Shown here: positions 1 to 64,000 of the stretch, in pieces
How the letters are laid out: the number at the start of each line of letters is the position of its first letter
How positions within the stretch are numbered: the stretch's first letter is position 1
Source: Salinigranum marinum
Lineage (GTDB): Archaea; Halobacteriota; Halobacteria; Halobacteriales; Haloferacaceae
NCBI RefSeq assembly: GCF_024228675.1
Contig: NZ_CP100461.1
Location: forward strand, 310,001-374,000
Direction of reading: 5' to 3'
Length of the DNA stretch: 64,000 nucleotides
The notes under the pieces: generated by a model
Databases searched by the model: none
What the model was told of the DNA's origin: nothing
What the model saw: the letters and a program-made list of their open reading frames with translations, nothing else
Made by a program: the position numbers and the translations under genes

Positions 1-246
1 GTTGGTCGCGGTCGAAGCCAGTCGAATCGATGGCGGCGTGACCAGTGCGTTCCTCGACGCGTCGGTCGAGGAACGCACGCCACGTTTTCGTTGGAATCCA
101 CGCAAACCGTCCGGAGGACAGTGTAGTGAGGAAGCCGTGTTAGGGCCGATTTCGTCTAAAACACCGGGCATTTCACTGAACAAATCCACCGCGACGCGGT
201 AGGATTTGCCCAGCTCGATTGGAGTGCATGCAGCGTGAGCATCGCC
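1..246 (-). pseudogene. IS5-like transposase, N-terminal part, frameshifted and cut by the window edge
   Basis: Reading the minus strand leftward from about 246 gives AHAACTPIELGKSYRVAVDL followed by FSEMPGVLDEIG. A shift of frame then gives LPHYTVLRT, and another gives WRAFLDRRVEERTGHAAIDS and TGFDRDQ at the window edge. This order (ELGKSYRVAVDL, EMPGVLDEIG, LPHYTVLRT, TWRAFLD, GHAAID-TGFDRD) is that of haloarchaeal IS5-group DDE transposases, where the Asp of AIDxTGFDRD is the first catalytic residue. At least two frame changes between about 70 and 125 mean that it is a decayed copy. The C-terminal part lies outside the window. Confidence 0.7.
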
Positions 247-253
247 CACTCAG

Positions 254-288
254 CGAACCCGCGACCCCCTTCGGGGTCGGCGGGTTCG
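254..288. repeat. Near-perfect inverted repeat (hairpin)
   Basis: Positions 254-268 pair with 273-288, giving a 15-bp stem with one bulged G (279) and a 4-nt loop (cttc, 269-272). It is very GC-rich and lies between the decayed transposase and the downstream end of the flippase gene. It could be a transcription terminator or part of an IS end. No T-run follows it directly. Confidence 0.6.
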
Positions 289-490
289 TCAGGGTTTGTA
301 ACAACAGATTTAGACTTAGCGACCGTAACACGAGTGAAGAGACGGATTTCGGATGTTACACCGATCTGTCTCTTCGTTTTCTACGGCAATAACGCAGTCG
401 TGGCGTCTCAGTCTAGCGAAACTACAGAGCCAATTTTTCTAATAGTGCTTTCTGATCAACCAATCGAAGTAACTGTGAACTACGGGGCTT

Positions 491-1912
491 TCAGTAATAT
501 GTTGATACAATCTCAAAGAACTGTTCTCTTGTATTTGGGACTATCACCAGTAATAAAAAGTAAATTATTACGCCCATAAATACCATGAAAAGAATAGATA
601 CTACCGAATCAGTATTCATAAACTCTTTAAGTAGGTGGACACAAACGCTCATCAGGACCGAACATATCACACATATAATTATTTCGGTGTACATAATCCT
701 AATATTCATGAATTTCGACAGCATATATGTTACAATCACAGTACTCAATGAAAATGATACGACTGTCGCTATAGCAGCGCCTTCCATCCCTATTTGTTGT
801 ACTAGGTAAAAATTCAGCGATATATTAATAATGATACTAACAATAACTGCGAGGGCACGTAGCTCCGGATGGTCAATACCGGACAGTAGATTTTTATTGA
901 TTCGATCAATTGCCTCAAATAATTTCCCAGACATTAATATAATTAATACTACAAATCCGGATTCGAACTGTTCACCGAATGCCAATCTTATTATTGCTTC
1001 CCCCAAGACGATGCTTCCAAAAAACGCTGGTATCACGAAGGCCAATGAGATTAGAATTACGACTGGAAGCAAATCTTCGATTTCTTTCATGCTTCCAGAT
1101 GCGTCCCATGAACTAACTTGAGGAAGAATTGTCGTCTCAATTGCACTTGTAAACAACATAACCAAAGCCGACACCCTCCAAGCAACCTCGTAAGCTCCCA
1201 CAGCAGCTTGACCTATTAACAATCCAATTACAGCGATATCTAGCCAGTTGTATAAATAAGAATCTACAAAAGCGACTACGCTAAATTTAGAAAAATTAAA
1301 AAGTGAGCGAGCAGCTCTAAGTGAGGGGGAACCGATTGGCGTATTCCACTTATAAATAGAAATAAGTGAAATGACCCCTGTGCTGAAGGCGAGCGCATAT
1401 ACTAGACCCCTGTAATCAGAGCCTGAAAATATCAATGCTATTGCGACACAGTTGAAAATAATCTGTTTTGAGAAACTCATCATCGCGGTCTCATCCACTC
1501 TAAGCTCTCCCTTAAGAACATTAATTCCTAGCTTGAAAAATTCGTTTAGAATAACTACGATTATTAGGGCTACTGCCAACTTAGCACCCAAATATGAATT
1601 AATGATTCCTCTGAAATTAAATGCTATGAGAGAAACCAATATGAGGCTGAGACTAAATAAAACGATTGCAGTAGACACTATCTCAGAACGATCAGCAGGA
1701 TCCGACTCTTCACTTAACCTTTTAATAACTGCACCTTGTAAACCTAGGTCAGCGGGGATTGCGAAGAGCTCAAGCAATGCTTGGAACAGAAAAAAGATAC
1801 CAAGTTGTTCTGCACCCAAACTCCTAGCAAAGTATACTAGCCCAAGCATGCTAATCACTGACCCAAAGGCTCTTGCTAGGAACACATAGACGGTAGACTT
1901 AGCCAGATTCAT
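491..1912 (-). CDS. Wzx-like oligosaccharide flippase (AglR-type, MOP superfamily)
   Basis: A 473-aa protein that is almost entirely hydrophobic, with roughly 12-14 predicted membrane segments. It begins MNLAKSTVYVFLARAFGS and has the N-terminal pattern of polysaccharide-biosynthesis exporters (YFARSLGAEQLGIFFLFQAL). The family flips lipid-linked oligosaccharides or repeat units across the cytoplasmic membrane; haloarchaeal relatives act near dolichol-phosphate sugars in S-layer N-glycosylation. Its neighbour on the same strand is a GT4 glycosyltransferase 42 bp upstream, so the two are probably co-transcribed. The gene is distinctly AT-rich compared with the rml genes, which suggests transfer of a glycan cassette. 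A second flippase lies at 34415. Confidence 0.85.
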   Translation of the reverse strand: MNLAKSTVYVFLARAFGSVISMLGLVYFARSLGAEQLGIFFLFQALLELFAIPADLGLQGAVIKRLSEESDPADRSEIVSTAIVLFSLSLILVSLIAFNFRGIINSYLGAKLAVALIIVVILNEFFKLGINVLKGELRVDETAMMSFSKQIIFNCVAIALIFSGSDYRGLVYALAFSTGVISLISIYKWNTPIGSPSLRAARSLFNFSKFSVVAFVDSYLYNWLDIAVIGLLIGQAAVGAYEVAWRVSALVMLFTSAIETTILPQVSSWDASGSMKEIEDLLPVVILISLAFVIPAFFGSIVLGEAIIRLAFGEQFESGFVVLIILMSGKLFEAIDRINKNLLSGIDHPELRALAVIVSIIINISLNFYLVQQIGMEGAAIATVVSFSLSTVIVTYMLSKFMNIRIMYTEIIICVICSVLMSVCVHLLKEFMNTDSVVSILFMVFMGVIIYFLLLVIVPNTREQFFEIVSTYY

Positions 1913-1954
1913 TATGTATATAGTTCAGTTAATATATAATCCCTTGTAAAAGTA

Positions 1955-3124
1955 TTAATCGATGACCGTGCGGTAGACATTTATTGTATCGTTTGCAACA
2001 CTACGCCATGAATATTCATTAGTAGCCCTATCACGCGCGTTTTTCCCCATTTCTAGTCTCATTTCCTCCTCAATCAAGAGTTTGTTTATTGCATTTGTAA
2101 GCTCAGAGGTGTTACCGGGATTTATCAGAATACCAGTTTCCGGGGTGATCTGCTCTGGTATTCCACCGACAGAGGTGGAGATAACCGGCGTGCCCGCAGC
2201 CATCGCTTCCAGCGTCACCAGGGGAAAAACGTCCGATTTAGTTGGAAAAACAAATATATCCGAGAATTGGTATAGTTGGCGGAGCCTGTTCTTAGACACG
2301 TACCCCTCGAATCGAATACGATCATCACAGTTGTTCTCAATCTCCGCAACCAGTGAAGGATCCGACTCCGGTCCAACAATGAATAGAGAGAAATCATGTT
2401 TAATTCCGTCAACAGCATTAATCAGTTCGAGAACCCCTTTGCTTTCGATAATCTTTCCAACAAAGAGGAGTATTGGCCGACCAGTCACGCTTTCCACATC
2501 TACTTCGTTGTCACATTTTTCGAATGACACGCCATTAGGAATAACAGATACGTCTTGATTAGGGAACTTTTTCCTAAGGGTTTCTTTGTCACTATTGGAC
2601 AGTGAAATGATATGTTCTGCTCCACGAATCACGCTCTCGTATAGTCTCAAATAGACTTGCTTGAACAAAAATTCTCCAGCAGCACCCATATTAAGATACT
2701 CAGGCCACTCGTATATTTTACTAATCTCATGTGTAGTAAATACGTATGGTACTCCTTTGAGACGACATTGGATAACGCATATAACGAGTGCAAATATGGG
2801 TATTGAGTTATGAATATGAACGACATCGTAGTCATGTAATGGACTTGGTGGGTCCAGATAGGTGAATATTAAACTATTCTCGAAATTAGTTTGTGTGTCT
2901 ATGTTCAATACGTCAAGAAAATCAGGCATAAATTTTATTGAAGATATATTGTACATACCAAAATTCATTCCCACTTCATTAACTAGCTTTTCATCCGAAT
3001 CACCGGACATCTTAACGACATCAACAGTTACCTCTCTATCCAAATGATTCGCTAAGTTCATTCCGGCCCTAACGGCTCCCTCCATGTTCTCCGGAGTGGA
3101 AATTATTACTTTGAGTATTCTCAT
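1955..3124 (-). CDS. GT4-family glycosyltransferase
   Basis: About 389 aa from the chosen start MRILKVIISTPENMEGAVRA. An in-frame ATG at 3178 would add 18 residues unlike any GT4 N-terminus. The N-terminal half is a GT-B Rossmann domain with YDVVHIHNSIP. The C-terminal half has the donor-site pattern LLFVGKIIESKGVLELI and an EX7E region, FPLVTLEAMAAGTPVISTSVGG. It should transfer a nucleotide-activated sugar to a lipid-linked glycan at the inner membrane face. It precedes the flippase on the same strand and shares its low GC. The acceptor and sugar cannot be read from sequence. Confidence 0.88.
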   Translation of the reverse strand: MRILKVIISTPENMEGAVRAGMNLANHLDREVTVDVVKMSGDSDEKLVNEVGMNFGMYNISSIKFMPDFLDVLNIDTQTNFENSLIFTYLDPPSPLHDYDVVHIHNSIPIFALVICVIQCRLKGVPYVFTTHEISKIYEWPEYLNMGAAGEFLFKQVYLRLYESVIRGAEHIISLSNSDKETLRKKFPNQDVSVIPNGVSFEKCDNEVDVESVTGRPILLFVGKIIESKGVLELINAVDGIKHDFSLFIVGPESDPSLVAEIENNCDDRIRFEGYVSKNRLRQLYQFSDIFVFPTKSDVFPLVTLEAMAAGTPVISTSVGGIPEQITPETGILINPGNTSELTNAINKLLIEEEMRLEMGKNARDRATNEYSWRSVANDTINVYRTVID

Positions 3125-3178
3125 TGATTGGTTATGTGTATTAATGAGAATTCTTTTTTCATTGGATACACTATCCAT

Positions 3179-3658
3179 CTCCTGTTGATACTAGCCTCTG
3201 TGGTAAGGACAATAAACTGAAATCACGACCTGCGATACTCATACACTTGGTTACTCGCTAGCAACTATTTTATCATTACTATGGCGATTCCGAGGTCAAC
3301 AATAGTATTCAATCAGGTGTGATATATTTAAAGCCCTTGTCGTTCACTGGTAAGCTTGGATAGCACGATACTGCTGTACGTCTGAGCATTACTATCAAAG
3401 CGGGCGCTTCTGGTAGTAATTTGTCCTCAACCACGTCCGGCTCAACAATCCCTAAGCCATGCCTTTTGGTTAATTGTTATATTTATGACGGGAATCGATT
3501 GGACTGCTTGTATATTGAAAATTTTGTAGTAGATAACTAAATGTATGCGTAAATTATTTAAGTCAGGCATCATTATTTCTATATGAATATCAATACTTTC
3601 AACTTATCCAAGATAATGTTCCAGTGTAGCTATATGCGGCAAAATTGCTTGAATTGAT
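3179..3658. other. AT-rich intergenic region between divergent glycosyltransferase genes
   Basis: No coding sequence was recognised. The stretch separates the leftward GT4 gene from the rightward GT2 gene, so it should hold two divergent promoters. Several A/T-rich TATA-like segments (for example around 3320 and 3555) fit this, but no single box can be assigned with confidence. Confidence 0.5.
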
Positions 3659-4549
3659 ATGATTAGCGTCGTGATTCCTACAAAAAACGCCGGGAAAGAT
3701 TTTGAGGAGACTCTTAAATCGATAAGGAATCAGGATGTTTCTGAACTGGAGATCATTATCATTGACTCTGGTTCCGATGATGGCACGGTTGAACTTGCAA
3801 ATGAATATGCAAATTCGGTAATAACTATTTCGCCGAATGAATTTCACCATGGAAAAACCCGGAATCGAGCAGCGAATCAGTCAAAAGGTGATGTAATTGT
3901 CTTTACTGTTCAGGACGCTCTCCCAACAGACAATCGGTGGCTAACTAAACTTGTAAACCCCATAAAAAACGGTGTAGCGGATGTATGTTATGGGAATCAA
4001 ATAGCCAATATCGATTCGAAACCCCCGGATAGATTTTTTTACCAGTACTTTTATCCAGAAATTCCTATTACAATCACCGAGAAAAATACTACAAACAAGC
4101 CCGAATTCTACATCGACAATATATTCATTTCCGATGTGAACTCAGCAATCGCCCGGGATGTTTGGAATGAATTTCAATTTCAGGATTCTGTTCAAATGTC
4201 CGAGGATAAGGACTTCGCGTATCGAGTTGCTTCCGCAGGTTATACCATCAGGTATTGTCCAGAAGCGAAGGTATACCACTCTCATGATTATTCTCTACTG
4301 GAATTATTTACTAGACGGTACAAAGATGGAAAAGCGTTTGCAAAATTCGCACCTGGTGAATCAGGAGGGTTTGTTTCAGAAGGCATTGAGTATGTGGTGG
4401 ATGAGTACTCATTCTTAATTCACTCTGGTAGTATCAAATGGATACCATACTGTATATTATATGACCTGACTTATTTTGTTTCCTTTATTTTAGGAGAAAA
4501 ACATGGAATCATTGGCGAATGGATCTCCTACCTAAGATGCGATTCGTAA
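3659..4549 (+). CDS. GT2 glycosyltransferase, probable rhamnosyltransferase
   Basis: A 296-aa GT-A enzyme starting MISVVIPTKNAGKDFEETL. It has the family signatures IIDSGSDDGT near residue 40, EFHHGKTRNRAANQS near 61 and DVIVFTVQDALPTD near 81. The HHGKTRN plus TQDA-like combination is typical of GT2 rhamnosyltransferases that use dTDP-L-rhamnose, which agrees with the dTDP-rhamnose genes directly downstream. SEDKDFAYRVASAGY further on is the usual acceptor-side ED motif. It ends inside the region just before rmlA, is read in the same direction, and is AT-rich, whereas rmlA changes to high GC. Confidence 0.85.
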   Translation: MISVVIPTKNAGKDFEETLKSIRNQDVSELEIIIIDSGSDDGTVELANEYANSVITISPNEFHHGKTRNRAANQSKGDVIVFTVQDALPTDNRWLTKLVNPIKNGVADVCYGNQIANIDSKPPDRFFYQYFYPEIPITITEKNTTNKPEFYIDNIFISDVNSAIARDVWNEFQFQDSVQMSEDKDFAYRVASAGYTIRYCPEAKVYHSHDYSLLELFTRRYKDGKAFAKFAPGESGGFVSEGIEYVVDEYSFLIHSGSIKWIPYCILYDLTYFVSFILGEKHGIIGEWISYLRCDS

Positions 4550-4641
4550 GATCAAGTATCATATTAGTTAAATTCGGACCAGCTAAGGAATTCTTGCATC
4601 AGCCACAATTAATATTAACTGTGGATGTGACCGCTGGAATA

Positions 4642-5715
4642 ATGAAAGGCGTCCTTCTTTCAGGGGGCACTGGTTCTCGCCTCCGACCCATTACCCACAC
4701 GGGCCCGAAGCAACTCGTCCCGGTGGCAAACAAACCAGTTCTCGAATACGCTATAGAGGACTTCAAACAAGCAGGTATCACCGAAATCGGTGTCATTCTC
4801 GGCCATAAGGGTCGAAAAGAGATCCAAAAACTTCTTGATGACGGCTCCAATTACGGCGTCGATATCACTTACATCGTCCAAGGGAACTCGCTCGGTCTCG
4901 CACATGCCGCCGGGTGCGCGAAGGACTTCGTCGGTGACGATGACTTCGTGATGTACCTCGGCGACAACATCCTCAAGGAGGGCATCACGAATCTCGTCGA
5001 GAGCTTCGAGAGTGGAGACTACGACGCCGGTATCGCCCTTCAGGAGGTCGACAATCCACAGCGGTTCGGCATTGCAGACCTCGACGATGACGGTAACGTC
5101 ACTCGCCTCATCGAGAAGCCAGATGACCCACCCACTAACTTCGCGCTCATCGGGATGTACGTCTTCTCGCCGAAGGTGTTCGATGCCATCGAGACGCTCG
5201 AACCGTCTTGGCGGGGAGAGCTCGAAATCACCGACGCGATTCAGCGACTTCTCGACGACGGGAACGCGATCGACTCCCACGTCGTCGATGGCTGGTGGAA
5301 GGACACCGGAAAGCCGGAGGACATCCTCCACGCGAACCACCTCGTCCTCGAGGGACTCGGACACACGGTCGAAGGGACGATCGCGGATTGTGCGGAAGTC
5401 TCTGGTCGTATCGAACTGCCCGCCTCGTCAACAATCGAATCTGGCGCGGTCGTCCGTGGACCGGTCTCCATCGCCGAGAACACGACCATCGAATCCGGCA
5501 CCTATATCGGTCCGTACACGTCGATCGGCGCGAACTGCGTTATCGCGAATACCCACCTCGAGAACTCGGTCATCATCGGCGACTCCGAGATTACCACTTC
5601 AGGGAAAATCGTCGACAGCCTCATCGGGCGCGCTGCACAGATCGGGAGCGCCGCTGACCTCCTCCCCGAGGGTCGCCGCCTCGTCGTCGGCGAGAACTCG
5701 AACCTCAAACTCTAA
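4642..5715 (+). CDS. rmlA: Glucose-1-phosphate thymidylyltransferase (RmlA-like, long form)
   Basis: 357 aa from the start MKGVLLSGGTGSRLRPITHT. The frame stays open back to 4519, but those 41 residues do not belong to the family. The N-terminal GT-A nucleotidyltransferase domain carries the GGxGxRLRPxT phosphate-binding loop and KQLVPVANKPVL. MYLGDNI holds the metal-binding Asp, and IEKPDDP follows. The C-terminal ~100 residues form a left-handed beta-helix (repeated I-x-x-x-x-x hexads, SSTIESGAVVRGPVSIAEN), as in AglF and other archaeal long forms. It makes dTDP-glucose, the first step to dTDP-L-rhamnose, with rmlD, rmlB and rmlC following within 4 kb. Confidence 0.9.
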   Translation: MKGVLLSGGTGSRLRPITHTGPKQLVPVANKPVLEYAIEDFKQAGITEIGVILGHKGRKEIQKLLDDGSNYGVDITYIVQGNSLGLAHAAGCAKDFVGDDDFVMYLGDNILKEGITNLVESFESGDYDAGIALQEVDNPQRFGIADLDDDGNVTRLIEKPDDPPTNFALIGMYVFSPKVFDAIETLEPSWRGELEITDAIQRLLDDGNAIDSHVVDGWWKDTGKPEDILHANHLVLEGLGHTVEGTIADCAEVSGRIELPASSTIESGAVVRGPVSIAENTTIESGTYIGPYTSIGANCVIANTHLENSVIIGDSEITTSGKIVDSLIGRAAQIGSAADLLPEGRRLVVGENSNLKL

Positions 5716-5722
5716 CCAGACC

Positions 5723-5905
5723 ATGCGCATCATCACACACACCTGCACGGCGTGCGGAACGATTGTCTCAGCAAACGAACTCGAAGAGAACCGGGTGATG
5801 AAGTGCCCAGGGCTGAACTGCGACGATGTGCTCCGGTTCGAGGACCTTTCTGAAGGGGACCAAGAACACTACCTCGAGAACGAGGCGCAGTACCAGCTCG
5901 ACTAA
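5723..5905 (+). CDS. Small zinc-finger protein (about 60 aa)
   Basis: Starts MRIITHTCTACGTIVSANEL, 7 bp after the rmlA stop, and ends AQYQLD. CTACG near residue 8 and CPGLNC near 28 provide four cysteines for one zinc ribbon; the rest is acidic. Its last four bases overlap the end of the convergent rmlD gene. Haloarchaea encode many such microproteins, often near sugar or cell-surface genes, with largely unknown roles. It could have a regulatory or scaffolding role for the rml operon, but nothing in the sequence proves that. Confidence 0.8.
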   Translation: MRIITHTCTACGTIVSANELEENRVMKCPGLNCDDVLRFEDLSEGDQEHYLENEAQYQLD

Positions 5906-6789
5906 AGGGCGTCCGAAATCGCCGCGAGGTCCTCATCGAGCGTCGGTTGCGCTCGCCCCAACCGATCTTCGACCTTTGAGACGTCGAGACACGTGTACTC
6001 TGGTCGGGTTGCTGGACGGTCGAGGCCGGCCTGTGAGCCCTCGTCCAATAGCGATGTCGATGCACCCATCGCCTCACAGATCCTCCTCCCGAACTCGTAC
6101 GGTGTCACGCACGACCGACTCGCGACGTGAAACAACCCGGAGACCTCCTGTTCGGCCGCCTTAACGAGCACCTCAGCTGTCGAACCTGCTCTGCTCGGTG
6201 TGATGTGCTGGTCGACGAACAACGGTGTCTCTTCGCCACCCTCCAGTTGTCCTCGAACCCAAGCAGGGAATCCGGTGAGTTCGTCAGTAGAGCGATGAAC
6301 GCCGTACACAAACGATAGTCTGACAATAAGTGGATTCGAATGATAAGACTGCACCGTTCGCTCGCCGTCGAGCTTCGACGCGCCGTACTCCTGTACAGGG
6401 CGTGGTTCATCTGTCTCGGTGTACGGGTCGGCGTTCGTCCCGTCGAACACGTAATCAGTCGACGCATGGACGAACACAATATCGTTCCCCTCACAGGCTG
6501 CGGCGAGCTCCCCCGGTGCCTCACCGTTCACCTCGTACGCGAGCCTCGAATCGGACTCACAGCTGTCGACGTCGGTCAGCGCGGCGCAGTTCACGACGAC
6601 GTCCAGCTCGTGTTCGATGAGCAACTCACGAAACCGCTCGTTCTCACGGACATCCAACTCGTATAGCGGGAGATCGAACGACGGAGCCGTCGAGTGGTAC
6701 GTCCCGACGACATCGTGACCCCGGTCTTCGGCAATGGACACGACGTTACTTCCGAGCAACCCAGCCGCCCCAAGGACGAGCACGCGCAT
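5902..6789 (-). CDS. rmlD: dTDP-4-dehydrorhamnose reductase
   Basis: 295 aa, starting MRVLVLGAAGLLGSNVVSIA. The Rossmann motif GAAGLLG at residues 7-13 binds NAD(P)H. VNCAALTDVDSCE and the catalytic YGASKLDGE (YxxxK) are the standard RmlD signatures, followed by LIVRLSFVYG. It catalyses the last step to dTDP-L-rhamnose. It is transcribed against rmlA and the zinc-finger gene and divergently from rmlB, with only 55 bp between the rmlD and rmlB starts, so the two share a promoter region. Confidence 0.92.
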   Translation of the reverse strand: MRVLVLGAAGLLGSNVVSIAEDRGHDVVGTYHSTAPSFDLPLYELDVRENERFRELLIEHELDVVVNCAALTDVDSCESDSRLAYEVNGEAPGELAAACEGNDIVFVHASTDYVFDGTNADPYTETDEPRPVQEYGASKLDGERTVQSYHSNPLIVRLSFVYGVHRSTDELTGFPAWVRGQLEGGEETPLFVDQHITPSRAGSTAEVLVKAAEQEVSGLFHVASRSCVTPYEFGRRICEAMGASTSLLDEGSQAGLDRPATRPEYTCLDVSKVEDRLGRAQPTLDEDLAAISDAL

Positions 6790-6844
6790 TTCGTACGTCG
6801 GTTATCTGAAAGAGATAAGTATCTACTCCCCACCCAATCGAACG

Positions 6845-7768
6845 ATGCACGTACTCGTCACCGGTGGTGCAGGCTTCATCGGCTCGAACTTCGTCCACTT
6901 ACTCCTTAATGAGACCGACTACGAAGTCACGACCCTCGACGCGTTGACCTACGCGGGGTCAATCGAAAATCTCGACGGAACGCTCGACGCCGACCGACAC
7001 GAATTCGTCGAGGGTGACATCCGCGACGTCGACCTCGTTTCCGATCTCGTCTCGGACGCTGAGGTTGTGGTCAACTTCGCCGCCGAGTCACACGTCGATC
7101 GCTCCATCGACGGTGCCGAACCTTTCGTATCGACGAACGTCCAAGGAACGCAAGTCCTTCTCGACGCGGCGCTCAACGCTGACGTCGACCGATTCATTCA
7201 GATCTCGACCGACGAGGTATACGGAGAGATTGCAGAGGGCACTTTTTCGGAGGATGACCGGCTGAACCCGCGGAACCCTTACTCGGCGACAAAGGCTGGT
7301 GCCGACTTGCTAGCGCGTAGCTACCAGACGACGCACGGTCTCCCGGTCACCGTGACACGCTCGTCGAACAACTTCGGCCCCCGGCAACATCCCGAGAAGC
7401 TCATCCCGAAGTTCCTCACGAACGCGGCCCAGGGCGAATCGCTCCCGGTGTACGGCGACGGGACGAACGTCCGCGAGTGGATCTACGTTGAGGACAACTG
7501 CCGTGCGCTTCTCACTGTGGTTGAAGAGGGCAAAGCCGGCGAAGTTTACAACGTGGGCAGCGGCATCGAGAAACAGAACATCGAGGTGACGAAGGCAATT
7601 ATCCAAGCGGTCGGAGCCTCCGAGGACCTAATCGAGTTCGTCGAAGACCGCGCAGGTCACGACCAGCGCTACGCGCTCGATACGACGAAGATCGAGGCAC
7701 TCGGCTGGGAGCCCCAGTGGTCGTTCGAGGAAGGACTCGACGCGACGGTCGAATACTACTTGGGGTAA
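6845..7768 (+). CDS. rmlB: dTDP-glucose 4,6-dehydratase
   Basis: 307 aa from MHVLVTGGAGFIGSNFVHLL; the open frame reaches back to 6734, but upstream residues lack similarity. The NAD-binding GGAGFIG, NFAAESHVDRSI, the T-D-E triad in STDEVYGE, YSATKAGAD (YxxxK) and TRSSNNFGPRQHPEKLIP are all characteristic of RmlB. It converts dTDP-glucose to the 4-keto-6-deoxy intermediate. It is followed at 9 bp by the broken NUDIX gene and then rmlC, and is probably one operon with them. Confidence 0.93.
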   Translation: MHVLVTGGAGFIGSNFVHLLLNETDYEVTTLDALTYAGSIENLDGTLDADRHEFVEGDIRDVDLVSDLVSDAEVVVNFAAESHVDRSIDGAEPFVSTNVQGTQVLLDAALNADVDRFIQISTDEVYGEIAEGTFSEDDRLNPRNPYSATKAGADLLARSYQTTHGLPVTVTRSSNNFGPRQHPEKLIPKFLTNAAQGESLPVYGDGTNVREWIYVEDNCRALLTVVEEGKAGEVYNVGSGIEKQNIEVTKAIIQAVGASEDLIEFVEDRAGHDQRYALDTTKIEALGWEPQWSFEEGLDATVEYYLG

Positions 7769-7777
7769 CTGCTCGCC

Positions 7778-8241
7778 ATGCCAACGGACGACCGTTATAT
7801 CGATGGCAAGGAATGGAAGACAATCGTCGCGAACGTACCGCTGGTTTCGGTTGACCTCGCTGTCCGCTATAACGGTGGAGTCGTCTTGGGAAAGCGAACC
7901 AACCAGCCTGCGAAAGGTGAGTGGTTCGTCCCCCGGGGGTGTCGTATTCAAGAACGAGACATTGAGTGAAGCCGTCCACCGCGTCGCGAGAGGCGAACTT
8001 GGCTGTGACGTAACGATACTCGAGTCGCTCGGTGCCTTTGAACACTTCTACGACACATCTGAGGTCGACGGTGTTGAGACGAAACACTATGTCGCGAATG
8101 CGTTCGTCATCAACCCCGAAACTGAAACCAGTCACACCTGACGACCAACACGCGCAACTGAAAGTGTTCGAACCACCGTTCGAGGGATTTCATCCGTACG
8201 TTCAGCGGTATCTCGACGCTGCCTCTGAGATAACATTGTAA
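7778..8241 (+). pseudogene. NUDIX hydrolase (GDP-mannose hydrolase-like), two frameshifts
   Basis: The first frame (7778 onward) reads VPLVSVDLAVRYNGGVVLGK to WFVPRG. A frame change at the C/G run near 7930-7940 is needed to continue GGVVFKNETLSEAVHRVARG and FEHFYDTSEV. A second change near 8115-8125 gives PDDQHAQLKVFEPPFEGFHP and the end YLDAASEITL. Together these give a complete ~150-aa NUDIX fold with a degenerate Nudix box (G-x5-E-x7-A-x-R-x-x-x-GE-G). Family members with this context trim nucleotide sugars. Either it is inactivated or there are two sequencing errors in homopolymer-like runs; cluster position between rmlB and rmlC shows that it once belonged to the operon. Confidence 0.7.
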
Positions 8242-8353
8242 CCTCAAGCTGTCGAAAGACCGCTCTCGATTGCACGATGATACTGGCATCTCAAGTATCG
8301 CCGGTGGAAGTGGGTAACGTCTTTAATTCACACGCGTCTGTATCAAGTCGTTA

Positions 8354-8821
8354 ATGAGTCGAATCCACGGCGTCGAAGTTCGTGATTTGCAGGTCAACAC
8401 CGACGAACGCGGTCACCTCGTCGAGGTGTTCCGAGACGACTGGGAGTTGTACGATCCAGAGCCGGCTATGTCGTACTACTCGCTGAGTTACCCCGGTGTC
8501 ATCAGGGCGTGGCACCGTCACCTTCGCGGACAGGTTGACCACTTCATCTGTCCACAGGGCCGCATCAAGGTCGGCATCTACGACGACAGAGATGACTCGC
8601 CGACACAAGGAGAGGTAAACAAATTCATCATCGGCGAACACAACCAGCGGGCCATACGGATCCCTGGTGACTGCTGGCACGGGTTCAAAGTCGTCGGCAA
8701 CGAGCAGGCGATTCTGCTGAACTTCCCGACTAACCTCTACGATTATGATGACCCTGATGAAGAACGGTTGCCACCGCATACGGATCAGATTCCTCTCGAC
8801 TGGGAGGAGCAACCACACTAA
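8354..8821 (+). CDS. rmlC: dTDP-4-dehydrorhamnose 3,5-epimerase
   Basis: 155 aa, starting MSRIHGVEVRDLQVNTDERG. The cupin motif GVIRAWHRHLRGQVDHFICP contains the catalytic His, and RIPGDCWHGFKVVG is the second conserved block. It epimerises C3 and C5 of the 4-keto sugar before RmlD reduction. It is slightly shorter than bacterial RmlC (~180 aa), as is common for the archaeal short type. A decayed second copy of this gene is at 28510-28890; the C-terminal stretch PDEERLPPHTDQIPLDW is identical in both. Confidence 0.92.
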   Translation: MSRIHGVEVRDLQVNTDERGHLVEVFRDDWELYDPEPAMSYYSLSYPGVIRAWHRHLRGQVDHFICPQGRIKVGIYDDRDDSPTQGEVNKFIIGEHNQRAIRIPGDCWHGFKVVGNEQAILLNFPTNLYDYDDPDEERLPPHTDQIPLDWEEQPH

Positions 8822-9624
8822 GTGGTTCAATCCCAAGATGACGATTAGCTTCTGAAGTATCTGTAGCAGTGGAGACAACAGAATAGTATCGACGATCGGT
8901 GGTGGGATACGAGATTCTACTCTGAAAGGATGGCAACTGGGATTCGCCGGTCTTTATCATGATGACGACGGTCAAAAAAGACCTCACCGAGTCTTTCGGA
9001 TGGTATAAATAACGCTGTGAATTTCCAGATTTTAGCTCAAACGTCATCTGAACGGGCGCAGCGCATGTGTCAACGACCCCAAAGCGAGCGCCGAACTTGA
9101 TGTTCGTCGGCAGTCACGTCGGTGACCGATCCTTTTCCGACCTGAAATAAGGGGCGACCTGTTCGTTCAGCGCTGGCAGGCCGCCGAATCTGAACCCGCA
9201 ACCGTCTAATTTGGGGGTAGAGGTTATTGAAAGGACCGATACAGGGCCGGGAGTGGCAACGACGCCGACAGTTCCGATCTTGAGACAGCCCCGCTCGCTG
9301 AGCGAGACCCCCTCCGTCACAGGCGTCGGATCTGTGCTCCCATCCGAATTATCCGGTTTGATTCCATCTCCCAAGACAACCTTCTGTGAAGGACCTAAAT
9401 AAAGATATTATAAACAGAGTATCAATAGCAATAGAATTTATGTCTAATATTCACTTATCTGGAACTTGACCGCATTCGAAGAAAGTCTCCAAGACTTGAA
9501 TTCGGACGAAATAGCACGTACTATGATATATCTAGTATTACCTGGCAAGTGACTTTTGTCGCCGACTCGATCACGAAAATCCGCTCGCCATCTGTCGAAT
9601 CTTGGACGAAATACCGTCGAACAA
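8822..9624. other. Gene-poor region with a possible Tat-substrate remnant
   Basis: Between 9114 and 9374 on the minus strand the open frame gives a Ser/Thr/Asp-rich start followed by VSLSERGCLKIGTVGVVATP. This resembles the N-terminus of a Tat-secreted haloarchaeal protein in which the first Arg of the twin-Arg motif is lost (compare [20 protein letters not shown] in the gene at 11374). No downstream domain follows, so it is probably the relic of an exported protein. The rest of the stretch shows no recognisable gene. Confidence 0.35.
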
Positions 9625-9792
9625 CTATTTCAGTATTCGTGCTCTGTCGTCCATGGCGCGGATCGCGTGTTTCAGCTGTTGATCATCCACCCGTTCTCTG
9701 ACTTTCGCCTCCGTCACGTGAACCATCACCTCCTGAAGCGATTCGTAGTGCCGTTCTTCGGGGTCGACACATCCGTCCTCGACGGCTACCAC
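9625..9792 (-). CDS. Short unknown ORF or gene fragment (about 55 aa)
   Basis: The minus strand reads VDPEERHYESLQEVMVHVTE and AKVRERVDDQQLKHAIRAMD, ending RARILK. It is charged and helical, with plausible haloarchaeal codon use. The only upstream start is a GTG at 9792, directly after an in-frame stop, so this may be the C-terminal remnant of a longer gene. No family is recognised. Confidence 0.3.
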   Translation of the reverse strand: MVAVEDGCVDPEERHYESLQEVMVHVTEAKVRERVDDQQLKHAIRAMDDRARILK

Positions 9793-10027
9793 TGGTCAGT
9801 CGCCTTGGTACGTTGGCTTCCTTGTGTGAGGTTACTTCGACCGGCATCCAGACGCTCACGATCGAGATATTCGGACGGCCCATTCCCGTATGAGATGTCT
9901 CGTCGATCATGTGTTGAGTCCCTTTCCCCGCAAGTGAAACCCAGTCTGGCTGCTATGATGATCAGCGACACTAAATCAAGCACTGCCCCACCAGACCAAT
10001 CCTGAAGCAAGATCGGTCTCCTGTTGT

Positions 10028-11374
10028 CTACTTTTTTACCCCTCCGTACCCGTATTCACCGTATCCCTGAGTGCCAAATTTGCTCGTGGGTGTCGGCGTG
10101 GGTGTTACGGTTGGAAGAGGTGTCTCAGTTGGCGTTGGCGTCTCAGTCGGGGTCGGCGTCTCGGTCGGTGTTTGAGTGGGCGTCAGCGTGGGAGTTTCCG
10201 TCGGCGTCGGTGACGGTGTTTCAGTCGGAGTCGGCGTCGGTGTCGTCTGCGGAACGAACCTTGTCCAGTTGATGTTCATATCACCACCAAGGGCCTCAAT
10301 CCGAAGGATCTGTTCGCCCTCGGTCTCGACCGAGACACCTGTCAACGTCACTGTCGTCCAGTTCTGGTATCCCCCGGTATTGGGAACCTCAACTGTCCCG
10401 AGTTCTGTTCCGTCCAGTAACACGCGGAGGCTTTCATCAGATGTCCACCCGGCGACGCGGGCCTCGAAGTCGTACGTGCCAGCTGGGAGAGTGATCGTGT
10501 ACTCGAGCCACTCACCATCTTCGACCCACCCGACGTTGTACCCGTTGTCGTCGGTCGTCTCCTCAATATCTACCCCCTCCTCTCTGTACTGTCCACCCGT
10601 GTTCGTCTCGTCGGTATCGTGGTACGCGACCCCTTCACCACCCTCGTCGTACTCCTCTGCTTCGATCCGGTTCGTGCCGTCTCGGACAGTGCTATAGTAC
10701 GGACGCTGTTCGGGGGTTGGCGTGGGCGTCGGTGTGGGTGTTTCAGTTGGCGTTGGGGTCGGCGTTGAAGTCGGGGTGGCGTTGCCCTTCTCTGTGATCG
10801 CGAGTGTGTACGCCCCTGCGCCGGACTGAATATCGACCACCTGAACGAAGTACGTCCCAGCTGAAGGAGCCGAATCGAGTTCAACACGACTCGGCTGGTC
10901 GGTTCCGACGTATTCGAGGTCGACGTACTTTCCCTCCGAGTCGTACAGCATCAGCGCCGTAACGCCATCCGCCGACTCCCGATCAAGTTCCGAGACGACC
11001 GACTGGTCTTTGTCCGCGTCGAACGCGTACCAATCGACCTCTGCTTCGGCGAGTTCGGCGGTTACCGTGGATCCGACCTCGACCGTGTCCGCGGTCGCCT
11101 GCTCATCGTTCGGTTCGGACTCACTGACAGCAGTCAGTTGCTGTACCGATCCTGAGAACGCGCTTCTAGTCACCGAGCCCTGCTGTTCGAACACCTGTTG
11201 TCCGCCGTATCCGAACGCAGCCATCTCAGTTGTTTCTGGAACCTGTGGGGATCGTGCCTCGTTGAGTATCGGTGTGGATACCGCTAGAGACGCGCCAGCG
11301 AGCTTCAGGCAGTCGCGTCTACTCACGCGGATACTGTCCTCGGTGTCCGACTGGTCTTGAGATTCGCGTGCCAT
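10028..11374 (-). CDS. Tat-exported protein with PPC and CBM6 domains and Thr/Pro linkers
   Basis: 448 aa. [19 protein letters not shown] at residues 18-36 is a twin-arginine signal. Residues ~85-195 form a PPC (bacterial pre-peptidase C-terminal) domain: [23 protein letters not shown] and [10 protein letters not shown] Thr/Pro linker (~200-225) follows, then a CBM6-like carbohydrate-binding module (~235-375: [44 protein letters not shown]). A second long TPTPTET linker and a Gly/Tyr tail ([13 protein letters not shown]) close it. No catalytic domain is visible, so it is a binding or structural surface protein, probably heavily O-glycosylated on the linkers. A related FGYGGQQ motif sits just after the signal. 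Confidence 0.85.
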
Positions 11375-12439
11375 TGTAAGTGAAAAAAGAAAGTACCTAA
11401 TTGAATACTGTGTCTCAATTATTGAAATTGATTTCTTACTTGTTACGAGACAATCCGAGTCTCAGTAGGAACAGATCACGCCGTAATAGCCCGTAATCGG
11501 CCATCTTATCCGCTCAATAAGGATTTAGTGGATTAGTATTCGTCTCAGATTTATTGGGCAAATATGCCAAAATATAGTGAGAGATAATTATCATGGTTTA
11601 CTTCCAAGGGCTCAAATACCGATTCGATTGAGGATTCTCTGGCAGGTGCGCTTGGCGAATTCCGCATCGGTGCGAACGATCCCAGAAGAACGAACATCGA
11701 ACCGATCACCGTTGTGCGTGTTCTCGATCGGCGTCTCTGTTTCTGTGTGGCGCCGAACATCTAGTGAATCTCTTCAGGGTCGCAATCGGTTAGGGTCACT
11801 CCGAGCACTTGCCCGCGTATGACGTGCCCAGACGCGTCATTGAAAACCAGGCGAACACGTTCTTTTGATTCTGGGACCCGAGTAGACCTACATCTACGTG
11901 TCCACAATAGATCGACCGTACGACATCGTCGTGTGGGTGCAACTGATTTCGCAGGACGCCTCGTGGCGGAGTATCTCACGCAGTAGTACACTCCAGAGGA
12001 TGTCTTGGTGGTCGGAGTCCGGACCGTCTTGAGTCACTTGGAAAAAACTTGTTCAACGAAGCGTGGGACGATACCCCCCTGCGTGATTGGTAATGCGACC
12101 GAGCCAGGTGTGCAGAGGTCATCCCGACCGGTTCTGGGATCAGTGGCGCGGTCGGTGGGAGCGTCGTCGCAGAGGGAATCGGTCTGTTCGCGGCCGCGAT
12201 GTCCGGTGACTCCCTTCGCTCGGGTCTCCGTCGGTTCGTGTTTCCCGACCCAGGTGAGGGCCCAACGAGAGCGCTTCGATTGCCCGTCCGAAAAAAGGGT
12301 TTGGGACCTGTGCTCAACTCTCGGCGAGTTCTCCTCGGCGGTGGATGTCACTGGAACGGGAGACAGGAGTCTCTCGATGAGGGTGGTATAGACGTCCACC
12401 TTCCGATGACTTTTTGATACTATTCACGTTGTCATCTGT
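11375..12439. other. Gene-poor region upstream of the lipoprotein gene
   Basis: No confident gene. Plus-strand 12110-12230 reads EVIPTGSGISGAVGGSVVAE followed by GIGLFAAAMSGDSLRSG, a Gly-rich hydrophobic stretch that may come from a decayed membrane-protein gene. The neighbouring frames are shadows. The segment around 11375-11600 is AT-rich and is the probable promoter area of the leftward Tat-substrate gene. Confidence 0.3.
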
Positions 12440-12925
12440 ATGAACCGCCGGCGGACGCTCCACCTTTCGTGCTGTGGCCTGCTCTCGCTTCTCGCGGGGT
12501 GTAGCGACTTCGGGAGCCGTGCGCCGACGATGCACGAGGTCGGTGAGTCGTTCGTGGTCGGTTCCGCGAACCCGATCGAATACCGGGTGAACTTGGCCAT
12601 CGACACGGACCAGATGCCGAACGTTATCGATGGATTCGTGTTCGTCGAAGTGGAGTTCGAGAACCTCGCGACGCAGGCGCTCGATATCTACCCCGAGTTG
12701 TTCTCGCTGTCGGCCGCTGGCGGGAGTCAGAACGAGTATGTCCGTAACGAGACGACAACGCTGGTCAATCCGCTCGAGGCCCGTGCCCTTCAGCCCAACG
12801 AGTCCGGGGTGGGAGAACTCCTGTATCCGGTTCCCGACGCCGACGTGTTCTATCTGCTCGTCGAACCCGTTCGGCCGGTCGAACCGACGCCAGTCCACCG
12901 AGTTCGGCTCGACAACGCCCTGTGA
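12440..12925 (+). CDS. Secreted lipoprotein, unknown function (DUF4352-like fold possible)
   Basis: 161 aa. MNRRRTLHLSCCGLLSLLAG is followed by Cys, giving a lipobox (L-L-A-G-C) for membrane anchoring after export; the double Arg near the N-terminus would suit Tat export. The mature part is a beta-rich domain with FVFVEVEFENLATQALDIYP, a pattern seen in DUF4352/telomere-repeat-factor-like extracellular domains. The last ~35 codons and the 3' flank (12833-12948) are repeated in decayed form at 13748-13862, on the far side of the VapBC pair. Confidence 0.75.
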   Translation: MNRRRTLHLSCCGLLSLLAGCSDFGSRAPTMHEVGESFVVGSANPIEYRVNLAIDTDQMPNVIDGFVFVEVEFENLATQALDIYPELFSLSAAGGSQNEYVRNETTTLVNPLEARALQPNESGVGELLYPVPDADVFYLLVEPVRPVEPTPVHRVRLDNAL

Positions 12926-12982
12926 TCGATTCACCCCGGGAAGTAAATTATGGAGCACGTCTGATGCAGTGCCGCTAATGGC

Positions 12983-13378
12983 TCAACGGTATTCGTCGAC
13001 AGTAACTACCTTCTTCGTCTCGGAATGGGTGAGATCCCGGTCGTTCGAGACGACGGTCCCTCCGACGTCGCGTGCGACGGCCGCCACAAGAGCATCGATC
13101 GCAGTGAGTTGGGGTCCCCGTGGACCGATATCGTCTGCGACCTCAGCTGCCGTCACTGCCGTCTGTTCGCAAATCTCATAGATATCGGCCCACGAAACGT
13201 TCCGTTGCATCGCAGCCAGATCGGTCGGAGCCGTGCTGTGGACGTCCCCAAGAAGGAACTCGGTGAGGACTACCGACGGGAGTATAAATTCGTCGTCGGC
13301 GTGATCGAGCAGGTACTCTTTGGTGTCAATCACGCCGTCGTCGTAGTCGATCAAAAACGTCGTGTCGAGAACTCTCAT
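12983..13378 (-). CDS. vapC: PIN-domain ribonuclease toxin (VapC family)
   Basis: 131 aa, starting MRVLDTTFLIDYDDGVIDTK. The PIN acidic residues are visible as D5 and D12 at the N-terminus, E40 in VVLTEFLLGD, D93 in AIDALVAAVA, and the final D in VVSNDRDL. PIN toxins cleave RNA with a divalent metal. Its start overlaps the stop of the upstream antitoxin gene by 4 bp (ATGA-type overlap at 13375-13378), the usual layout of a VapBC operon. The module is flanked by repeated lipoprotein 3' ends. Confidence 0.85.
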   Translation of the reverse strand: MRVLDTTFLIDYDDGVIDTKEYLLDHADDEFILPSVVLTEFLLGDVHSTAPTDLAAMQRNVSWADIYEICEQTAVTAAEVADDIGPRGPQLTAIDALVAAVARDVGGTVVSNDRDLTHSETKKVVTVDEYR

Positions 13379-13623
13379 TCGGAGCGGCCCTGGGCCAGTT
13401 GCTCGATATTCGTTGCCGACTCCTTCTTTCCATCTTCGTGCACCTCGCGCATTTTCTCCGGACGGTCAGTTCCTTTGCCCGCACCGAAGCCTGCGAGGAG
13501 GTCTCGATCGTCCGAAAGAACGCGCTCCATCACGTCGTTGTAGCTCTCACCCTCTCGCTTCCGCCGATCGAGCATCTTTTTTACCCGCTTGCTCACTCGG
13601 ATGTGGTCGTCTGCACTCCCCAT
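13375..13623 (-). CDS. vapB: VapB-like antitoxin (ribbon-helix-helix type)
   Basis: 82 aa. DDHIRVSKRVKKMLDRRKRE and SYNDVMERVL fit the short beta-strand plus two helices of haloarchaeal ribbon-helix-helix antitoxins. The acidic and basic C-terminal tail (FGAGKGTDRPEKMREVHEDG) probably wraps the toxin. It is the first gene of the pair and overlaps vapC by 4 bp. Such proteins normally repress their own promoter; the AT-rich stretch at 13624-13685 is the likely operator and promoter. Confidence 0.75.
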   Translation of the reverse strand: MGSADDHIRVSKRVKKMLDRRKREGESYNDVMERVLSDDRDLLAGFGAGKGTDRPEKMREVHEDGKKESATNIEQLAQGRSE

Positions 13624-13747
13624 ATCACGTTAACGTGGGTGTTAACGCAACTTGTAGCTTCCGCTACTTGATTATTTTTCGCCGTCCTGGTGCACGTCGA
13701 CGCGTACGACGTTTTCGAGGGAGTCTCGCTCGGAGTCAAACAGCGGG

Positions 13748-13862
13748 TCCCCGATGCTGACGTGTTTTAGTTGCTCGTCGAGCCCGTTCGGCCGGTCGAG
13801 CCAACGCCGTCCACCGAGTGCGGCTCGACAACGCGCTGTGATCTATACACCGCGGGAAGCAA
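13748..13862 (+). pseudogene. Decayed duplicate of the lipoprotein 3' end
   Basis: About 115 bp aligns with 12833-12948 (end of the lipoprotein gene plus 3' flank) with a single-base gap and scattered substitutions; I estimate 85-88% identity by eye. In this copy the Tyr codon of DVFYLLVEPVRP has become TAG (13768-13770) and a base is missing near 13808, so it cannot encode the same tail. It lies on the other side of the vapBC operon from the intact copy. Confidence 0.8.
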
Positions 13863-13990
13863 ATCCATCAGCAAGGAGCGGATACTGAGTCCCAACGGTT
13901 CGGTGCAGTTGGTGGTGACGACCACTCGAAATCGGAGTTGGCTCTTTGTTGACTGAGGTGCCCCTGGAAGAGTAACTGGAGGATGGGGGA

Positions 13991-14366
13991 CACCAGTGTC
14001 GCGAGTGTATCACTCAAATGAAGACGGAAGACGAAAGCACACACCACCGTCGCGAGTGTAACAGTCGAAGTCGGTATCTGAGCAAGGAACTCACACACTA
14101 CCGTCGCGAGTGTAACATCCGGGTGTGGATTAGCTGGTTAACAGCTACCCCCACCGAAGGTCACGGAAATCCGTTGGGCCGGGTAAGAATGCAGAGCAAC
14201 ACGCGTTCACACCAGTCTGCGATCCGGTCCGTAGAAGGCGACTGGATACGACGCATGCACTCCACCGACAGTTACACTCGCGATAGAGGTGTGTCTCGCG
14301 TTCAGCGTTCGTTTGCCTGAGTCAGTTCCGTACTCCACTTCGGGTTTACACTCGCGAGTATGGTTA
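13991..14366. other. Candidate replication origin with five ORB-like repeats
   Basis: The core TCGCGAGTGTA occurs at 13999-14009, 14050-14060 and 14104-14114 on the plus strand and in inverted orientation at 14273-14283 and 14347-14357. The plus copies share a wider context (ca-c--c-gTCGCGAGTGTAaCa) and are spaced 51 and 54 bp apart. The set lies directly upstream of an orc1/cdc6 gene, and 14360-14460 is AT-rich and could be the unwinding element. This is the layout of haloarchaeal origins, in which each Orc1/Cdc6 recognises the repeats next to its own gene. No coding sequence is seen here. Confidence 0.75.
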
Positions 14367-14447
14367 ATATGAACCAAATTTGATTTCAGACTACAGAATC
14401 GTCCAATACCGTGTTATCAACACAAATACACACGCGGGATTACCCCG

Positions 14448-14480
14448 TGTTTTTATACTATGAAGAGGAGAGTATGGATT
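14448..14480 (+). promoter_or_regulatory. TATA box for a leaderless orc1/cdc6 transcript
   Basis: TTTTATA at 14451-14457 is centred about 27 bp before the ATG at 14481, the distance at which haloarchaeal transcription starts. This predicts a leaderless mRNA beginning at or next to that ATG and favours it over the in-frame ATG at 14460. Confidence 0.5.
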
Positions 14481-15707
14481 ATGACTGATGAGGAACTCGA
14501 CCGGGACCCGCTGTTCAGATACGAACAGCCAATTTTTGCTGATGAGGATCTCCTCAAGATCACCCACATCCCTGGTCCAGAGCGAATCGTCGGTCGTGAC
14601 CAGCACATGCAAGAAGTCGCGGATGCACTCAACCCAGCAATCTTTGGCCAGGAACCGACGCACCTGTTCGTGTTCGGAAAGACGGGGACTGGAAAGACTT
14701 TGACTTCGCGGAGTGTGAGCGAGCGGGTGGTCACAGAAGCGGCACGAGGCGACACGCGTGTTTCGACTGTGTTCGTCGACTGCGGTGAGCAGAACACTGA
14801 AGCCTCGGTCATCAAGACGATTGCCCGGCGGATCAACGATCCGAACCGAACGGGATTTACCGTACCTGAGCGGGGGCTCGCCACTGGCGACTATTACACT
14901 CGATTGTGGAAGGTTCTCGACAGCTGCACCGACGTAGTGATCATCATCCTCGACGAGATCGATATGCTTCAAGACGACGAGGTCCTCAGAAAGCTCTCTC
15001 GAGCGGGTGAGAATCGTCGAATATCCTCGTCGAACATCGGTATCATCGGTATCTCGAACAAAATCGATTTTCCCGAGCAGCTGACAGAGCGCGTCAAATC
15101 GAGCTTCGCACACGACGAGCTCGTCTGTCCACCGTACGATGCGAACCAGCTCCGCGAAATCCTCGAACATCGCCGCGATGCGTTTCAGGAAGGTGTGCTG
15201 ACGGATGACGTCATCCCACTCACCGCAGCCCTCGCAGCGCAGGAGCACGGGGATGCTCGCAAGGCGATCGACATCTTACGTAACGCTGGCCGCCTGGCGA
15301 CGAGGAACGGTGACGATCAGGTCACGGCTGAACACGTTCATGCCGCGAAAGAGAAGACAGAGGCTGATCGATTTGCCGAACTCATCGATGGTGCACCAAC
15401 ACAGGCGAAGCTCATTTTGTACGCGTTGACGCACCTCACGGAGTCACACTCGGAAAGCGAGTTCTCGACCAAGAAAATATTCAAGGCGTATCGAACGCTG
15501 GCCGAGACACTCGATGTGAAACCGCTGTCTGAACGGCGAGTTCAAGAGATTCTCAAAGAACAAGATTTTCTCAACGTGATTCAATCCGAGCGGCGTGGTC
15601 GTGGTCGAGGACGTGGGATGTACGCGACCCATCGGCTGCTCGAGGACGCACCGATCGTCAAGCGTGTCTTGCAACGTGATTCGAGACTATCAGAGATCGG
15701 TGAATAG
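14481..15707 (+). CDS. cdc6: Orc1/Cdc6 replication initiator
   Basis: 408 aa from MTDEELDRDPLFRYEQPIFA. The AAA+ Walker A (FGKTGTGKT) is at about 65-73 and Walker B (VIIILDEID) at about 153-161, with sensor residues after GIIGISNKIDFPEQL. The C-terminal ~110 residues (LILYALTHLTESHSESEF to RGRGRGMYATHRL) form a winged helix that binds origin repeats. Both domains are complete. It lies beside five repeats at 13991-14366 and should load replication machinery there. Haloarchaea carry many such genes on chromosomes and plasmids, so it does not say which replicon this is. Confidence 0.93.
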   Translation: MTDEELDRDPLFRYEQPIFADEDLLKITHIPGPERIVGRDQHMQEVADALNPAIFGQEPTHLFVFGKTGTGKTLTSRSVSERVVTEAARGDTRVSTVFVDCGEQNTEASVIKTIARRINDPNRTGFTVPERGLATGDYYTRLWKVLDSCTDVVIIILDEIDMLQDDEVLRKLSRAGENRRISSSNIGIIGISNKIDFPEQLTERVKSSFAHDELVCPPYDANQLREILEHRRDAFQEGVLTDDVIPLTAALAAQEHGDARKAIDILRNAGRLATRNGDDQVTAEHVHAAKEKTEADRFAELIDGAPTQAKLILYALTHLTESHSESEFSTKKIFKAYRTLAETLDVKPLSERRVQEILKEQDFLNVIQSERRGRGRGRGMYATHRLLEDAPIVKRVLQRDSRLSEIGE

Positions 15708-15839
15708 ATCCGCCCTCGTTGGTTCGCAGGTCTCGAGCGTTTACCCTCAATTTGGTACCCACTATGACTCATTACCTAACACGTGCCCACTATTGCCCAT
15801 CAAGACCAAGACACGAGGTGGGCTCGCTGTGGTCCGTGC

Positions 15840-16660
15840 ACTGAGCGACATGAACCCGCTCGAGTCTTTTTTGAACGCCCCCGAGCGCTCGACTCGGGGG
15901 GCTCGCTGCGCGCTTCGGCTCGCTCACGGTGTTCGTTCGCCTCCAGTGCTTACACCGAAGCGACGCAGTCGCTTCGAGCCTCCGCTCACTCTGTTCGCGG
16001 AGACTTCGCCCGCCGTCGTCGAGCGCCCGGCCCCGTTCAGTCCCACCCCTGCTCGTGTCGCTGGTCGGTGCGCGTCTCGGTGTGGTGGATATCGAGACTC
16101 CCCTGAGCGCTCAGTCGTCGCTCCACTCTCTAGTCGCTCAACGTCGACGCCTCGCCGCGCTTCACGGCTCGAATGGCCGCGGAACTCCGTTCCGCTCTCT
16201 CGCCGTTCGCTTCGCGGAACTCACTGCGTTCGTTCCGCGCTTCGCTCGCCTCCACGGAGCGGGGCCGATGAACGGCTGACGCCGTTCGCTTCGAGACGTT
16301 CGCTCCGGAAGACTCGCCATACTCGTCTTCCGTGCACCCACTCGCTGCACTCGTGGGAACTCCGCTCACGTCTCGCCCTGTTCGCGGCTACGCCGCTCAC
16401 CTCGTGGCGCTCACGATGTTCGCGCCACGCTTCGCTCGCACCTTCCCGGTGCGCCAGCAGGCAAGTGTGGTTGCGGTTGCGCCCCTGACGGGCCGAACCG
16501 CGAACCACCTTGCCGCTGGCCGCTCAGGCCCCCGCTCTCGGCGCGCGCGGCTGGTGTTTTCACTCCGAGGGCCGTCTCGCTCGCGCCCTCCGGGCGCGCG
16601 AAGGCGCGAGCGAGACGCGCAGTACGGTGCAGTGTCGGCGATGACTGGTCGTGTGTGGTT
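15840..16660. repeat. Low-complexity CGCT/TTCG-rich spacer, open in most frames
   Basis: About 800 bp built from imperfectly repeated units such as cgctcgcttcg, ctcactgttcgc and ggctcgctcac. Because the units lack A/T-rich trinucleotides there are few stops, so long ORFs appear on both strands. Their translations are Arg/Ser/Leu-rich and resemble no family, and they overlap each other. I treat it as a noncoding GC-rich spacer of a kind frequent between haloarchaeal genes, here unusually long and located between cdc6 and tfb. Confidence 0.6.
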
Positions 16661-16728
16661 GGAACTCAGGTGGAGCTGAGTGTCGCAGAAAGACGCGGTG
16701 GAGCGCGCCTTCGGTCAGGAAGTGACCA

Positions 16729-17775
16729 ATGGCTAGTACCAACGCAATCGGACAAGAAGGTTCGGACCGAGTCGACGAACAGACGCACAAACAGCGGACG
16801 AGACGGTGTGAGGAGTGCGGTGGACGGGTGGTTCGAGAGGCGATCGAGACGGTGTGTGCGGGGTGTGGGCTTGTCGTCGACGAGGACGCCCTTGTTCGAG
16901 GGATGAGCCCCAGTCTGCACAAACACGGCGAGGTGGGGAGCGGACCCGTTGAGTGGAGTCTGGAGATGACGACATCGCTTCGAGTCGATCGCGGCCTGCA
17001 CACGACGTTCTTTCTCTCTACCGATGGGTACGGGAACACGTTATCGACGGCGCAGAAGGACTTCTACGGGAGACTGCGGATGCGACACAAGCGCTTCCAG
17101 ATGGAGTCCAAACGAGCGATTCGGCTGAACGAGGGGTTGCGCGACATCCAGATGATCGTCGGGAACCTCGGGCTCCCAGGCTATGTGGCCGCGGACGCGG
17201 CGGCACTGTTGAAGCAAGCGTCAGAGGCGCGGCTCCCGGGTGGGCGGATGGCCTGGGAGGCGCTCGCGGCCGGGGCAGTCTATGTGGCGACGAGCCAGTC
17301 CGGGTTCAGACGGACGACGGAGGAGGTCGCGGTGCACGCAAAGACCTCTCACGAACGGGTGTGCGCGGCGGCGCGGAAGCTGCGCTGTGAACTTGGCTTG
17401 ATGGATGAAGTGCCTCCAACCCAGGCGTGGGCGGTCGACGCGGTCGTCGAAGTGTTGGGCGAGCGCGAGGGGATAGAGCTGGACGTGTGTCTCCAACTCA
17501 GACGAGCCGGCGAGTTCCTGCTCGATGTGGCCGACGGGGCGTGTCTCGGTCCGGGCACGGCACGTGTGACGATGGCGGCTGCGGCGGTGTACGCGGCCGA
17601 TCGGCTGACTGAGGGGAAGACGATAACTCAACAGGACGTCGCGGACGCGGCGAGTACAGTCGTGGCGACCTCGAAGTCGAAAGTGAGTGGCTACTCCCGG
17701 GAGGTGGTCGGTGCGTACGAGACGGCGTACGGGACGCGCGATGTCGAGGACGTGATGGCGAGTCGGCTGGCCTGA
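16729..17775 (+). CDS. tfb: Transcription initiation factor IIB (divergent TFB paralogue)
   Basis: 348 aa. The N-terminal zinc ribbon is C27/C30 (RRCEECGG) and C43/C46 (VCAGCGLV), followed by a B-reader/linker region with SPSLHKHGEVGSGPVEWSLE. Two cyclin folds follow (about 110-205 and 215-315: IQMIVGNLGLPGYVAADAAA, AWEALAAGAVYVATSQSGF, VTMAAAAVYAADRLTEGKTI). It recruits RNA polymerase to TBP-bound promoters. Haloarchaea have many TFBs that divide promoters among them; this one diverges from the canonical sequence, for example GLHTTFFLSTDGYGNTL in place of the usual swapped linker motif. Its 3' end is duplicated in decayed form at 19188-19501. Confidence 0.9.
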   Translation: MASTNAIGQEGSDRVDEQTHKQRTRRCEECGGRVVREAIETVCAGCGLVVDEDALVRGMSPSLHKHGEVGSGPVEWSLEMTTSLRVDRGLHTTFFLSTDGYGNTLSTAQKDFYGRLRMRHKRFQMESKRAIRLNEGLRDIQMIVGNLGLPGYVAADAAALLKQASEARLPGGRMAWEALAAGAVYVATSQSGFRRTTEEVAVHAKTSHERVCAAARKLRCELGLMDEVPPTQAWAVDAVVEVLGEREGIELDVCLQLRRAGEFLLDVADGACLGPGTARVTMAAAAVYAADRLTEGKTITQQDVADAASTVVATSKSKVSGYSREVVGAYETAYGTRDVEDVMASRLA

Positions 17776-17884
17776 GCAGGCCGGCTGGCGCCTCTTTTTT
17801 TGACCACCACCCCCGGTCCCAGCCCCCCTCCCCACCCACCGCTCCGTGCTCGCTCCCGATGGTCGCTGCGCGCGCAGCCACGAC
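17565..17884 (+). repeat. Long direct repeat, intact copy (3' end of tfb plus flank)
   Basis: This ~320-bp segment covers the last 70 codons of tfb, the terminator-like T-run and a GC-rich flank ending gctgcgcgcgcagccacgac. It recurs at 19188-19501 with scattered differences. The flank includes the palindrome gctgcgcgcgcagc. The two copies enclose the MNT-HEPN module. Confidence 0.85.
17785..17798 (+). terminator. T-run terminator after tfb
   Basis: A run of seven T at 17791-17797 directly follows the tfb stop and the short GC-rich ggccggctggcgcc. T-runs act as terminators for archaeal RNA polymerase. The same element is kept in the duplicate copy near 19415-19425. Confidence 0.5.
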
Positions 17885-18004
17885 CGTCCTCCGAGGATGA
17901 GCAAACCCGACGCTTGTGTGCTCTCGTCTCCATCCTCGTCACGTTTATTATCCGTTGTTGCATGTAATCAAATAGTGTCCGACTATATAAAACAAGGGAT
18001 AAAG

Positions 18005-18664
18005 GTGTGTTTACGACTCAATCCGGGAGACGACACGGCGATATTCAGAATCCGAGCAGCTGATGACGTGCTACGGTTGCTCGCCGACGCGCACGAGTCG
18101 GAGTTTACCATGAACACGCTCGCCACGGCCACCGAGCATAGCCGGTCGACGGTCTGGCGTGCCGTCAACCTCCTCGACGAACTCGGGGTCGTCACGATGC
18201 GTGAAACCCCACAACGGAAGTACGTCTCGATCAGTCACTCGGCGCTGCAGAAAGACGATCCGATCCTCGGTATCGAACAGCCCGAGTACCGCGCGCCACT
18301 CAGGGCCTTCGTCGAGCGAATCGAGGGAGCGCTCGGCGACGCAGACGACGTCTCACAGCTGGTCGGCGTCCTCGTGTTCGGGAGCGTTGCCCGTGGGGAG
18401 GCCGACCGGAAGAGCGACATCGATGTGTTCGTGCTCGTCGAAGGAGACCGGACCGTCGCACGCCGTGTCGTCTCGACGGTTGCGAGCGAGCTGGGCGAGG
18501 AGCCGTTCGACGGCGATCGGTACACCTTCGAACCGTTCGTCGAAACCAAAGCGAGCGCTTGTCGGGCTGACGAGAAACTCAAAGAGATGTTCCGAGAGGG
18601 GATTACCGTCCATGGCGGTGACGCCATGCAACGGGTTCGAACGGCGGTGTTGTCAGGTGAGTAG
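18005..18664 (+). CDS. wHTH-nucleotidyltransferase (MNT-type antitoxin)
   Basis: About 219 aa from the GTG at 18005 (VCLRLNPGDDTAIFRIRAAD), the point at which similarity to haloarchaeal relatives begins. The frame is open back to 17846, but that part lies in the repeated noncoding flank. A winged helix (residues ~20-85: EFTMNTLATATEHSRSTVWR, AVNLLDELGVV) precedes a minimal nucleotidyltransferase domain with GSVARGEADRKSDIDVFVLV, the G-S-x10-D-x-D metal site. In MNT-HEPN systems the MNT enzyme neutralises the toxin by transferring AMP to it. The partner gene follows 7 bp later. Confidence 0.82.
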   Translation: MCLRLNPGDDTAIFRIRAADDVLRLLADAHESEFTMNTLATATEHSRSTVWRAVNLLDELGVVTMRETPQRKYVSISHSALQKDDPILGIEQPEYRAPLRAFVERIEGALGDADDVSQLVGVLVFGSVARGEADRKSDIDVFVLVEGDRTVARRVVSTVASELGEEPFDGDRYTFEPFVETKASACRADEKLKEMFREGITVHGGDAMQRVRTAVLSGE

Positions 18665-18671
18665 CAACAGG

Positions 18672-19142
18672 ATGGAGACGCTGATCGACGAGGTACAGGC
18701 AGCCTTCGACCGGCAGCCCATCGACATCGAAGACGGGTTGGAGACGGACGAAGCAGATGTCCTCCAGCTCCGAAAGTCATGCCGACTACTCGCTGGGGCC
18801 GAGACGCTCCTGGAACAAGGATTCTATACGCTCGTCGTCGAAGCCTCGTTCGTTGCGATCGAGCGGGTGATCGAGTTCAAGCTTCTCGAGGGTGGTGTCA
18901 ACGCTCGAGATTTGCCTGGCACACATCCGGGTGTGTACACCGAAGCCGCTCGTCGTGGGATCCTCTCTCAACATGTCGCTGGAAATCTCCAGGACCTGTG
19001 GCGAAGCCACCGGGCGAAGACCTACTACCAAGACGGGCTCGCGACGAACGAACGCGCAAAGAAGGTGTTCGCCCTGGCCAGCGAAACCCATGACTTCGTA
19101 GTGAATCAGTCATCGAAGCGGCACGAGTGTCGGTGTGAGTGA
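18672..19142 (+). CDS. HEPN-domain toxin candidate of the MNT-HEPN pair
   Basis: 156 aa from METLIDEVQAAFDRQPIDIE. It is all-helical, with RKSCRLLAGAETLLEQGFYT and VVEASFVAIERVIEFKLLEG matching the core helices of a HEPN fold. LWRSHRAKTYYQDG near residue 118 is where the R-x4-6-H ribonuclease motif and adjacent Tyr target of such toxins are expected; the spacing here is unusual (RSHR), so activity is uncertain. It directly follows the wHTH-MNT gene. Both genes lie between the two ~315-bp tfb-derived repeats. Confidence 0.75.
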   Translation: METLIDEVQAAFDRQPIDIEDGLETDEADVLQLRKSCRLLAGAETLLEQGFYTLVVEASFVAIERVIEFKLLEGGVNARDLPGTHPGVYTEAARRGILSQHVAGNLQDLWRSHRAKTYYQDGLATNERAKKVFALASETHDFVVNQSSKRHECRCE

Positions 19143-19187
19143 GTTCATCGGAGCACCAGAACGGGTGTGCAGCCGGGGGGACGTTGC

Positions 19188-19501
19188 GGTGTGACCATCG
19201 CGGCTGCAACAGTGTACGCGGCAGATCGACTGATAGAGGGGAATATGATAACTCAATAGGATGTCGCGGATGCGACGAGTGCGGTCCTGGCGACGTCGAA
19301 GCGGAAGGTGAGTGGCTACTCTCAGGGATGGTCGGTGCGTACGAGACGAGAGACGGGACGCTCGAAATCGAGGACGTACTGACAGATCGGCTGGCCTGAG
19401 CGGGCCGGCTGGTTCTTCTTTTTTTGGCCACCGCCCGCACCCCCCTCCCCACTCACCGCTCCGTGCTCGCTCTCGGTGGTCGCTGCGCGCGCAGCCACGA
19501 C
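19188..19501 (+). pseudogene. Decayed duplicate of the tfb 3' end and flank
   Basis: Aligns with 17565-17884 over its whole length. It begins VTIAAATVYAADRLIEGNMI, then CAG has become TAG (19257-19259), and later a lost base shifts the frame around SGYSQ. The stop, the T-run and the gctgcgcgcgcagccacgac flank are still present. There is no zinc ribbon or first cyclin fold, so this was never a whole tfb gene here, or only its end was copied. Confidence 0.85.
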
Positions 19502-19517
19502 AGAATTAACTGTGCAA

Positions 19518-19985
19518 TCAGTTTCCGAGAAATTGGTTTAGTTCGTCAAACTCGGCGGGTGAGAGAATGAGTTCGGTGTCGAACGCATCGAATCGTCCGA
19601 AGTCGGCGTCGATCGTCAGCACGGTATTCACACCTTCTGCAATTGCCACCTGAGCGTAGTACCCGTCCCATGCCTCAACGTTCGCGTCGCCTGCATGAGA
19701 CAGAGACTCGTGGACAAGAGCCTCTGATACTCCATCGTACCAGTGAACTCGTTTCGCACTCAAGAAATTCTGAAGCAGTTTGGATGCTTCTCTATTCGAG
19801 TATCCGAGATGGTTCCGCATCACATGGTGCGCTCCGAGAACTGCGGTACGGGGAACAATCGCCTCAATTTCTCCCGCGACAGCATCACGGATGTACTCAA
19901 GTGCATTCTCTTGAACTGGTGTGTCAGCGTGGGCGAGAGCGATAACACCCACGTCGAACAGATACGGCTCAGTGTCGTCACTCAT
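19518..19985 (-). CDS. PIN-domain toxin (VapC-like)
   Basis: 155 aa from the ATG at 19985 (MSDDTEPYLFDVGVIALAHA). The longer open frame back to 20096 overlaps the antitoxin gene and is not used. The acidic set LFDVG, DGYYAQVAIAEG and TIDADFGRFD fits a PIN fold; the first Asp is D11. It overlaps the AbrB-type gene by 8 bp, as in a two-gene toxin-antitoxin operon. It begins just after the decayed tfb copy, on the opposite strand. Confidence 0.8.
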   Translation of the reverse strand: MSDDTEPYLFDVGVIALAHADTPVQENALEYIRDAVAGEIEAIVPRTAVLGAHHVMRNHLGYSNREASKLLQNFLSAKRVHWYDGVSEALVHESLSHAGDANVEAWDGYYAQVAIAEGVNTVLTIDADFGRFDAFDTELILSPAEFDELNQFLGN

Positions 19986-20262
19986 CGATTGTGTCTTTCG
20001 CACCTTTTCGGATGTTTCTACGGAAATCCTCGCTGATTGGGTCGGCAGTATCCGAGAGCGGTTTAGTGTCTCCCCTCTCCTTCGAGAACTCTGCAATCAT
20101 TTCGTTCATCCGACGAAGGACGTCTTCGGGGTTGTCTTCTGGCTCAACGACTGCTTTTCCGTTTTCTTCGTGGATGTCCACTTCTGTGCCGGGAGTGATC
20201 CCGAGACGATCCCGAATCTTCTTCGGCAGGACGATTCGCCCCTTCGAATCCACTTTGGTCAT
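19978..20262 (-). CDS. AbrB/SpoVT-family antitoxin
   Basis: 94 aa. TKVDSKGRIVLPKKIRDRLG and TPGTEVDIHEENGKAVVEP are the swapped-hairpin AbrB DNA-binding domain in its usual form. The helical tail (VLRRMNEMIAEFSKERG) is the likely toxin-neutralising part. The promoter should lie at 20263-20290, where tttaggtgggaaaagttatag contains a TATA-like AAGTTATA. The pair should be autoregulated. Confidence 0.85.
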   Translation of the reverse strand: MTKVDSKGRIVLPKKIRDRLGITPGTEVDIHEENGKAVVEPEDNPEDVLRRMNEMIAEFSKERGDTKPLSDTADPISEDFRRNIRKGAKDTIDE

Positions 20263-20279
20263 ATTCCCACTTTAGGTGG

Positions 20280-20759
20280 GAAAAGTTATAGTCGTTCTGC
20301 TCATGATTGAGAGACGACGGGGCTCGTCGAGACGTGGGGTCGACTTGCGCGGGCGCGGAGTCCCTTTCCTCACGGAGCGAACGGAGTGAGCGAGTAGGGG
20401 GGAGGAGCGCGTGCGAAGGGTTACAACCGGGCGCGCGACAGCCGTCTGACCGTCCATGGCGGGCCACAGACAGTCCACGAGGGCTGGCGTGCCAACGAGG
20501 CCACGGTGCGTTTCTCGGTATGGACGGGTCGCGGTCAACCGGCCCCGAAGTCGGATCCGTCGAAGCGAACGTGACGCCATGTGCCCCTCCGTCGCTCGGT
20601 GTCCACCGGGGGTAGAGTGAGTGGAGGACACCGACAGTTGAATTGCCGCTGGCGTCTGGCCCTGCGCGACAAGCCGACTGCGAGCGGGTGAGTCCCACCC
20701 GACGAACCGGCGTGCAAGCCCCGCCCTCAACGAGCGCGGCAGCGCGAGTACCCCGGGGG
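20280..20759. other. GC-rich region without a confirmed gene, downstream of tnpB
   Basis: Long overlapping frames on both strands are Arg-rich and overlap each other. The segment contains self-complementary pieces, such as gggtgagtcccaccc (20689-20703) and ggtgtccaccggggg with ggaggacacc (around 20600-20640). I cannot assign a protein. A structured RNA or IS-associated noncoding segment is possible, because it lies directly downstream of the TnpB stop on the tnpB strand. Confidence 0.35.
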
Positions 20760-20880
20760 AGTTGACCCGGGCGGAGTGAACTACCCCACCCTACCGCTCG
20801 TCTGACGGCTCACGCTTGAGAGTGGGGCTTCCTGTTTCCACGACGCGCTTTGCATCCACAACCGAGGACACAGGGAGCGC
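20740..20880 (-). ncRNA. Possible omega RNA / right end of the TnpB element
   Basis: In IS200/IS605-group elements the guide RNA of TnpB is made from the 3' end of tnpB and the element's right end. Here the 3' end encodes ETGSPTLKREPSDER and is followed by ggtggggtagttcactccgc and the foldable cccgggtcaactcccccgggg. The GGAAGCCCCAC...GTGGGGT pairing across the stop codon would form a stem. The boundary of the element is not visible, so this is inferred from family knowledge. Confidence 0.3.
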
Positions 20881-22014
20881 AGTCTCCACAGGCGTTGATT
20901 CGGAGCGTCCCGCTCCTAACCGCTTTGTGATACCGCGAAAAAGAATGTTCCATGCCGCGTTCGCGTCTCTATCCGCCTCGAACCCACACGCCGGACAGGA
21001 GTGTTCACGCACCCACAGCGGCTTCTCGGTCGAAACGCCGCAGGACGCACACTCTTTCGTCGTCCCTCTCGGATTTACGCCGACGAAGTGCGTTCCTTCC
21101 CGCTCGCACTTGTATTCGAGCATCCGCAGGAACGTCCCCCACGCCGCGCCTGCCCGGTTCCGCGAGTTGCCCGGCAGTTCGACCAACCCCTTCGCGTCCA
21201 AGTCCTCCACGGCCACGAGGTCGTACTCTCGGGCGTAGTAGGTTGAGAGTTTGTGGAGGAAGTCCCGCCGCTTGTTCTTCAGGTCGGCGTGGCGTTCGGC
21301 CACGACGCGGCGCTGTTTCTCCCAATTCGCAGACCCGTCTTCCTTCCGCGATAGGCTCCGTTGAGCGCGTTCCAATCGCTCGCGCTCGTCGGACAGGTCG
21401 AGGGATTCGACGGCGGTGCCGTCGGTGTCGTGAGCATACTTGAGAATCCCCACGTCGATGCCGACGCACTTCTCGGGAGTCTCAGGCCTCTCCGGTGGGT
21501 CGTCCGGGGTTTCGACACCGAGAATGGCGTACCACTTCCCGGTGGGTTCCTGCTTGACGGTGACGGTCTTAATGTCGGCGTCGTCGGGGAGGTCGCGGTG
21601 GAAAGTGAGTGGGATATCTCCGAGTTTCGAGAGCCACAGTCGCGTCCGACCGCTCGTGTTCTTGAGCTTGAAGCCGGATTGACTGTAGGTGAAACTGCGG
21701 TACTCGCCCGGTGCCTTCCACTTGAGCGTCCCGACGCGGTAGCCGTTCTCTTTGCGTCCACGAAGCGTCGAGAGATTGTCGTACAAGCGTTGAACGACTT
21801 TCTGAAGAACTTTCGAGTGAACGCTTTTCAGGTCACTCCACCACTTCTTGAGGCTCGGCAAGAGTTTCTGCTCGCTGTATGCCGAGGTGTTGTCAGTGCG
21901 GTTGAGACGGTGGAGGAAGTGGTTGTAGACCTGCCTACAGGTATCGACAGTCCACGCTAACTGTTCTTCGAGTGCGTCGGACGGTCGAAGTCGATACCTG
22001 TAGTTGTAGTTCAC
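20791..22014 (-). CDS. tnpB: TnpB, RNA-guided RuvC nuclease of an IS200/IS605-type element
   Basis: 407 aa starting at a GTG (NYNYRYRLRPSDALEEQLAW). It is complete. The RuvC-I Asp is in CVGIDVGILKYAHD (~190), the RuvC-II Glu in LVAVEDLDAKGLVELP (~272), and a zinc ribbon CASCG...CPACG (~327-346) is followed by the RuvC-III Asp in ADRDANAAWNI. TnpB cuts DNA next to a target-adjacent motif using an RNA from the element end and helps keep the transposon at its site. No TnpA gene is present, so the element depends on a transposase in trans. Its start overlaps the stop of the 39-aa gene (TCGTGAAC). Confidence 0.92.
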   Translation of the reverse strand: MNYNYRYRLRPSDALEEQLAWTVDTCRQVYNHFLHRLNRTDNTSAYSEQKLLPSLKKWWSDLKSVHSKVLQKVVQRLYDNLSTLRGRKENGYRVGTLKWKAPGEYRSFTYSQSGFKLKNTSGRTRLWLSKLGDIPLTFHRDLPDDADIKTVTVKQEPTGKWYAILGVETPDDPPERPETPEKCVGIDVGILKYAHDTDGTAVESLDLSDERERLERAQRSLSRKEDGSANWEKQRRVVAERHADLKNKRRDFLHKLSTYYAREYDLVAVEDLDAKGLVELPGNSRNRAGAAWGTFLRMLEYKCEREGTHFVGVNPRGTTKECASCGVSTEKPLWVREHSCPACGFEADRDANAAWNILFRGITKRLGAGRSESTPVETALPVSSVVDAKRVVETGSPTLKREPSDER

Positions 22015-22130
22015 GAGCGTTCTTCGATGAGTTCGTCGAGTTTTCCGCGAACGAACGATGAGAGGTTGAGGTGGTTCTCCTCAATCCACTCGGCTTGGTC
22101 TTCGCGGATAGTGATGTTCTTCCGTCTCAT
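22011..22130 (-). CDS. 39-aa TnpB-associated microprotein (ribbon-helix-helix-like)
   Basis: Encodes MRRKNITIREDQAEWIEENH followed by LNLSSFVRGKLDELIEERS. The short strand KNITI and two helices resemble a minimal ribbon-helix-helix DNA-binding unit. Its TGA overlaps the GTG start of tnpB (22011-22014), so the two are translationally coupled. The pair is a recurrent arrangement in haloarchaea as far as I know. A role in regulating tnpB or assembling its RNA is a guess. Confidence 0.75.
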   Translation of the reverse strand: MRRKNITIREDQAEWIEENHLNLSSFVRGKLDELIEERS

Positions 22131-22345
22131 TCCATACGCACTATGCGCATCTGTACGTATGGTTGTTGCGATTGCGTGGGCCTGCCACCGGAATCGTGTC
22201 TGAGAACCGTGCAGCGCTGTATTCCCTACCTACTCGCTCCCTTCGGTCGCTCGTTGAAGAAGGGGCCTTAGCGCCTCAATTCAGGTAACCTACCACATCA
22301 ACCCACTCTGATGGGTGTGTAGCCGAGCGAGGAGGGCACGCTCGG
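22131..22345. other. Upstream region and probable left end of the TnpB element
   Basis: No gene. An inverted repeat ccatacg (22132-22138) / cgtatgg (22155-22161) surrounds gcactatgcgcat, just upstream of the microprotein start, and looks like an operator or an IS end hairpin. Further on, ccctacctactcgctcccttcggtcgctcg is a GC-rich spacer. The exact left boundary of the element cannot be set. Confidence 0.35.
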
Positions 22346-23146
22346 TCACCGTTCCCCACGTGCTTCCCACTCAGGACGTGGTGTTGGGGACGGGAGGTCG
22401 CCAACCACAGTGCGGAGTTCCGCCTCTGTCGTCCACGGGAAGCACCGATTGTGGAGTTCGAATTTGCGGAACTTGTTGAGATGGACCCAGCTGTACGTCG
22501 CTGGCTCTGCCCCCGTATTTAGCCGATCGTCGACCACATCCCAAACCTCCTGTTCGTCGATGTCAAGCCCGCTCTCTCGTGCGCGATCAACAAGCGAATC
22601 AACCGTTGATTGGACTGCATCCTCCGACAGATCGTCTGCGAACGCAATCTCGAGAGCGGCCTGAACGACGTGCTGTTTCGAGTCGAGGTTCTCGTCAGTC
22701 ACCCACGCGTAATCGCGCGGGAACACGTACGACTTGTCGAAACACGGCGGGTCATCGATCTCGCCCACTTCAGGAGCCTCACCACCACTCTCCTTCTCGA
22801 ATACCCCGACGATGTAGTCGCTGTAGGTCGCGAGCAACGAAAACATAATATCGAACGTATTGAGCCGGTCAGTCGGGAGTTCGAGGAGATCACCCATGAT
22901 GAACGGATAGGCACCGAGCTGCTTCGTGAGTTCGTTCTGGACGGCGCGGAGCCGGCGGAGATAGGGGTCGCGATAGCTCCCCAGGATGAAATACGATGTC
23001 CGCTGACTCCAGAGGTACGGCAATTCGCGCTGTGTGAACCGCCAAACCTCTCGTTTCTCTGCAGGCTCAAGCTCGATGCCCCCGACGGCCTCGTGAACAA
23101 CGGTCATAATGTCCCCAGCATCCGGCGGCGGGCTTGGGTCTGTCAT
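22346..23146 (-). CDS. Unknown protein with a possible TIR/SLOG-like nucleotide domain
   Basis: 266 aa from the second ATG (MTDPSPPPDAGDIMTVVHEA); 271 aa from the first at 23161. Residues ~50-135 alternate predicted strands and helices: TSYFILGSYRDPYLRRLRAV, NTFDIMFSLLATYSDYIVGV, then FEKESGGEAPEVGEI. The last block, a strand followed by a Gly-rich turn with a Glu, resembles the catalytic-Glu loop of TIR, SLOG and nucleoside-deoxyribosyltransferase-like domains; this is inference only. The C-terminal half is mostly helical. It is divergently transcribed from a wHTH gene 115 bp away, which may be its regulator. Confidence 0.5.
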   Translation of the reverse strand: MTDPSPPPDAGDIMTVVHEAVGGIELEPAEKREVWRFTQRELPYLWSQRTSYFILGSYRDPYLRRLRAVQNELTKQLGAYPFIMGDLLELPTDRLNTFDIMFSLLATYSDYIVGVFEKESGGEAPEVGEIDDPPCFDKSYVFPRDYAWVTDENLDSKQHVVQAALEIAFADDLSEDAVQSTVDSLVDRARESGLDIDEQEVWDVVDDRLNTGAEPATYSWVHLNKFRKFELHNRCFPWTTEAELRTVVGDLPSPTPRPEWEARGER

Positions 23147-23261
23147 TAACTGCCGATTCAAACCACACCTGTTATTTCTTTCTGAATCACTTTGGCCTTT
23201 TCTGATTTAACCAACTTGGATGACCCTAACTGTTATAGCGCCCTACCTCGTACCATCACAT

Positions 23262-23750
23262 ATGAGCGAAACCGACACTGGTGCGGCCGATGCAGGGCCG
23301 TTCGCGGAACAACAGCGGCTGTTCAAGCTGCTGTCCCAGGATACGCGCCATCTCATCATCCAAGAGCTGCTGGGCCACCCCGCACATCTGATGTCGCTCG
23401 CCGAACTCGAGTACATGACTGGAAAGAGCCAAGCAGCTATCAAAGATCAGCTGGAGACGTTGATCGACGCCGGGCTCCTCGCACGCTACACATACGACCC
23501 AAGTGAGGGAAAACGTGATCTCCCTTCCCAGTTCTACGGGTTCACGGAGCGAGGCGTCGAGATCCTCCACGACTACAAGTATCTCCGTGGCCTCCCGGTC
23601 GCACGCGCCCTCTACGAGAACACGCGGAAGACCGAGAAAGTCGAGCGCCACGAATCGGCGCCTCGACCGGAGATTCCGGATGCTGTTGCGCAAGCCCTCG
23701 AGTTTGACGAGCCCGATCTCGGCACCGTCGATGGTGGGACAACCCGATAG
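23262..23750 (+). CDS. wHTH transcriptional regulator (ArsR-like)
   Basis: 162 aa from MSETDTGAADAGPFAEQQRL; the earlier in-frame ATG at 23220 would add 14 residues without support. FKLLSQDTRHLIIQELLGHP, AELEYMTGKSQAAIKDQLET and LIDAGLLARYTY form a winged helix of the ArsR type, and the wing ends in LPSQFYGFTERGVEIL. The C-terminal ~50 residues are charged and probably disordered. No metal-binding cysteines are present, so it senses something else or acts by oligomerisation. It faces the unknown 266-aa gene. Confidence 0.7.
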   Translation: MSETDTGAADAGPFAEQQRLFKLLSQDTRHLIIQELLGHPAHLMSLAELEYMTGKSQAAIKDQLETLIDAGLLARYTYDPSEGKRDLPSQFYGFTERGVEILHDYKYLRGLPVARALYENTRKTEKVERHESAPRPEIPDAVAQALEFDEPDLGTVDGGTTR

Positions 23751-23915
23751 TTCGTCGGCGAACCACCGCTTTCAACACTCAACTGAGGTTGAGGAAACGT
23801 GGCCGGAGGCGAAATCGGACCGTTACCTCGCCTGATACCCGACCATCAGGACGAGTTGCCCAATGGATAGTCGTGAGACCGACAAGCGGTGTCCCTCAGA
23901 CCCGGGCCAGGGGGT

Positions 23916-24165
23916 TTACCCATCGAGAACGATCGACCCATCTAACCGAACCGTCACGCTGTCTCCATGAGACTCGAACGTCACGCTCTGGCCTGAGTCG
24001 GCATCACTCTCGTGGAGGATTTCGAGGATATCTGGACCGATCGCGTCGTACAGTGAATGGAGGCCGGCCTCGTCTACGCCCTCACGTTCGGCCACTGCGT
24101 CGACGATCGCAGGCGCGGGGACTTCAGTGTCGTCGATCGTTGCGGTCGACCGCCTCGAAACCCCC
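23916..24165 (-). CDS. HalOD1 output-domain protein, start uncertain
   Basis: The minus-strand frame reads TIDDTEVPAPAIVDAVAERE, GVDEAGLHSLYDAIGPDILE and SVTFESHGDSVTVRLDGSIV, a complete HalOD1 domain of about 75 aa. HalOD1 is a small haloarchaeal output domain attached to or encoded near signalling genes. No ATG or GTG precedes it closely; a TTG near 24165 is one possibility. The frame runs on without a stop into the HepT remnant at 24617, but the stretch between reads as a shadow of the next fragment. Confidence 0.6.
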
Positions 24166-24395
24166 CACAATCTCGACGTCCCACGCCCGCTCGGCATCGT
24201 GCCTCTCGACCGGCCACCCGCCCCGAACGTCGACGCCGTTGGCCGCTGCTTCCTGGAGGAGTCCAGCAAGCGCGACCTGAAACGCGCCTTCGTCCGTGAC
24301 GCCCCCATCGGCCGTCGGCTGTCGCTGCACAGTGACCTCACTGCTCGACGTCGCCGTGATTCGATAGCCGTCAACCGTGAAACACTCCCCGGGGG
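24124..24395 (-). pseudogene. 5'-truncated gene for a small haloarchaeal domain next to HalOD1
   Basis: In a second minus-strand frame the sequence reads ECFTVDGYRITATSSSEVTV, VTDEGAFQVALAGLLQEAAA and NGVDVRGGWPVERHDAERAW, then DVEIVG. The pattern NGVxVxGGWxxxR---WDVEI is one that I associate with a short domain often encoded beside HalOD1 genes. Its N-terminus is missing: the frame merges at about 24385-24400 with the truncated HepT gene. It looks like one side of a deletion junction. Confidence 0.5.
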
Positions 24396-24617
24396 CTGTC
24401 CGCGGTCGTATTTGACGAGTTCTTCGGCAATGTCGATGGCGGCCTCAGTCATCTTGACGAACCGCCGTTCGACGATATCGCGAGTATCCGAATCAGTCTT
24501 GTAGTCTGCACGACTGATGCGTTGTTTTCGGGTGAGAACACCCAGACTCTCGTCGATCGTTTCGACGGCGGTCAGAATCCTGTTGAGACGGTCGGATGGG
24601 AGTCCACCGTCTGTCAT
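24385..24617 (-). pseudogene. HepT-type toxin (HEPN, DUF86), truncated
   Basis: Starts MTDGGLPSDRLNRILTAVET, continues RRFVKMTEAAIDIAEELVKY, and then breaks after DRGQPPG at about residue 73. The normal HepT length is ~135-145 aa, and the missing half carries the R-x4-6-H catalytic motif. The toxin should therefore be inactive. The ATG overlaps the stop of the upstream MNT gene (ATGA at 24614-24617). After the break the sequence belongs to a different gene fragment, which points to a deletion. Confidence 0.7.
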
Positions 24618-25099
24618 CCATCGTCCGCTGGCATACCCGTCGCTGGGACGTCAGTCGTGGTGTCGTCGAGATGATCGTCGATTCTGTCGAGAGCGGCATC
24701 GAACCGTTCGCGAGGCGACTGCAGGTCCGACTCAGTCGCCGTGAGCTGGCGTCGGAGTTCGTCGGCGTGGGTTTCCTCACCGACGATGAGAACCCCGTTG
24801 GCGAAGATGGCTGCTGCGAGTTGGGGCTGGACAGTCTGCAAATCGACGAGGTCCACATTAGATTCGAGTGCGTCACTGATGTCGGCACTCAGGCCGAGGA
24901 ATACGTCATTGTAGTTCGGATCAGCGGGCTGGTGGTCGTCAAATTCGACCGCGATATCGATGTCGCTCTGCTCGTGAGTCGTCTCGGTTGCCTGGGAACC
25001 GAAGAGGATTGCAATCCGAATTGGATGCTCCCGGAGTACGGTCTGAAGCGCCTCGAGATCGAAACAGACATCGAGCGTACTCGATGCAAGAGTCCTCAT
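24614..25099 (-). CDS. mntA: MntA-like nucleotidyltransferase antitoxin
   Basis: 161 aa from MRTLASSTLDVCFDLEALQT; a GTG one codon earlier is also possible. IRIAILFGSQATETTHEQSD followed by IDIAVEF gives the G-S-x10-D-x-D minimal nucleotidyltransferase site. In MntA-HepT systems MntA adds AMP groups to a Tyr of HepT and silences it. The antitoxin here is intact, while its partner downstream is truncated. The Asp/Thr-rich C-terminal tail is variable in the family. Confidence 0.8.
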   Translation of the reverse strand: MRTLASSTLDVCFDLEALQTVLREHPIRIAILFGSQATETTHEQSDIDIAVEFDDHQPADPNYNDVFLGLSADISDALESNVDLVDLQTVQPQLAAAIFANGVLIVGEETHADELRRQLTATESDLQSPRERFDAALDRIDDHLDDTTTDVPATGMPADDG

Positions 25100-25185
25100 C
25101 ACTGAGACACACGTTTGCGATTCATATAAAACGCCGGTGGCAGCGTCCGGCTACTATCCCGCGGTTTACTGCGCTTCAATTATTC

Positions 25186-25824
25186 TTACTCTCTCTCGTT
25201 CAGTACCTTTTGAGCCTCGGCGAACATTTGTAAACACGGGTCGGGCCCGGTACGGCGTTCGGAAATGTTCTCCTTCACCGATTCGTACCGCTCTCGAAGT
25301 TCGATCGATAACTCCAGCGCGTCCACCGACTCAATCCCACATTCAGCCAGTTGTTGATCTTTCGGCATTCGTTCCAATACTCTGTGACACTCGTCACAAA
25401 CGGCAATCAAGTTCGAGAAGGCATGCGGGTCGTCCGACTGAGACTCGGGTATGATGTGGTGGATATGTAGATTTCGGCCACTGGCGCACTCTGAGGCACC
25501 GCACCGTCGACACTCACGATCTCTGGAATGGACTATCGTCGCGATAAGGTCGTAATCTCGACCACGAGTGGTCACCCCACCATTGTAATTCGGGTGTCTT
25601 TTGCCCTGTCTCAGAAACCGATTCCATGCCTTGGAGCACTCCCGAGAGCAGTAATGTCGTCCCTCTGATTCCCACTCTCGAATTTCCATTTCCTCCCCAC
25701 ACCAGGTACATCTTATATTGATTGAGGTTTCCTCGTCGTGGACAGCCGACTGGTGACTGTGGAGGCCACCAATACCACGAAACTTGTCCCCACAGTATTC
25801 ACAGCGTTGGTTCTTTTCAACCAT
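25186..25824 (-). CDS. HNH endonuclease with N-terminal zinc fingers
   Basis: 212 aa from MVEKNQRCEYCGDKFRGIGG, the ATG at 25824 that overlaps the previous gene. A C2H2-type finger (CEYCG...HSHQSAVH) is followed by a second Cys4-type finger (CTWCG...CSRECSKAW). The HNH core spans about 110-165: CRRCGASECASGRNLHIHHI, then IPESQSDDPHAFSNLIAVCD and ECH. The HH-N-H residues and four Cys are all present. Such zinc-finger HNH proteins occur in phages, introns and mobile elements. It forms a two-gene unit with the 48-aa protein upstream. Confidence 0.8.
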   Translation of the reverse strand: MVEKNQRCEYCGDKFRGIGGLHSHQSAVHDEETSINIRCTWCGEEMEIREWESEGRHYCSRECSKAWNRFLRQGKRHPNYNGGVTTRGRDYDLIATIVHSRDRECRRCGASECASGRNLHIHHIIPESQSDDPHAFSNLIAVCDECHRVLERMPKDQQLAECGIESVDALELSIELRERYESVKENISERRTGPDPCLQMFAEAQKVLNERE

Positions 25825-25963
25825 CGTCGGGGTCTTGGACTCGCCCCTCCGTGTCAGCCTCAATTAACTCGGTTATTCGCTGTTCGAGGCTCTTCGAGCG
25901 AGGGACGGTGTTTTTCCACTTCTCCCACTTCTCATCATCAATCTGGAACTGATACTTGACCAT
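25817..25963 (-). CDS. 48-aa microprotein coupled to the HNH nuclease
   Basis: Encodes MVKYQFQIDDEKWEKWKNTV, PRSKSLEQRITELIEADTEG and RVQDPDDG. The layout of one strand and two helices (YQFQID, EKWEKWKNTV, SLEQRITELIEAD) resembles a ribbon-helix-helix protein. Its TGA (25817-25819) lies inside the first codons of the HNH gene (ATGGTTGA overlap), so the two should be translated together. It may act as a repressor or partner of the nuclease. Confidence 0.75.
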   Translation of the reverse strand: MVKYQFQIDDEKWEKWKNTVPRSKSLEQRITELIEADTEGRVQDPDDG

Positions 25964-26442
25964 GCTTTTGCTCTTCGATGCCTATACACTTAGTATTACT
26001 TAGTTCTTTATAGTGATACTCACTTTTACTAACTTTTAGAAACTATCACTAAGCGTCTTCATACAAGCCTGCTTCTTCGGAAGTTCAGTACATCAAAGAC
26101 TCTGCCTAGTATTTGCGTCACCAGGCCTGGGCCTCCAAGAGACAGAAATCCACTCTCCCAGAGGGTTCTCCAACTTCAACACTGTACGTTTCGCTTTGTG
26201 CTTAACAACTGACTTCTTGTCCACTGCTGGTTGGACCACGACTGCAGACGATCCCTGTCACTAGTGCAGCGATTTGTACTCTGGTAGCCCGGACCCCCGT
26301 CGGATGACTGACATCAAGCTGGGGGATTCTCCAAACATCAACCCACAGTCACCCGGTCACGGACGACCCCACACGGCTCTTCAAACCGGCTTAAGACGGT
26401 GTGTTCAATTGTGAATTAAGAAGATGCTCTACCGGGCGTAGA
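25964..26442. other. AT-rich promoter region with inverted repeat, then gene-free stretch
   Basis: At 25985-26060 there are repeated cttagt/acttag units and an inverted pair tagtgat (26011-26017) / atcacta (26046-26052), upstream of the microprotein-HNH unit and suited to an operator. From 26060 to 26442 I see no gene or recognisable element. Confidence 0.45.
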
Positions 26443-26652
26443 TTAGTCGTCTCGGGGGTCTTCGCTGAGTTCGTACAGTCCTTTGTGGATCTTCTTAACG
26501 TACCCCGCCATAACCAAGTCTCTCAGTCTTTGAGATATCAATTGTCTACTTTCTCCGGTGAGTTCAGACAAATAGCTCGGCGTACAACGGCCTTGGCTTA
26601 GTTCCCTCAGTATTTCACGATGTAATTCGTCCAAATCATCCGAAGAATCCAT
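26443..26652 (-). CDS. Small winged-helix DNA-binding protein
   Basis: 69 aa from MDSSDDLDELHREILRELSQ; an ATG at 26703 would add 17 unlikely residues. RCTPSYLSELTGESRQLISQ and RLRDLVMAGYVKKIHKGLYE are the recognition helix and wing of a MarR/DUF-type winged helix. It is transcribed divergently from the Cys-rich/Mrr operon 183 bp away and may repress it. Confidence 0.75.
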   Translation of the reverse strand: MDSSDDLDELHREILRELSQGRCTPSYLSELTGESRQLISQRLRDLVMAGYVKKIHKGLYELSEDPRDD

Positions 26653-26835
26653 TTGAGTATCACATAGTATGCGCACGTACTTGATAGTGTATACGCTTTG
26701 CACTCAGAAACACATCGTATTTTACGTTGTAAAAGCTTATGACATCACAGGTGCTATCGCTGGTTGAGGAGTTTGCTGTTTAAATTCAGCCGGGTGTTGC
26801 AGCACCCGACTCGCACTTCTCAGCCAAGAGAAGCA

Positions 26836-26985
26836 ATGACAACTACAACCGCACGTCCTGAAAAGGATATTGACGACCAGACCACGTGTAACAAGTCGTG
26901 GTGTGAGGGTGTCGAGACTGAACCACTCCCCTGCTTCGCGTGTTTCGAACTCGGGGTGAAAGAGACTCTTGAGGGGGCTGTGTGA
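26836..26985 (+). CDS. 49-aa Cys-containing microprotein
   Basis: Encodes MTTTTARPEKDIDDQTTCNK, SWCEGVETEPLPCFACFELG and VKETLEGAV. Four cysteines (C18, C23, C33, C36) could hold a zinc ion. It is the first gene of a tight three-gene unit: its TGA (26983-26985) shares the A of the next start codon. No family is recognised. Confidence 0.55.
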   Translation: MTTTTARPEKDIDDQTTCNKSWCEGVETEPLPCFACFELGVKETLEGAV

Positions 26986-27386
26986 TGACGGTCAGCGACG
27001 ACCACGTCCACGCGTGGAACCAGCCAGACGACCCTGACTGCCCTCAAGTGTTGACAACACCGGAGCAGGTACTGACTGGACTTCCACTCGGGTTAGCGAC
27101 GCTCGAAGTGCTCTGTGACACATGTGGTACCAGCATGGGTGAGGGAGCGGACGTGTTCGTGTACGCGTACCGGGCCGCAGAGGCACCGCGATGGTCCCTC
27201 GCGGGGTGTTACTGTGAGACGTGTGCGCCGTCGGGGATCAGAAAGCCGACGCTTGGGACGACTGAAGTACTCGTCAGCGCCCAGTTGGCGGTCGTGTCGC
27301 ATCCACGCGAACAGCGTCACAGTCTCTGTGTGTCCACGCCGACACTGCGGTCGTTCTCACCACCGACGCGAGGGTCCGCACCATGA
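26985..27386 (+). CDS. Cys-rich haloarchaeal protein, unknown function (copy 1)
   Basis: 133 aa from MTVSDDHVHAWNQPDDPDCP. The centre holds VLCDTCGTSMGEGADVFVYA and LAGCYCETCAPSGIRKPTLG, two CxxC pairs in a likely zinc-binding fold, with the last ~35 residues variable. A second copy at 30226 keeps both CxxC pairs and the block LTTPEQVLxGLPLGLATLE. Because the conserved block ends at QLAVVSxPxERRHS, the tail past it may be noncoding-like drift. It overlaps the Mrr gene by 4 bp. Confidence 0.65.
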   Translation: MTVSDDHVHAWNQPDDPDCPQVLTTPEQVLTGLPLGLATLEVLCDTCGTSMGEGADVFVYAYRAAEAPRWSLAGCYCETCAPSGIRKPTLGTTEVLVSAQLAVVSHPREQRHSLCVSTPTLRSFSPPTRGSAP

Positions 27387-28414
27387 GTGACTCGGGGAGT
27401 CGAGAATCGCTGGCTGCTCGACTGACTGCGCTCGAGGACACAGTCGAGAGCCTCGAAACACGAGTGGACGCCCTCGCGACTGTCGGTGCCGAGATGAACA
27501 GTAAGGAAGAGAAGTACGCTACTGTCCTGGAACTCGCGTTCGGGAAGTGCGGTGATTCCGAGACGGTTTCGGTCGGTCCCCACGAAATTCGAGAATGTAC
27601 CAGTGTGTCCAGACGCTATGCGTACGAGTTAATCGATGACATGGGCACATCGTTGCCGGGATGTACGGTCCGCGAGTCGGACGTGGTAGAGACGATCACT
27701 GGAACCCGGCGTCGGTCGAAGGCACTACTTGTTGATCGTGCTGTCGTTCGGAGTCAAAATGGCTCTACCATACTCTCAGATCGGGCTGAATCGAGCGAAG
27801 AAGATGATGCGAGCGTACGGACTACGGGTGAATTGGAGGTGTTGAATGGGCTGACACCCCGTGGTTTCGAGGAGTACGTTGCGGACCTCTGGCGGGCCAG
27901 TGGGTATGAGTGTCGTCTCACGAAACAAAGCCGAGACAGCGGCGTCGACGTCGTCGCCGTGAAGGGAGACGAGCGAGTCCACATCCAGGTGAAACGGTAT
28001 TCGGCCAGTGACGTTGGCATCGAGACTGTCCAGCGAGTCGCTGGGCTCTTAGTTGACGACGAGTTTGAGGCGTCGACGGTTCGAGTAGTCACGACGTCCG
28101 GATTCACTATGGATGCAACACAGCGGGCTGAGCGAATCGGCGATCTCGAGTTGGTCGACGGTCCTGCGGTCGTCGCGCGTGGGAGGGGTCTGGGACTTTC
28201 GCTCCACGGCGAGGATCACAAATACGAAACGGAGCTGACGGATGAGAAGGTCCTTTCCGTGATGGTACCTGGGGAACCCGTGACGACGAGTGAGGTAGCA
28301 GATGCGCTCGAGACGGACTCACGGTCGGTGCTGGTCCATCTTGAGTCGCTCGTGGAAGCAGGGGAGATTCGGCTCAAGCGGATTGGGGAGGAGTATGGGG
28401 TGTGGTATCGATAG
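27383..28414 (+). CDS. Mrr-type restriction endonuclease
   Basis: 343 aa. Residues 1-45 form a coiled coil (LTALEDTVESLETRVDALAT). Residues ~50-110 look like a winged helix (SVGPHEIRECTSVSRRYAYE). The Mrr_cat domain is at ~150-255, with GLTPRGFEEYVADLWRASGY, the catalytic Asp in SRDSGVDVVAVKGDERVHI, and QVKRYS (QxK). A C-terminal winged helix (VMVPGEPVTTSEVADALETD) follows. Mrr nucleases cut modified or foreign DNA. The start overlaps the Cys-rich gene (ATGA at 27383-27386). It is a probable defence nuclease; no methylase is nearby. Confidence 0.82.
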   Translation: MSDSGSRESLAARLTALEDTVESLETRVDALATVGAEMNSKEEKYATVLELAFGKCGDSETVSVGPHEIRECTSVSRRYAYELIDDMGTSLPGCTVRESDVVETITGTRRRSKALLVDRAVVRSQNGSTILSDRAESSEEDDASVRTTGELEVLNGLTPRGFEEYVADLWRASGYECRLTKQSRDSGVDVVAVKGDERVHIQVKRYSASDVGIETVQRVAGLLVDDEFEASTVRVVTTSGFTMDATQRAERIGDLELVDGPAVVARGRGLGLSLHGEDHKYETELTDEKVLSVMVPGEPVTTSEVADALETDSRSVLVHLESLVEAGEIRLKRIGEEYGVWYR

Positions 28415-28509
28415 CGGCTTGGGGAAGTCTGGTTGAGAGACGAGTCTGATTTGCTGCTTCGACGGGTCGTGTACAGGTCCGTAGAGCGAGTGGCGTAGTA
28501 TCGGACATC

Positions 28510-28890
28510 TTAGTGTGGCTGTTCGTCCCAGTCCAGTGGAATCTGGTCTGTGTGTGGAGGCAACCGTTCTTCGTCGGGATCTTCGTAGTCGTAGACGTTC
28601 GTCGGGGAACTCAGGAGAATCGCCTGTTCGTTGCCGATAAGTTTGAACCCGTGCCAGCAATCGCCGGGAATTCGGATCACCTGTTGGTTGTGCTCGCCGA
28701 TGACGAACTTGTTGACCTCGCCCCGTCTGGGGGGCGTCCCAGTCGTTATTATAGCCGACTTTGATCCGTCGCTGTGGACAGATGAAGGGATCGGTCTGTC
28801 CGCGGAGATGGCGGTGCCACGCTCTGATGACCCGGGTAGGACAAGAGAATAGTAGCTCCTCACTGGCTCGAGATCGTACTGATGTCGGGG
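28510..28890 (-). pseudogene. Decayed rmlC copy
   Basis: The minus strand reads YDLEPVRSYYSLVLPG, then in a shifted frame VIRAWHRHLRGQTDPFICPQ, then, back in frame, EVNKFVIGEHNQQVIRIPGD and CWHGFKLIGNEQAILLSSPT, ending DQIPLDWDEQPH. These pieces match the intact rmlC at 8354 block by block. The N-terminal ~35 codons are missing and two frame changes (about 28735 and 28815) break it. It is a remnant of a second rhamnose gene set, like the broken rmlA at 30772. Confidence 0.85.
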
Positions 28891-28931
28891 TGTTAGTCAA
28901 CGCTTCGGTACACGATCGTGAGTATCGGAAG

Positions 28932-30089
28932 TCACGCTCGGTCAATCGCGCGTCGATACACGGTCTCTGCCTGCTCGGCCACCGTATCCCAGTCGAACCG
29001 GGTTGCACGCTCCGTCGGGTTCACCGGTGGACGCTCCCCTGCGAGTGCCCGATCGAGCGCCTCGGCGACGCCGTCGACAGTCGGATCGACGAGATAGCCT
29101 GCGTCTCCCAGCACTTCATCGGCAGCCGAGCTCGGGTGGTTCGCAGCGATCACCGTGCAGTCCGCAGCCATCGCCTCGGCGTACGTGATCCCGAACCCTT
29201 CGCGAGTCGAGGGTGAGGCGAAGACGCGTGCAGCGCGCATGTGCCCGAGGACATCCTCATACTCGTCTAAGAACCCGAGGAAGGTGACACGGTCCCCGTG
29301 ATCGAGTTGCTTCGCGTGTGCGTGTAGTTCGTCCGACTTCGGTCCGTCCCCAATGATGCCGAGTGTGATATCGTGGCGTGCGGCGACCCGGTCGAGCGCG
29401 TTGAGGAGAACGTCCACGCGTTTGTCCTCGATCAGTCGTCCCGCAAAGAGGACGTCGAACCCAGGTTGGCCGTCTGCTCGGTATGAGTCTGTCGGCAGTG
29501 GTGCGTTTCGGATCTGCCCGACGCCGATCCCGTTCGGCACGACATCGATTGCGTTTCTATCGGGACCGATGACGGCGAGTCTGTCGGCTGTGATCCCCGA
29601 GACGGCGACCGGGTGCTGTGGGGTTCGGGCGGTGACTCGTTCGATGAGCTTGCCACCGATGGCGAGGTTTCCGAGGTAGTCGTCCCAGTAGTCGCCCCAC
29701 ACTTCGTGCCAGGTGGTTACCAATGGTGTGTTCGTCAGGAGGGTGCAGAGTTTCGACGAGAGAACCGGGAAGTACGGGAAGACACTCGCGACGACGAGAT
29801 CATGGTCGTTGATGTGCGGTCGGAGCGTGGGAACAAGGTGTGCGGAGAAGTCGATGGCCTCAGTGATCGAGCGCTGGCCGTCGTTGTTGTAGAGGTCGAC
29901 GCCTGGGGCTGCCGCTCGGAGCGTCATTCCCTCGTAGGTGATTTCTTTCGGGCCGTCCCAGAAGTGCCGCCCGTAGACCGTGACGTCGTGACCTCGGTTT
30001 GTAAGACGAGTCCCGATTTCGTGTATGCGCTTTTCTGCACCGCCCTTGACGAACGGAAAGACGACGTTGGAGACGAAGCAAACACGCAT
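28932..30089 (-). CDS. GT4-family glycosyltransferase
   Basis: 385 aa, starting MRVCFVSNVVFPFVKGGAEK. The GT-B N-domain has GGAEKRIHEIGTRL, and the C-domain has FDVLFAGRLIEDKRVDVLLN near 225 and the EX7E motif in STREGFGITYAEAMAADCTV near 305. It fits an archaeal AglL/PimB-like mannosyl- or glucosyltransferase of surface-glycan assembly. It is high in GC, unlike the AT-rich GT genes at 1955 and 35957. A truncated, frameshifted paralogue is at 45546-46258. Confidence 0.88.
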   Translation of the reverse strand: MRVCFVSNVVFPFVKGGAEKRIHEIGTRLTNRGHDVTVYGRHFWDGPKEITYEGMTLRAAAPGVDLYNNDGQRSITEAIDFSAHLVPTLRPHINDHDLVVASVFPYFPVLSSKLCTLLTNTPLVTTWHEVWGDYWDDYLGNLAIGGKLIERVTARTPQHPVAVSGITADRLAVIGPDRNAIDVVPNGIGVGQIRNAPLPTDSYRADGQPGFDVLFAGRLIEDKRVDVLLNALDRVAARHDITLGIIGDGPKSDELHAHAKQLDHGDRVTFLGFLDEYEDVLGHMRAARVFASPSTREGFGITYAEAMAADCTVIAANHPSSAADEVLGDAGYLVDPTVDGVAEALDRALAGERPPVNPTERATRFDWDTVAEQAETVYRRAIDRA

Positions 30090-30225
30090 TCGTGTCGCGC
30101 ATGTCTTAGTGTGTGTTTTACTGTTCCGGTCCGTTGAGATGAATGGCTAAGGTATTGACAAATGAGATACCTCTGATGAATCATAATGTGAGGATGGCGA
30201 GGCTGAAGCCCTCCGGTCGTCATGT

Positions 30226-30618
30226 GTGCAGAGTTCGGTATGCGAGATAACTCGTAGAAAACCGTCTAATCAGGTTGATAACGAGTCCCTGCACCCATGG
30301 TACCTCCCAGACGAGTACGACCCCCATTGCCCGCAGGTGTTGACGACACCGGAACAGGTACTCATTGGACTTCCACTTGGGTTAGCGACGCTCGAAGCGC
30401 TCTGTGACACGTGTGGTACCAGCATGTATGAGGGAGGAGGCCTGTTCGTGTATGCGTACCGGGCCGTAGAGACACCCCGATGTTGGCTCGCGGGGTGTTA
30501 CTGTGAAACGTGTACACCGTCAGGGACTCGAAAGCCGACGCGCGGTACAACTGGAGTACTCGTCGGCGCCCAGTTAGCCGTCGTTTCGCTCCCGCAGGAA
30601 CGGCGTCACAGTCCCTAA
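30226..30618 (+). CDS. Cys-rich haloarchaeal protein, unknown function (copy 2)
   Basis: 130 aa from a GTG at 30226; the true start may be later, since similarity to copy 1 (26985) begins at NESLHPWYLPDEYDPHCPQV. CDTCGTSMYEGGGLFVYAYR and LAGCYCETCTPSGTRKPTRG keep both CxxC pairs. By eye the two genes are about 80% identical in DNA over ~320 bp. Unlike copy 1 it has no microprotein upstream and no nuclease downstream; the next gene is the broken rmlA copy. Confidence 0.6.
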   Translation: MQSSVCEITRRKPSNQVDNESLHPWYLPDEYDPHCPQVLTTPEQVLIGLPLGLATLEALCDTCGTSMYEGGGLFVYAYRAVETPRCWLAGCYCETCTPSGTRKPTRGTTGVLVGAQLAVVSLPQERRHSP

Positions 30619-30771
30619 ATGTTAAACTACTATTCTCTAGCGAGTCTCTCACAGTGATGTCGCGGCCGGGTCAGGAAGCAGTCTTTATTCTACATAAGAT
30701 AGCTTGGAGCAGTTTTAATATCTGCGGAGAATCAGGAGATTCACACCGCGAGCTCGGAAAGTCCGAGACGA

Positions 30772-31503
30772 ATGAAAACTGTCATACTCGCTGCCGGGGA
30801 GGGGGACGCGTCTCTAACCGCTCACCGAGGACAAACCGAAGGGGATAGTCAAAGTCGATGGCAAGCCGATCTTGACCCACCGTCTCGAAGAGTTGGCCGA
30901 TCTCGGCGTTGACGAGTTCGTCATCGTCGTCGGCTACCTGAAACAGGAGATCATCGACCACTACGGTGACGAGTATCGGGGCATTCCGATCACCTACGCC
31001 CACCAGCGTGAGCAGCAGGGGCTGGCGCACGCGTTACTCACCATACAGGAGCACACCGACGACGACTTCATGCTCATGCTCGGTGACAACGTCTTCGAGG
31101 CGAACCCCGAGGACGTTGTGCGCCGACAGCGTGAGGACCGCGCTGACGCGGCGTTCCTCGTCGAGGAGGTCCCGTTGGAGGACGCCTCCCGCTACGGGTC
31201 TGTGGCACCAACAAGTACGGCGAAATCGTCGAGGTAGTCGAGAAACCCGAGGACCCACCGTCGAATTTGATGATGACTGGTTTCTACACGTTCTCACCCG
31301 CTATTTTCCACGCGTGCGAGCTGGTGCAGCCGTCGAACCGTGGCGAGTACGAGATTAGTGAGGCCGTGGAACCGCTTATCCGGTCGGGGCGTACGATTGA
31401 TGCCGTTCAGCTCGATGGGTGGCGGATGGATATCGGGTATCCAGAGGATCGGGAGGAGGCTGAACGGTGGTTGCGAGAAGGGTCTGAGCTGGCGACTGAG
31501 TAA
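30772..31503 (+). pseudogene. Nucleotidyltransferase (RmlA/AglF-like), two frameshifts
   Basis: MKTVILAAGEG is followed by a broken glycine-rich loop. A frame change near 30810-30825 gives TEDKPKGIVKVDGKPIL and HRLEELADLGVDEFVIVVGY. The reading continues through FMLMLGDNVFEANPEDVV. A second frame change near 31205-31212 gives KYGEIVEVVEKPEDPPSNLM and WRMDIGYPEDREEAERWL. The full fold is recognisable at ~240 aa without the beta-helix tail, that is, a short-form sugar nucleotidyltransferase. Both breaks would abolish function unless they are sequencing errors. Confidence 0.85.
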
Positions 31504-31544
31504 CATATTGTGTCAATAGGAGTATCAGTTAGACAGACAGCCTA

Positions 31545-32990
31545 ACTACTGTCGGTAGTTCCCATCACGTCAGCTGATAGCTACGACTGTCGTGGTTAGA
31601 TTCTCAGGAAGCGTCTGGATGGGTGTTGATGAAGTGTTTATACCATCCAGACACTGTTCTTACGGCCTCTGACCTTGAAATCTTAGCGGAAGGCCTCCTC
31701 GCAGAGCTACCGATACCCGGAGTCGAAGGCTGCGGCTTCGACTCCGGGATTATCCGACGGACGCTCCTCCAAGCAGCTGTTGACCAGACCTCGATCAAGG
31801 CGGTCACCGACAGCACTCGTGGAACCTACTCCGACGACTACACGCTTGCTCAGCTTCACACCATCCCACCTGAAGAACTCGAAGCCACCGTCAACCTCCT
31901 CCTCAGACAACAGGCGACGATGATCCTCGGCCCCGGCCCGAGGATCATCTGTCTTGACTTCGTCGACGTCCACTACCACGGCTGTCCACACCACTCTCCC
32001 GGTGAACTCTGTCACACGACGCCCCGCGATGGCACCTCACAGTGCCATCGCTACCTCGCTGGATTCGTCCTCTGTCGGGCGAAACCACTCGTCGTCGCCG
32101 TCACTGCTGTTCGTGGAGACGAACCAATAAGCGACGCGGTCGAGCGACTGCTCGACCACGTCGCGGCACTTCCCTTCGATGTCGCCAGTCTCCTCTGTGA
32201 CCGCGGGTTCTACAACGGGGCGTGCATCCAGCGGTTGCGTGAGACTGCTCCGGTCGTTCTCCCGGTCATCCGACGCGGCCAACGGATGGCCGAGAAACTA
32301 GAGACGTCGATCTCCTACTGGACGGAGTACACAATGTACGAGGGAAGCGAGCGGGAACTGCGCTTCCCGCTCGCTGTCTGTGTCTCCTACCGACAGGGCA
32401 AGCGGGGGAAGCACGGACTGCTTGTTCGTGCCTACATGGCGTGCGATCTGGCTGATCGCACGCCGAAGGAGGTTGAGGCTCTCTACCGGAAACGATCAGC
32501 CATCGAGACAGCCTTTCGAACCATGCGCGAAGCGCGCGTGCACGCACAACCACGACCGACCCGGTCGTTCGGTTGGTGTTCGTGCTGGTGAGTTTCCTGT
32601 TGCGGAATCTGTGGCTGATCGTTCGCTGGGGCGTGCTCGCCACGCCGCGGCGCGGCGGGCGAGCACTACCCGTGTGGTTCCGCTTCGAGGTATTCCGAGC
32701 GTGGATCAACCACACGCTCGACGAACTGCTACACCGGAAGTGGGAAGCACCGACCAATGGTGTGGGGATTCCCGCGACGTATGGTCAGCTGGACGCGGGC
32801 TGACCGAGCCCGCGTCCAGCGAGTGCCCCTGAAGAGCAGTTGCTAGGCATCGCCATCACATATTCGGCGCTCTCACTGACGTGAGACCGCCTTTCGCTGG
32901 CTATTGTCTCCGTACCGAGATCGAACTTGTCGCTTCCGCCGTGGAAAATCAAGTCAGCGTGTAGAACCGATGGGAACTACCGACTGTAGT
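31545..32990 (+). mobile_element. ISH3-like insertion sequence, 1446 bp
   Basis: Terminal inverted repeats of 22 bp with one mismatch are at 31545-31566 (actactgtcggtagttccca and two more bases) and 32969-32990. They enclose a single DDE transposase gene with a frameshift. I found no convincing target-site duplication next to the ends. The element separates the broken rmlA copy from the second IS and the AT-rich glycosyltransferase block. Confidence 0.75.
31623..32803 (+). pseudogene. DDE transposase of the ISH3-like element, frameshifted
   Basis: The first frame runs to about 32530 and includes RIICLDFVDVHYHGCPHHSP (first Asp), ASLLCDRGFYNGACIQRLRE (second Asp) and YRKRSAIETAFRTMREA (Glu). 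The second frame then gives ARTTTTDPVVRLVFVLVSFL and WFRFEVFRAWINHTLDELLH to 32803. The DDE residues are all in the first frame, so only the C-terminal hydrophobic helix region is lost by the shift at 32530-32545. The shift lies in a gcgcgcgtgcacgcac run. Confidence 0.8.
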
Positions 32991-33082
32991 TGAAGCTAAC
33001 CGTTCATCAATAGGGAGAGGAGTCCATTCACTATCTGCGGGCAGGGTAAACTAACGGTGAGGCTCGTGCAAGTTGACTCACT

Positions 33083-34154
33083 GAGAGGGTGTCATAGAAG
33101 AGTTCTCACACCGTGATCACGGTACTTCCCGGATTGTCTCCACGTTCGTAGTTGGTGATTGCGACGACGAGGCGAAGGCACAGGGCGAGAAATACCTGCG
33201 CCCGTGCGTGGACGCGGCCTCGGGCGTGCGTTCGCCCGAGGCCGCAGTCCTTCACTGATTCGTTGGTTCGTTCGACTCCACTACGGCGGTTGTACGTCTC
33301 ATCCAACGTGGACTGCTTCAACTGAACGTCCTCGCCGTGTTCGGTGATGCGGTCTTCGACCCTGTACTCAATGTCTTTCGGGTCATCAGCGTTCCGGGCG
33401 TTGTATGGAGCGACTGGCACGACCCCTGCGGTCAGCAGGTGGTCGTGCCAGTCGAGCGTGTCGTAGGCGCTGTCACCGACCATCCAGATCGGTGTGGCGA
33501 CGGCGAGCGCGTCACGCGTGACGCGCATCGCCGTCTCTTCTGGCGCTTGCTTACTCTCGGTGAACTCCGCTCCGATCGGGATCTTTTGCCCGGTCGAGAC
33601 GATCGTACAGCCGTAGCCGTAGTAGTACTCGTCGTCGGTTGGATCGTAGCACTTTGAGGCGTCTGGATCGGCGGGCATCGCCCTCACGTCTGTTGAATCG
33701 ATACAGTAGGTCAAGTCGAGCAGGCCGCGCCGGGCGGCCTGCTCGACGAGGTGGTCGAACACCTTGTCAACGACGTGTTCAAGATCGGTGAGAAAGCGAT
33801 CGACCGCGTCTCTCGACGGCGGTCGATCGAATCCACAGCTCAGCCAGACGACCGTGTTCCGAAGCTCTCGTTCAACGGGACGAATGCCGTAGATGTCCTT
33901 GTAGTAGCAGTGGAGAAAGCCACGCATCAGTTCTGGTGGTTCGTGGTCTCGTGTTCGCCCCGTCTTCGCCGGGGCGAACACGTCGAACTCTTCGAGAAAC
34001 TCGAAAGAGAGGTGCTCGAACAGCGCTAGCGTCTCTGTCTCCACGGCATTGAAGAACGAGTCTACCGAAGGATCATCTTGCAGGGTCGCTGAACTCATCC
34101 ACCTCAGCGTTCACCCTGCTCTTTGGTGTGCTAATCGTTCTATGACACCCTCTC
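33083..34154 (-). mobile_element. IS5-group insertion sequence, 1072 bp
   Basis: Inverted repeats gagagggtgtcatagaa at 33083-33099 and its complement at 34138-34154 bound one intact transposase gene. ACT occurs directly outside both ends (33080-33082 and 34155-34157), a plausible 3-bp target duplication. The element appears complete and recent. It sits 92 bp from the ISH3-like element. Confidence 0.85.
33106..34098 (-). CDS. IS5-group transposase
   Basis: 330 aa, intact. The N-terminal DNA-binding helical part has VERELRNTVVWLSCGFDRPP. The DDE core has TYCIDSTDVRAMPADPD (first Asp), WMVGDSAYDTLDWHDHL (second Asp) and RRSGVERTNESVKDCGLGRT (Glu). The C-terminus keeps the family's ARAQVFLALCLRLVVAIT. 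It catalyses cut-and-paste movement of its own element. The gene fills the space between the terminal repeats, with 23 bp and 56 bp to spare. Confidence 0.9.
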   Translation of the reverse strand: MSSATLQDDPSVDSFFNAVETETLALFEHLSFEFLEEFDVFAPAKTGRTRDHEPPELMRGFLHCYYKDIYGIRPVERELRNTVVWLSCGFDRPPSRDAVDRFLTDLEHVVDKVFDHLVEQAARRGLLDLTYCIDSTDVRAMPADPDASKCYDPTDDEYYYGYGCTIVSTGQKIPIGAEFTESKQAPEETAMRVTRDALAVATPIWMVGDSAYDTLDWHDHLLTAGVVPVAPYNARNADDPKDIEYRVEDRITEHGEDVQLKQSTLDETYNRRSGVERTNESVKDCGLGRTHARGRVHARAQVFLALCLRLVVAITNYERGDNPGSTVITV

Positions 34155-34157
34155 ACT

Positions 34158-34414
34158 GAAGAAATGGAGGTTGAGTGGCCACTCTGGTTAAGCAGCAGAA
34201 GGTTACTGCGGAGGTGCAGGACATACAACGTCGGAAGTTTCCGAGCGACTGTATAGACTAGACCAAGTCCGTTTGTTCCTTCTTTACATTGAGAGAGTCA
34301 AAACTGCTTCATTGCTCGTTGCGATTAAATCAGAGTCTGTTATGTATCTCAGATAAATTACAAAGTGCTCCGAGAAGACTAAATGCTACTAAAATATTGT
34401 AATAGCTACTGTCC
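34158..34414. other. Intergenic region before the second flippase
   Basis: 257 bp, becoming AT-rich towards its end. No gene. The A/T-rich segment at about 34370-34405 is the likely promoter of the downstream glycan operon. Confidence 0.4.
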
Positions 34415-35866
34415 ATGACCTCACTACTCCGTTCAGTGCTATCCATATTTTCTGGGAAGGTAGCTGGAATCATAATTGGGTTTGTGTTTACACCCATCCT
34501 TGTTCGTATTATTTCACAACCACAGTATGGAGTTTATGCAAGTGTATTCGCGGCTTATAGCATTGTAACCCTAATCTCCAAGGGAGGCCTATTCGATGCA
34601 ACTAGAAAAATGGTTTCGGAATATATTGGTGATAAAGATACGATTTCTTCAATCGTTTCTACTTCCTTATGCCTTAGCGTATTTTACGCGTTAATAGTTT
34701 CAAGCATCGCAATAATAATTACCTGGACCGGTATAATCCCCGATATATACATTCCATACGTATGGATATTGGCCGGTCTCGTATTATTCAGAAATATTTT
34801 CGCTATCATCAGAGGAACATTGTATGGACTTCAACATGAATCCATTGGTGAAATCTTAAAAGTAAGCCAACGGATTGTGTATTCTATTCTCGCACTGTTG
34901 CTAGCGTATATCGGTTATGATGTCTTTGGAGTGTTTGTAGCGTATGTACTCTCCTTCGTCGTGTTTACTGGATTCGGTCTGGTTTTGTTGTTTAGATACT
35001 CGTCATATAGCCTCCCAGAAGTAGCGGATTTAACCTCATACACCCATGAACTCGTCTCATTCGGTGGATATCAATTGATTGGTGGGATAAGTGCCCTCTT
35101 ATTATACAAATCCGATATTTTGCTCGTGGAGTTTTATGAAGGTACTACGTCAACGGCTCTTTATCAGAGCGCAATAATCCCAGCTGAGATGATCTGGTTT
35201 GTCCCATCCGCCATACAACTCGCATTTCTCCAGCATACGGCAAGTCTATGGTCTGATGATGAAATTGACAAAATAAACGAAAATATTAAAATAGGAGTGA
35301 AGTATTCGGTATTATCCCTGGCACTGTTTGGAGTAGGACTATTTTCACTCGCCGAGCCGTTTCTTGCAATATATTTTGGTCCAGAATACACAGATTCATC
35401 AACAGTATTACAATTACTTATAATTGGGACGATTTTCTTCGGTATTTCGAGAGTGATTGCGCCCGTATTTCAAGCCACAGGGTTGGTGAAGCAAACAGAG
35501 TTAATAACAGTCTGTGCACTTGTCGTGAATATTTCTTTGAATCTGATTTTGATACCTATGTACGGAATCATAGGGGCCGGGATCGGGACCGCGACTTCCT
35601 ACGTGGTTATGTTTGTTGGTAATTTTCTTCTTTGGATTCACTCACCATTTGACTTGGTTCCTAAAGATTGGGTAATTAAGTTGGTATTGGTTCAGTCATT
35701 GTTCGCTGTTTGTTTCTTCACCTTTGTCTCTTGGTCTAATTTTCCTCCCTTGATATCCTTGATTGTTTCACCGCCGGTCGGACTTCTACTGTTTCTGGGT
35801 ATGAATGTCATGGCAGGCTTCATCCCAGCGTGGAAAATCCGATCAGCCGTTAGTCAAATAGGCTGA
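34415..35866 (+). CDS. Wzx-like oligosaccharide flippase
   Basis: 483 aa, highly hydrophobic with ~14 membrane segments. The start MTSLLRSVLSIFSGKVAGII and SQPQYGVYASVFAAYSIVTL are typical of MOP-superfamily exporters. IIGAGIGTATSYVVMFVGNF near 395-415 is the conserved late segment. It would move a lipid-linked glycan outwards. Three GT4 genes surround it (35957, 37170, 38635). It is as AT-rich as the flippase at 491, but the two share little sequence by eye, so they may serve different glycans. Confidence 0.85.
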   Translation: MTSLLRSVLSIFSGKVAGIIIGFVFTPILVRIISQPQYGVYASVFAAYSIVTLISKGGLFDATRKMVSEYIGDKDTISSIVSTSLCLSVFYALIVSSIAIIITWTGIIPDIYIPYVWILAGLVLFRNIFAIIRGTLYGLQHESIGEILKVSQRIVYSILALLLAYIGYDVFGVFVAYVLSFVVFTGFGLVLLFRYSSYSLPEVADLTSYTHELVSFGGYQLIGGISALLLYKSDILLVEFYEGTTSTALYQSAIIPAEMIWFVPSAIQLAFLQHTASLWSDDEIDKINENIKIGVKYSVLSLALFGVGLFSLAEPFLAIYFGPEYTDSSTVLQLLIIGTIFFGISRVIAPVFQATGLVKQTELITVCALVVNISLNLILIPMYGIIGAGIGTATSYVVMFVGNFLLWIHSPFDLVPKDWVIKLVLVQSLFAVCFFTFVSWSNFPPLISLIVSPPVGLLLFLGMNVMAGFIPAWKIRSAVSQIG

Positions 35867-35956
35867 AACGCATTTATTGAATGATAAACAAGCTCCGAAT
35901 CGCACTTAATCGGAGATATCGATAGAGTTTTTTTGCCATGGAGATTTCTGCGTACA

Positions 35957-37024
35957 GTGACAGTTGCTTTCTTGCCGGACAATCGGAGCGGGAACCCGTA
36001 TCAGACAAATCTTGCTGAGTCGTTATCGGAATCAGTTGTGTTTGACACTGGGGATAGGTTCCTTCCGATTCATAAGACAGTGAGAGAAAATCAGAATGTT
36101 TCAATCGTTCATTTTCATTGGCTTACACCATATATACTAGAAGAATCATTGTTCAAGACGGTTGGCAGAATACTCCTTACATTTTTGCAATTAGTTTCCC
36201 TACAAATAAGAGGGGTGAAAATTGTATGGACGGTACATAACGTTATGTCACATCAATCAGATCATCCGCTCCTTGAGAGGTGGTTCAAGCATGTATTTAT
36301 TAGACTGAAGATTTGTGATTTCATGTTTATTCATTGTGAGAAGGTTTCAGAACAGATCGTGGATGAGTATCAGCTTGCGGATGCGCATATTAGAAACAGA
36401 ACTCAGGTGATTTCTCACGGTCATTACATATCCAACTACGAGAATACCATATCAGCCACAGAGGCAAGGAATAGTCTTGGGCTTGATCCTGAAGCAATCG
36501 TGTTTTTGTTTTTTGGGCAAATTCGTCCCTACAAAGGTATCCCGAATTTGATTCGTCAGTTTAAGTCATTTGAAAATTCGAGTGCTAACCTGTTAATCGT
36601 TGGGAATCCAGTAGATGAATCAATCAAAGAAGAAATAACGAATCAGGCTTTAAATGACGAGCGAATCAAAACCAACTTCGGCTTTATACCCGGAGACAAG
36701 ATTCAGATCTTCATGAATTCTGCTGATGCTGTTGTATTACCATATAATAAAATTACAACTTCTGGGAGTTTGATACTCGCGATGTCATTCGGAAGAGCCA
36801 TTATCGCCCCTCGTGTTGGTTGCATCCCTGAATTATTGGATGAGAGGGGAGGATTGATGTACGGAGTGGAGGATAACGAGGGGTTAGGAAACGCAATGAG
36901 GGAAGCCAGTAAGAGGGACTTGGATTCCATGGGTCATTACAACGAACGGGTTGTTCGGGAATTTAGTTGGACAGAAATCGCAGATAAGACATCCGAGATT
37001 TACTCACGCCTTCTCAGCAGGTAA
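35957..37024 (+). CDS. GT4-family glycosyltransferase
   Basis: 355 aa from the GTG at 35957 (TVAFLPDNRSGNPYQTNLAE); a TTG at 35933 would add eight residues. IVHFHWLTPYI near 50 and VVWTVHNVMSHQSDH-like KIVWTVHNVMSHQSDHPLLE near 95 belong to the N-domain. VFLFFGQIRPYKGIPNLIRQ and GDKIQIFMNSADAVVLPYNK belong to the C-domain. The final Glu-rich site has TTSGSLILAMSFGRAIIAPR instead of a classical EX7E, as in GT4 branches near AglG/beta-mannosyltransferases. It follows the flippase by ~90 bp. Confidence 0.82.
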   Translation: MTVAFLPDNRSGNPYQTNLAESLSESVVFDTGDRFLPIHKTVRENQNVSIVHFHWLTPYILEESLFKTVGRILLTFLQLVSLQIRGVKIVWTVHNVMSHQSDHPLLERWFKHVFIRLKICDFMFIHCEKVSEQIVDEYQLADAHIRNRTQVISHGHYISNYENTISATEARNSLGLDPEAIVFLFFGQIRPYKGIPNLIRQFKSFENSSANLLIVGNPVDESIKEEITNQALNDERIKTNFGFIPGDKIQIFMNSADAVVLPYNKITTSGSLILAMSFGRAIIAPRVGCIPELLDERGGLMYGVEDNEGLGNAMREASKRDLDSMGHYNERVVREFSWTEIADKTSEIYSRLLSR

Positions 37025-37169
37025 CCTAGCACCAACAATTCGTAGCTACATATATTATTGAACATCTCTAATCATTTCATTCTCGGCCATCTCTCGTCTC
37101 AGGAAGGATTGAGTGACAAACATAGAGCACGAGATCTAACCATTAACTTTTGTATCTCATGAATCAGAA

Positions 37170-38495
37170 ATGGTTTGTAGGGCGAATCTATATCCCTATT
37201 CATCAATGGCAAGCAACGGAGAAGAGTTTACTGAGAACGGGCTTAGTCCAGATACCAGTGGGACAGGCCATTCCTGCAATTCTGTTAACAGTGACGCGGT
37301 GGTGCTCCTAGTTTCATTCGGAGTTATGTACGATTTATTTGAGGAGCGGCTCACACAATTATCCAAAAATACGTCTGAAATAATACTATTCTGTGCATTT
37401 AACGGTGAGGGAAACGAACTATCTGAAGTTCCGCCAGATGTGACAATAGTACCTCTAACAAATAACAGAGATACACGCTTATTTCCAATCTATCCACTGG
37501 TGTTTCTATTTCACTTCCTCTATTGGCGATATATAATGCGGAAGGACTTCGATGTGATACACAGTATTGATTATTTCGTTGGCCCCATTTGTGCGGTTAG
37601 TGGAGCACTTCTTTCTGGCATCGGGTCAGTCATTTCAGTAAGGGGACTTCCAAAGGAGTTGACTACTGAATACCGGGTAGAGGCAAGAAATAATAGGGAT
37701 ATACTACCCTTCCTACTATCCTATGTGTTGATGATATATTATATTGTTATTTGTTATTTTGTTGATGAACTAATATTCAAATCAGAGTCGGAGTCTCAAT
37801 TTGTTGAAGACCTTTGTTGGTTTGATATCAATCACAAATCACACATAATCCCTACTGGAGTCAACATAGATCAGTTCGTTCCGAGCAAGGTGACAGTGGA
37901 GAGCAGTTCGTTAATCACCGACCTTTTTGATCCAGCATTTCGTAATGAATTTGCGGGGAAAGAACTCGTTCTGTATGCGGGTCGACTAGTCAAGAGCAAG
38001 GGTGTATTATCACTAGCAAAGCACCATTCAGCACTGGAATGCCAAGATACTCATCTCCTAATTGTGGGTGCGCCGCCTCATCGAGACCACGATGAATTTA
38101 TGCGTGAACTCGAATCAGTCGTTCAAGAATCGTCAAATATTCATCTTCATCCGGAGTATATTGCTCATGATTATATATCTGAGCTGATAGATATTGCTTC
38201 AGCGGTAGCACTCCTTCCGTCGTGTGAGAATGAGGGCGCTCCAAAAATTCTTCAAGAGTCACTTGTAATGAATACACCCTGTATCGCGGCAGATATCAAC
38301 GGAATAAAAGAGACATTCCACGACATATCAGGATGTTTGTTAATTGATCCAAATGATAAGAGTCAATATAAGCGTGCAGTCGAGCATATACTCAGGGATA
38401 GGATTACTGTTGATATTGAACTTGCGAGAAGCCGATTTAATTTGGTTGCAAATTATCAAAAGGTTGCAGAGGTTTACCCACGGTCTGTAGGATAA
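37170..38495 (+). CDS. GT4-family glycosyltransferase with membrane-associated segments
   Basis: 441 aa from the first ATG; ATG 37206 (MASNGEEFTENGLSPDTSGT) is an equally good start, since the first 50 residues are low-complexity. YPLVFLFHFLYWRYIM and LLSYVLMIYYIVICYFVDEL are hydrophobic and may sit on the membrane. The C-domain has LVLYAGRLVKSKGVLSLAKH near 270 and LPSCENEGAPKILQESLVMN near 350, with an E-x7-E-like pattern. It is AT-rich and in the same cluster as the flippase at 34415. Confidence 0.8.
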   Translation: MVCRANLYPYSSMASNGEEFTENGLSPDTSGTGHSCNSVNSDAVVLLVSFGVMYDLFEERLTQLSKNTSEIILFCAFNGEGNELSEVPPDVTIVPLTNNRDTRLFPIYPLVFLFHFLYWRYIMRKDFDVIHSIDYFVGPICAVSGALLSGIGSVISVRGLPKELTTEYRVEARNNRDILPFLLSYVLMIYYIVICYFVDELIFKSESESQFVEDLCWFDINHKSHIIPTGVNIDQFVPSKVTVESSSLITDLFDPAFRNEFAGKELVLYAGRLVKSKGVLSLAKHHSALECQDTHLLIVGAPPHRDHDEFMRELESVVQESSNIHLHPEYIAHDYISELIDIASAVALLPSCENEGAPKILQESLVMNTPCIAADINGIKETFHDISGCLLIDPNDKSQYKRAVEHILRDRITVDIELARSRFNLVANYQKVAEVYPRSVG

Positions 38496-38634
38496 GTGTT
38501 TTTATGCAGTGACTTGATACCACATTCGTAATTTCTAGCCTCAATCCGTCGATAACATGATGTTATAGTTCCTAGTAAGGATAATTAATACTGAGTACCA
38601 TCTTATTTTTAACAAAAATCGGTAATTCTATTAT

Positions 38635-39762
38635 TCAAGACATAACTAACGACTGAAATAGAGAATTGGCGTTCTGTTTAAAACTCTCAAATGAATGTTC
38701 TTCTGCAAGATCACGGCCTGCCTTCGCAATTGGCTCAAGCTGTTCTGGAGTCGATATGAGCTCAAGGAGTATCTCTGCTAAGTGTCTGTGGTTGTCAACT
38801 GGAAATAGGTAACCAGTCTCAGCGTGTTTGACATAGTCATTAATCCCAAATGTGTCAGATCCTACAACTGGGGTACCACTCGCCATCGCTTCAAGCCCAG
38901 TCGTTACGTACCCTTCCATCTTCGACGGGAGTACATACAATAAAGAATTAGAAAACAATCGTCTCTTTTCTTTTTCACCAACATACCCTAGAAACTCTAC
39001 ATTGTTTAGGTGGAGCTGTGATGCAAACTCAATGAGTTCTTGTTCCCTTGGTCCTGTCCCGGCAATAAGCAGTGACATGTTACAATTAGTTGACCGTTCA
39101 ACGTATTGCCATGCTCGCAATAGACATTCAACATTCTTCCGGGCATCAAGCCGTCCAAGGTAGAGCACATTTTGGGACTCGGGATCAAATGTATAAGTAA
39201 ATTCATCAGCCTGCACCATGGGATGCAAGATGCGAGTATTCCGGTAGTCCGTTATATCGTGAATTCGATTTCGAGTACTCTCTCCTGCGCAGATGATTGC
39301 TGGATGATTCAGCCAAGGGAGTGTTCTATCAATGATATCGATTACCGATCCACGGATCGGACCGACGTACTCGCGAGCGGCGCCGAAAAATGCCGTGTGC
39401 ATGAATACCGCATTGGTTATTCCTTCTGGACACAAGAAATGTGCAGGGTAGTATGGATAGTGAGAGATATCATCAAGCACGATATCGAAATCCCTCTTCG
39501 ACATTAGCTTTCGATACGTTCCAACCCCTCGAACGGTATTCAACATGGTTTCAACTGACGACGAAGGATTGGTATAATTGAATTCGTTGTATCTCACTCC
39601 CTGGATTCCGGCTGACTCATCTTCACACGGGGTCGGTGAAAGTATCTCAACAGTCCAGTTAGAGTCGATTAATGCACGAGCGATGTTCTCCATGAGTCGG
39701 GTTGCACCGCCCGAGAGTTCTGAGCGCCGCATAGCCGTATGTGACCGGATTAGAATCCTCAT
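38635..39762 (-). CDS. GT4-family glycosyltransferase
   Basis: 375 aa, starting MRILIRSHTAMRRSELSGGA. SGGATRLMENIARALIDSNW is the acceptor-side motif. NVLYLGRLDARKNVECLLRA near 205 and LPSKMEGYVTTGLEAMASGT near 280 (EX7E) are donor-site signatures. It ends on the AT-rich boundary at 38635 and lies 12 bp downstream of the sulfatase gene on the same strand, which implies co-transcription. Confidence 0.87.
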   Translation of the reverse strand: MRILIRSHTAMRRSELSGGATRLMENIARALIDSNWTVEILSPTPCEDESAGIQGVRYNEFNYTNPSSSVETMLNTVRGVGTYRKLMSKRDFDIVLDDISHYPYYPAHFLCPEGITNAVFMHTAFFGAAREYVGPIRGSVIDIIDRTLPWLNHPAIICAGESTRNRIHDITDYRNTRILHPMVQADEFTYTFDPESQNVLYLGRLDARKNVECLLRAWQYVERSTNCNMSLLIAGTGPREQELIEFASQLHLNNVEFLGYVGEKEKRRLFSNSLLYVLPSKMEGYVTTGLEAMASGTPVVGSDTFGINDYVKHAETGYLFPVDNHRHLAEILLELISTPEQLEPIAKAGRDLAEEHSFESFKQNANSLFQSLVMS

Positions 39763-39774
39763 TCTGTATATATT

Positions 39775-41247
39775 TCAGATATAGCCTAAATCTTTCAACC
39801 GCTGTTGAGCAGCAGTGTCTACATCACCTGTTCCTTGTTCTCCTCGTTGTAAGGTCCCACACGTCTCTCTTAGTTCTTCACAGAACTTCCTCGATATCTC
39901 GGAGTATTCTGACGAAATATCTGAGTTTTCTCTCGAATCGTTGACAATATCGTACAATTCATGAGAGCCGTCACTGTACTCGATATATTTCCATTTATTA
40001 GTCCTTACGCACCTCAATGCACGATCATACTTGCCCAGTTGCATTTGCTCTCCACCACCTACTCTTGACCGGAGTGTTTGAAGATCCGGTTGGGGGACGA
40101 GATACTCAGCGATAGCATGCTTGTTTGTACGAGATTCTGAATCTTTTTGCACAAATATTGAAAGACTTTCGTCCGCAACTGATTCATGTTTTGGTATGTC
40201 CACGCCAGCTGCTTCTAGGATTGTTGGGAAAATGTAGCGAGACTCAACGACATCCGTCACCTGCTTTCCACCTTTAAAGTTATTGGGTCCACGAATTATA
40301 AGTGGAACATGGATTAGAGTGTCGTACAGACAGTATTGGTGATCCATCAACCCGTGGTCTCCGATGTTCTCCCCATGATCACCTACAACGACGATGAGCG
40401 TATTTTCTAGTGAGTCGTATGTTGAGAGAAGATCGAGCAATTCCCCGATTCGATGATCAAGATATCCAATCTCGGACCGGTACAAATGCTCAAGAATCGT
40501 GAGCTCTCGGTCGGAAAGTTGGGTCTCCCCAGTAACGTACTCCCACGGACTCTGGTTAATTTGCTTCGCCTCAGATGTCGAGACACCCTCTGGAAGATCA
40601 CAGTATTTTTTGGGGGGGTCATACTTTAAATGGGGCTCAAGATAATTAATAAACATAAAGAATGGTTTGCTTCCATTCCAGTTATCGAGCCATCTTCGTA
40701 CTTTCCAGTTTGTTAAGAGGGCACCATAGTCGTAGCGTCTACGGAGGTACTTTGTGAATATTGCATTTGCAACCGTAGTAGGAAGATGCTTCAGCTCTGT
40801 TGATTTGAGTAATTCAGAAAACTGGCTGAGCGGCTCATCGAATTCACGCATTACGCGAGGGAGTTCATCATCTGAGTCAAAAAGTTTCCATCCAGCAAAA
40901 AATTCATCAAAACCATCATCAAACCCGAATTCGGGAGCAATCCAACTGTTGTTTGAGAATGCAACAGTAGAGTATCCTGAATTGCTCAGTAATCGTGCTA
41001 GTGGTTTATGAGTCGGGGAGAATCGCTTATTTCCGGCGTTTGTGCTGTGTTGCGACGTGTACTGCCCAGTGAACAATGATGCGTGAGAAGGCAGAGTCCA
41101 GGGAGCCGTCGAGATCGCAGAAGTAAATTCAACCCCCTCATCTGCAAGTTCAGCGAGTTCCGGAACCAACTCAGTGTTCGTGGAAGGAAGCGTATCACGA
41201 GCACGCGCTGTGTCCATGACAATGAAGAGTATATTAGGACGACTCAT
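39775..41247 (-). CDS. Sulfatase-superfamily enzyme (glycan-modifying candidate)
   Basis: 490 aa, starting MSRPNILFIVMDTARARDTL, where D12 would be a metal ligand. APWTLPSHASLFTGQYTSQH near 60-80 occupies the place of the C/S-x-P-x-R active site, with Thr as the likely nucleophile. VVVGDHGENIGDHGLMDHQY near 285 gives the DH and metal-binding residues. The family hydrolyses sulfate, phosphate or phosphoglycerol esters. No signal peptide is visible, so a cytoplasmic role on sulfated or phosphorylated sugar intermediates is likely. It is on the strand of the GT4 gene at 38635. Confidence 0.82.
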   Translation of the reverse strand: MSRPNILFIVMDTARARDTLPSTNTELVPELAELADEGVEFTSAISTAPWTLPSHASLFTGQYTSQHSTNAGNKRFSPTHKPLARLLSNSGYSTVAFSNNSWIAPEFGFDDGFDEFFAGWKLFDSDDELPRVMREFDEPLSQFSELLKSTELKHLPTTVANAIFTKYLRRRYDYGALLTNWKVRRWLDNWNGSKPFFMFINYLEPHLKYDPPKKYCDLPEGVSTSEAKQINQSPWEYVTGETQLSDRELTILEHLYRSEIGYLDHRIGELLDLLSTYDSLENTLIVVVGDHGENIGDHGLMDHQYCLYDTLIHVPLIIRGPNNFKGGKQVTDVVESRYIFPTILEAAGVDIPKHESVADESLSIFVQKDSESRTNKHAIAEYLVPQPDLQTLRSRVGGGEQMQLGKYDRALRCVRTNKWKYIEYSDGSHELYDIVNDSRENSDISSEYSEISRKFCEELRETCGTLQRGEQGTGDVDTAAQQRLKDLGYI

Positions 41248-41411
41248 CTCGGCTTACCGTCAAGGGCATATTGGTATAATCTTTGTTAAACAGGCGGCTT
41301 CTCGAGGTGTAGCGACAGATATTAATGTATATTTTTATATTAAAGTATTAATGTTTGAGCGATTGAGCGTAATTATGTGGGTTTATGCGGAACGGCGTTG
41401 CCATTCATATT

Positions 41412-42323
41412 ATGTGTAGACCGCTTGTATCAGTGGTGACCCCGACCTATAATCGGGGCCGATTTCTTCCAACAGCAATCAATTCGGTCAAGGAACAAAC
41501 ATATAAAAATATCGAACATATAGTAGTAGATGATGCTTCTGATGAGCCCGCAAGTAGGTTTGTCGATGAAAACGAGATTGTGCGAATAATTCGTCATGAT
41601 GAGAACCAAGGCGCAAACGCAGCACGAAATACAGGTATTGAGCACTCCAATGGAAAATATATCGCATTTCTTGACGATGATGACGAATGGTCCCCCACTA
41701 AAATTGAACAGCAGGTCCGTAGGGCTCTAGAAACCGACGCCGGTGTGGTTTATACAGGAATCCAGCAAAAACAAGACGGAAAAGTATACAAAACCTTGAT
41801 TCCTGATATCGAAGGAGATATTACAAAAAAATTACTGATTGGTGCTCCTTTACCCTCAACATCAGTAATCATGGTGAGAACAGAGGTATTTAACGACGTG
41901 GGCATGTTTGACGAGAAGTTGCCTAATCATCAAGACTGGGAATTATATATTCGAGCATCAAAAATATATCACTTTGCGGCTGTAACAGAGGCATTGGTAA
42001 CTCGATACCACCATACAGAACAAATTAGCGATGATTATATCGGCAAACGTGATGTAACGGTGCCAGAAATGATTTCTAAGCACGGTGACCTGGCGATTCG
42101 ATATAATGTCAGGGATGAATTTGAAGCCATGTTGGAGCTTACTTTAGGAGAGACCGCTCTTCGGACTGGCCGGTTTAGCGAAGCACATCAGCATTATCGA
42201 CGATCTGCAATTCTCAACCCCAATGTCGCCTCAATAAGCCGTACACTTGCGACGGTCTTTGGTAAATGGTCCTATCGCCCTGCAAAGTTTACACGGGAGA
42301 TGGTCGATAGAATCAGATCATAA
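41412..42323 (+). CDS. GT2 glycosyltransferase
   Basis: 303 aa from MCRPLVSVVTPTYNRGRFLP (an ATG at 41385 would add nine). It has a GT-A fold with HIVVDDASDEPAS near 40, GANAARNTGIEHSNGKYIAF near 75, and the DxD-type LDDDDEWSPTKIEQQV. NHQDWELYIRASK near 180 matches the later catalytic ED region. The C-terminal ~60 residues (EAHQHYRRSAILNPNVASIS) look like one TPR-like helical pair. It is AT-rich and divergent from the sulfatase gene, with a shared 165-bp promoter region. Confidence 0.85.
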   Translation: MCRPLVSVVTPTYNRGRFLPTAINSVKEQTYKNIEHIVVDDASDEPASRFVDENEIVRIIRHDENQGANAARNTGIEHSNGKYIAFLDDDDEWSPTKIEQQVRRALETDAGVVYTGIQQKQDGKVYKTLIPDIEGDITKKLLIGAPLPSTSVIMVRTEVFNDVGMFDEKLPNHQDWELYIRASKIYHFAAVTEALVTRYHHTEQISDDYIGKRDVTVPEMISKHGDLAIRYNVRDEFEAMLELTLGETALRTGRFSEAHQHYRRSAILNPNVASISRTLATVFGKWSYRPAKFTREMVDRIRS

Positions 42324-42347
42324 CATTTGTTAATAAACCAGAACATT

Positions 42348-44129
42348 CTAGTTCATGTTTGCCCTGCGGATGGAGGTATCCCCAGAAGTATATATATGTG
42401 ACGTGGCAGTAGAGTGTTCAAGCCAAAAATAGTCTTCCGGTGTATAGTCCCACGTTTCCGGATACTTCGCGTAATAGGTAGGATACGTCTGTCCTGCAGG
42501 TGGAGCGATTAATACGTACCCCGAGAACTCTCCACTACGAATTTTAGCAAAATGAGGTTCGGGCTTTGGCGCACTCCGATACGAATCCGAGGTTTCTTGA
42601 TAGGCGATTAAGTTTCGGACATTTACGCCGATGGCTCGAATCGGGTCTTCACTATCTTCGTATGTGAATAACCACTCAGTACCAGAAAATTTAGCTTTCG
42701 TCATCTGTTCGCTTGGCGAACGTGCTAGAGTAGATCCATAAATCGTTGGGGCGGCAACTGCGTAAACGAGAATCAAAACAACGAGAGAAAGTCCTATAAT
42801 CACGGTTTTTCGACTCCCTCGCCGAGTGATTAGATCTGCAAGGTCCTGTGCAGCGACGAAGACGCCGAGAATAATCGAAATTCCCCAAAATCGTGAGGGG
42901 CCGAATGGAACGGGAAGAGTGAATGTGACAGCCCCAGTCGCCCAGAGGATTACCACGCCAATCGCGAGCGGTTGGAGTCGCGAATCACGTCCCCGAATAG
43001 CGATTGTTCGAAGTGCGATCAGGACTAACAATGAGCCAAGAAAGAACACGAGATAGCCGTACTGTCCGATAAATTGGATTGCGATGTCGATTGGTGCGAT
43101 ATCGGCACTCGAGAGTTGGCCCGTTCGTCGTGCTAATCGTGAGGAACTACTAGACGCGGCCAAGATTGACCCGAGAATCGACGATAAGATCTTACTAAAA
43201 GTAGGCGCGTTTAGAAGCCAGTACAGAGCGATAATTAACGAAGGAAGTAGGATGAAAGAGCCATACACAACTCGATAAACCGAAGATCCACTAAGTAACT
43301 GATAAGAGAGAATAATCAACAATATGCCGGAGATTATGACCCATAATATCGGATGCGCGAAGGCGATTGCGGCAATTATCAGCAGCAGTATCGACCTTCG
43401 TTCCAGCTGGCGTGATGCTTGTTCAGAGTCAATAAACAGGATCAGAGCAGTCAATACAACGAATAACCTTCCTAACTGTCCCCAAGATGCAAAATTGTAT
43501 ATATCGAAATTTAAACACATTAGCATAGCAGCGAATATTCCGAGAGGGTATACAGATTTTGGAAGGGCGAGTCGATGAATACAGAGTACAGAAAGCAATC
43601 CAAGGGTCGCGCTACAAACTACAGTGAGCAAAATCGCTACCTTCGTCGATGTGAGTCCAGTAATCTCAACAATCATAGCTGAAAGCCAATGTAGCAGTGG
43701 GTACAGATTCCGCTCAGCCGATGATCCGGTCGCTAAAATGCGGTTCACTCGTCCAATATGCATGTACGCATCCGGAGTTAAATGAAGGAATTTGGTCTGG
43801 AGCGTGGGCAGTATCGTTATGGCGATAAGAAACTGCGGAACAAGAATTGCTGCCCAATTCGTGTGCGGTTTTGAGATAAGAAGTAACGAGAGTCCTGCTA
43901 ACCCAAGCCCCAAGAGTAAGTCTGCGGGAATCTCTTGGTAGAGTGATAGTGCATATGGACCAATCGGATTGGCGGTCAATCCCCGAATCCACACGTAAAT
44001 CAAGAAGAACAACGGCAAAGCACGAAGAAGATAAGCCAGACGCAGACGTTGGTTTCGGGATCTAGATTCAGTCATTGGCTGCAGCACTGCCCCAAGATAC
44101 ATTCGGAGGCGTCTTTGAAAAACAAACAA
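42348..44129 (-). CDS. Polytopic membrane protein, possible GT-C glycosyltransferase
   Basis: 593 aa; the start could also be ATG 44075 (MTESRSRNQRLRLAYLLRAL). About 12 membrane segments cover residues 30-470, followed by a soluble ~110-residue tail. HLTPDAYMHIGRVNRILATG near 125, between the second and third hydrophobic blocks, has an Asp in the position of the catalytic loop of GT-C enzymes, and NLYPLLHWLSAMIVEITGL follows. An oligosaccharide polymerase or GT-C transferase is the best guess, with an O-antigen-polymerase-like role as the alternative. It sits between two sulfatases in the island. Confidence 0.6.
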   Translation of the reverse strand: MFVFQRRLRMYLGAVLQPMTESRSRNQRLRLAYLLRALPLFFLIYVWIRGLTANPIGPYALSLYQEIPADLLLGLGLAGLSLLLISKPHTNWAAILVPQFLIAITILPTLQTKFLHLTPDAYMHIGRVNRILATGSSAERNLYPLLHWLSAMIVEITGLTSTKVAILLTVVCSATLGLLSVLCIHRLALPKSVYPLGIFAAMLMCLNFDIYNFASWGQLGRLFVVLTALILFIDSEQASRQLERRSILLLIIAAIAFAHPILWVIISGILLIILSYQLLSGSSVYRVVYGSFILLPSLIIALYWLLNAPTFSKILSSILGSILAASSSSSRLARRTGQLSSADIAPIDIAIQFIGQYGYLVFFLGSLLVLIALRTIAIRGRDSRLQPLAIGVVILWATGAVTFTLPVPFGPSRFWGISIILGVFVAAQDLADLITRRGSRKTVIIGLSLVVLILVYAVAAPTIYGSTLARSPSEQMTKAKFSGTEWLFTYEDSEDPIRAIGVNVRNLIAYQETSDSYRSAPKPEPHFAKIRSGEFSGYVLIAPPAGQTYPTYYAKYPETWDYTPEDYFWLEHSTATSHIYTSGDTSIRRANMN

Positions 44130-44171
44130 GGCTGCTGTAAATACATTGGGTACTTCCGTTGGTCCGAGAAT

Positions 44172-45431
44172 CTACTCTTTATATCCGAGTGCTTGTAATC
44201 GTCGTTCTATGTCCTCATCGACATTTGTCGTAATCTCGTCATCATTGTCATTGGCAGTAGATACCCGTTGGTCAATATGTTCTTCAAGATCGGAGCGAAG
44301 CGACTGATGGGATGCATCTCGTACATCCAGACTGCCGTTTTTCTGGTTCCGTTCACAGAAACATTCCCCCTTTCGTGTGCGAACCACGTACCGTCGAATA
44401 TGAGTACAATCGTTTTCACCACGTGCTTGCGAAAATACCCGCCTATCAGCTGACGGGTTAAATAGAGACCTGCCGTCGCCGACCTCATATCCCGCCGAGT
44501 CCTTGATTGATGCTACAACATCAATTGTGCTTACAGGGTACGCTACACGCCGAGAGCAGTCATCCATATTACGCACAAGCAGAGGTACGTGTGTGAGTTC
44601 TTCGTGTAGATATCGTGGGTGCTCGTAGTATCCGTGTTCCCCAAACGCATCACCGTGGTCTGATGTAAAAATTAGCAGAGACTGATCCAGTAAACCTCGC
44701 TCCCGGAGTGCCTTGAGAAACATCCCAATTTGTTCATCATTGTACCGGATTTCGGCATCGTACAAATCAATCAACAACTGTCGTTCTTCTTCAGAGATTG
44801 ACCGAGGCTTCTTGATCGCTCGCTGGTAGAGCGACTGCGAGTCCCGGTTGGAGACCCTCGTATCAGTGTACAGCGTCGCGAACTTGCCCGGGGGCTCATA
44901 TGGGCCATGAGTATCCATATAGTGGTTCCATAAAAAGAACGATTGATCCGAATCAAGCGAGTCAATCCATGCTAGTGAACGCTCATTTATCTCCTCGGCC
45001 CGTGCATAGTGTCGATTTCTGAGTTTGTCCAGTGCTCGCTGCGCCAACGCGATGAGTTTATGCTTTCCAAGGTGGAGATCGTCGTCGAACTCGTCAAACC
45101 CACGACCGAATCCGTACGCTCGTGAGACGAACGGGTTTGAGTGAAAACCTCCAGTCGCGAAGCCTTCTTCAGAGAGAGTTGACGCAATCGTGTCTGTCGC
45201 CAGTCGATAGTTGTCATCAACTGCAACGTCTGGATACTCACCAGTCAACAGCGCAGGTACAGCCTCACGCGTGTGAGAACTTGCACTATAAGCGTTCTCG
45301 AATCGGATGCTCTCCGAGGCGAGTTCGTCGATGACAGGGGACGTCTCCCGATGGTACCCGTAACAAGAGAGATGGTCCGCACGAAGGGCGTCGGCCGAGA
45401 GAAGGATGATATGCTCCCAGTTGTCTGCCAT
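44172..45431 (-). CDS. Sulfatase-superfamily enzyme
   Basis: 419 aa, starting MADNWEHIILLSADALRADH, where D14 is the first metal ligand. Then YSASSHTREAVPALLTGEYP near 55 matches the S-x-T-R form of the C/S-x-P-x-R active site. LLIFTSDHGDAFGEHGYYEH near 235 is the second metal site. It resembles the sulfatase at 39775 in layout but not closely in sequence. The ~75-residue C-terminal tail is acidic. No signal peptide is seen. It may edit sulfated sugars of the surface glycan. Confidence 0.82.
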   Translation of the reverse strand: MADNWEHIILLSADALRADHLSCYGYHRETSPVIDELASESIRFENAYSASSHTREAVPALLTGEYPDVAVDDNYRLATDTIASTLSEEGFATGGFHSNPFVSRAYGFGRGFDEFDDDLHLGKHKLIALAQRALDKLRNRHYARAEEINERSLAWIDSLDSDQSFFLWNHYMDTHGPYEPPGKFATLYTDTRVSNRDSQSLYQRAIKKPRSISEEERQLLIDLYDAEIRYNDEQIGMFLKALRERGLLDQSLLIFTSDHGDAFGEHGYYEHPRYLHEELTHVPLLVRNMDDCSRRVAYPVSTIDVVASIKDSAGYEVGDGRSLFNPSADRRVFSQARGENDCTHIRRYVVRTRKGECFCERNQKNGSLDVRDASHQSLRSDLEEHIDQRVSTANDNDDEITTNVDEDIERRLQALGYKE

Positions 45432-45545
45432 TGCTTGTTCGAGTAATAAGGGCGAGGTGGTATATATCTACTTTTTCAGATAGTACCGGCGGCCGAGCGA
45501 GATTCAGAACACACATTACTCGAACCGTCGACTTCCGAATCGAGA

Positions 45546-46258
45546 ATGGACGTCGCCATCGTCTCCAACGTCTTCTTTCCCTTCGTCAAGGGCGGCGCCG
45601 AGAAACGAATCCACGAGATTGGCGCGCGACTCGCAAACGAGGGCCACGACGTGACCATCTACGGGCGGCACTTCTGGGACGCCCCTGAGGAGACGACCCA
45701 CGATGGAATAACGCTCCGAGCGGCACCCCCGGAATCGAACCGTACAACGAGGACGGTCAGCGCTCTATTACCGAGGCGGTCGACTTCGCTGCACGGTTCG
45801 TGCCAACTCTCCGACCGCACGTCGACGAACACGATCTCGTCGTCGCTTCCGTCTTCCCGTATTTTCCCGTTCTTTCGGTGAAGCTCTGGACCCTCCTTAC
45901 GGACACACCACTCGTGACTACCTGGCACGAAGTGGGGGGAAACTACTGGGACGAGTATCTTGGGAACCTCGCGTTTGGAGGCAAGTTGATTGAGCACGTC
46001 ACCGCTCGAACCCCGCAGCACCCAGTCGCCGTCTCGGCATTACGGCCGACAAGCTGGCGGAACCTGGTCCCACTAGAGAGAATATCGAGGTAGGCCCGAA
46101 CGGGATCGACGTCCAGCAAATCCAGGACGCACCGCTCCCACCAACTGTCAGGAAAACGACCACCAGCAGTCCCGACAGAACGTGCAGCACGATTCGACTG
46201 GGATACGGTTACGGTGCAGGCAGAGAGTGTATATCAACGAGTGGCCGACAGAAAATAA
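45546..46258 (+). pseudogene. Decayed GT4 glycosyltransferase, internally deleted
   Basis: Reads MDVAIVSNVFFPFVKGGAEK and RIHEIGARLANEGHDVTIYG, then shifts frame near 45730. It continues TLRPHVDEHDLVVASVFPYF and WDEYLGNLAFGGKLIEHVTA and shifts again near 46040. The next frame gives GPNGIDVQQIQDAPLPPT, then jumps to ARFDWDTVTVQAESVYQRVA and DRK plus a stop. The pieces follow the intact GT4 at 28932 in order, but ~150 residues covering the donor-binding site are missing. It lies 115 bp from the start of the divergent sulfatase gene. Confidence 0.85.
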
Positions 46259-46616
46259 AGAGATTGATCTGGACTGAAACCCCTATCATCATCATTAATA
46301 ATACATGATAGCAGACACACGACCAGCAATGAGGTTTCGAACACGGTGAGGTGCTCGCTGAGGGTCGACAGGGGGTCCGTTCGATTTAATTTCGGATGTG
46401 GTAATGAGCTCTGAAACTACTAGTCATACATAAGTAGAGGCCTCTACAATTTCTAGACAGATGGATGGACCTCCCTGACGTTCAACGAAGCCAGTGGTTG
46501 CCGGAAAAAGTAACTATTTTACACACGTTACTGACGAACGCTCGTGCATTAGCACACCAGTTCGATTACTCAAATGAGAGACGCTGTTCGGCAGCAGTCG
46601 AGAGAGGGTCATACGG
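46259..46616. other. Intergenic region before the GT39-like gene
   Basis: No gene. It contains AT-rich segments at about 46285-46310 and 46425-46460 that could be promoter elements for the downstream gene. Confidence 0.4.
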
Positions 46617-48707
46617 ATGAGGGCAGCCGGCGTGGTCGACTTGGTGGCTTCACGCACGAACGTCGATTGCCGGCACAAAGAGAATCATAACGAATATTTC
46701 GATCGGCTTGATGACATATATGGGGTTGACGAGGTGGACCGTGAGCGGCTGAATACGCTCGCGACGAGAGAGACATTGGCGTCGAGCGCCACACTCTCAG
46801 AGACCGAAAAGCGCGAGGTCGAGGAGATATGTAACCGGATTCTAGACACGGGGGCAGCTGAGGCGGATGAGACTAAAAGAACCCGTGTCATAGCGTCAGA
46901 CGCCTCCGGTTCGTCAGGTAGTGGAACGAAAGATAGCATAGAGTCCTTCGCGGCAGACCGTTCGAAGTCAACGTCCCCTCGTTCGGGGGCCGAGCCGATC
47001 ATCACATCATCACTGTCGTCCCAACTACGGGAAGTCGGAGGAAAGGTCCGTCAGGACATCAGGAATATAGTTTCTCGAACTGACTTGATGTATCTCGTCC
47101 CACTGATAGCCTGTGGTGTGTTCGTGTTCTTTTACCGACTCGGAGACGTTCCCCTTCAGACGTGGGACGAGGGCTTCTACGCGAACCTCGCGCGGCATAT
47201 GATTCAGGACGGTTATTGGGTCGTGCCACATATGTACTACACGATCGGGTTCAACGACGCTACGTTAGACGCGTGGCTGCGTCTCCCACCGCTCGGGGTC
47301 TGGCTCCAGGCGCTGTCGATGCTCGTTTTCGGTATAAACGAGTTCGCTGTCCGACTCCCATCCGCGGCTGCAAGTCTGCTCACGGGAGTTGTAATCTACT
47401 TTATTGGTCGGAGTTCGTTTTCGCGTCGAAGTGGATTCTTCGCGAGTTTAGTTTACCTTACTACGCCGTGGGTACACTCTGGATTCAATGCCGGGCGTGA
47501 CGGCGGGCTCGATGCTCTCCTCGTGCTCTTCGGGACCCTCTTCGTCTACACGGCGTGGCTCGCGGTGAAGCGTAACGACTTCCGGTGGTTCTATCCGATG
47601 GGTGTCTTCGCGGGCCTCGCAGTGCTCACCAAGGGATTCGGCGCAGGTGTGTTCCTCCTCGTCGTTCTCCCGATTGCCTTATTTAACCAGCGGGTGTTTG
47701 TGACGAAAGAGTTTGCCCGGTCGGTGGGGGTTACAGTGCTGTTGATCCTGCCGTGGCCGATCTACATTTACTCCCAGTACGGTGAAATATTCATTCGCGA
47801 GGCCTTCGTACGATACATCCTTGATCGAGCAGCTGGAAATGAATTCGGGGCAACCACGAACGCTGTGTTCCCGTTCATGGATTATCCGTATATCAAATCT
47901 ATTCTCTTCGACCCGAGTATGCTCCATCCGTGGGTGTTCGTTCTACTGTTCATCATTCCCGTGTTCGTCTATCGCCGTGTCGTCGCCGAAGCTCGGAGTG
48001 GGTTCGATGCAGAGATGCTGGTCTGGTGGACGCTGGTCTCATTTGTACTCTTCGTATTCATCGGCGAGAAGCAATGGTACATAATGCCAATGTACGTGCC
48101 CGCCGCCCTGCTCGTGGGATACGCCATCAACGCCGCAATCGACGGTCGACGGGCGGAGATAGTCTCGCTGGCAGCCGGCATCGCAATCGTACTCACAATC
48201 TCGCCTGCCTTCTCGCTGGGAGTGAAGCCGGGAGTAGCATTTGACGGATCGGTCATTCTATCCATCGGAACTGTCGCCGCGACGTGGGCCCTACCAGTGC
48301 GGCGAGGACTGACTGCGCGCCTCACTCCACGAATGAACGCTATTCTCTCGCGAATCGCTCCCCTTGTAGTCGCTGTTGTCCTCATCGCCGCACTTGTTGG
48401 AGTCCCGTCGGCGACCGGTGGCAACGCTGGGCAACAGGCACTCGCCGTCGAACTGGATGAACACGCCCCGCCGGACGCAGTCGTGTTCATCGAAGCGCGG
48501 ATGAACCGCCCGTTCCACACGTTCTCGTTCTACGCGCAACGGCCGCTCGACAGTGGGACGGCGTCGGAGTTAGCTGCCAGTGGTTCCCAGTATGCCGTGC
48601 TCAGATCTGAATCCCTCGCGGACATCGAACCGGGGGTAACTGTCTTGATGAACGCGACGCTCGCCGAAAATCAAGAAGTGAGCCTGGTTTACGTAGAGGA
48701 TAGATGA
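46617..48707 (+). CDS. GT39/ArnT-like glycosyltransferase with long cytoplasmic N-terminus
   Basis: 696 aa. The first ~155 residues are acidic, Ser-rich and probably disordered (TLATRETLASSATLSETEKR), which is unusual because ArnT/PMT proteins normally begin close to the first membrane helix; a later start is possible. From 156 (LMYLVPLIACGVFVFFYRLG) there are ~11-13 membrane segments. PLQTWDEGFYANLARHM carries the DE motif of the first extracellular loop that defines GT-C enzymes, and YLTTPWVHSGFNAGRDGGLD follows. It should transfer a sugar from a polyprenyl-phosphate donor on the outer face. The next gene starts one base later. Confidence 0.82.
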   Translation: MRAAGVVDLVASRTNVDCRHKENHNEYFDRLDDIYGVDEVDRERLNTLATRETLASSATLSETEKREVEEICNRILDTGAAEADETKRTRVIASDASGSSGSGTKDSIESFAADRSKSTSPRSGAEPIITSSLSSQLREVGGKVRQDIRNIVSRTDLMYLVPLIACGVFVFFYRLGDVPLQTWDEGFYANLARHMIQDGYWVVPHMYYTIGFNDATLDAWLRLPPLGVWLQALSMLVFGINEFAVRLPSAAASLLTGVVIYFIGRSSFSRRSGFFASLVYLTTPWVHSGFNAGRDGGLDALLVLFGTLFVYTAWLAVKRNDFRWFYPMGVFAGLAVLTKGFGAGVFLLVVLPIALFNQRVFVTKEFARSVGVTVLLILPWPIYIYSQYGEIFIREAFVRYILDRAAGNEFGATTNAVFPFMDYPYIKSILFDPSMLHPWVFVLLFIIPVFVYRRVVAEARSGFDAEMLVWWTLVSFVLFVFIGEKQWYIMPMYVPAALLVGYAINAAIDGRRAEIVSLAAGIAIVLTISPAFSLGVKPGVAFDGSVILSIGTVAATWALPVRRGLTARLTPRMNAILSRIAPLVVAVVLIAALVGVPSATGGNAGQQALAVELDEHAPPDAVVFIEARMNRPFHTFSFYAQRPLDSGTASELAASGSQYAVLRSESLADIEPGVTVLMNATLAENQEVSLVYVEDR

Positions 48708-48708
48708 A

Positions 48709-50907
48709 ATGAGGAACACGACACGGATCCGCCAACGACTCGGAGTTCTCCTCGTTACAACACTGCTGATTATCGCAGCCCTAGCTGGCATGAGTGCGCC
48801 GTCGGCTGCCGTGGACCACGCGGCACCGCACCAACAGGCCGACTCGTCGACACTGATCCAACAGATCGGCTCGCCGACACCCTTCCAGCAGACCAGTGTG
48901 AACAACTCCACTGTCGACCGCCATCAGAACCCCTCGAACGAAACTCAAGAGGGTGACCTCTCACAAGTCTCGCGCCTTCTTTCGAGTTCGCTGAGTAACA
49001 GATTAGGAGACAGCTCGATTAGTCTCAACCAGGAACAGTACGAGCTAGCGAAAGATTACGTGGGTCCTGAGTACCGTGATGGCCTCAGTCGGTATTTCGA
49101 GGTCGCCGCCCAGACTGAGACCGAGTCGGACGATCAGTTAGCCGAGCAGTTCAACAAGACCTCTCAACAGCAGCAACAGCTGGCTGATCGCCTAGAGGAG
49201 TTCAACGAGACCCGGCGCGAGTATCGCGAGGCACGTCAGGCAGGCAACGATACTCGCGCGGAGCAGCTAGCGCGTCAACTTCGCCGACAAGCTGATGACA
49301 TCGAACGCACAGGCTCGACGATCGTCAGAGACTACAGTACCATCTCGAACGAAACTGGAGTCAACCTCACTGACGCATCGAACCTACTGAACGAAACGCT
49401 CGCTCAGCGCCTCGCAGAGACACGAGAGATTCAGGACCAGCAGTTCTCCCAGACACGGATAGAGGTCAGCACGACATCCACGGAGGTCTCGTTTGTACAG
49501 TCAGTCGAGATAGATGGATCGCTCCGGTCGAACGAGTCAGCGATAGCCAACCGATCTATTCAACTGGAGATCGGCACGCAGACGCTGGAAACCCAGACGA
49601 ACAACGCAGGCGAGTTCACTGTCGACTATCGACCAGTGGCTCAACCACTCGGACAGCAGGACATAACCGTTCAGTTCGTCCCGCGGAACGAGTCGAACCT
49701 CCAGCGATCGAACGATACGATCACGACCACGATCACGCAAGTCGAACCCGACGTCCAGCTCGACGTCTCGCCGGAAGAGACTCGGTTCAACGACACGGTT
49801 CGAATTACCGGGACAGTGACCGCTGATGGAGTCGCTGCACCGTCTGCACCGCTGTCGGTCTCGTTCGCGAACCAGACAATCATAGAGAACGAGACGACCC
49901 GCACGGGTGAGATCAACGAGAGCCTCCGGGTTCCGCTGCGTGTCACTGAAGGATCCCAGCCGGTCCGTGTCCAAGTCGGAGCGTCGAACCAGTCACTCGA
50001 CAGGCAGGAGGCGACCGCCTTCGTCACTGTGACTCCCACCCCGGCTCAGCTCTCGCTCAACGCGACGAAACTCAACCAGTCCGGCTCTGCCTTCGAACAG
50101 CGAACAGTCATCGTACGCGGACGGCTCACAACCCTGGAAGATAGAGTAGTAAAGGGCGAGCAGATCCAGCTTACGATCAACGACAGGGTCGTTGGCACGG
50201 CTCGAACGGACGAGACCGGCCTCTACGAGACGACGATCGAGATTCCGCAGGGGTTGCTCCCGACGTCCGTCGGTGGTGAAGAGAACGTCCCGATCACGGC
50301 CGTATACGAGGCTGAGAACACCGGCCTCGAAGCCACAGAGACCACAGCGACAGTGCTCGTCCAAGCCGAACTCCTTTCGGTCATCGGCCGGAACTTCTCG
50401 CCCGTCGAGAGCCTCGCAGCGCTCGTGATTATCGGCGGCGCCGTCGTCCTCCGGTTCCGATACGACCAGCGCGTCGAACGCCCCGAGGAGACACCCACGA
50501 ACACGCCGTCGACAGAGACGGGCGAGTCACCCGACCCCATGGCCGACACCTCACTCCTCGAAGTCGCCAGTCGTTTCCTCGACTCCGGCCGCCCCAACGA
50601 GGCAGTCCAGTTCGCCTACGGTGCGGCGCGCGAACGACTCAGCGAGGCGTACGACATCGCGGACGGACGCAACACGACCCACTGGGAGTTCTACCACGCC
50701 TGTCGCGACGCAATGGGCGATCGACTCGACGGGTTCGACCGGCTCACGGCGCTGTACGAACGCAGCGCGTTCGATAGTGAATCCGTGGAGACGACAACTG
50801 CAAACGAGGCGCAGTCACTCGCGACCGAACTCACCGAGAGCGTGGGCACTGACGAGTCCGACGAGCCGTCTAACTCGGCAACACCCGAAATGCCGAGTGA
50901 CGATTGA
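48709..50907 (+). CDS. Exported membrane-anchored protein, sequon-rich, DUF4129-like C-terminus
   Basis: 732 aa. A Sec-type signal spans ~12-35 (LGVLLVTTLLIIAALAGMSA). A Gln/Glu-rich helical, coiled-coil-like part follows (~90-250), then about three Ig/CARDB-like beta domains (~255-545) with VQLDVSPEETRFNDTVRITG. One membrane helix near 570-588 (SLAALVIIGGAVVLRFRY) precedes a cytoplasmic tail. SRFLDSGRPNEAVQFAYGAA and HWEFYHACRDAM match the DUF4129 type. Many N-x-S/T sequons (NETR, NDTI, NESN, NQSL) make it a good acceptor for the glycosylation genes around it. It is probably co-transcribed with the GT39-like gene. Confidence 0.8.
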   Translation: MRNTTRIRQRLGVLLVTTLLIIAALAGMSAPSAAVDHAAPHQQADSSTLIQQIGSPTPFQQTSVNNSTVDRHQNPSNETQEGDLSQVSRLLSSSLSNRLGDSSISLNQEQYELAKDYVGPEYRDGLSRYFEVAAQTETESDDQLAEQFNKTSQQQQQLADRLEEFNETRREYREARQAGNDTRAEQLARQLRRQADDIERTGSTIVRDYSTISNETGVNLTDASNLLNETLAQRLAETREIQDQQFSQTRIEVSTTSTEVSFVQSVEIDGSLRSNESAIANRSIQLEIGTQTLETQTNNAGEFTVDYRPVAQPLGQQDITVQFVPRNESNLQRSNDTITTTITQVEPDVQLDVSPEETRFNDTVRITGTVTADGVAAPSAPLSVSFANQTIIENETTRTGEINESLRVPLRVTEGSQPVRVQVGASNQSLDRQEATAFVTVTPTPAQLSLNATKLNQSGSAFEQRTVIVRGRLTTLEDRVVKGEQIQLTINDRVVGTARTDETGLYETTIEIPQGLLPTSVGGEENVPITAVYEAENTGLEATETTATVLVQAELLSVIGRNFSPVESLAALVIIGGAVVLRFRYDQRVERPEETPTNTPSTETGESPDPMADTSLLEVASRFLDSGRPNEAVQFAYGAARERLSEAYDIADGRNTTHWEFYHACRDAMGDRLDGFDRLTALYERSAFDSESVETTTANEAQSLATELTESVGTDESDEPSNSATPEMPSDD

Positions 50908-50940
50908 GCGCCTCCAGCAAAACACACCGCTCCTCAACAC

Positions 50941-52017
50941 TCAAACCAGTTTGAACACGGGCTTGACGAACCCGACCGCACCCTGATCCCAGCCGACGCG
51001 GTGGCCGAGGTGACCCGCGTCGTCGTCGTCATCGACCACGTCCGAATCGTCGTAGTTCTCGAGATACCACCGGTACGTCTCGACCAGCGCCTCACGATTG
51101 GAGTACTGCGGTTCCCACCCCACTCGTTTGAGCTTCTCCACAGAGAGGTAATGATCCCGGTGGGCGGTCTCGTACACCCACGGGTACAGCGGCGAGAGAT
51201 CGAACCGCTCCAACAGCCGAAGAGCCCACACGGCGGGCAACACGGGCGTCCCGATCGTGCGCTTGCCCGTCCCCGCATATTCGATCGGCGCGCGGAAGTC
51301 CTCACGCATCGTCCCGAACTCCTCGGTCCCGACGTTGTACGTGTCGTTCGCCACGTCCTCGTCGGCATCCATCAACAAGTCGATCGCGTCGACGAGGTCC
51401 TCGACGTGCAACAGCTGGTACTTGTTGTCGCCCCAGCCGATCAAGGGAATGCTCGCGCCATCTTCGATCCAGTCGAAGAGAATCTCGAAGATGCCCAGCC
51501 GGCGCGGCCCGATGAAACTCGGGGGTCTGAAGATCGTCACACAGAGGTCGTCACGGAACTCCTCACAGACGCGTTCGGCGTCGATCTTCGACTGGCCGTA
51601 CGCACCGATCGCCGAAAGCGGGGCGTCCTCGGTGATGGGTGAACTCGCCTCGTCACCATAGACGGTGATCGACGAGATGAACACCACCTGGTCGACATTT
51701 GCCTCGGCCGCGGCCGAGAGGATCGTCCGGGTTCCGTCGACCGTGACCGAGTGGATGCGGTCGTCGTCCCAGAGCGCGAGCGCCGCGGCCGCGTGGACCA
51801 CGACGTCGACGTCTTCCATCACCTCTCTGACCAAGTCCTCGTCCCTGATGTCGCCCTCGACGTAGCGCGCATCGATGTCGTCGTCGTCCTCGAACGGCTT
51901 GAGATCGAGCGCGGTAACGTCCCATCCCGCACGAGCAAAGTGGTCGCAGACGTGGAGGCCGAGAAATCCAGTCCCCCCGGTGACCAGCATCGATGGAGAC
52001 GCGTCCGAGTCAGTCAT
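50941..52017 (-). CDS. NAD-dependent epimerase/dehydratase (extended SDR)
   Basis: 358 aa. SMLVTGGTGFLGLHVCDHFA (GGTGFLG), VEGDIRDEDLV, VVHAAAALALWD, SSITVYGDEA and YGQSKIDAE (YxxxK) give a complete extended-SDR active site. LHVEDLVDAIDLLM in the C-domain is usual for sugar epimerases. The substrate is probably a nucleotide sugar, given the context, but a 3-beta-HSD-like sterol or polyprenyl substrate cannot be excluded. It ends convergently with the DUF4129-like gene, 33 bp apart. Confidence 0.85.
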   Translation of the reverse strand: MTDSDASPSMLVTGGTGFLGLHVCDHFARAGWDVTALDLKPFEDDDDIDARYVEGDIRDEDLVREVMEDVDVVVHAAAALALWDDDRIHSVTVDGTRTILSAAAEANVDQVVFISSITVYGDEASSPITEDAPLSAIGAYGQSKIDAERVCEEFRDDLCVTIFRPPSFIGPRRLGIFEILFDWIEDGASIPLIGWGDNKYQLLHVEDLVDAIDLLMDADEDVANDTYNVGTEEFGTMREDFRAPIEYAGTGKRTIGTPVLPAVWALRLLERFDLSPLYPWVYETAHRDHYLSVEKLKRVGWEPQYSNREALVETYRWYLENYDDSDVVDDDDDAGHLGHRVGWDQGAVGFVKPVFKLV

Positions 52018-52384
52018 CAGCCCTCGGTATCCGGTCAGTCGTGATTACGTTGTTGATGCAGCGGGGATCGTTCATCGAAAACACACAGTCTGCCTGAGAA
52101 CATAAAATAGGATATTCGCCATCAACAGTGAGAGTATCGATATAATATCGGTGGAGAGTGCCCTGCTGTGCCTCGAATATCGATATTATAACACGCGGTG
52201 GTGGAATTCCCTGGAATCTTCAGAGAGTGGGGTAGCGGCAGGTATGCAAATGCGGCCCGAGTTACACACCGACGATGAAATCCACGGCTTCCGTATACTT
52301 GTTTATAAGGCTCTGCTGGAATCCTCAGTGGCTTCCACGTTCGCCCGATAGTTTGACCAGATGCAGTCCCTCCCGAAGTCGCGG
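52018..52384. other. Gene-free region left of the zinc-ribbon remnant
   Basis: No gene recognised. The 52080-52210 part is AT-rich and contains two copies of the string cgatattata/cgatataata (near 52137 and 52181), which may be promoter elements or remnants of one another. Confidence 0.35.
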
Positions 52385-52591
52385 TTACTCCGGTTCGTCG
52401 AGTAGACATTCCACTTGGCCCAACGAGCTGTCGCCCGCTACCCCTCGAAGTTCTCCCCACGTGTCGTCTGACCCAGCTGCAGGATACGTCGTCCCCGATC
52501 CGTCCATTAACTTCCAGTAGTTGCAGTGCGGGCATTTACCGAAATATCGTACTCGATCTGCTCCGTTGCGCTATTCGCACCCGTTTCGCAT
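52385..52591 (-). pseudogene. Zinc-ribbon microprotein, broken by an amber codon
   Basis: The minus strand reads RNGADRVRYFGKCPHCNYWK and then LMDGSGTTYPAAGSDDTWGE, ending VECLLDEPE. The CPHC pair and a preceding MRNGCE segment, read 5' from an ATG at 52591, make a two-knuckle ribbon plausible. However, codon 7 is TAG (52571-52573), and no start lies between it and the CPHC motif. The natural length would be ~68 aa. It was missed by length-filtered ORF searches. Confidence 0.45.
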
Positions 52592-52810
52592 GGGTCACAC
52601 ACCCCTGCGGGTTGTACGGGCGGTGTGGCCAGCAGCAATTGTCACATCCCGACCCTAGTGCAATATTTGTACTCATACCCGATGTCTAGTCATGTCGAAT
52701 ATAGTAACAGATGCACTCGCAAAAGACTCACCAAAATATATAAATAATTGGGTATTTCAACGGAGTTGTTAATTGGGTAGATTTAATAGACAAAATGATT
52801 ATCATATTGT

Positions 52811-53290
52811 ATGTCAAAAACAGCTGAAGAACTAGTTGAAGAGTATAATATTGAGGCGGAACTCATAGAGGCACTTCTTTTGCGGTACGGTGGAGCAATA
52901 GACAAACCGACTATTGACAATTTGACTCCCACTCATCGACTAGTCTATCAGTTCCTTGAGAATAATGAAGATTCACCGATTAGAACGGCTGAAGATCATT
53001 TTTACCAATTCAACAATCACTCTGAATATAGTCAAAAATCGAATTCCCCAGGAGTTGAATCAGCCTTCAAAGCAATACTGTCCGATCTCGTAGCAGAGGG
53101 GCTAGTCGCTCAAACAAATGAAGAACTTCCGCGTTATTCGACCTCGTTCTATGATCTGCTGGCGGAAATCGACAGGGATTGGACTGTAAGTGAAATTGAC
53201 CAGTTTTGTGCTGCAACAGGTGTCGACAAATGCCAAATATATTATCATATTCTCACCAGTCTCCATCTTGACGTCAATCTAACTGAATAA
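52811..53290 (+). CDS. Unknown protein, AT-rich, winged-helix-like
   Basis: 159 aa, starting MSKTAEELVEEYNIEAELIE. It is mainly helical, with THRLVYQFLENNEDSPIRTA, SAFKAILSDLVAEGLVAQTN and DQFCAATGVDKCQIYYHILT resembling helix-turn-helix segments. TTTAATA at about 52783 lies at the right distance for a leaderless start. No family is recognised. Its low GC contrasts with the following operon. Confidence 0.65.
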   Translation: MSKTAEELVEEYNIEAELIEALLLRYGGAIDKPTIDNLTPTHRLVYQFLENNEDSPIRTAEDHFYQFNNHSEYSQKSNSPGVESAFKAILSDLVAEGLVAQTNEELPRYSTSFYDLLAEIDRDWTVSEIDQFCAATGVDKCQIYYHILTSLHLDVNLTE

Positions 53291-53455
53291 TTCTGACAGC
53301 CCCTGATCAAACGGAGGGACTAACAGAGTTAACTAGAGGTGAGAAACGGTCACTGGCAGAAGACTTGGAGCACGCTGTCAACGCCACTGGAAGACCACAG
53401 GTCGGGAAATGTGAGTCGGCGATATTTATAATAGAATGACACACAATCAGGAAAC

Positions 53456-53671
53456 ATGGGGTATACGAAGGGTACTGCAGACGACGCACCAGATTTTGGT
53501 GAGGAAAAGGACCGCAAGAATCCGGACTTCTCCATTGTCGATATCTATGCGGAAGAAGGGGAAGTTTGGATCCAGACCGGCGGGATGCACGAGCCATACA
53601 GCGTAGAGATTGCCGAAGAGATCCGTGACCGACTCGACAGCGCAATCGAAGAAGCGAAAGATGACCGGTGA
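53456..53671 (+). CDS. Unknown 71-aa protein, first gene of a three-gene operon
   Basis: Starts MGYTKGTADDAPDFGEEKDR. The middle (FSIVDIYAEEGEVWIQTGG) gives short beta strands and the end (VEIAEEIRDRLDSAIEEAKD) one amphipathic helix. The next gene begins inside its last codons (ATGACCGGTGA overlap at 53661-53671). No family is recognised. Confidence 0.65.
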   Translation: MGYTKGTADDAPDFGEEKDRKNPDFSIVDIYAEEGEVWIQTGGMHEPYSVEIAEEIRDRLDSAIEEAKDDR

Positions 53672-54188
53672 ACCAGTCGTCCGAGCCGTTGAGGTGATGG
53701 AAGCAATCGGCGCCGACGTGCCAAACGAGTACACGCTGGGTGACGTGGACGACCTCGCTTATCCGGTGAAGTATGACGATCTCAAGCTCACGATTGGAGA
53801 CAAGGTCGTCTACGACGACTTGATGCGGGTGTACGAAACAACGCCCGTATTCCATCCGGAAGATCAAGCAGAATACGAAGGCGATCAGTTTGATCTCAAC
53901 AGCCTCGGCGTCGGGTACGGTACCGACGTGGCCGGGTACGATCCCGATACGTTCCCGTTCCTGCTGATGGTCACTCTTGAGAAGTACGTCGGCGCGAAAG
54001 TGCTGTACGTAGTGAGCCGTGACGGAACTATCGCCTGTCTGGACTCGCCGAGTGTAGATGTAGTCGAAGACGGTATCAACGAGATCATTGAGAGCATTCA
54101 TCGGACGAAGCCAGAGGGACCAACGTTTATTGACGACGCTAAGTTGCCTGTCGCGGAGGCCACTGTCGAATCAATCACCGATTTGTAG
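53661..54188 (+). CDS. Unknown 175-aa protein, second gene of the operon
   Basis: Starts MTGEPVVRAVEVMEAIGADV, overlapping the previous gene by 11 bp. The fold looks alpha/beta, with VKYDDLKLTIGDKVVYDDLM, FPFLLMVTLEKYVGAKVLYV and VVEDGINEIIESIHRTKPEG. There are no cysteines beyond one, no nuclease motif, and no membrane helix. It may be an immunity- or adaptor-type protein, but this is speculation. Confidence 0.65.
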   Translation: MTGEPVVRAVEVMEAIGADVPNEYTLGDVDDLAYPVKYDDLKLTIGDKVVYDDLMRVYETTPVFHPEDQAEYEGDQFDLNSLGVGYGTDVAGYDPDTFPFLLMVTLEKYVGAKVLYVVSRDGTIACLDSPSVDVVEDGINEIIESIHRTKPEGPTFIDDAKLPVAEATVESITDL

Positions 54189-54195
54189 TTCACCA

Positions 54196-54882
54196 ATGAC
54201 CGACGTTCACCTCCCTGAAGAGGACGACGCGCGGCGTAGACTGGCAAAGAAGCTGGCGTCGCAGTCCGATGACCGCCCCGAGAGTATCACGGATGAGGAG
54301 ATGTCGCAGCTCGTTGCGTTGTTACGTGTGTCAGATGTGGACACTCGCGTGCAAGCTGCCGAAGCCCTCCAACACCTGTATGACCGTCCTGCACTCTTTG
54401 AACCGGTGATTGCGGAGCTTGTCGAGATCGGGGATACCTACCCTGAAAACGTCGACAGCATCCCTGCTCCAGAGTCGATGATGAGTTCGCCGGAGCTCCG
54501 CACCGTCATCTATATCGCCGACTCGCTAGCACGGGTTGCACAACGGGATCCGTCACTGTTCGTCCCGGTCGCCGATCAAATCGCTGATGCAGTCGCATCT
54601 GATGACCGGACACCCAAGTACTACGTCTTCATTCTCGGGCTGATCCACGACGACGCTCCGGAGGCCGTTCCCGAAGCGATGGTGAAAGATGAACTCTGTT
54701 CGTTGCTTGACCGGGGGCATGGGTTCGGCTATCCATCATGGGCGGCAGACGCACTCCGTCGCCTTGGGGATCCGGCCGTCCTCCCTGAACTAGAGGCAAA
54801 CTATCCCGAAAACCCATCTGACGAGACCATACAGGAGGCATTCGATGAGGCGATTGCCGAGCTAAAAGCTCAACACCAGTAG
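54196..54882 (+). CDS. Helical-repeat (HEAT-like) protein, third gene of the operon
   Basis: 228 aa from MTDVHLPEEDDARRRLAKKL. Paired helices repeat: MSQLVALLRVSDVDTRVQAA, EALQHLYDRPALFEPVIAEL, TVIYIADSLARVAQRDPSLF and PSWAADALRRLGDPAVLPEL. The spacing suits HEAT or Armadillo repeats, which serve as protein-binding scaffolds. No catalytic motif is seen. It follows the 175-aa gene by 7 bp. Confidence 0.7.
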   Translation: MTDVHLPEEDDARRRLAKKLASQSDDRPESITDEEMSQLVALLRVSDVDTRVQAAEALQHLYDRPALFEPVIAELVEIGDTYPENVDSIPAPESMMSSPELRTVIYIADSLARVAQRDPSLFVPVADQIADAVASDDRTPKYYVFILGLIHDDAPEAVPEAMVKDELCSLLDRGHGFGYPSWAADALRRLGDPAVLPELEANYPENPSDETIQEAFDEAIAELKAQHQ

Positions 54883-54959
54883 CTTCGCACCGCATTCATC
54901 GCCGATTTCGATCTCTGAGAGATTTAAATTCGGATTCTGATCACTGCGCATCGGTTGCA

Positions 54960-55093
54960 AGATACACACTCTGTATGTGTCACGCACTTCCGGTCATCGA
55001 GGTGGAGAGTGGGAGTCTCACGTGCAGTTATTATCCCAACTCAGCGGCGCGGTGCCGTGGGATTCCCGCGTCTTCAGGCGCGGGAGGATGTCA
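54960..55093 (+). mobile_element. IS200/IS605 right-end relic with TnpB C-terminal remnant
   Basis: Plus-strand ALPVIEVESGSLT resembles the TnpB C-terminal stretch (compare KRVVETGSPTL in the intact TnpB). About 65 bp later comes the hairpin cccgcg-tcttcagg-cgcggg (55065-55070 with 55079-55084) followed by aggatgtca (55085-55093). Hairpin-plus-GGATGTCA is a right-end signature that I know from haloarchaeal IS200/IS605 elements, also part of their omega RNA. The rest of the element is gone. Confidence 0.6.
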
Positions 55094-55118
55094 AGAGTCG
55101 AGCCGTTGCAATACCGAT

Positions 55119-55721
55119 ATGAGCGGAGATTCGTTGCGCCACGGCGAACTCGTCGTGGAGCGCTCGGCAAACGAACTCGACGAGGTCGCGATCGCGTTCT
55201 CGAGGACGTTGTCCGATCTCGACGTCAAACACGTGTTCATTGCGGGATAGCTCGCGGTATTGACGGGTCGTGCTCGCGCTACCGACGACATCGACGTCCT
55301 CATCGAACGGCTCTCGGAAGAACACGTCGAGCAGCTCGTCGTGACGCTGGATGAATAGGGCTACTGGGGGCCTGCGATGCCACCCGACTCGATGGACGGA
55401 AACCTCTCTTCGGGAACGTACATCTGGGTTGCTCCCGTCGATCAGATGACGCCACACCTAGAGGTGAAATTCCCCGCCGGCGAGTTCGACCGCGCTTCAC
55501 TATCGAACGCTATTGATGCTCACATCGCAGGAGCGACGATTCCGGCCGGGGCGCTCGAACTCCAAATCGCGTACAAGCTCTACTTGCGGGGACAGCAGGA
55601 CTTCGAAGACGCGGCGCAGCTGTATCTGCTCTTCCGGGAAACAGTTAGCATCGACCAACTCGAAGGCTGGATTGGACAGTTGGGAGTCGACGAGGAGTAT
55701 GAGCGACTCAAATCGATCTGA
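55119..55721 (+). pseudogene. Nucleotidyltransferase (AbiEii/DUF6036-like), two in-frame amber codons
   Basis: One uninterrupted frame of ~200 codons apart from TAG at 55248-55250 and 55356-55358. It reads DELVVERSANELDEVAIAFS-like ELVVERSANELDEVAIAFSR, VKHVFIAG, then TAG, LAVLTGRARATDDIDVLIER, then LDE, TAG, GYWGPAMPPDSMDGN and PAGALELQIAYKLYLRGQQD. The D-D-I-D-V motif is the nucleotidyltransferase metal site. Relatives usually have a Tyr where the first TAG occurs (AGYLAI-like). The gene start is 26 bp after the IS relic. The intact small partner gene follows with overlap. Confidence 0.8.
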
Positions 55722-55962
55722 TCGACTAGCGGCGAAGCACGACCAGAACCGCCAAGAGCGCCTCGATGGAATCCGACAGTGGGTCGAATACATGCGAGAA
55801 CAGCCCCCAGAAGTATGGGGAAGTCAACAGAACGAACTCGTTAACTCACAACTCGAGAGTGCACGAGAGACGGCACTCCCCGCCGATCACGAACAGCGTG
55901 TCCGATCCGTTGCAGCAGCGATGTCGGATGCGGTATCGGACGACACGTCCGAGTCTCGATGA
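55699..55962 (+). CDS. Small partner protein of the nucleotidyltransferase gene
   Basis: 87 aa from MSDSNRSDRLAAKHDQNRQE, overlapping the last 23 bp of the broken nucleotidyltransferase gene. It is wholly helical and charged (RLDGIRQWVEYMREQPPEVW, ESARETALPADHEQRVRSVA). The two-gene layout suggests a toxin-antitoxin pair, with this as the small component. Direct family recognition is missing. Confidence 0.6.
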   Translation: MSDSNRSDRLAAKHDQNRQERLDGIRQWVEYMREQPPEVWGSQQNELVNSQLESARETALPADHEQRVRSVAAAMSDAVSDDTSESR

Positions 55963-56059
55963 GGGCTCCGTGCCTGCCCGAGTCAGTCGCGACGGAGTTC
56001 TTGGGTGGTGACCGTCGCGTCCGCAGGAAGAGACGGTGCCGTCGAGCGCGGCGTCCGCC

Positions 56060-56764
56060 TCACCGTTCGAGCCAGTCGAACAATCCCCGTCGCATCCGAC
56101 GTTCGGCGGCCTGCGAGAACCGATGGCCCTCGCCGCGGAACGTCTGCAGGAGCACGTCGGTGTCGAACGCGGCCGTCGCGTCGAGGCTGTCCGCGAGGGC
56201 CACCGCGTCGTCCGCTCGGCCGTGAAACAGCGCGACGGGGACGTCGAGCGCCTCCGTGACCCGGTCGAACGGGTACCGATCGAGGTCGTCGAAGAACCGG
56301 TGGTCGACGGCGTGTCCCGTGTCGTATCGGAACTCCCCTTCGCGTTCGACCACGGCGCGCGTGTCGTCGAACGCCCGGTTGTCCGTGACGGGGGCCCGGC
56401 CGGCGACGGCCCGCACGCGGTCGTCGTCGACGGCCGCGTGAAACGCCGTCTTCGCGCCGAAACTGGAGCCGAACAGGGCGTACGCGTCGGCGTCGAAGTA
56501 GTCGAGCACCGCACAGAGGTCTTCGATCCGCGACTCCAGCGTCTGGTCGACGAACGCGCCGTCGGACTCGCCACACCCCCTGAAGTCGAACCGGACCGCG
56601 TTGTACCCCTCCTCGACGGCCCGCTCGCACCGTTTCTCGTAGCTGCCCGACTTGTCGCTCACGAACCCGTGACAGCAGACGAACCAGTCGTCCGACGGGT
56701 GCGGGTGGTGGACTGCGGCGATCTCTTGGCCGTCTCCGAGCCCGATGGGGTGGCTGGTACTCAC
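56060..56764 (-). CDS. Alpha/beta hydrolase (serine aminopeptidase/esterase-like)
   Basis: 234 aa from the GTG at 56764 (STSHPIGLGDGQEIAAVHHP); the frame is open far upstream, but that is a shadow of the neighbouring galactosidase gene. FVCCHGFVSDKSGSYEKRCE is the oxyanion-hole HG motif. YALFGSSFGAKTAFHAAV near 100-117 holds the nucleophile elbow G-x-S-x-G with the Ser in GSSFG. DVPVALFHGRADDAVAL gives the acid and RGEGHRFSQAAERR the catalytic His. The substrate is unknown. Confidence 0.8.
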   Translation of the reverse strand: MSTSHPIGLGDGQEIAAVHHPHPSDDWFVCCHGFVSDKSGSYEKRCERAVEEGYNAVRFDFRGCGESDGAFVDQTLESRIEDLCAVLDYFDADAYALFGSSFGAKTAFHAAVDDDRVRAVAGRAPVTDNRAFDDTRAVVEREGEFRYDTGHAVDHRFFDDLDRYPFDRVTEALDVPVALFHGRADDAVALADSLDATAAFDTDVLLQTFRGEGHRFSQAAERRMRRGLFDWLER

Positions 56765-56835
56765 ACTCGGTCCGTTGCAGCCGTCGAGTGATGACGGTGC
56801 CGGCTGGCCGGTCGCCCCCGCGTGTGGCCGGTGCC

Positions 56836-58890
56836 CTACTCTGACGCTCGTCGCTCGGGGACGACCTCGATCGCCTCGATCGGCGTCCGGACCGCACACG
56901 CGTCGAACGCGCCGAGCCTCGCGTCGCCGACCGCAACCGACGGTTCGTCCGCGGTGACGACCCGATACCCCGTGCTCGTGAAGTTCGATACCCACGTCAG
57001 CTCGCCGCGCCGGTTGACCCGCACGCCGCGCGGGAGCCGATCGGTGGTCGCGACCCCGGCGCGCCCGAGCAGGTCGTCGACGAGCTCGGCGGCGAGCTCC
57101 GCGTCCGGCCACACCCCACAGTAGGTGGCCGTACCGTCGCCGACCGCGTTCCGCGCGACGGCCGGCACGCCCCCCGCGAGGCCGTCCGTGTGGGTCGCGA
57201 CGGCGTCTGCTCCGTGGAGATCGAGCCACTCGCCCCAGACGTGCCACTCTCGGGTGTCCTCGTCGTCGCCACCGCTCCCGAGCGCGTCGCTTTCGACCCG
57301 AACCTGGCGGTCGAACTCGGCCGGGAAGCTCTCGTGTTGGTCCACGCGGAGGCCGACGAGCTCGGCGAACGGACCCGGTGGCAGTTCGTCGGGGAGCTTG
57401 TTGTACGGGTCTTTCGCGCCCGATCGGGCACCGAGCAGGAGGTGGCCGCCCGCGTCGACGAACGCCCCGAGCCCGGCGGCGCGGTCGTCGTCCGCGAGGT
57501 GGAGCGTCGGCGCGACCACCGCGTCGTACCCCGAGAGGTCGGTGTCGGGGTGGACGACGTCGACCTGGACGCCGCGCTCGCGGAGCGCCCGGTAGTACGT
57601 CCGGAGGTGTTCCCAGTAGTCGAACGCGGTCGCGTGCGGCTGGGCGCTGATCGCCCACCAGTCGTCGTAGTCGTGCAGGAGCGCGACGGGGGCGTCGACG
57701 TGCGGGCGGTCGCCGCCGTCGAGCGCGGCGAGTTCCGTGGCGGCGGCCGTCGCGTCCGTGTAGCCCCTGTCGGGCGCGCCGTCCTGTTTGCGGAGCCCCG
57801 CGTGGTACTGTTCTTGCCCCTCGCGGCAGCGACGCCACCGGAAGTACAGGACGGCGTCGGCGCCGTGAGCCGTCGCGTGGTGGGCCCACAGCCGCATCGC
57901 ACCCGCACCGGGTTGCGGGCAGTCCGGCGGCCAGTTCACGTCGCCCGGTTGCTGTTCCATCACCCAGAAGGGGGCGTCGTTCGTCCCCCGGTAGAGGTCG
58001 TGGTTCAGCCCCACCTGGTCGGGGTCGCCCGCGCGGAGTTCGTCCATCGACGGCGTCCCTGCGCGGCGATCCTGGACGAAGCCAGTCGGGTACGAGTCCC
58101 ACGTGACCAGGTCGAGGTCGTCGCTCACCGCGTGGGCGTCGAGCGTCTCGAAGTCGCCCATGAAGTTGTGCGCGACGAACCACTCGTCGTCGTGTTCGCG
58201 GAGGAGGTCGGCGTGGAGGCGGTTGTAGTCGACGACGCTCTCGGTCGAGAACCGGGCGTACTCGAGCAGGTGCGAGGGGTGGTGCTCGGCGGGCGTCGGC
58301 CGCGGCGGGTCGACCGCCTCGAACGAGGGATACCGCTGGCTCCAGAACGTCGTCCCCCACGCCTCGTTGAGGTCGTCGACGGAGTCGTATCGGTCACGGA
58401 GCCACTCGGAGAAGGCGTCGGCGCAGTCGTCGCAGTAACACCGGACGGTCTCGTGACAGCCGAACTCGTTGTCGGTCTGCCAGCCGACGACCGCCTCCGT
58501 GTCCGAAAAGTGCGACGCCATCGCCTCGACGATCCGACGCGTCTCCTCCCGGTAGGCGGGGGAGTTGAAACAGTAGTGCCGTCGCGACCCGAACGCCCGC
58601 GGCGTCCCGTCGGGGTCGGCCTGCAGGATCTCGGGGCGCTCGTCGACGAGCCACTTCGGGGGGGTCGCCGTCGGCGTGCAGAGGACGACCGACAGTCCCT
58701 CGGCGGCGAGCACGTCGATGGCCTCGTCCAGCCAGTCGAAGTCGAACGCTCCGCGCTCGGGCTCGCAGACGGCCCACGAGAACTCGGCCAGGCGGACGTA
58801 CTCGATGCCCGCGTCGGCCATCTCCGCCGCGTCGGTCTCCCAGCGCTCCCGCGGCCAGTGCTCCGGGAAGTAACAGACCCCTATCGTCAT
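56836..58890 (-). CDS. bgaH: GH42 beta-galactosidase
   Basis: 684 aa from MTIGVCYFPEHWPRERWETD; the frame upstream to 59145 is not family-like and overlaps the next gene. AAEMADAGIEYVRLAEFSWA begins the TIM barrel. VGWQTDNEFGCHETVRCYCD near 140 holds the acid/base Glu in NE, and FWVMEQQPGDVNWPPDCPQP near 305 the nucleophile Glu in ME. The CYCDDC cluster is the GH42 zinc site. The trimerisation and C-terminal domains follow. It hydrolyses beta-D-galactosides, with its GH4 and Gfo/Idh neighbours also in sugar use. Length fits Haloferax BgaH (~660-670 aa). Confidence 0.92.
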   Translation of the reverse strand: MTIGVCYFPEHWPRERWETDAAEMADAGIEYVRLAEFSWAVCEPERGAFDFDWLDEAIDVLAAEGLSVVLCTPTATPPKWLVDERPEILQADPDGTPRAFGSRRHYCFNSPAYREETRRIVEAMASHFSDTEAVVGWQTDNEFGCHETVRCYCDDCADAFSEWLRDRYDSVDDLNEAWGTTFWSQRYPSFEAVDPPRPTPAEHHPSHLLEYARFSTESVVDYNRLHADLLREHDDEWFVAHNFMGDFETLDAHAVSDDLDLVTWDSYPTGFVQDRRAGTPSMDELRAGDPDQVGLNHDLYRGTNDAPFWVMEQQPGDVNWPPDCPQPGAGAMRLWAHHATAHGADAVLYFRWRRCREGQEQYHAGLRKQDGAPDRGYTDATAAATELAALDGGDRPHVDAPVALLHDYDDWWAISAQPHATAFDYWEHLRTYYRALRERGVQVDVVHPDTDLSGYDAVVAPTLHLADDDRAAGLGAFVDAGGHLLLGARSGAKDPYNKLPDELPPGPFAELVGLRVDQHESFPAEFDRQVRVESDALGSGGDDEDTREWHVWGEWLDLHGADAVATHTDGLAGGVPAVARNAVGDGTATYCGVWPDAELAAELVDDLLGRAGVATTDRLPRGVRVNRRGELTWVSNFTSTGYRVVTADEPSVAVGDARLGAFDACAVRTPIEAIEVVPERRASE

Positions 58891-58978
58891 GTCCCCGACT
58901 CGGAGTCGGGCGTGAAAAACGTTCCTCGCTCGTGACATACCCGTCACGTTTATCGCCGTCCGGTCAGCACCGCGAGGC

Positions 58979-60283
58979 ATGCCAACGGTCGCCCTCATCG
59001 GCGCAGGCAGTATGGTGTTCGCGCGGACGCTCGTCGGCGACATCCTCTCGTTTCCCGAACTCGCGGACAGCACCCTCCGCCTGATGGACGTCGACGAGGC
59101 GCGCCTCGACCGGACCGAGCGAGTCGCCCGCGCGATGGTGGCCAACGAGGGCCTCGACGCCGACGTCGTCGCGACGACCGACCGCCGTGAGGCCCTGGCC
59201 GACGCCGACTACGTGCTGAACATGATCAACGTCGGCGGGCGCGAACCGTTCGAGAACGAGATCCGGATCCCCCTCCGCTACGGCGTCGAGCAGGCCATCG
59301 GCGACACCATCGGACCGGGTGGGATCTTCCGGGCGCTCCGGACGATCCCCACGCTGCTTGACATCGCGGCCGACGTCGAGGAACTGTGTCCCGACGCGCT
59401 CTTTCTGAACTACACCAACCCGATGACGATCCTCTGCTGGACGCTGTTCGAGGCGACCGACGTCGAGACGGTCGGGCTCTGTCACTCGGTCCAGCACACC
59501 GTCGAGGCGGTGGCCGACTACCTCGACCTCCCCGCGGACGAGATCGACCACTGGGTCGCGGGCATCAACCACCTCGCGTGGCTCCTCGAACTCGAACACG
59601 AGGGCGAAGATCTCACGCCTCGTCTCCGGGCGGCCGCCGACGAGGAGGCGATCTACCGCCAGGACACGGTGCGGTTCGAGATGCTGAAGCACTTCGGCGC
59701 GTTCCCGACCGAATCGAGCCACCACCTGAGCGAGTACGTCCCCTACTTCCGGACCGATCCCGAGACCATCGAAGAGCTGACCGGCGAGCGGTACGCCGGC
59801 CGGATGGAGACCGCCTCGTACCTCCAGGGGTGGACCGAGCGCACGGCCGAGCGCGAGACGGCCCTCGACGACGACCTCGGCGACGTGGGCGTCGAGCGCT
59901 CCGAGGAGTACGCCTCGCGGCTCATCCACTCCATCGAGACCGACACCCCGCGGCGGTTCAACCTCAACGTGTCGAACGAGACCAACGCCATCGAGGGCTT
60001 CCCGACCGACGCCTGCGTCGAGGTGCCGTGTCTCGTCGACGGGAGCGGCGTCCACCCCTGCTCTGTCGGCGAACTCCCCGTCGAACTGGCCGCGTTCGAC
60101 CGACAGCACCTCGCGGTGTACGAACTCGTCGTCAGGGCCGCGCTCGACCACGACCGCGACGCGCTCCACCGGGCGATGAAGCTCGACCCGCTCACGGCGG
60201 CGGCCTGCACGCTCGACGAGATCCACGAACTGACCGAGGAGCTCCTCGCGGCGAACGACGCGTACCTCCCGAAGTTCGACTAA
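58979..60283 (+). CDS. GH4 alpha-glycosidase (alpha-galactosidase-like)
   Basis: 434 aa, starting MPTVALIGAGSMVFARTLVG. GAGSMVF at 8-14 binds NAD+, as GH4 enzymes use an oxidation-elimination mechanism with NAD and Mn2+. YTNPMTILCWTL near 145, VGLCHSVQHTVEAV (metal-binding Cys/His) and WVAGINHLAWLLEL near 195 are the family blocks. The CHS motif is typical of the alpha-glucosidase/galactosidase MelA branch. It is divergent from the GH42 gene, with 88 bp between starts. Confidence 0.9.
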   Translation: MPTVALIGAGSMVFARTLVGDILSFPELADSTLRLMDVDEARLDRTERVARAMVANEGLDADVVATTDRREALADADYVLNMINVGGREPFENEIRIPLRYGVEQAIGDTIGPGGIFRALRTIPTLLDIAADVEELCPDALFLNYTNPMTILCWTLFEATDVETVGLCHSVQHTVEAVADYLDLPADEIDHWVAGINHLAWLLELEHEGEDLTPRLRAAADEEAIYRQDTVRFEMLKHFGAFPTESSHHLSEYVPYFRTDPETIEELTGERYAGRMETASYLQGWTERTAERETALDDDLGDVGVERSEEYASRLIHSIETDTPRRFNLNVSNETNAIEGFPTDACVEVPCLVDGSGVHPCSVGELPVELAAFDRQHLAVYELVVRAALDHDRDALHRAMKLDPLTAAACTLDEIHELTEELLAANDAYLPKFD

Positions 60284-60942
60284 CGGTCGCCCGACGGCTC
60301 CGCCCGCGTCCGCCCGTCCGCGCGCGTCCAGTTCGGCTCGGGGTACGACTGCGACCCGCCGTGGGAGTTCCGCGCGAGGATCGTCGCGGTCGCCGAGACG
60401 CGGTCTCCTTCCGTCCCGTCGTCTTCGATCCGCTCCGTCGACGCCTCGTAGTGGAGGATCGTCAGGTCGAGACAGGCGTGGAGGAGTTCGTTCGCCCGGA
60501 ACCGGTTCCGCGACCCGCTCGGGCCGACCGTCGCCTCTGGCGAGCGGACGTGGTGCTGATAGAAGAGGACTCCACCCGGCTTCAGGGCGGCCTTGATGTC
60601 GTTCAGCCGATCCAGGGTCCGGAAGAAGCTAATCGTCACGAGATCGTACTCGCTTTCGGGGTAGTCGAACTCCCGCGCGTCGGCCCGCGTGAGCGAGAGG
60701 CGGTCGGCGACGCCGCGGTCGGCGGCGCGCTCGCGCGTGATACGGAGCCCCTCCGCCGACTGGTCGATCCCCTCGACCTCGTAGCCCGCGTCGGCGAGGA
60801 ACACCGCGTTCCGTCCCGTGCCGGTCGCGACGTCCAGCGCTCGCCCCGCGGGAAGCGTCTCGACGTACGCGCGGAGCACGGGTGACGGCTCCGGTGCCTG
60901 CGGGTAGTCGCCCTCGCGGAACCGCTCGTCCCAGGTCGTCAT
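60280..60942 (-). CDS. SAM-dependent methyltransferase (class I)
   Basis: 220 aa from MTTWDERFREGDYPQAPEPS. RALDVATGTGRNAVFLADAG near 38-57 is motif I (DxxxGxGxN), VEGIDQS motif II, LTRADAREFDYPESEYDLVT motif III/post, and LKPGGVLFYQHHV the strand-5 region. It resembles TehB-type or ubiE-like small methyltransferases, with an unknown acceptor. It ends convergently with the GH4 gene, overlapping by 4 bp. Confidence 0.82.
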   Translation of the reverse strand: MTTWDERFREGDYPQAPEPSPVLRAYVETLPAGRALDVATGTGRNAVFLADAGYEVEGIDQSAEGLRITRERAADRGVADRLSLTRADAREFDYPESEYDLVTISFFRTLDRLNDIKAALKPGGVLFYQHHVRSPEATVGPSGSRNRFRANELLHACLDLTILHYEASTERIEDDGTEGDRVSATATILARNSHGGSQSYPEPNWTRADGRTRAEPSGDR

Positions 60943-61041
60943 ATGTGTCGGTAGAGGCGAGCGGGTTTCAAACGTGGTGTGGCCGGCGACGACCACACCA
61001 CGTCCCGAGGCGGCCGGGACGTTCTCGGGGACGACCACTCG

Positions 61042-61581
61042 TCACCCGAGCAGGGCGGCGACGTCGCGGGCGAACCGCTCGACGGCGTCCCAGTCGGTGT
61101 ACTCGTAGTCCCGCGAGGTGTCGGTGTCACCTCCGTACTTCCGTGCGATCCGCTTCATTACGAACCGCGTGAGCAGGCCGTACTCGCTGTACTTGAGCGC
61201 CCCCGGGAAGACGGCCGTCACGTCGGGATCCCAGCCGGTGTCGTCGAGGAACTCGTCGAGGAGGCCGCGTGCGGTCTCACGCGCCGCTTCGGTCCCCTCG
61301 GCGACCGTGAGGCTCACCGAGAAGAACGCCGACGGGCGGTCGTCGAGCGACGAGACGTGCTCGCGGACGAACCGGGTGACGTACGCCTGGTGGGTGCCTA
61401 TGTGGATGGACGCGCCGACGACGACGGCGTCGAACGCGTCGACGGCGAACCCCGACGGGAGGTGTTGGGCGTGGAGGAGCGTCGCCTCGTGACCGGCGTC
61501 GGCGAGCGTGTCGGCGACCCGCTCGGCGATGATCGCCGTCTGTCCCTCGCTCGTCCCGTACACGACCGCGACGCGGGCCAT
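61042..61581 (-). CDS. Flavodoxin-domain protein (HemG-like protoporphyrinogen oxidase family)
   Basis: 179 aa from MARVAVVYGTSEGQTAIIAE; the longer frame to 61722 contains a DDSAPATP tandem repeat and is unlikely to be coding. YGTSEGQTA at 8-16 is the FMN phosphate loop, AVVVGASIHIGTHQAYVTRF the second FMN contact, and SLTVAEGTEAARETARGL plus FPGALKYSEYGLLTRFVMKR match the HemG/menaquinone-dependent branch. Archaeal members may serve other flavin reactions. Confidence 0.82.
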   Translation of the reverse strand: MARVAVVYGTSEGQTAIIAERVADTLADAGHEATLLHAQHLPSGFAVDAFDAVVVGASIHIGTHQAYVTRFVREHVSSLDDRPSAFFSVSLTVAEGTEAARETARGLLDEFLDDTGWDPDVTAVFPGALKYSEYGLLTRFVMKRIARKYGGDTDTSRDYEYTDWDAVERFARDVAALLG

Positions 61582-61773
61582 CAGCGCACACCCCCGTCCG
61601 AACCGGATCGGCCGGCCGGTGGGGTGCGTCGCGCGTGGCGTCGCTGGTGCGGAGTCGTCGTGGGGCGTCGCAGGTGCGGAGTCATCGCGTAGTCGTCCGT
61701 CGGCCAGCCGCATAATTGTCAATGAAAGAATACGAACACGTGCCCGGAGGGTCGGTCCGTCGCTCGGCTTCGG

Positions 61774-62286
61774 CTACCGAAACCACGAGAAGAAGCCGCC
61801 GTCGTCCGCTTCGAGCTCGGCGTCGATCTCCTCCTGCGTGAAGTCGAAGAAGCGGTCGTCGGGGAGGTCGACGTCGAGCACGTCGAGGTGGGTCGGCTCT
61901 CCTCGGTTGTCGAACGCCTTCCAGTTGCCCCAGCCGTAGGGTGCACCGACGATGACGTGGACCTCCCCCTGGCCGAACGTCGCGAGGTCGGCGTCGCTCG
62001 GCCGGAGCACGCCGTTGGGGTGGGAGTGGATCGAACCCACCGACTTGAGGTCGTTCGGCTTCATGTTCGTCTTCACTGTCGCGCTCACCGGGCTCGACTC
62101 CGTTCCCGGCACCACGAGCACGTCCGTGATCACCTGGCCCGAGCGGTCGAGTCCGAGCTTCGCCGCGTCCTCGGCCCGGAGGAAGCCCATGTACTCGTTC
62201 GGGTGGGTCTCCTCGCACGCCCCCAGCACGAACTCCATCGTCTCGCGGGCGATGCCGAGGAGTTCGCTCGATCGAAACAGGCGCAT
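61774..62286 (-). CDS. JAMM/MPN+ metalloprotease (SAMP-desampylase-like)
   Basis: 170 aa from MRLFRSSELLGIARETMEFV. The zinc signature is E in HPNEYMGFLRAE (residue ~31) plus SIHSHPNGVLRPSDADLATF near 87-106, i.e. H-S-H-P-x(7)-S-x-x-D. In Haloferax the HvJAMM1 type removes ubiquitin-like SAMP proteins from conjugates; this is a family-level assignment. It stands alone between a flavodoxin-like gene and a sugar dehydrogenase gene. Confidence 0.87.
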   Translation of the reverse strand: MRLFRSSELLGIARETMEFVLGACEETHPNEYMGFLRAEDAAKLGLDRSGQVITDVLVVPGTESSPVSATVKTNMKPNDLKSVGSIHSHPNGVLRPSDADLATFGQGEVHVIVGAPYGWGNWKAFDNRGEPTHLDVLDVDLPDDRFFDFTQEEIDAELEADDGGFFSWFR

Positions 62287-62488
62287 TCGTCTCTTCGTAC
62301 CCGTCCGCCCCACGCGCGCCTAAGCGTTCCGGACGGACGGACGGACGAGTCGATCCCGGTCGGAGGGACGAGCCGAGCAGCCAGCACGGGTCGGTCGGTG
62401 TTCAGGCGAACCGCGACGGTTCGGGACGCGACGCGCCGCGACGAGCCTCCGGCGGAGTTATTGTCGGCGGCGGCGATGCCCAGGCCGC

Positions 62489-63580
62489 ATGGTGCCACAC
62501 CTGCGCGACTACTTCGACGCGTTCACCCGCCGCGACTGGCAGACGCTCGACCCGGCCGCCGTCGACGACCCCGTCCGAGTGGCGCTGGTCGGCCTCGGCT
62601 GGTTCACCCGCGAGTGGGCCCTGCCGGGCGTCCAGCGGTCGGCGTTCACCGAGGCGACGGTCGTGACGGACGTCGACGCCGAGGCGGTCGCCACGGTCGC
62701 GGCCGAACACGATCTCGTCGGGCTCTCTACCGAGGAGTTCCGGGACGGTGTGGCCGCCGACCAGTACGACGCGGTGTACGTCGCGACGCCGAACGCCGCT
62801 CATCTCGAGTACGTCGAACGCGCGGCCGACCGGGGGAAGGCCGTCCTGTGCGAGAAACCGCTCGAAGCGACGGTCGATCGGGCCGAGCGGGCGGTCGCCG
62901 CCTGCGAGGCGGCGGGCGTCCCGCTGATGGTCGGCTACCGGATGCAGACGGAACCCGCAGTGCGCCGCGTCAAAGCGCTCCTCGACGAGGGGTTCGTCGG
63001 CGACGTCGTCCACGTCCACGCGACCATGTCGCAGACGATGCTCGGCGAGCTCACCGACGCGACCGACCAGTGGCGACTGGACGCCGACCAGTCGGGCGGC
63101 TGTGCGCTCATGGACCTCGGGGTGTACCCGATCAACACCACGCGGTTCCTGCTCGACGCCGACCCCACCCGCGTGTTCGGCCACACCCGCTCGGAGCACG
63201 TGGCCTTCGACGCTGTCGACGAACACGCCGCCTTCCAGCTCGCCTTCCCCGAGGACGTCCACGCGCTCTGTACGGTGAGTCAGAACGCACAGCACGCGAG
63301 CCGCCTGGAGATCACCGGCACCGAGGGGCGACTCGTCCTCGACCCGGCGTTCTACGAGCGCGAGGAGCGCGCCGCCCGCATCGTCCGCGGGGGCGTGGCG
63401 GCCGACCTCGAGTTCGAACCGGTCCACCAGCTCGAAGAGGAAGCCGCCTACTTCGGTCACCACCTGCTCACCGACACCGCGTTCCACCCCGACGGGCGAC
63501 ACGCCCTGACCGACATGCGGGTTCTGGACGCTATCTACGAGTCCGCGGCGACCGGCAGTCCGGTGTCCTTGTCGTTGTGA
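62489..63580 (+). CDS. gfo6: Gfo/Idh/MocA oxidoreductase (Gfo6/xylose dehydrogenase-like)
   Basis: 363 aa. After an N-terminal ~28-residue extension (LRDYFDAFTRRDWQTLDPAA), VRVALVGLGWFTREWALPGV carries the G-x-G-x-x-x NADP motif. YVATPNAAHLEYVERAADRG, AVLCEKPLEATVDRAERAV (EKP) and GGCALMDLGVYPINTTRFLL (D-x-G-x-Y) are the Gfo/Idh signatures. The N-terminal extension and the CEKPLEATV block match the haloarchaeal Gfo6/D-xylose 1-dehydrogenase group. It fits the sugar-catabolism neighbourhood. Confidence 0.82.
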   Translation: MVPHLRDYFDAFTRRDWQTLDPAAVDDPVRVALVGLGWFTREWALPGVQRSAFTEATVVTDVDAEAVATVAAEHDLVGLSTEEFRDGVAADQYDAVYVATPNAAHLEYVERAADRGKAVLCEKPLEATVDRAERAVAACEAAGVPLMVGYRMQTEPAVRRVKALLDEGFVGDVVHVHATMSQTMLGELTDATDQWRLDADQSGGCALMDLGVYPINTTRFLLDADPTRVFGHTRSEHVAFDAVDEHAAFQLAFPEDVHALCTVSQNAQHASRLEITGTEGRLVLDPAFYEREERAARIVRGGVAADLEFEPVHQLEEEAAYFGHHLLTDTAFHPDGRHALTDMRVLDAIYESAATGSPVSLSL

Positions 63581-63658
63581 GGAGTCACGGCGTGCGTCCG
63601 AGCCGCTGACTTCACCTGCCGCCGCCCACGCGAACTGGGTCGCGCTCGGCCCGCTCGC

Positions 63659-64000
63659 CTACCCGTTGATCCCGTACACGTCACCGGACCAGTCGCGCGC
63701 GGGCGTGTCGTACACCGGGCGGTCGCGGTCGCGGTCGTCGAGGCGGCGGAGGTCGGCGTCGTCCAGCGCCCAGTCCAGGTCGGCGTTCGCCCGGACGTGT
63801 GCGGGCGACGAGGACTTGGGGAGGACGACGATGTCGCGTTCGAGCGCCCAGTTGAGCACGACCTGTGCGGGCGAGCGCTCGTAGCGGTCGGCCAGTTCCT
63901 GGACGACCTCGTCGGCGAACACTTCGGCACGGGCCAGCGGCGCGGCGGCCTCGACGACGGTGTCGGTGTCTCGACAGTAGTCGACGAGGTCGGGCCGCTG
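63659..64000 (-). CDS. Aldo/keto reductase, C-terminal part (runs off the window)
   Basis: The minus strand reads QRPDLVDYCRDTDTVVEAAA at the window edge, then PLARAEVFADEVVQELADRY, SPAQVVLNWALERDIVVLPK and SSSPAHVRANADLDWALDDA, ending DWSGDVYGING. PAQVVLNWALERDIVVLPKS and the NADPH-contacting SSPAHVRAN are aldo/keto-reductase signatures. About 114 residues are present; the catalytic D-Y-K-H part lies beyond position 64000. Confidence 0.88.
   Translation of the reverse strand, partial: QRPDLVDYCRDTDTVVEAAAPLARAEVFADEVVQELADRYERSPAQVVLNWALERDIVVLPKSSSPAHVRANADLDWALDDADLRRLDDRDRDRPVYDTPARDWSGDVYGING

Follow-up and report, generated by a model that had tools for sequence, protein, structure and literature searches.

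Duplicated gene ends around vapBC suggest entry of haloarchaeal toxin-antitoxin genes at gene borders by ordinary recombination

Introduction

How does a toxin-antitoxin gene pair come to lie between a working and a decayed copy of the same gene end? Toxin-antitoxin pairs also occur in chromosomes, apart from plasmids and phages, and how they arrive at such sites is an open question. The locus described here lies in a window of 64,000 nucleotides, the whole stretch of DNA that was analyzed, which has a GC content of 55.5% and covers 310–374 kb of a 4.0-Mb contig in a haloarchaeal genome of 4.9 Mb. In this window, a vapBC pair predicted to be a type II toxin-antitoxin system stands between two copies of the 3′ end of a lipoprotein gene. 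The footprint found here and in several relatives suggests ordinary recombination, not an integrase of their own, as the means by which toxin-antitoxin genes enter at gene borders. The features of the locus are as follows (window coordinates).

12440–12925, + strand: intact lipoprotein gene (161 aa, lipobox LLAGC; near-orphan)
12829–12948, + strand: proximal, intact copy of the repeated lipoprotein gene end, including 23 nt past the stop codon
12949–13745: module of 797 bp between the copies, with vapC, vapB and the promoter side; terminal inverted repeats looked for and not found (P = 0.11)
12983–13378, − strand: vapC toxin gene, PIN domain (PF01850, E = 5.4e-9)
13375–13623, − strand: vapB antitoxin gene (PF02697, E = 5e-10)
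13624–13654, − strand: presumed vapBC promoter/operator, GTTAAC..GTTAAC
13655–13745: stretch of 91 bp that separates the vapB promoter from the distal copy
13746–13864, + strand: distal, decayed copy of the lipoprotein gene end, with TAG at 13768–13770 and one nucleotide missing between 13808 and 13809
14460–15707: Orc1/Cdc6 gene, beyond the distal copy and the TTACACTCGCGA-type motifs

The Repeated Gene End and Its Surroundings

The pair was assigned to VapBC type II on the basis of a PIN-domain toxin with an adjacent VapB, PF01850 and PF02697 both scoring above the gathering thresholds. DNA similarity between this pair and other vapBC loci stops at about 13654. The lipoprotein shows a weak resemblance to DUF4352, with a score under the Pfam cut-off. 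Adjoining the decayed gene end, repeated TTACACTCGCGA-type motifs, some direct and some inverted, occupy 13982–14459, ahead of the Orc1/Cdc6 gene, and the region holding these motifs and this gene is probably a replication origin. Boxes resembling the same motifs are also present in G001 and G002.

The first-pass annotation had reported that about 115 bp of the lipoprotein gene’s 3′ end recur on the far side of vapBC. This was confirmed, with the ends shifted by a few bases: the two copies (12829–12948 and 13746–13864) are identical in 104 of 120 aligned columns, with 15 substitutions and one gap (BLAST E = 7.6e-34 within the window). Its account of the copies also held, as the proximal one completes an open reading frame of 161 aa and the distal one carries the TAG and has lost one nucleotide after 13808. 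A similarity shorter than about 60 bp, or one present genome-wide, had been named as grounds against insertion. The alignment spans twice that length, and a search of the whole genome returned exactly two copies of the gene end, both at this locus; a chance match or a genome-wide repeat was rejected since there is no third copy. There is no long identical core: mismatches are scattered throughout the repeat, and the longest identical run is 17 nt. Downstream of both copies, the similarity ends abruptly (P = 0.97 against shuffles). Upstream, the score is marginal and probably due to chance (P = 0.04), and no longer lipoprotein fossil or gene body was found ahead of the distal copy.

Selective History of the Two Ends

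Of the substitutions between the copies, 11 lie in coding sequence: 10 are synonymous and one is the nonsense change that produced the TAG. Changes fall at 10 of 32 third positions (about 31%, the divergence of the two ends) and at 1 of 64 first and second positions (P = 5e-5). Under random substitution, about 3 of 11 would be expected to be synonymous, and at least 10 were seen in none of 20,000 simulations of neutral divergence. If one copy had been a pseudogene ever since the duplication, the probability of the synonymous pattern would be 0.003. These figures indicate that the two ends diverged mostly while both coded for a working protein, before the distal one broke. The distal copy is thus the leftover of a once-functional allele or paralogue, not a fresh duplication.

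Because 10 of the 11 coding substitutions are synonymous, each end belonged to its own functional allele or gene before the module arrived between them. A simple recent duplication through insertion at this locus is excluded by the same count. The histories that remain compatible are an incoming, already diverged end, a later replacement by a diverged allele, and an old tandem paralogue; the synonymous bias matches what is expected of an incoming end.

Can an empty site decide among them? The search for a close orthologue of the lipoprotein covered genomes of the genus (4), the family (170) and the order (392), viral contigs, plasmids and a pattern scan of the genome collection, and found none; the best matches are DUF4352-like proteins of about 30% identity in two family members. 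Since the gene is a near-orphan without close relatives, no empty site is obtainable for it, and none of the genomes searched has an intact lipoprotein gene without vapBC. When the origin by Orc1/Cdc6 was used as an anchor, it was found conserved in one genus mate (L020), where the left flank is unrelated.

Search for Mobility Genes and Terminal Repeats

No integrase was recognized near the locus when the 24 open reading frames of at least 220 aa in 1–32000 were read by eye and a selection was compared with Pfam, in agreement with the first-pass annotation. Its analogy to tRNA-targeting, site-specific integration found no support, as there is no recognized integrase, inverted repeat or long core. 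The module contains vapB and vapC only, and hence no site-specific recombinase. No transposase or integrase was recognized between or beside the repeats; the closest mobile genes are those for a TnpB (20791–22014) and a DDE transposase (31623–32591). The terminal inverted repeats of a transposon were likewise missing, with scores at the level of shuffled sequence in all four modules tested.

The Same Footprint at Other Loci

Is this arrangement particular to one gene? A survey covered 108 other vapB loci, 60 of them with 20 kb of surrounding DNA and 48 with less, and recorded direct repeats that flank a module-sized stretch with a length of 45 nt or more and an identity of 80% or more, a criterion fixed after the first cases had been seen. 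Such repeats flank 3 of the 108 loci, a small sample of partly orthologous loci; at 1486 control points taken from the same genomes, there were none (P = 3e-4). A less strict criterion leaves a weak enrichment (6 of 60 vs. 61 of 1486, P = 0.04). Repeat lengths are 119/120 bp at the window and 66, 47 and 104 bp at the other vapBC loci.

The 66-bp case involves rnz, the gene for RNase Z. In G058, the rnz end is followed by vapBC, then by a decayed copy of the rnz end that carries a stop codon and begins at the vapC stop codon, and then by the native downstream DNA. In G054, G055, G056 and G057, a single rnz end leads directly into the DNA that lies beyond the G058 insert, and this is a true empty site, with four empty genomes to one filled. 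The distal rnz copy carries 4 synonymous, 5 nonsynonymous and 1 nonsense change, a pattern of neutral decay that is compatible with either a replacement end or a plain target duplication. Behind rnz in G059, the nearest sister of G058, lies a decayed vapB scar (L196), and G053 has a different insert of about 1.3 kb at this position (L199); DNA has come in behind rnz on more than one occasion.

The 104-bp case (L261 in G004, 1290–2458) places vapBC within an older, decayed vapB, with the duplicated sequence 98% identical, and is a young nested insertion. At L060 (G164), 47 bp of a gene 3′ end are duplicated at 91% identity with the orientation seen in the window; the target gene is one of a family rich in paralogues. 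A larger island holding vapBC and genes resembling an MNT-HEPN pair is flanked by 133 bp (L055). Two further flanked vapB loci (L162 and L168) were set aside as not clean, and two others (L255 and L246) were rejected because their gaps are 1.1–2.1 kb and their repeats probably unrelated. The 5′ end of a signal-peptidase gene is duplicated around stacked toxin-antitoxin genes both in the genome of the window (L064/L165, the latter on contig 1 near 3106238) and in G003 (L046/L136). In these two genus members, the start of the gene may have received insertions repeatedly, a supporting but complex case. Taken as four cases with duplications of 47–120 bp, one of them in mid-gene, the vapBC loci point to homology-anchored or illegitimate insertion.

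An arrangement of like architecture with a different toxin-antitoxin family lies 4 kb from vapBC in the window. The TFB gene (16729–17775) is intact, and 322 bp of its 3′ end recur at 19177–19501 with 82% identity. Between the copies are a nucleotidyltransferase gene (PF01909) and then a HEPN-like gene without a Pfam match, so that MNT-HEPN is a reading of the pair based on its arrangement. The distal TFB copy has decayed without constraint (17 synonymous and 24 nonsynonymous changes, 1 stop). The genus mate G001 (L020) has the nucleotidyltransferase/HEPN-like pair as well, together with a TnpB and a fragment of the TFB 3′ end.

Possible Histories of the Locus

The sequences show the duplication, its boundaries, the selective history of its two ends and, at rnz in a relative, the same architecture with empty sites. 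The favored explanation, to which a probability of roughly 55% is assigned, is that vapBC was inserted at the lipoprotein 3′ end by host recombination, without a dedicated integrase, and brought a diverged end with it. Incoming DNA, consisting of a diverged lipoprotein end followed by vapBC, would have paired with the resident gene, and its other end would have been attached by illegitimate joining, either inside the resident end or a short way upstream of it. The product would read, in order, the gene with the incoming end, vapBC, the leftover resident end and the old downstream DNA with the replication origin. The leftover end, now outside any gene, may then have gained its stop codon and deletion. 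Here we infer the one-sided homologous joining, the identity of the incoming end and the absence of a mobilizing enzyme. Host recombination accounts for the variable repeat lengths, the lack of an integrase and of inverted repeats, the intact host gene, the position of the leftover end next to the old downstream DNA, and the way in which the two ends at the window differ like functional alleles. The first-pass annotation had proposed that a module inserted at the 3′ end of the gene and supplied a replacement for it. This fits both the rnz genomes and the synonymous-only divergence; at this locus an origin from tandem paralogues is also possible.

That origin would start from two functional lipoprotein genes in tandem, with vapBC later taking the place of the DNA between them and of the 5′ portion of the second one, whose tail was left. 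It explains the synonymous-only divergence directly and requires no incoming end. It also demands an insertion together with a deletion ending inside the paralogue. The genome has no other lipoprotein paralogue, and none of 170 family genomes has a tandem pair. The recurrence of the footprint at rnz, vapB, the L060 gene and TFB, which are unrelated, would be a coincidence, and the empty rnz genomes have one copy rather than two. This history is considered unlikely. Less probable still is a plain insertion with a long target duplication, of the staggered or replication type, after which a diverged allele took over from the functional gene through homologous recombination. The duplication at L261 (104 bp, 98% identity) and the neutral decay of the distal rnz copy are what such an insertion would leave, but at the window a second event is needed to account for 10 synonymous changes in 11.

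A site-specific integrative element that carried an integrase and a replacement 3′ end, and was later reduced to vapBC, is very improbable. The geometry does match that of the e14 prophage in icd, where an integrase acts and a 163-bp end is duplicated (PMC6379469): the target works with the incoming end, and the old end is a pseudogene copy on the far side. Unlike e14, the locus has no integrase recognized nearby, no identical core and a cargo of only 0.8 kb, and the footprint occurs at four targets with four repeat lengths, one target being entered in mid-gene.

Relation to Other Two-Gene Modules

How does insertion by host recombination compare with what has been described for other modules? 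The original work on restriction-modification genes inserted with long target duplications is reportedly that of Nobusato et al. in 2000 and Furuta et al. in 2010. Such insertions carry target duplications of about 100 bp and are unlinked to mobile elements, and they have been ascribed to restriction-modification systems, not to toxin-antitoxin pairs (PMC3874152). The window resembles these cases in that direct repeats derived from the target, on the order of 100 bp, stand on either side of an addictive two-gene module without linkage to a known mobile element; the empty site in relatives is seen here at rnz. In contrast to the restriction-modification case in Helicobacter, the cargo is a toxin-antitoxin module in haloarchaea. 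Under long target duplication, the copies start identical and the non-functional one decays, as is seen at rnz and L261; the copies at the window instead differ as two functional alleles or genes do.

For effector-immunity arrays, displaced gene ends have been proposed to arise through homology-facilitated illegitimate recombination (PMC5361080), a mechanism described in PMC3240628. As in these arrays, one end would be anchored in a shared gene and the other joined illegitimately, while the old end is displaced downstream and decays. The differences are that the anchor would be an unrelated neighbor gene and that the cargo is a vapBC pair.

No earlier description of this footprint for haloarchaeal toxin-antitoxin pairs was found in the open-access literature. 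A broader proposal, held tentatively and judged doubtful at present, is that haloarchaeal VapBC and MNT-HEPN pairs spread as bare two-gene units through homology-anchored insertion at gene borders, duplicating or replacing host gene ends while the host gene stays functional. If true, toxin-antitoxin pairs would be mobile without a mobility gene, as proposed for restriction-modification systems, and that mode of movement would extend to toxin-antitoxin modules and to archaea. The footprint, consisting of a working end, the module, a decayed end and the old downstream DNA, would record directed insertion events that can be scanned for in genomes and tested in Haloferax.

Other Repeated Sequences in the Window

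A frame at 28319–29008 on the − strand holds peptides resembling the sugar epimerase encoded at 8354–8821 and is probably a decayed second copy of that gene. A 300-bp direct repeat (27028–27327 and 30317–30616), with copies 84% identical and 3 kb apart, is related to a sequence of the genus mate G002 (L023).

Follow-up and report, generated by a model that had tools for sequence, protein, structure and literature searches.

Displaced 3′ ends of host genes behind selfish-gene modules at a haloarchaeal tfb gene and at related loci

The question raised by this locus is why the 3′ end of a tfb gene occurs twice, on either side of a two-gene module, in the 64,000-nt stretch of Salinigranum marinum DNA that was analysed (hereafter the window, to which all coordinates refer). 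The features concerned, including a neighbouring toxin-antitoxin (TA) pair, are:

16729..17775, + strand: tfb host gene, open, 348 aa (PF00382, 45.9 bits, above cut-off)
17564..17884, + strand: proximal repeat copy, comprising the last ~70 tfb codons, a T-rich terminator-like stretch and a GC-rich element
17818..17885, + strand: first copy of this ~68-bp GC-rich element, at the end of the repeat and the left junction of the module
17975..18664, + strand: HTH-nucleotidyltransferase, MNT-like, antitoxin candidate, 229 aa, GTG start (PF01909, 35.6 bits; HTH_11, 26.2 bits)
18657..19142, + strand: partner protein, HEPN-like toxin candidate (so named for the layout of the gene pair), 161 aa, GTG start
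19177..19501, + strand: distal repeat copy, a decaying displaced tfb 3′ end that carries a frameshift and an in-frame stop (aligned without gaps from 19189 on)
19435..19501, + strand: second copy of the ~68-bp element
19518..20018, − strand: PIN-like protein of the neighbouring TA, behind the distal copy, start uncertain (TIGR00028, 26.6 bits, under cut-off)
19978..20262, − strand: AbrB/MazE-type antitoxin of the neighbouring TA (PF04014, 53.3 bits; TIGR01439)

The host gene aligns end to end with tfb of G001:C4 and of G000:C3 (81% and 78% DNA identity, respectively); named relatives of its protein were sought, and none were found. As a sequence-only reading of this DNA had claimed, its 3′ end is repeated around the module, with 17564-17884 matching 19189-19501 at 82.2% across 321 aligned columns (E ~1e-90). 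The proximal copy is in frame with the host gene, while local alignment takes the distal tfb homology back to ~19177, i.e. 34 nt past the stop of the second module gene. The stop and frameshift claimed for the distal copy were also recovered, as an in-frame TAG and a 1-nt deletion in its coding part, and both copies end in the ~68-bp element. A module-free (empty) tfb site was looked for and none was found. The PIN-like protein behind the distal copy has no Pfam match at 1e-3.

The pair between the copies had been read as MNT-HEPN (a class also known as MntA/HepT or type VII), of which the first half holds in part: the 229-aa protein (its start placed by homologue length) matches PF01909 above the cut-off and is therefore a nucleotidyltransferase, with an N-terminal HTH, but reaches only 27.1 bits against the MntA model NF047752 (cut-off 60) and is thus not a member of that model. 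Its 161-aa partner matches nothing in Pfam (1e-3), NCBIfam or PADLOC (0.01), so that 'HEPN' is a label taken from the layout of such gene pairs. The two genes overlap by 8 nt, and a 229/161 pair was also called at several homologous loci, the pair being present in G001:C3 and in further genomes of the family; this overlapping operon stays together across genomes (both genes in one match, at several loci). Judged from its sequence, the pair is a candidate for an active TA.

The same architecture had been claimed for a second module in the window, and this repeat is real as well (12829-12948 versus 13746-13864, 86.7% across 120 columns):

12440..12925, + strand: host gene, 161 aa, DUF4352-like (weak; PF11611, 20.8 bits, under cut-off)
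12829..12948, + strand: second repeat, proximal copy: the 3′ end of the host gene and a further 23 nt
12983..13378, − strand: VapC-like PIN protein (PF01850, 37.1 bits)
13375..13623, − strand: VapB-like antitoxin (VAPB_antitox; PF02697, 40.5 bits)
13746..13864, + strand: second repeat, distal copy; of its 11 coding differences, 10 are in the third codon position

Here the layout is present without the ~68-bp element. A search of 167 genomes for relatives of this host gene gave nothing closer than distant matches, in 3 other genomes, and the vapBC case therefore comes without an empty site.

Outside the window, the layout was found at further haloarchaeal loci:

L068, behind an RPA-like gene: AbrB-PIN
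L142, behind an RPA-like gene: Fic
L067 (same block in L069), behind an RPA-like gene: LAGLIDADG
L064, behind an RPA-like gene: HNH
L258 and L262, behind RPA-like genes: HTH-nucleotidyltransferase
L343, behind DUF7112: PIN insert, the gene end being repeated over 84 bp (98.8%); no ~68-bp element

Together with the tfb locus of the window there are six element loci with a displaced host 3′ end behind the module, which are probably independent and whose modules are MNT-HEPN, AbrB-PIN, Fic, LAGLIDADG, HNH and HTH-nucleotidyltransferase. At the RPA-like loci the proximal copy belongs to an open host gene, and distally there is the host 3′ end only. What is left over behind the module is without exception a 3′ end, at all six element loci as well as at two others, and it begins soon after the last module gene (9-57 nt at the window tfb locus, L068, L142 and L343). 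For L343, an empty single-gene site is present in the same-genus genome G011. In most known cases the host is an RPA-like or tfb gene with the element. Since toxin and homing-endonuclease genes of other haloarchaea are likewise followed by similar displaced ends, selfish genes seem to have established themselves behind host genes in this way repeatedly. At another locus (L317), 98% identity over 104 bp surrounds a PIN gene with no clear host gene.

A survey centred on TA loci (for each family, the 30 with the highest scores among many, each taken with 1.5 kb of flank) gave flank repeats at 1 of 22 MNT-HEPN, 4 of 30 VapB and 3 of 30 PIN loci, the figure for the Usp controls being 2 of 30, in small samples; the enrichment expected of TA loci in general is thus not seen. 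These figures still count L055, L312, L342 and L377, taken for tandem relatives, and L383, taken for a contig-edge artefact, all labels judged from gene calls and positions. Of the general route that had been proposed for such modules, what stands is that the layout recurs with other hosts and modules, homing endonucleases included, but not that it is a TA-wide rule. tRNA-type attachment sites were considered and rejected (no tRNA by ARAGORN in the seven flank-repeat loci checked).

The explanation that the sequence-only reading had set against its own proposal was tandem duplication of whole genes, in which case there would have been two full tfb genes, with the module entering between them or replacing the front two thirds of the second. 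The window tfb copies are indeed sisters (99/87), with the distal copy on a longer branch, the gene families that bear the element are multi-copy, and a divergent tfb (~28-35% aa identity to the window tfb) is common within 6 kb downstream of an RPA-like gene (24 of 118 stretches). However, not one of the 118 downstream stretches contains a second gene of the host's own type (≥150 aa, E ≤1e-10). Moreover, random decay of a complete second gene would not favour a leftover that is always a 3′ end starting soon after the module, and the empty site of L343 holds a single gene. Tandem duplication is therefore disfavoured, and we consider it unlikely.

The ~68-bp element itself follows RPA-like and tfb genes at 114 of 120 sites in one haloarchaeal family, and its exact core pattern occurs in 73 of the 167 genomes of that family (reversed-pattern control: 0), with the same sharp boundaries across loci in many genomes. 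Because the survey uses this exact core pattern, it misses degenerate elements and inflates the conservation of the core. As to the nature of the element, a known RNA family was rejected (no Rfam match within 12000-21000), as was a viral source (0 occurrences of the exact pattern in viral_contigs). Neither was a covarying RNA structure found, with 0 of 10 predicted pairs among 47 elements having changes on both sides, a result that is weak either way, since those bases are held constant by the pattern with which the elements were found.

The module's left junction coincides with the 3′ end of the element in every remnant case that has one, and this boundary is sharp, as it would be if the repeats served as attachment sites and modules were integrated at the element by a site-specific recombinase or through a circular intermediate. 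Yet no recombinase is found among the called genes between the repeats at the window module, L068, L142, L067 and L064 (the calls coming from a home-made ORF score rather than a trained gene finder), the remnant starts and repeat lengths vary between cases, the remnant match at L142 stops short of the element, and the vapBC and L343 cases lack the element altogether, which together make integration of this kind highly improbable. With no recombinase among its called genes and no constant repeat length or start, the window module does not look like a site-specific integrative element or an integron-like cassette either.

Homing is the other process that the surroundings of the element bring to mind. 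Of 120 elements, 23 have a homing-endonuclease gene (PF18780/HNH or PF00961) as the next gene behind them, all co-directional; in an out-of-family set the figure is 7 of 34. Among near genes endonucleases number 21 of 48, versus 1 of 605 among the other genes of the same loci (p 2.6e-25). At the 23 loci endonucleases were labelled by phmmer, using two seeds drawn from the same set, and Pfam was run on one of each. At L064 and L067 the endonuclease is encoded in the module. An endonuclease might therefore break module-free alleles at the element or gene end, the TA entering by repair and the endonuclease acting in trans or being lost later, and fungal mitochondrial mobile ORFs duplicate C-termini likewise (PMC3630166). 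Against this, the window module has no endonuclease gene (only the nucleotidyltransferase and the unmatched protein), and elements adjoining endonuclease genes are intact, which leaves self-protection unexplained. Host 3′ ends followed by the same endonuclease type are also not significantly closer to each other than the gene body predicts (48 of 500 label shuffles reach the observed value), and again there is no element in the vapBC and L343 cases. For the tfb locus we regard homing as quite improbable.

For the tfb layout we consider it on balance probable that a module was inserted behind the gene, the 3′ end being duplicated or replaced, through one homologous and one microhomology junction. 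A two-gene selfish module would insert directly behind tfb, which would keep, or be given, a complete 3′ end with the ~68-bp element, while a second tfb 3′ end would be left behind the module and decay. The homologous side of the join would lie within the 3′ part of the gene and the element, the element having a putative role in insertion, and the illegitimate, microhomology-type side would join the module end to an arbitrary point in the 3′ part of the host gene. The source could be a donor molecule already carrying gene end and module, or template switching on another of the many genome copies. Microhomology end joining has been described in Haloferax volcanii (PMC7776575). Homology-facilitated illegitimate recombination, known from transformable bacteria and Escherichia coli conjugation (PMC3240628), has one homologous and one illegitimate junction and would give the tfb layout. 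It is a laboratory process, however, and no haloarchaeal demonstration was found in the literature consulted; here, microhomology was seen at one related locus (L064).

The route had been called possibly undescribed, which is too strong, since the same logic operates in fungal mitochondria and at effector-immunity loci. Mobile endonuclease ORFs duplicate C-termini of atp6 in Allomyces and of atp6, atp9, cox2 and nad3 in Glomus (PMC3630166). As there, a selfish gene sits behind a host gene whose 3′ end occurs twice, once displaced downstream; in the fungal cases the host reads the inserted 3′ end and it is the native end that lies downstream of the module. The fungal module moreover contains the endonuclease, and phylogeny shows its inserted end, which is expressed, to be foreign (PMC3630166), whereas the window has a TA-like module without endonuclease, an archaeal tfb host and sister copies. 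Effector-immunity modules displace effector 3′ ends in Vibrio T6SS clusters and Rhs/CDI loci, for which homology-facilitated illegitimate recombination has been proposed (PMC5361080). In both settings a TA-like pair enters beside the 3′ part of a gene with one homologous anchor and pushes the old end downstream; there, however, the gene that is entered encodes the toxin and has its 3′ end exchanged, while here a transcription factor or RPA-like host keeps its own C-terminus.

These scars matter because TA movement without integrase or transposase is poorly explained, and displaced host-gene ends are datable insertion scars that show the older end, the foreign end and the place of the junction. 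A class-wide element with endonucleases beside about one fifth of its copies also provides a haloarchaeal system in which homing, TA entry and microhomology repair can be studied at one site. It is conceivable, if rather doubtful, that across the haloarchaea free-standing homing endonucleases dock at the element or cleave it, and that TA, Fic and other selfish genes share this site and its repair route (the endonuclease acting in trans, or the break being fortuitous), so that with every entry the host gene would acquire a new 3′ end while its old one moved downstream.

That modules replace the 3′ ends of genes, as the sequence-only reading had it, suits some of these loci and not others. Between host end and remnant, the differences pooled over 7 loci number 43/32/93 at codon positions 1/2/3 (of 282/284/287; p 1.1e-8), with L142 contributing 76 of the 168, and those of the vapBC case 1/0/10, where the bias is very strong. 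From this third-position bias it follows that many remnants had diverged as working genes, and 3′-end replacement fits such remnants. It also fits the other-lineage remnant of L064, which is 90.4% like RPA genes of another type versus 83% like its own proximal gene, so that the two copies belong to different gene types; the junction at this locus lies within 8 shared nt (CCAGAGCG), judged from the proxy parents L127 and L066, and is the one case of junction microhomology. At L067 the two ends have different nearest relatives, but the AU test does not reject sister copies there (p 0.12) or at L142 (p 0.83), and at L068 the copies are sisters (98). For tfb, the codon-position differences between the copies (13/7/18, p 0.10) are only weakly biased and the coding changes on the distal branch (7/6/9) not at all, and because the copies are sisters, local duplication fits tfb as well as a foreign donor does. 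At L343 the two copies hardly differ, and that locus thus speaks for duplication rather than replacement.

The tfb 3' end is directly repeated around a gene pair in the window, as the sequence-only reading had described, with 82.2% identity over 321 columns in a pairwise comparison. The features involved are:

17564-17884: proximal copy, the end of an open tfb gene of 348 aa
17975-18664: HTH-nucleotidyltransferase, 229 aa
18657-19142: 161-aa partner protein, its gene overlapping that of the nucleotidyltransferase
19189-19501: distal copy, carrying an in-frame TAG and a 1-base deletion
17818-17885 (proximal) and 19435-19501 (distal): GC-rich end of the tfb copies, about 68 bp, recurring at many loci (the element)

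The stop codon and the deletion bear out the claimed decay of the distal copy, and the parallel vapBC architecture was recovered as well (host-gene copies at 12829-12948 and 13746-13864). Of the MNT-HEPN pair that had been named between the tfb copies, the HTH-nucleotidyltransferase with its overlapping gene stands. The 161-aa partner, a putative HEPN protein by the layout of the gene pair, matched nothing in family-model searches.

The two cases had also been read as suggesting a general route for toxin-antitoxin (TA) modules at large, which the samples do not support. With flank repeats defined as at least 60 bp at E 1e-6 in flanks of 1.5 kb, they occurred at 4/30 VapB, 3/30 PIN and 1/22 MNT-HEPN loci versus 2/30 Usp controls, i.e. 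clear enrichment was absent in these samples, and several matches, TA and control alike, resemble tandem relatives or artefacts. The layout is real, recurrent and interpretable, and the rule belongs to the 3' ends of host genes, where modules settle, rather than to TA modules as such.

The boundaries of the element are constant across many genomes of the family (two candidates per genome scored), and its exact core (CCGCTCCGTGCTCGC-N2-30-GCTGCGCGCGCAGCC) is present in 73 of 167 family genomes, versus none of the 167 for the same pattern read backwards. The named collection has at least 80 element loci, and among the matches listed all 80 were archaeal, 79 titles naming haloarchaea and one the uncultured archaeon A07HR60; none of the viral contigs searched carried the pattern. 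In haloarchaea at large, where it follows RPA-like and tfb genes, the element has a sharp 3' boundary and is conserved far above the level of the genes themselves. Element sites were fetched with flanks, and 120 were left once duplicates had been removed. The coding sequence directly upstream is RPA-like (with an OB-fold domain, PF01336) at 100 and tfb at 14 of these, the 114 including some displaced remnants themselves, and neither at 6; at 105 sites an open gene terminates 60-170 nt ahead of the pattern end.

The first gene called downstream is an HNH gene at 18 and a LAGLIDADG gene at 5 of the 120 sites, with tfb (5), MNT (2), AbrB (2), PIN, DUF5615 and Fic (1 each), unclassified genes (81) and no gene (4) at the others. 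The HNH and LAGLIDADG genes are all co-directional and start 7-152 nt away, and endonucleases constitute 21 of 48 near co-directional genes versus 1 of 605 other genes at the same loci (p = 2.6e-25). Among 37 more element sites outside the set, HNH was found at 7 of the 34 having enough downstream sequence. One endonuclease of each type was run against Pfam, giving PF18780 ('homing endonuclease associated repeat') and PF00961 (LAGLIDADG). Because of this hotspot behind the element, entry driven by the endonucleases themselves is attractive, but a co-conversion test for it was negative (48/500 shuffles). Tandem duplication of the host gene is disfavoured, since none of 118 downstream stretches contains another gene of the same type as the host, while a divergent tfb lies within 6 kb downstream of element-bearing RPA-like genes in 24.

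At 15 of the 120 sites the gene end or the element recurs as a direct repeat within 6 kb downstream, and at five of these (the window and loci L064, L067, L068 and L142) the repeat includes host coding sequence. At six others (L071, L116, L143, L146, L157 and L176) all that recurs, after an endonuclease gene, is a variant element, which has the core GCTCCCGGCC...GGTCGGCCGGCAGCC at most of them and frequently precedes a small zinc-type protein; this variant could be a protected site. At the remainder the repeat belongs to another tfb (L121, L163) or another OB-fold gene (L145), or is the element only (L155). Outside the set, 3 of 37 sites have a repeat, with a coding remnant at L258 and L262 and a 25-bp core only at L206. 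The inserts of L258 and L262 are 78.7% alike over 1851 bp and are therefore counted as one event, which brings the total to six.

Modules between host gene and displaced host end
Window: nucleotidyltransferase pair
L068: AbrB-PIN (PF04014, PF01850)
L142: Fic (PF02661)
L067: LAGLIDADG
L064: HNH
L262: HTH (Pfam hits) plus a second protein, without a match in the Pfam search, presumably nucleotidyltransferase-like

The two tfb copies are sisters in the tree (support 99/87). Relative to three other tfb genes, the distal copy has changed at 24 sites and the proximal one at 11 (both differ at 6, with 3 undecided), the coding changes at codon positions 1/2/3 being 7/6/9 and 4/1/5, respectively. The distal copy is, by its sequence, decaying, and the pattern would fit duplication at entry as well as a donor from a close lineage; the sister grouping and the change counts against these three genes do not demonstrate a foreign 3' end for tfb. 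Across seven loci, proximal end and remnant differ at 43/32/93 of 282/284/287 codon positions 1/2/3 (p = 1.1e-8); L142 contributes 76 of the 168 differences, leaving 22/19/51 by subtraction. In the vapBC case the copies differ at 1/0/10 of 32 each. Remnants whose differences concentrate at third codon positions in this way diverged as working sequence.

The L064 remnant is nearest to RPA genes of another type (90.4% over 146, compared to 83% with its own proximal gene), and its junction, with L127 and L066 standing in for the parents, falls inside 8 nt that the RPA gene has in common with the gene of the small zinc protein. At L067 the two ends have different nearest relatives, but an AU test did not reject their sisterhood (p = 0.12); the ends at L142 are likewise compatible with sisterhood (AU test, p = 0.83), and those at L068 are sisters (support 98). 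The L067 block, which begins in the middle of the RPA-like gene and extends past the LAGLIDADG module, recurs almost unchanged at L069 in another genus, compared to 60-83% in windows for the 5' part of the gene, which points to a recent exchange with its breakpoint within the RPA-like gene. An empty site is available for L343, a locus without the 68-bp element, where a DUF7112 gene (PF23424) is followed by a PIN gene and then by 84 bp that repeat the end of the DUF7112 gene at 98.8%. In a genome of the same genus (G011) the DUF7112 gene and the downstream gene are adjacent, with one gene end about equally similar to both L343 copies; L343 is evidently an insertion with duplication.

Insertion may proceed via one homologous and one illegitimate junction. 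Such a pair would account for the left junction being constant (set by either the donor or the break), for remnants starting at variable points, for some copies being identical and others diverged, and for the L064 microhomology. Haloferax volcanii is described as polyploid (PMC2700283) and as mending DNA breaks either through homologous recombination or through microhomology-mediated end joining (PMC7776575). Parallels are mobile ORFs of fungal mitochondria, where the native C-terminus comes to lie downstream of the module (PMC3630166), and Vibrio effector-immunity modules, for which entry via homology-facilitated illegitimate recombination was proposed (PMC5361080). In the literature searched, in which subscription journals are mostly absent, none of the papers listed dealt with endonucleases or TA modules that follow RPA-like or tfb genes in haloarchaea.

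Two further loci involve other tfb genes. L025 (6682-12811, G001:C3) is a patch rich in TA genes around another tfb end, with, in order, a TnpB element, an MNT-HEPN pair, a second TnpB, a tfb 3' half with element and a DUF5615/DUF433 pair. At L028 (8725-9396, minus strand, G000:C2) a same-genome tfb breaks off around codon 181 and runs, apparently from a shared ALAA stretch, into a tail resembling by eye the end of another plasmid protein (cf. L069 8745-9074). An HTH gene and a PemK-like gene (PF02452 narrowly below cut-off) come next.

The window sits on a 4.0-Mb contig (C1) of the 4.9-Mb genome. Just upstream of tfb lies an Orc1/Cdc6 gene (14460-15707), and the intervening GC-rich stretch (15870-16730) is similar to regions upstream of other tfb and RPA-like genes. 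A further direct repeat (27028-27327 versus 30317-30616, 84% over 300 bp) has two related reading frames of ~130 aa inside, and two inverted repeats pair 29494-30076 with 45559-46139 (77% over 583) and 8492-8822 with 28509-28836 (78% over 331).
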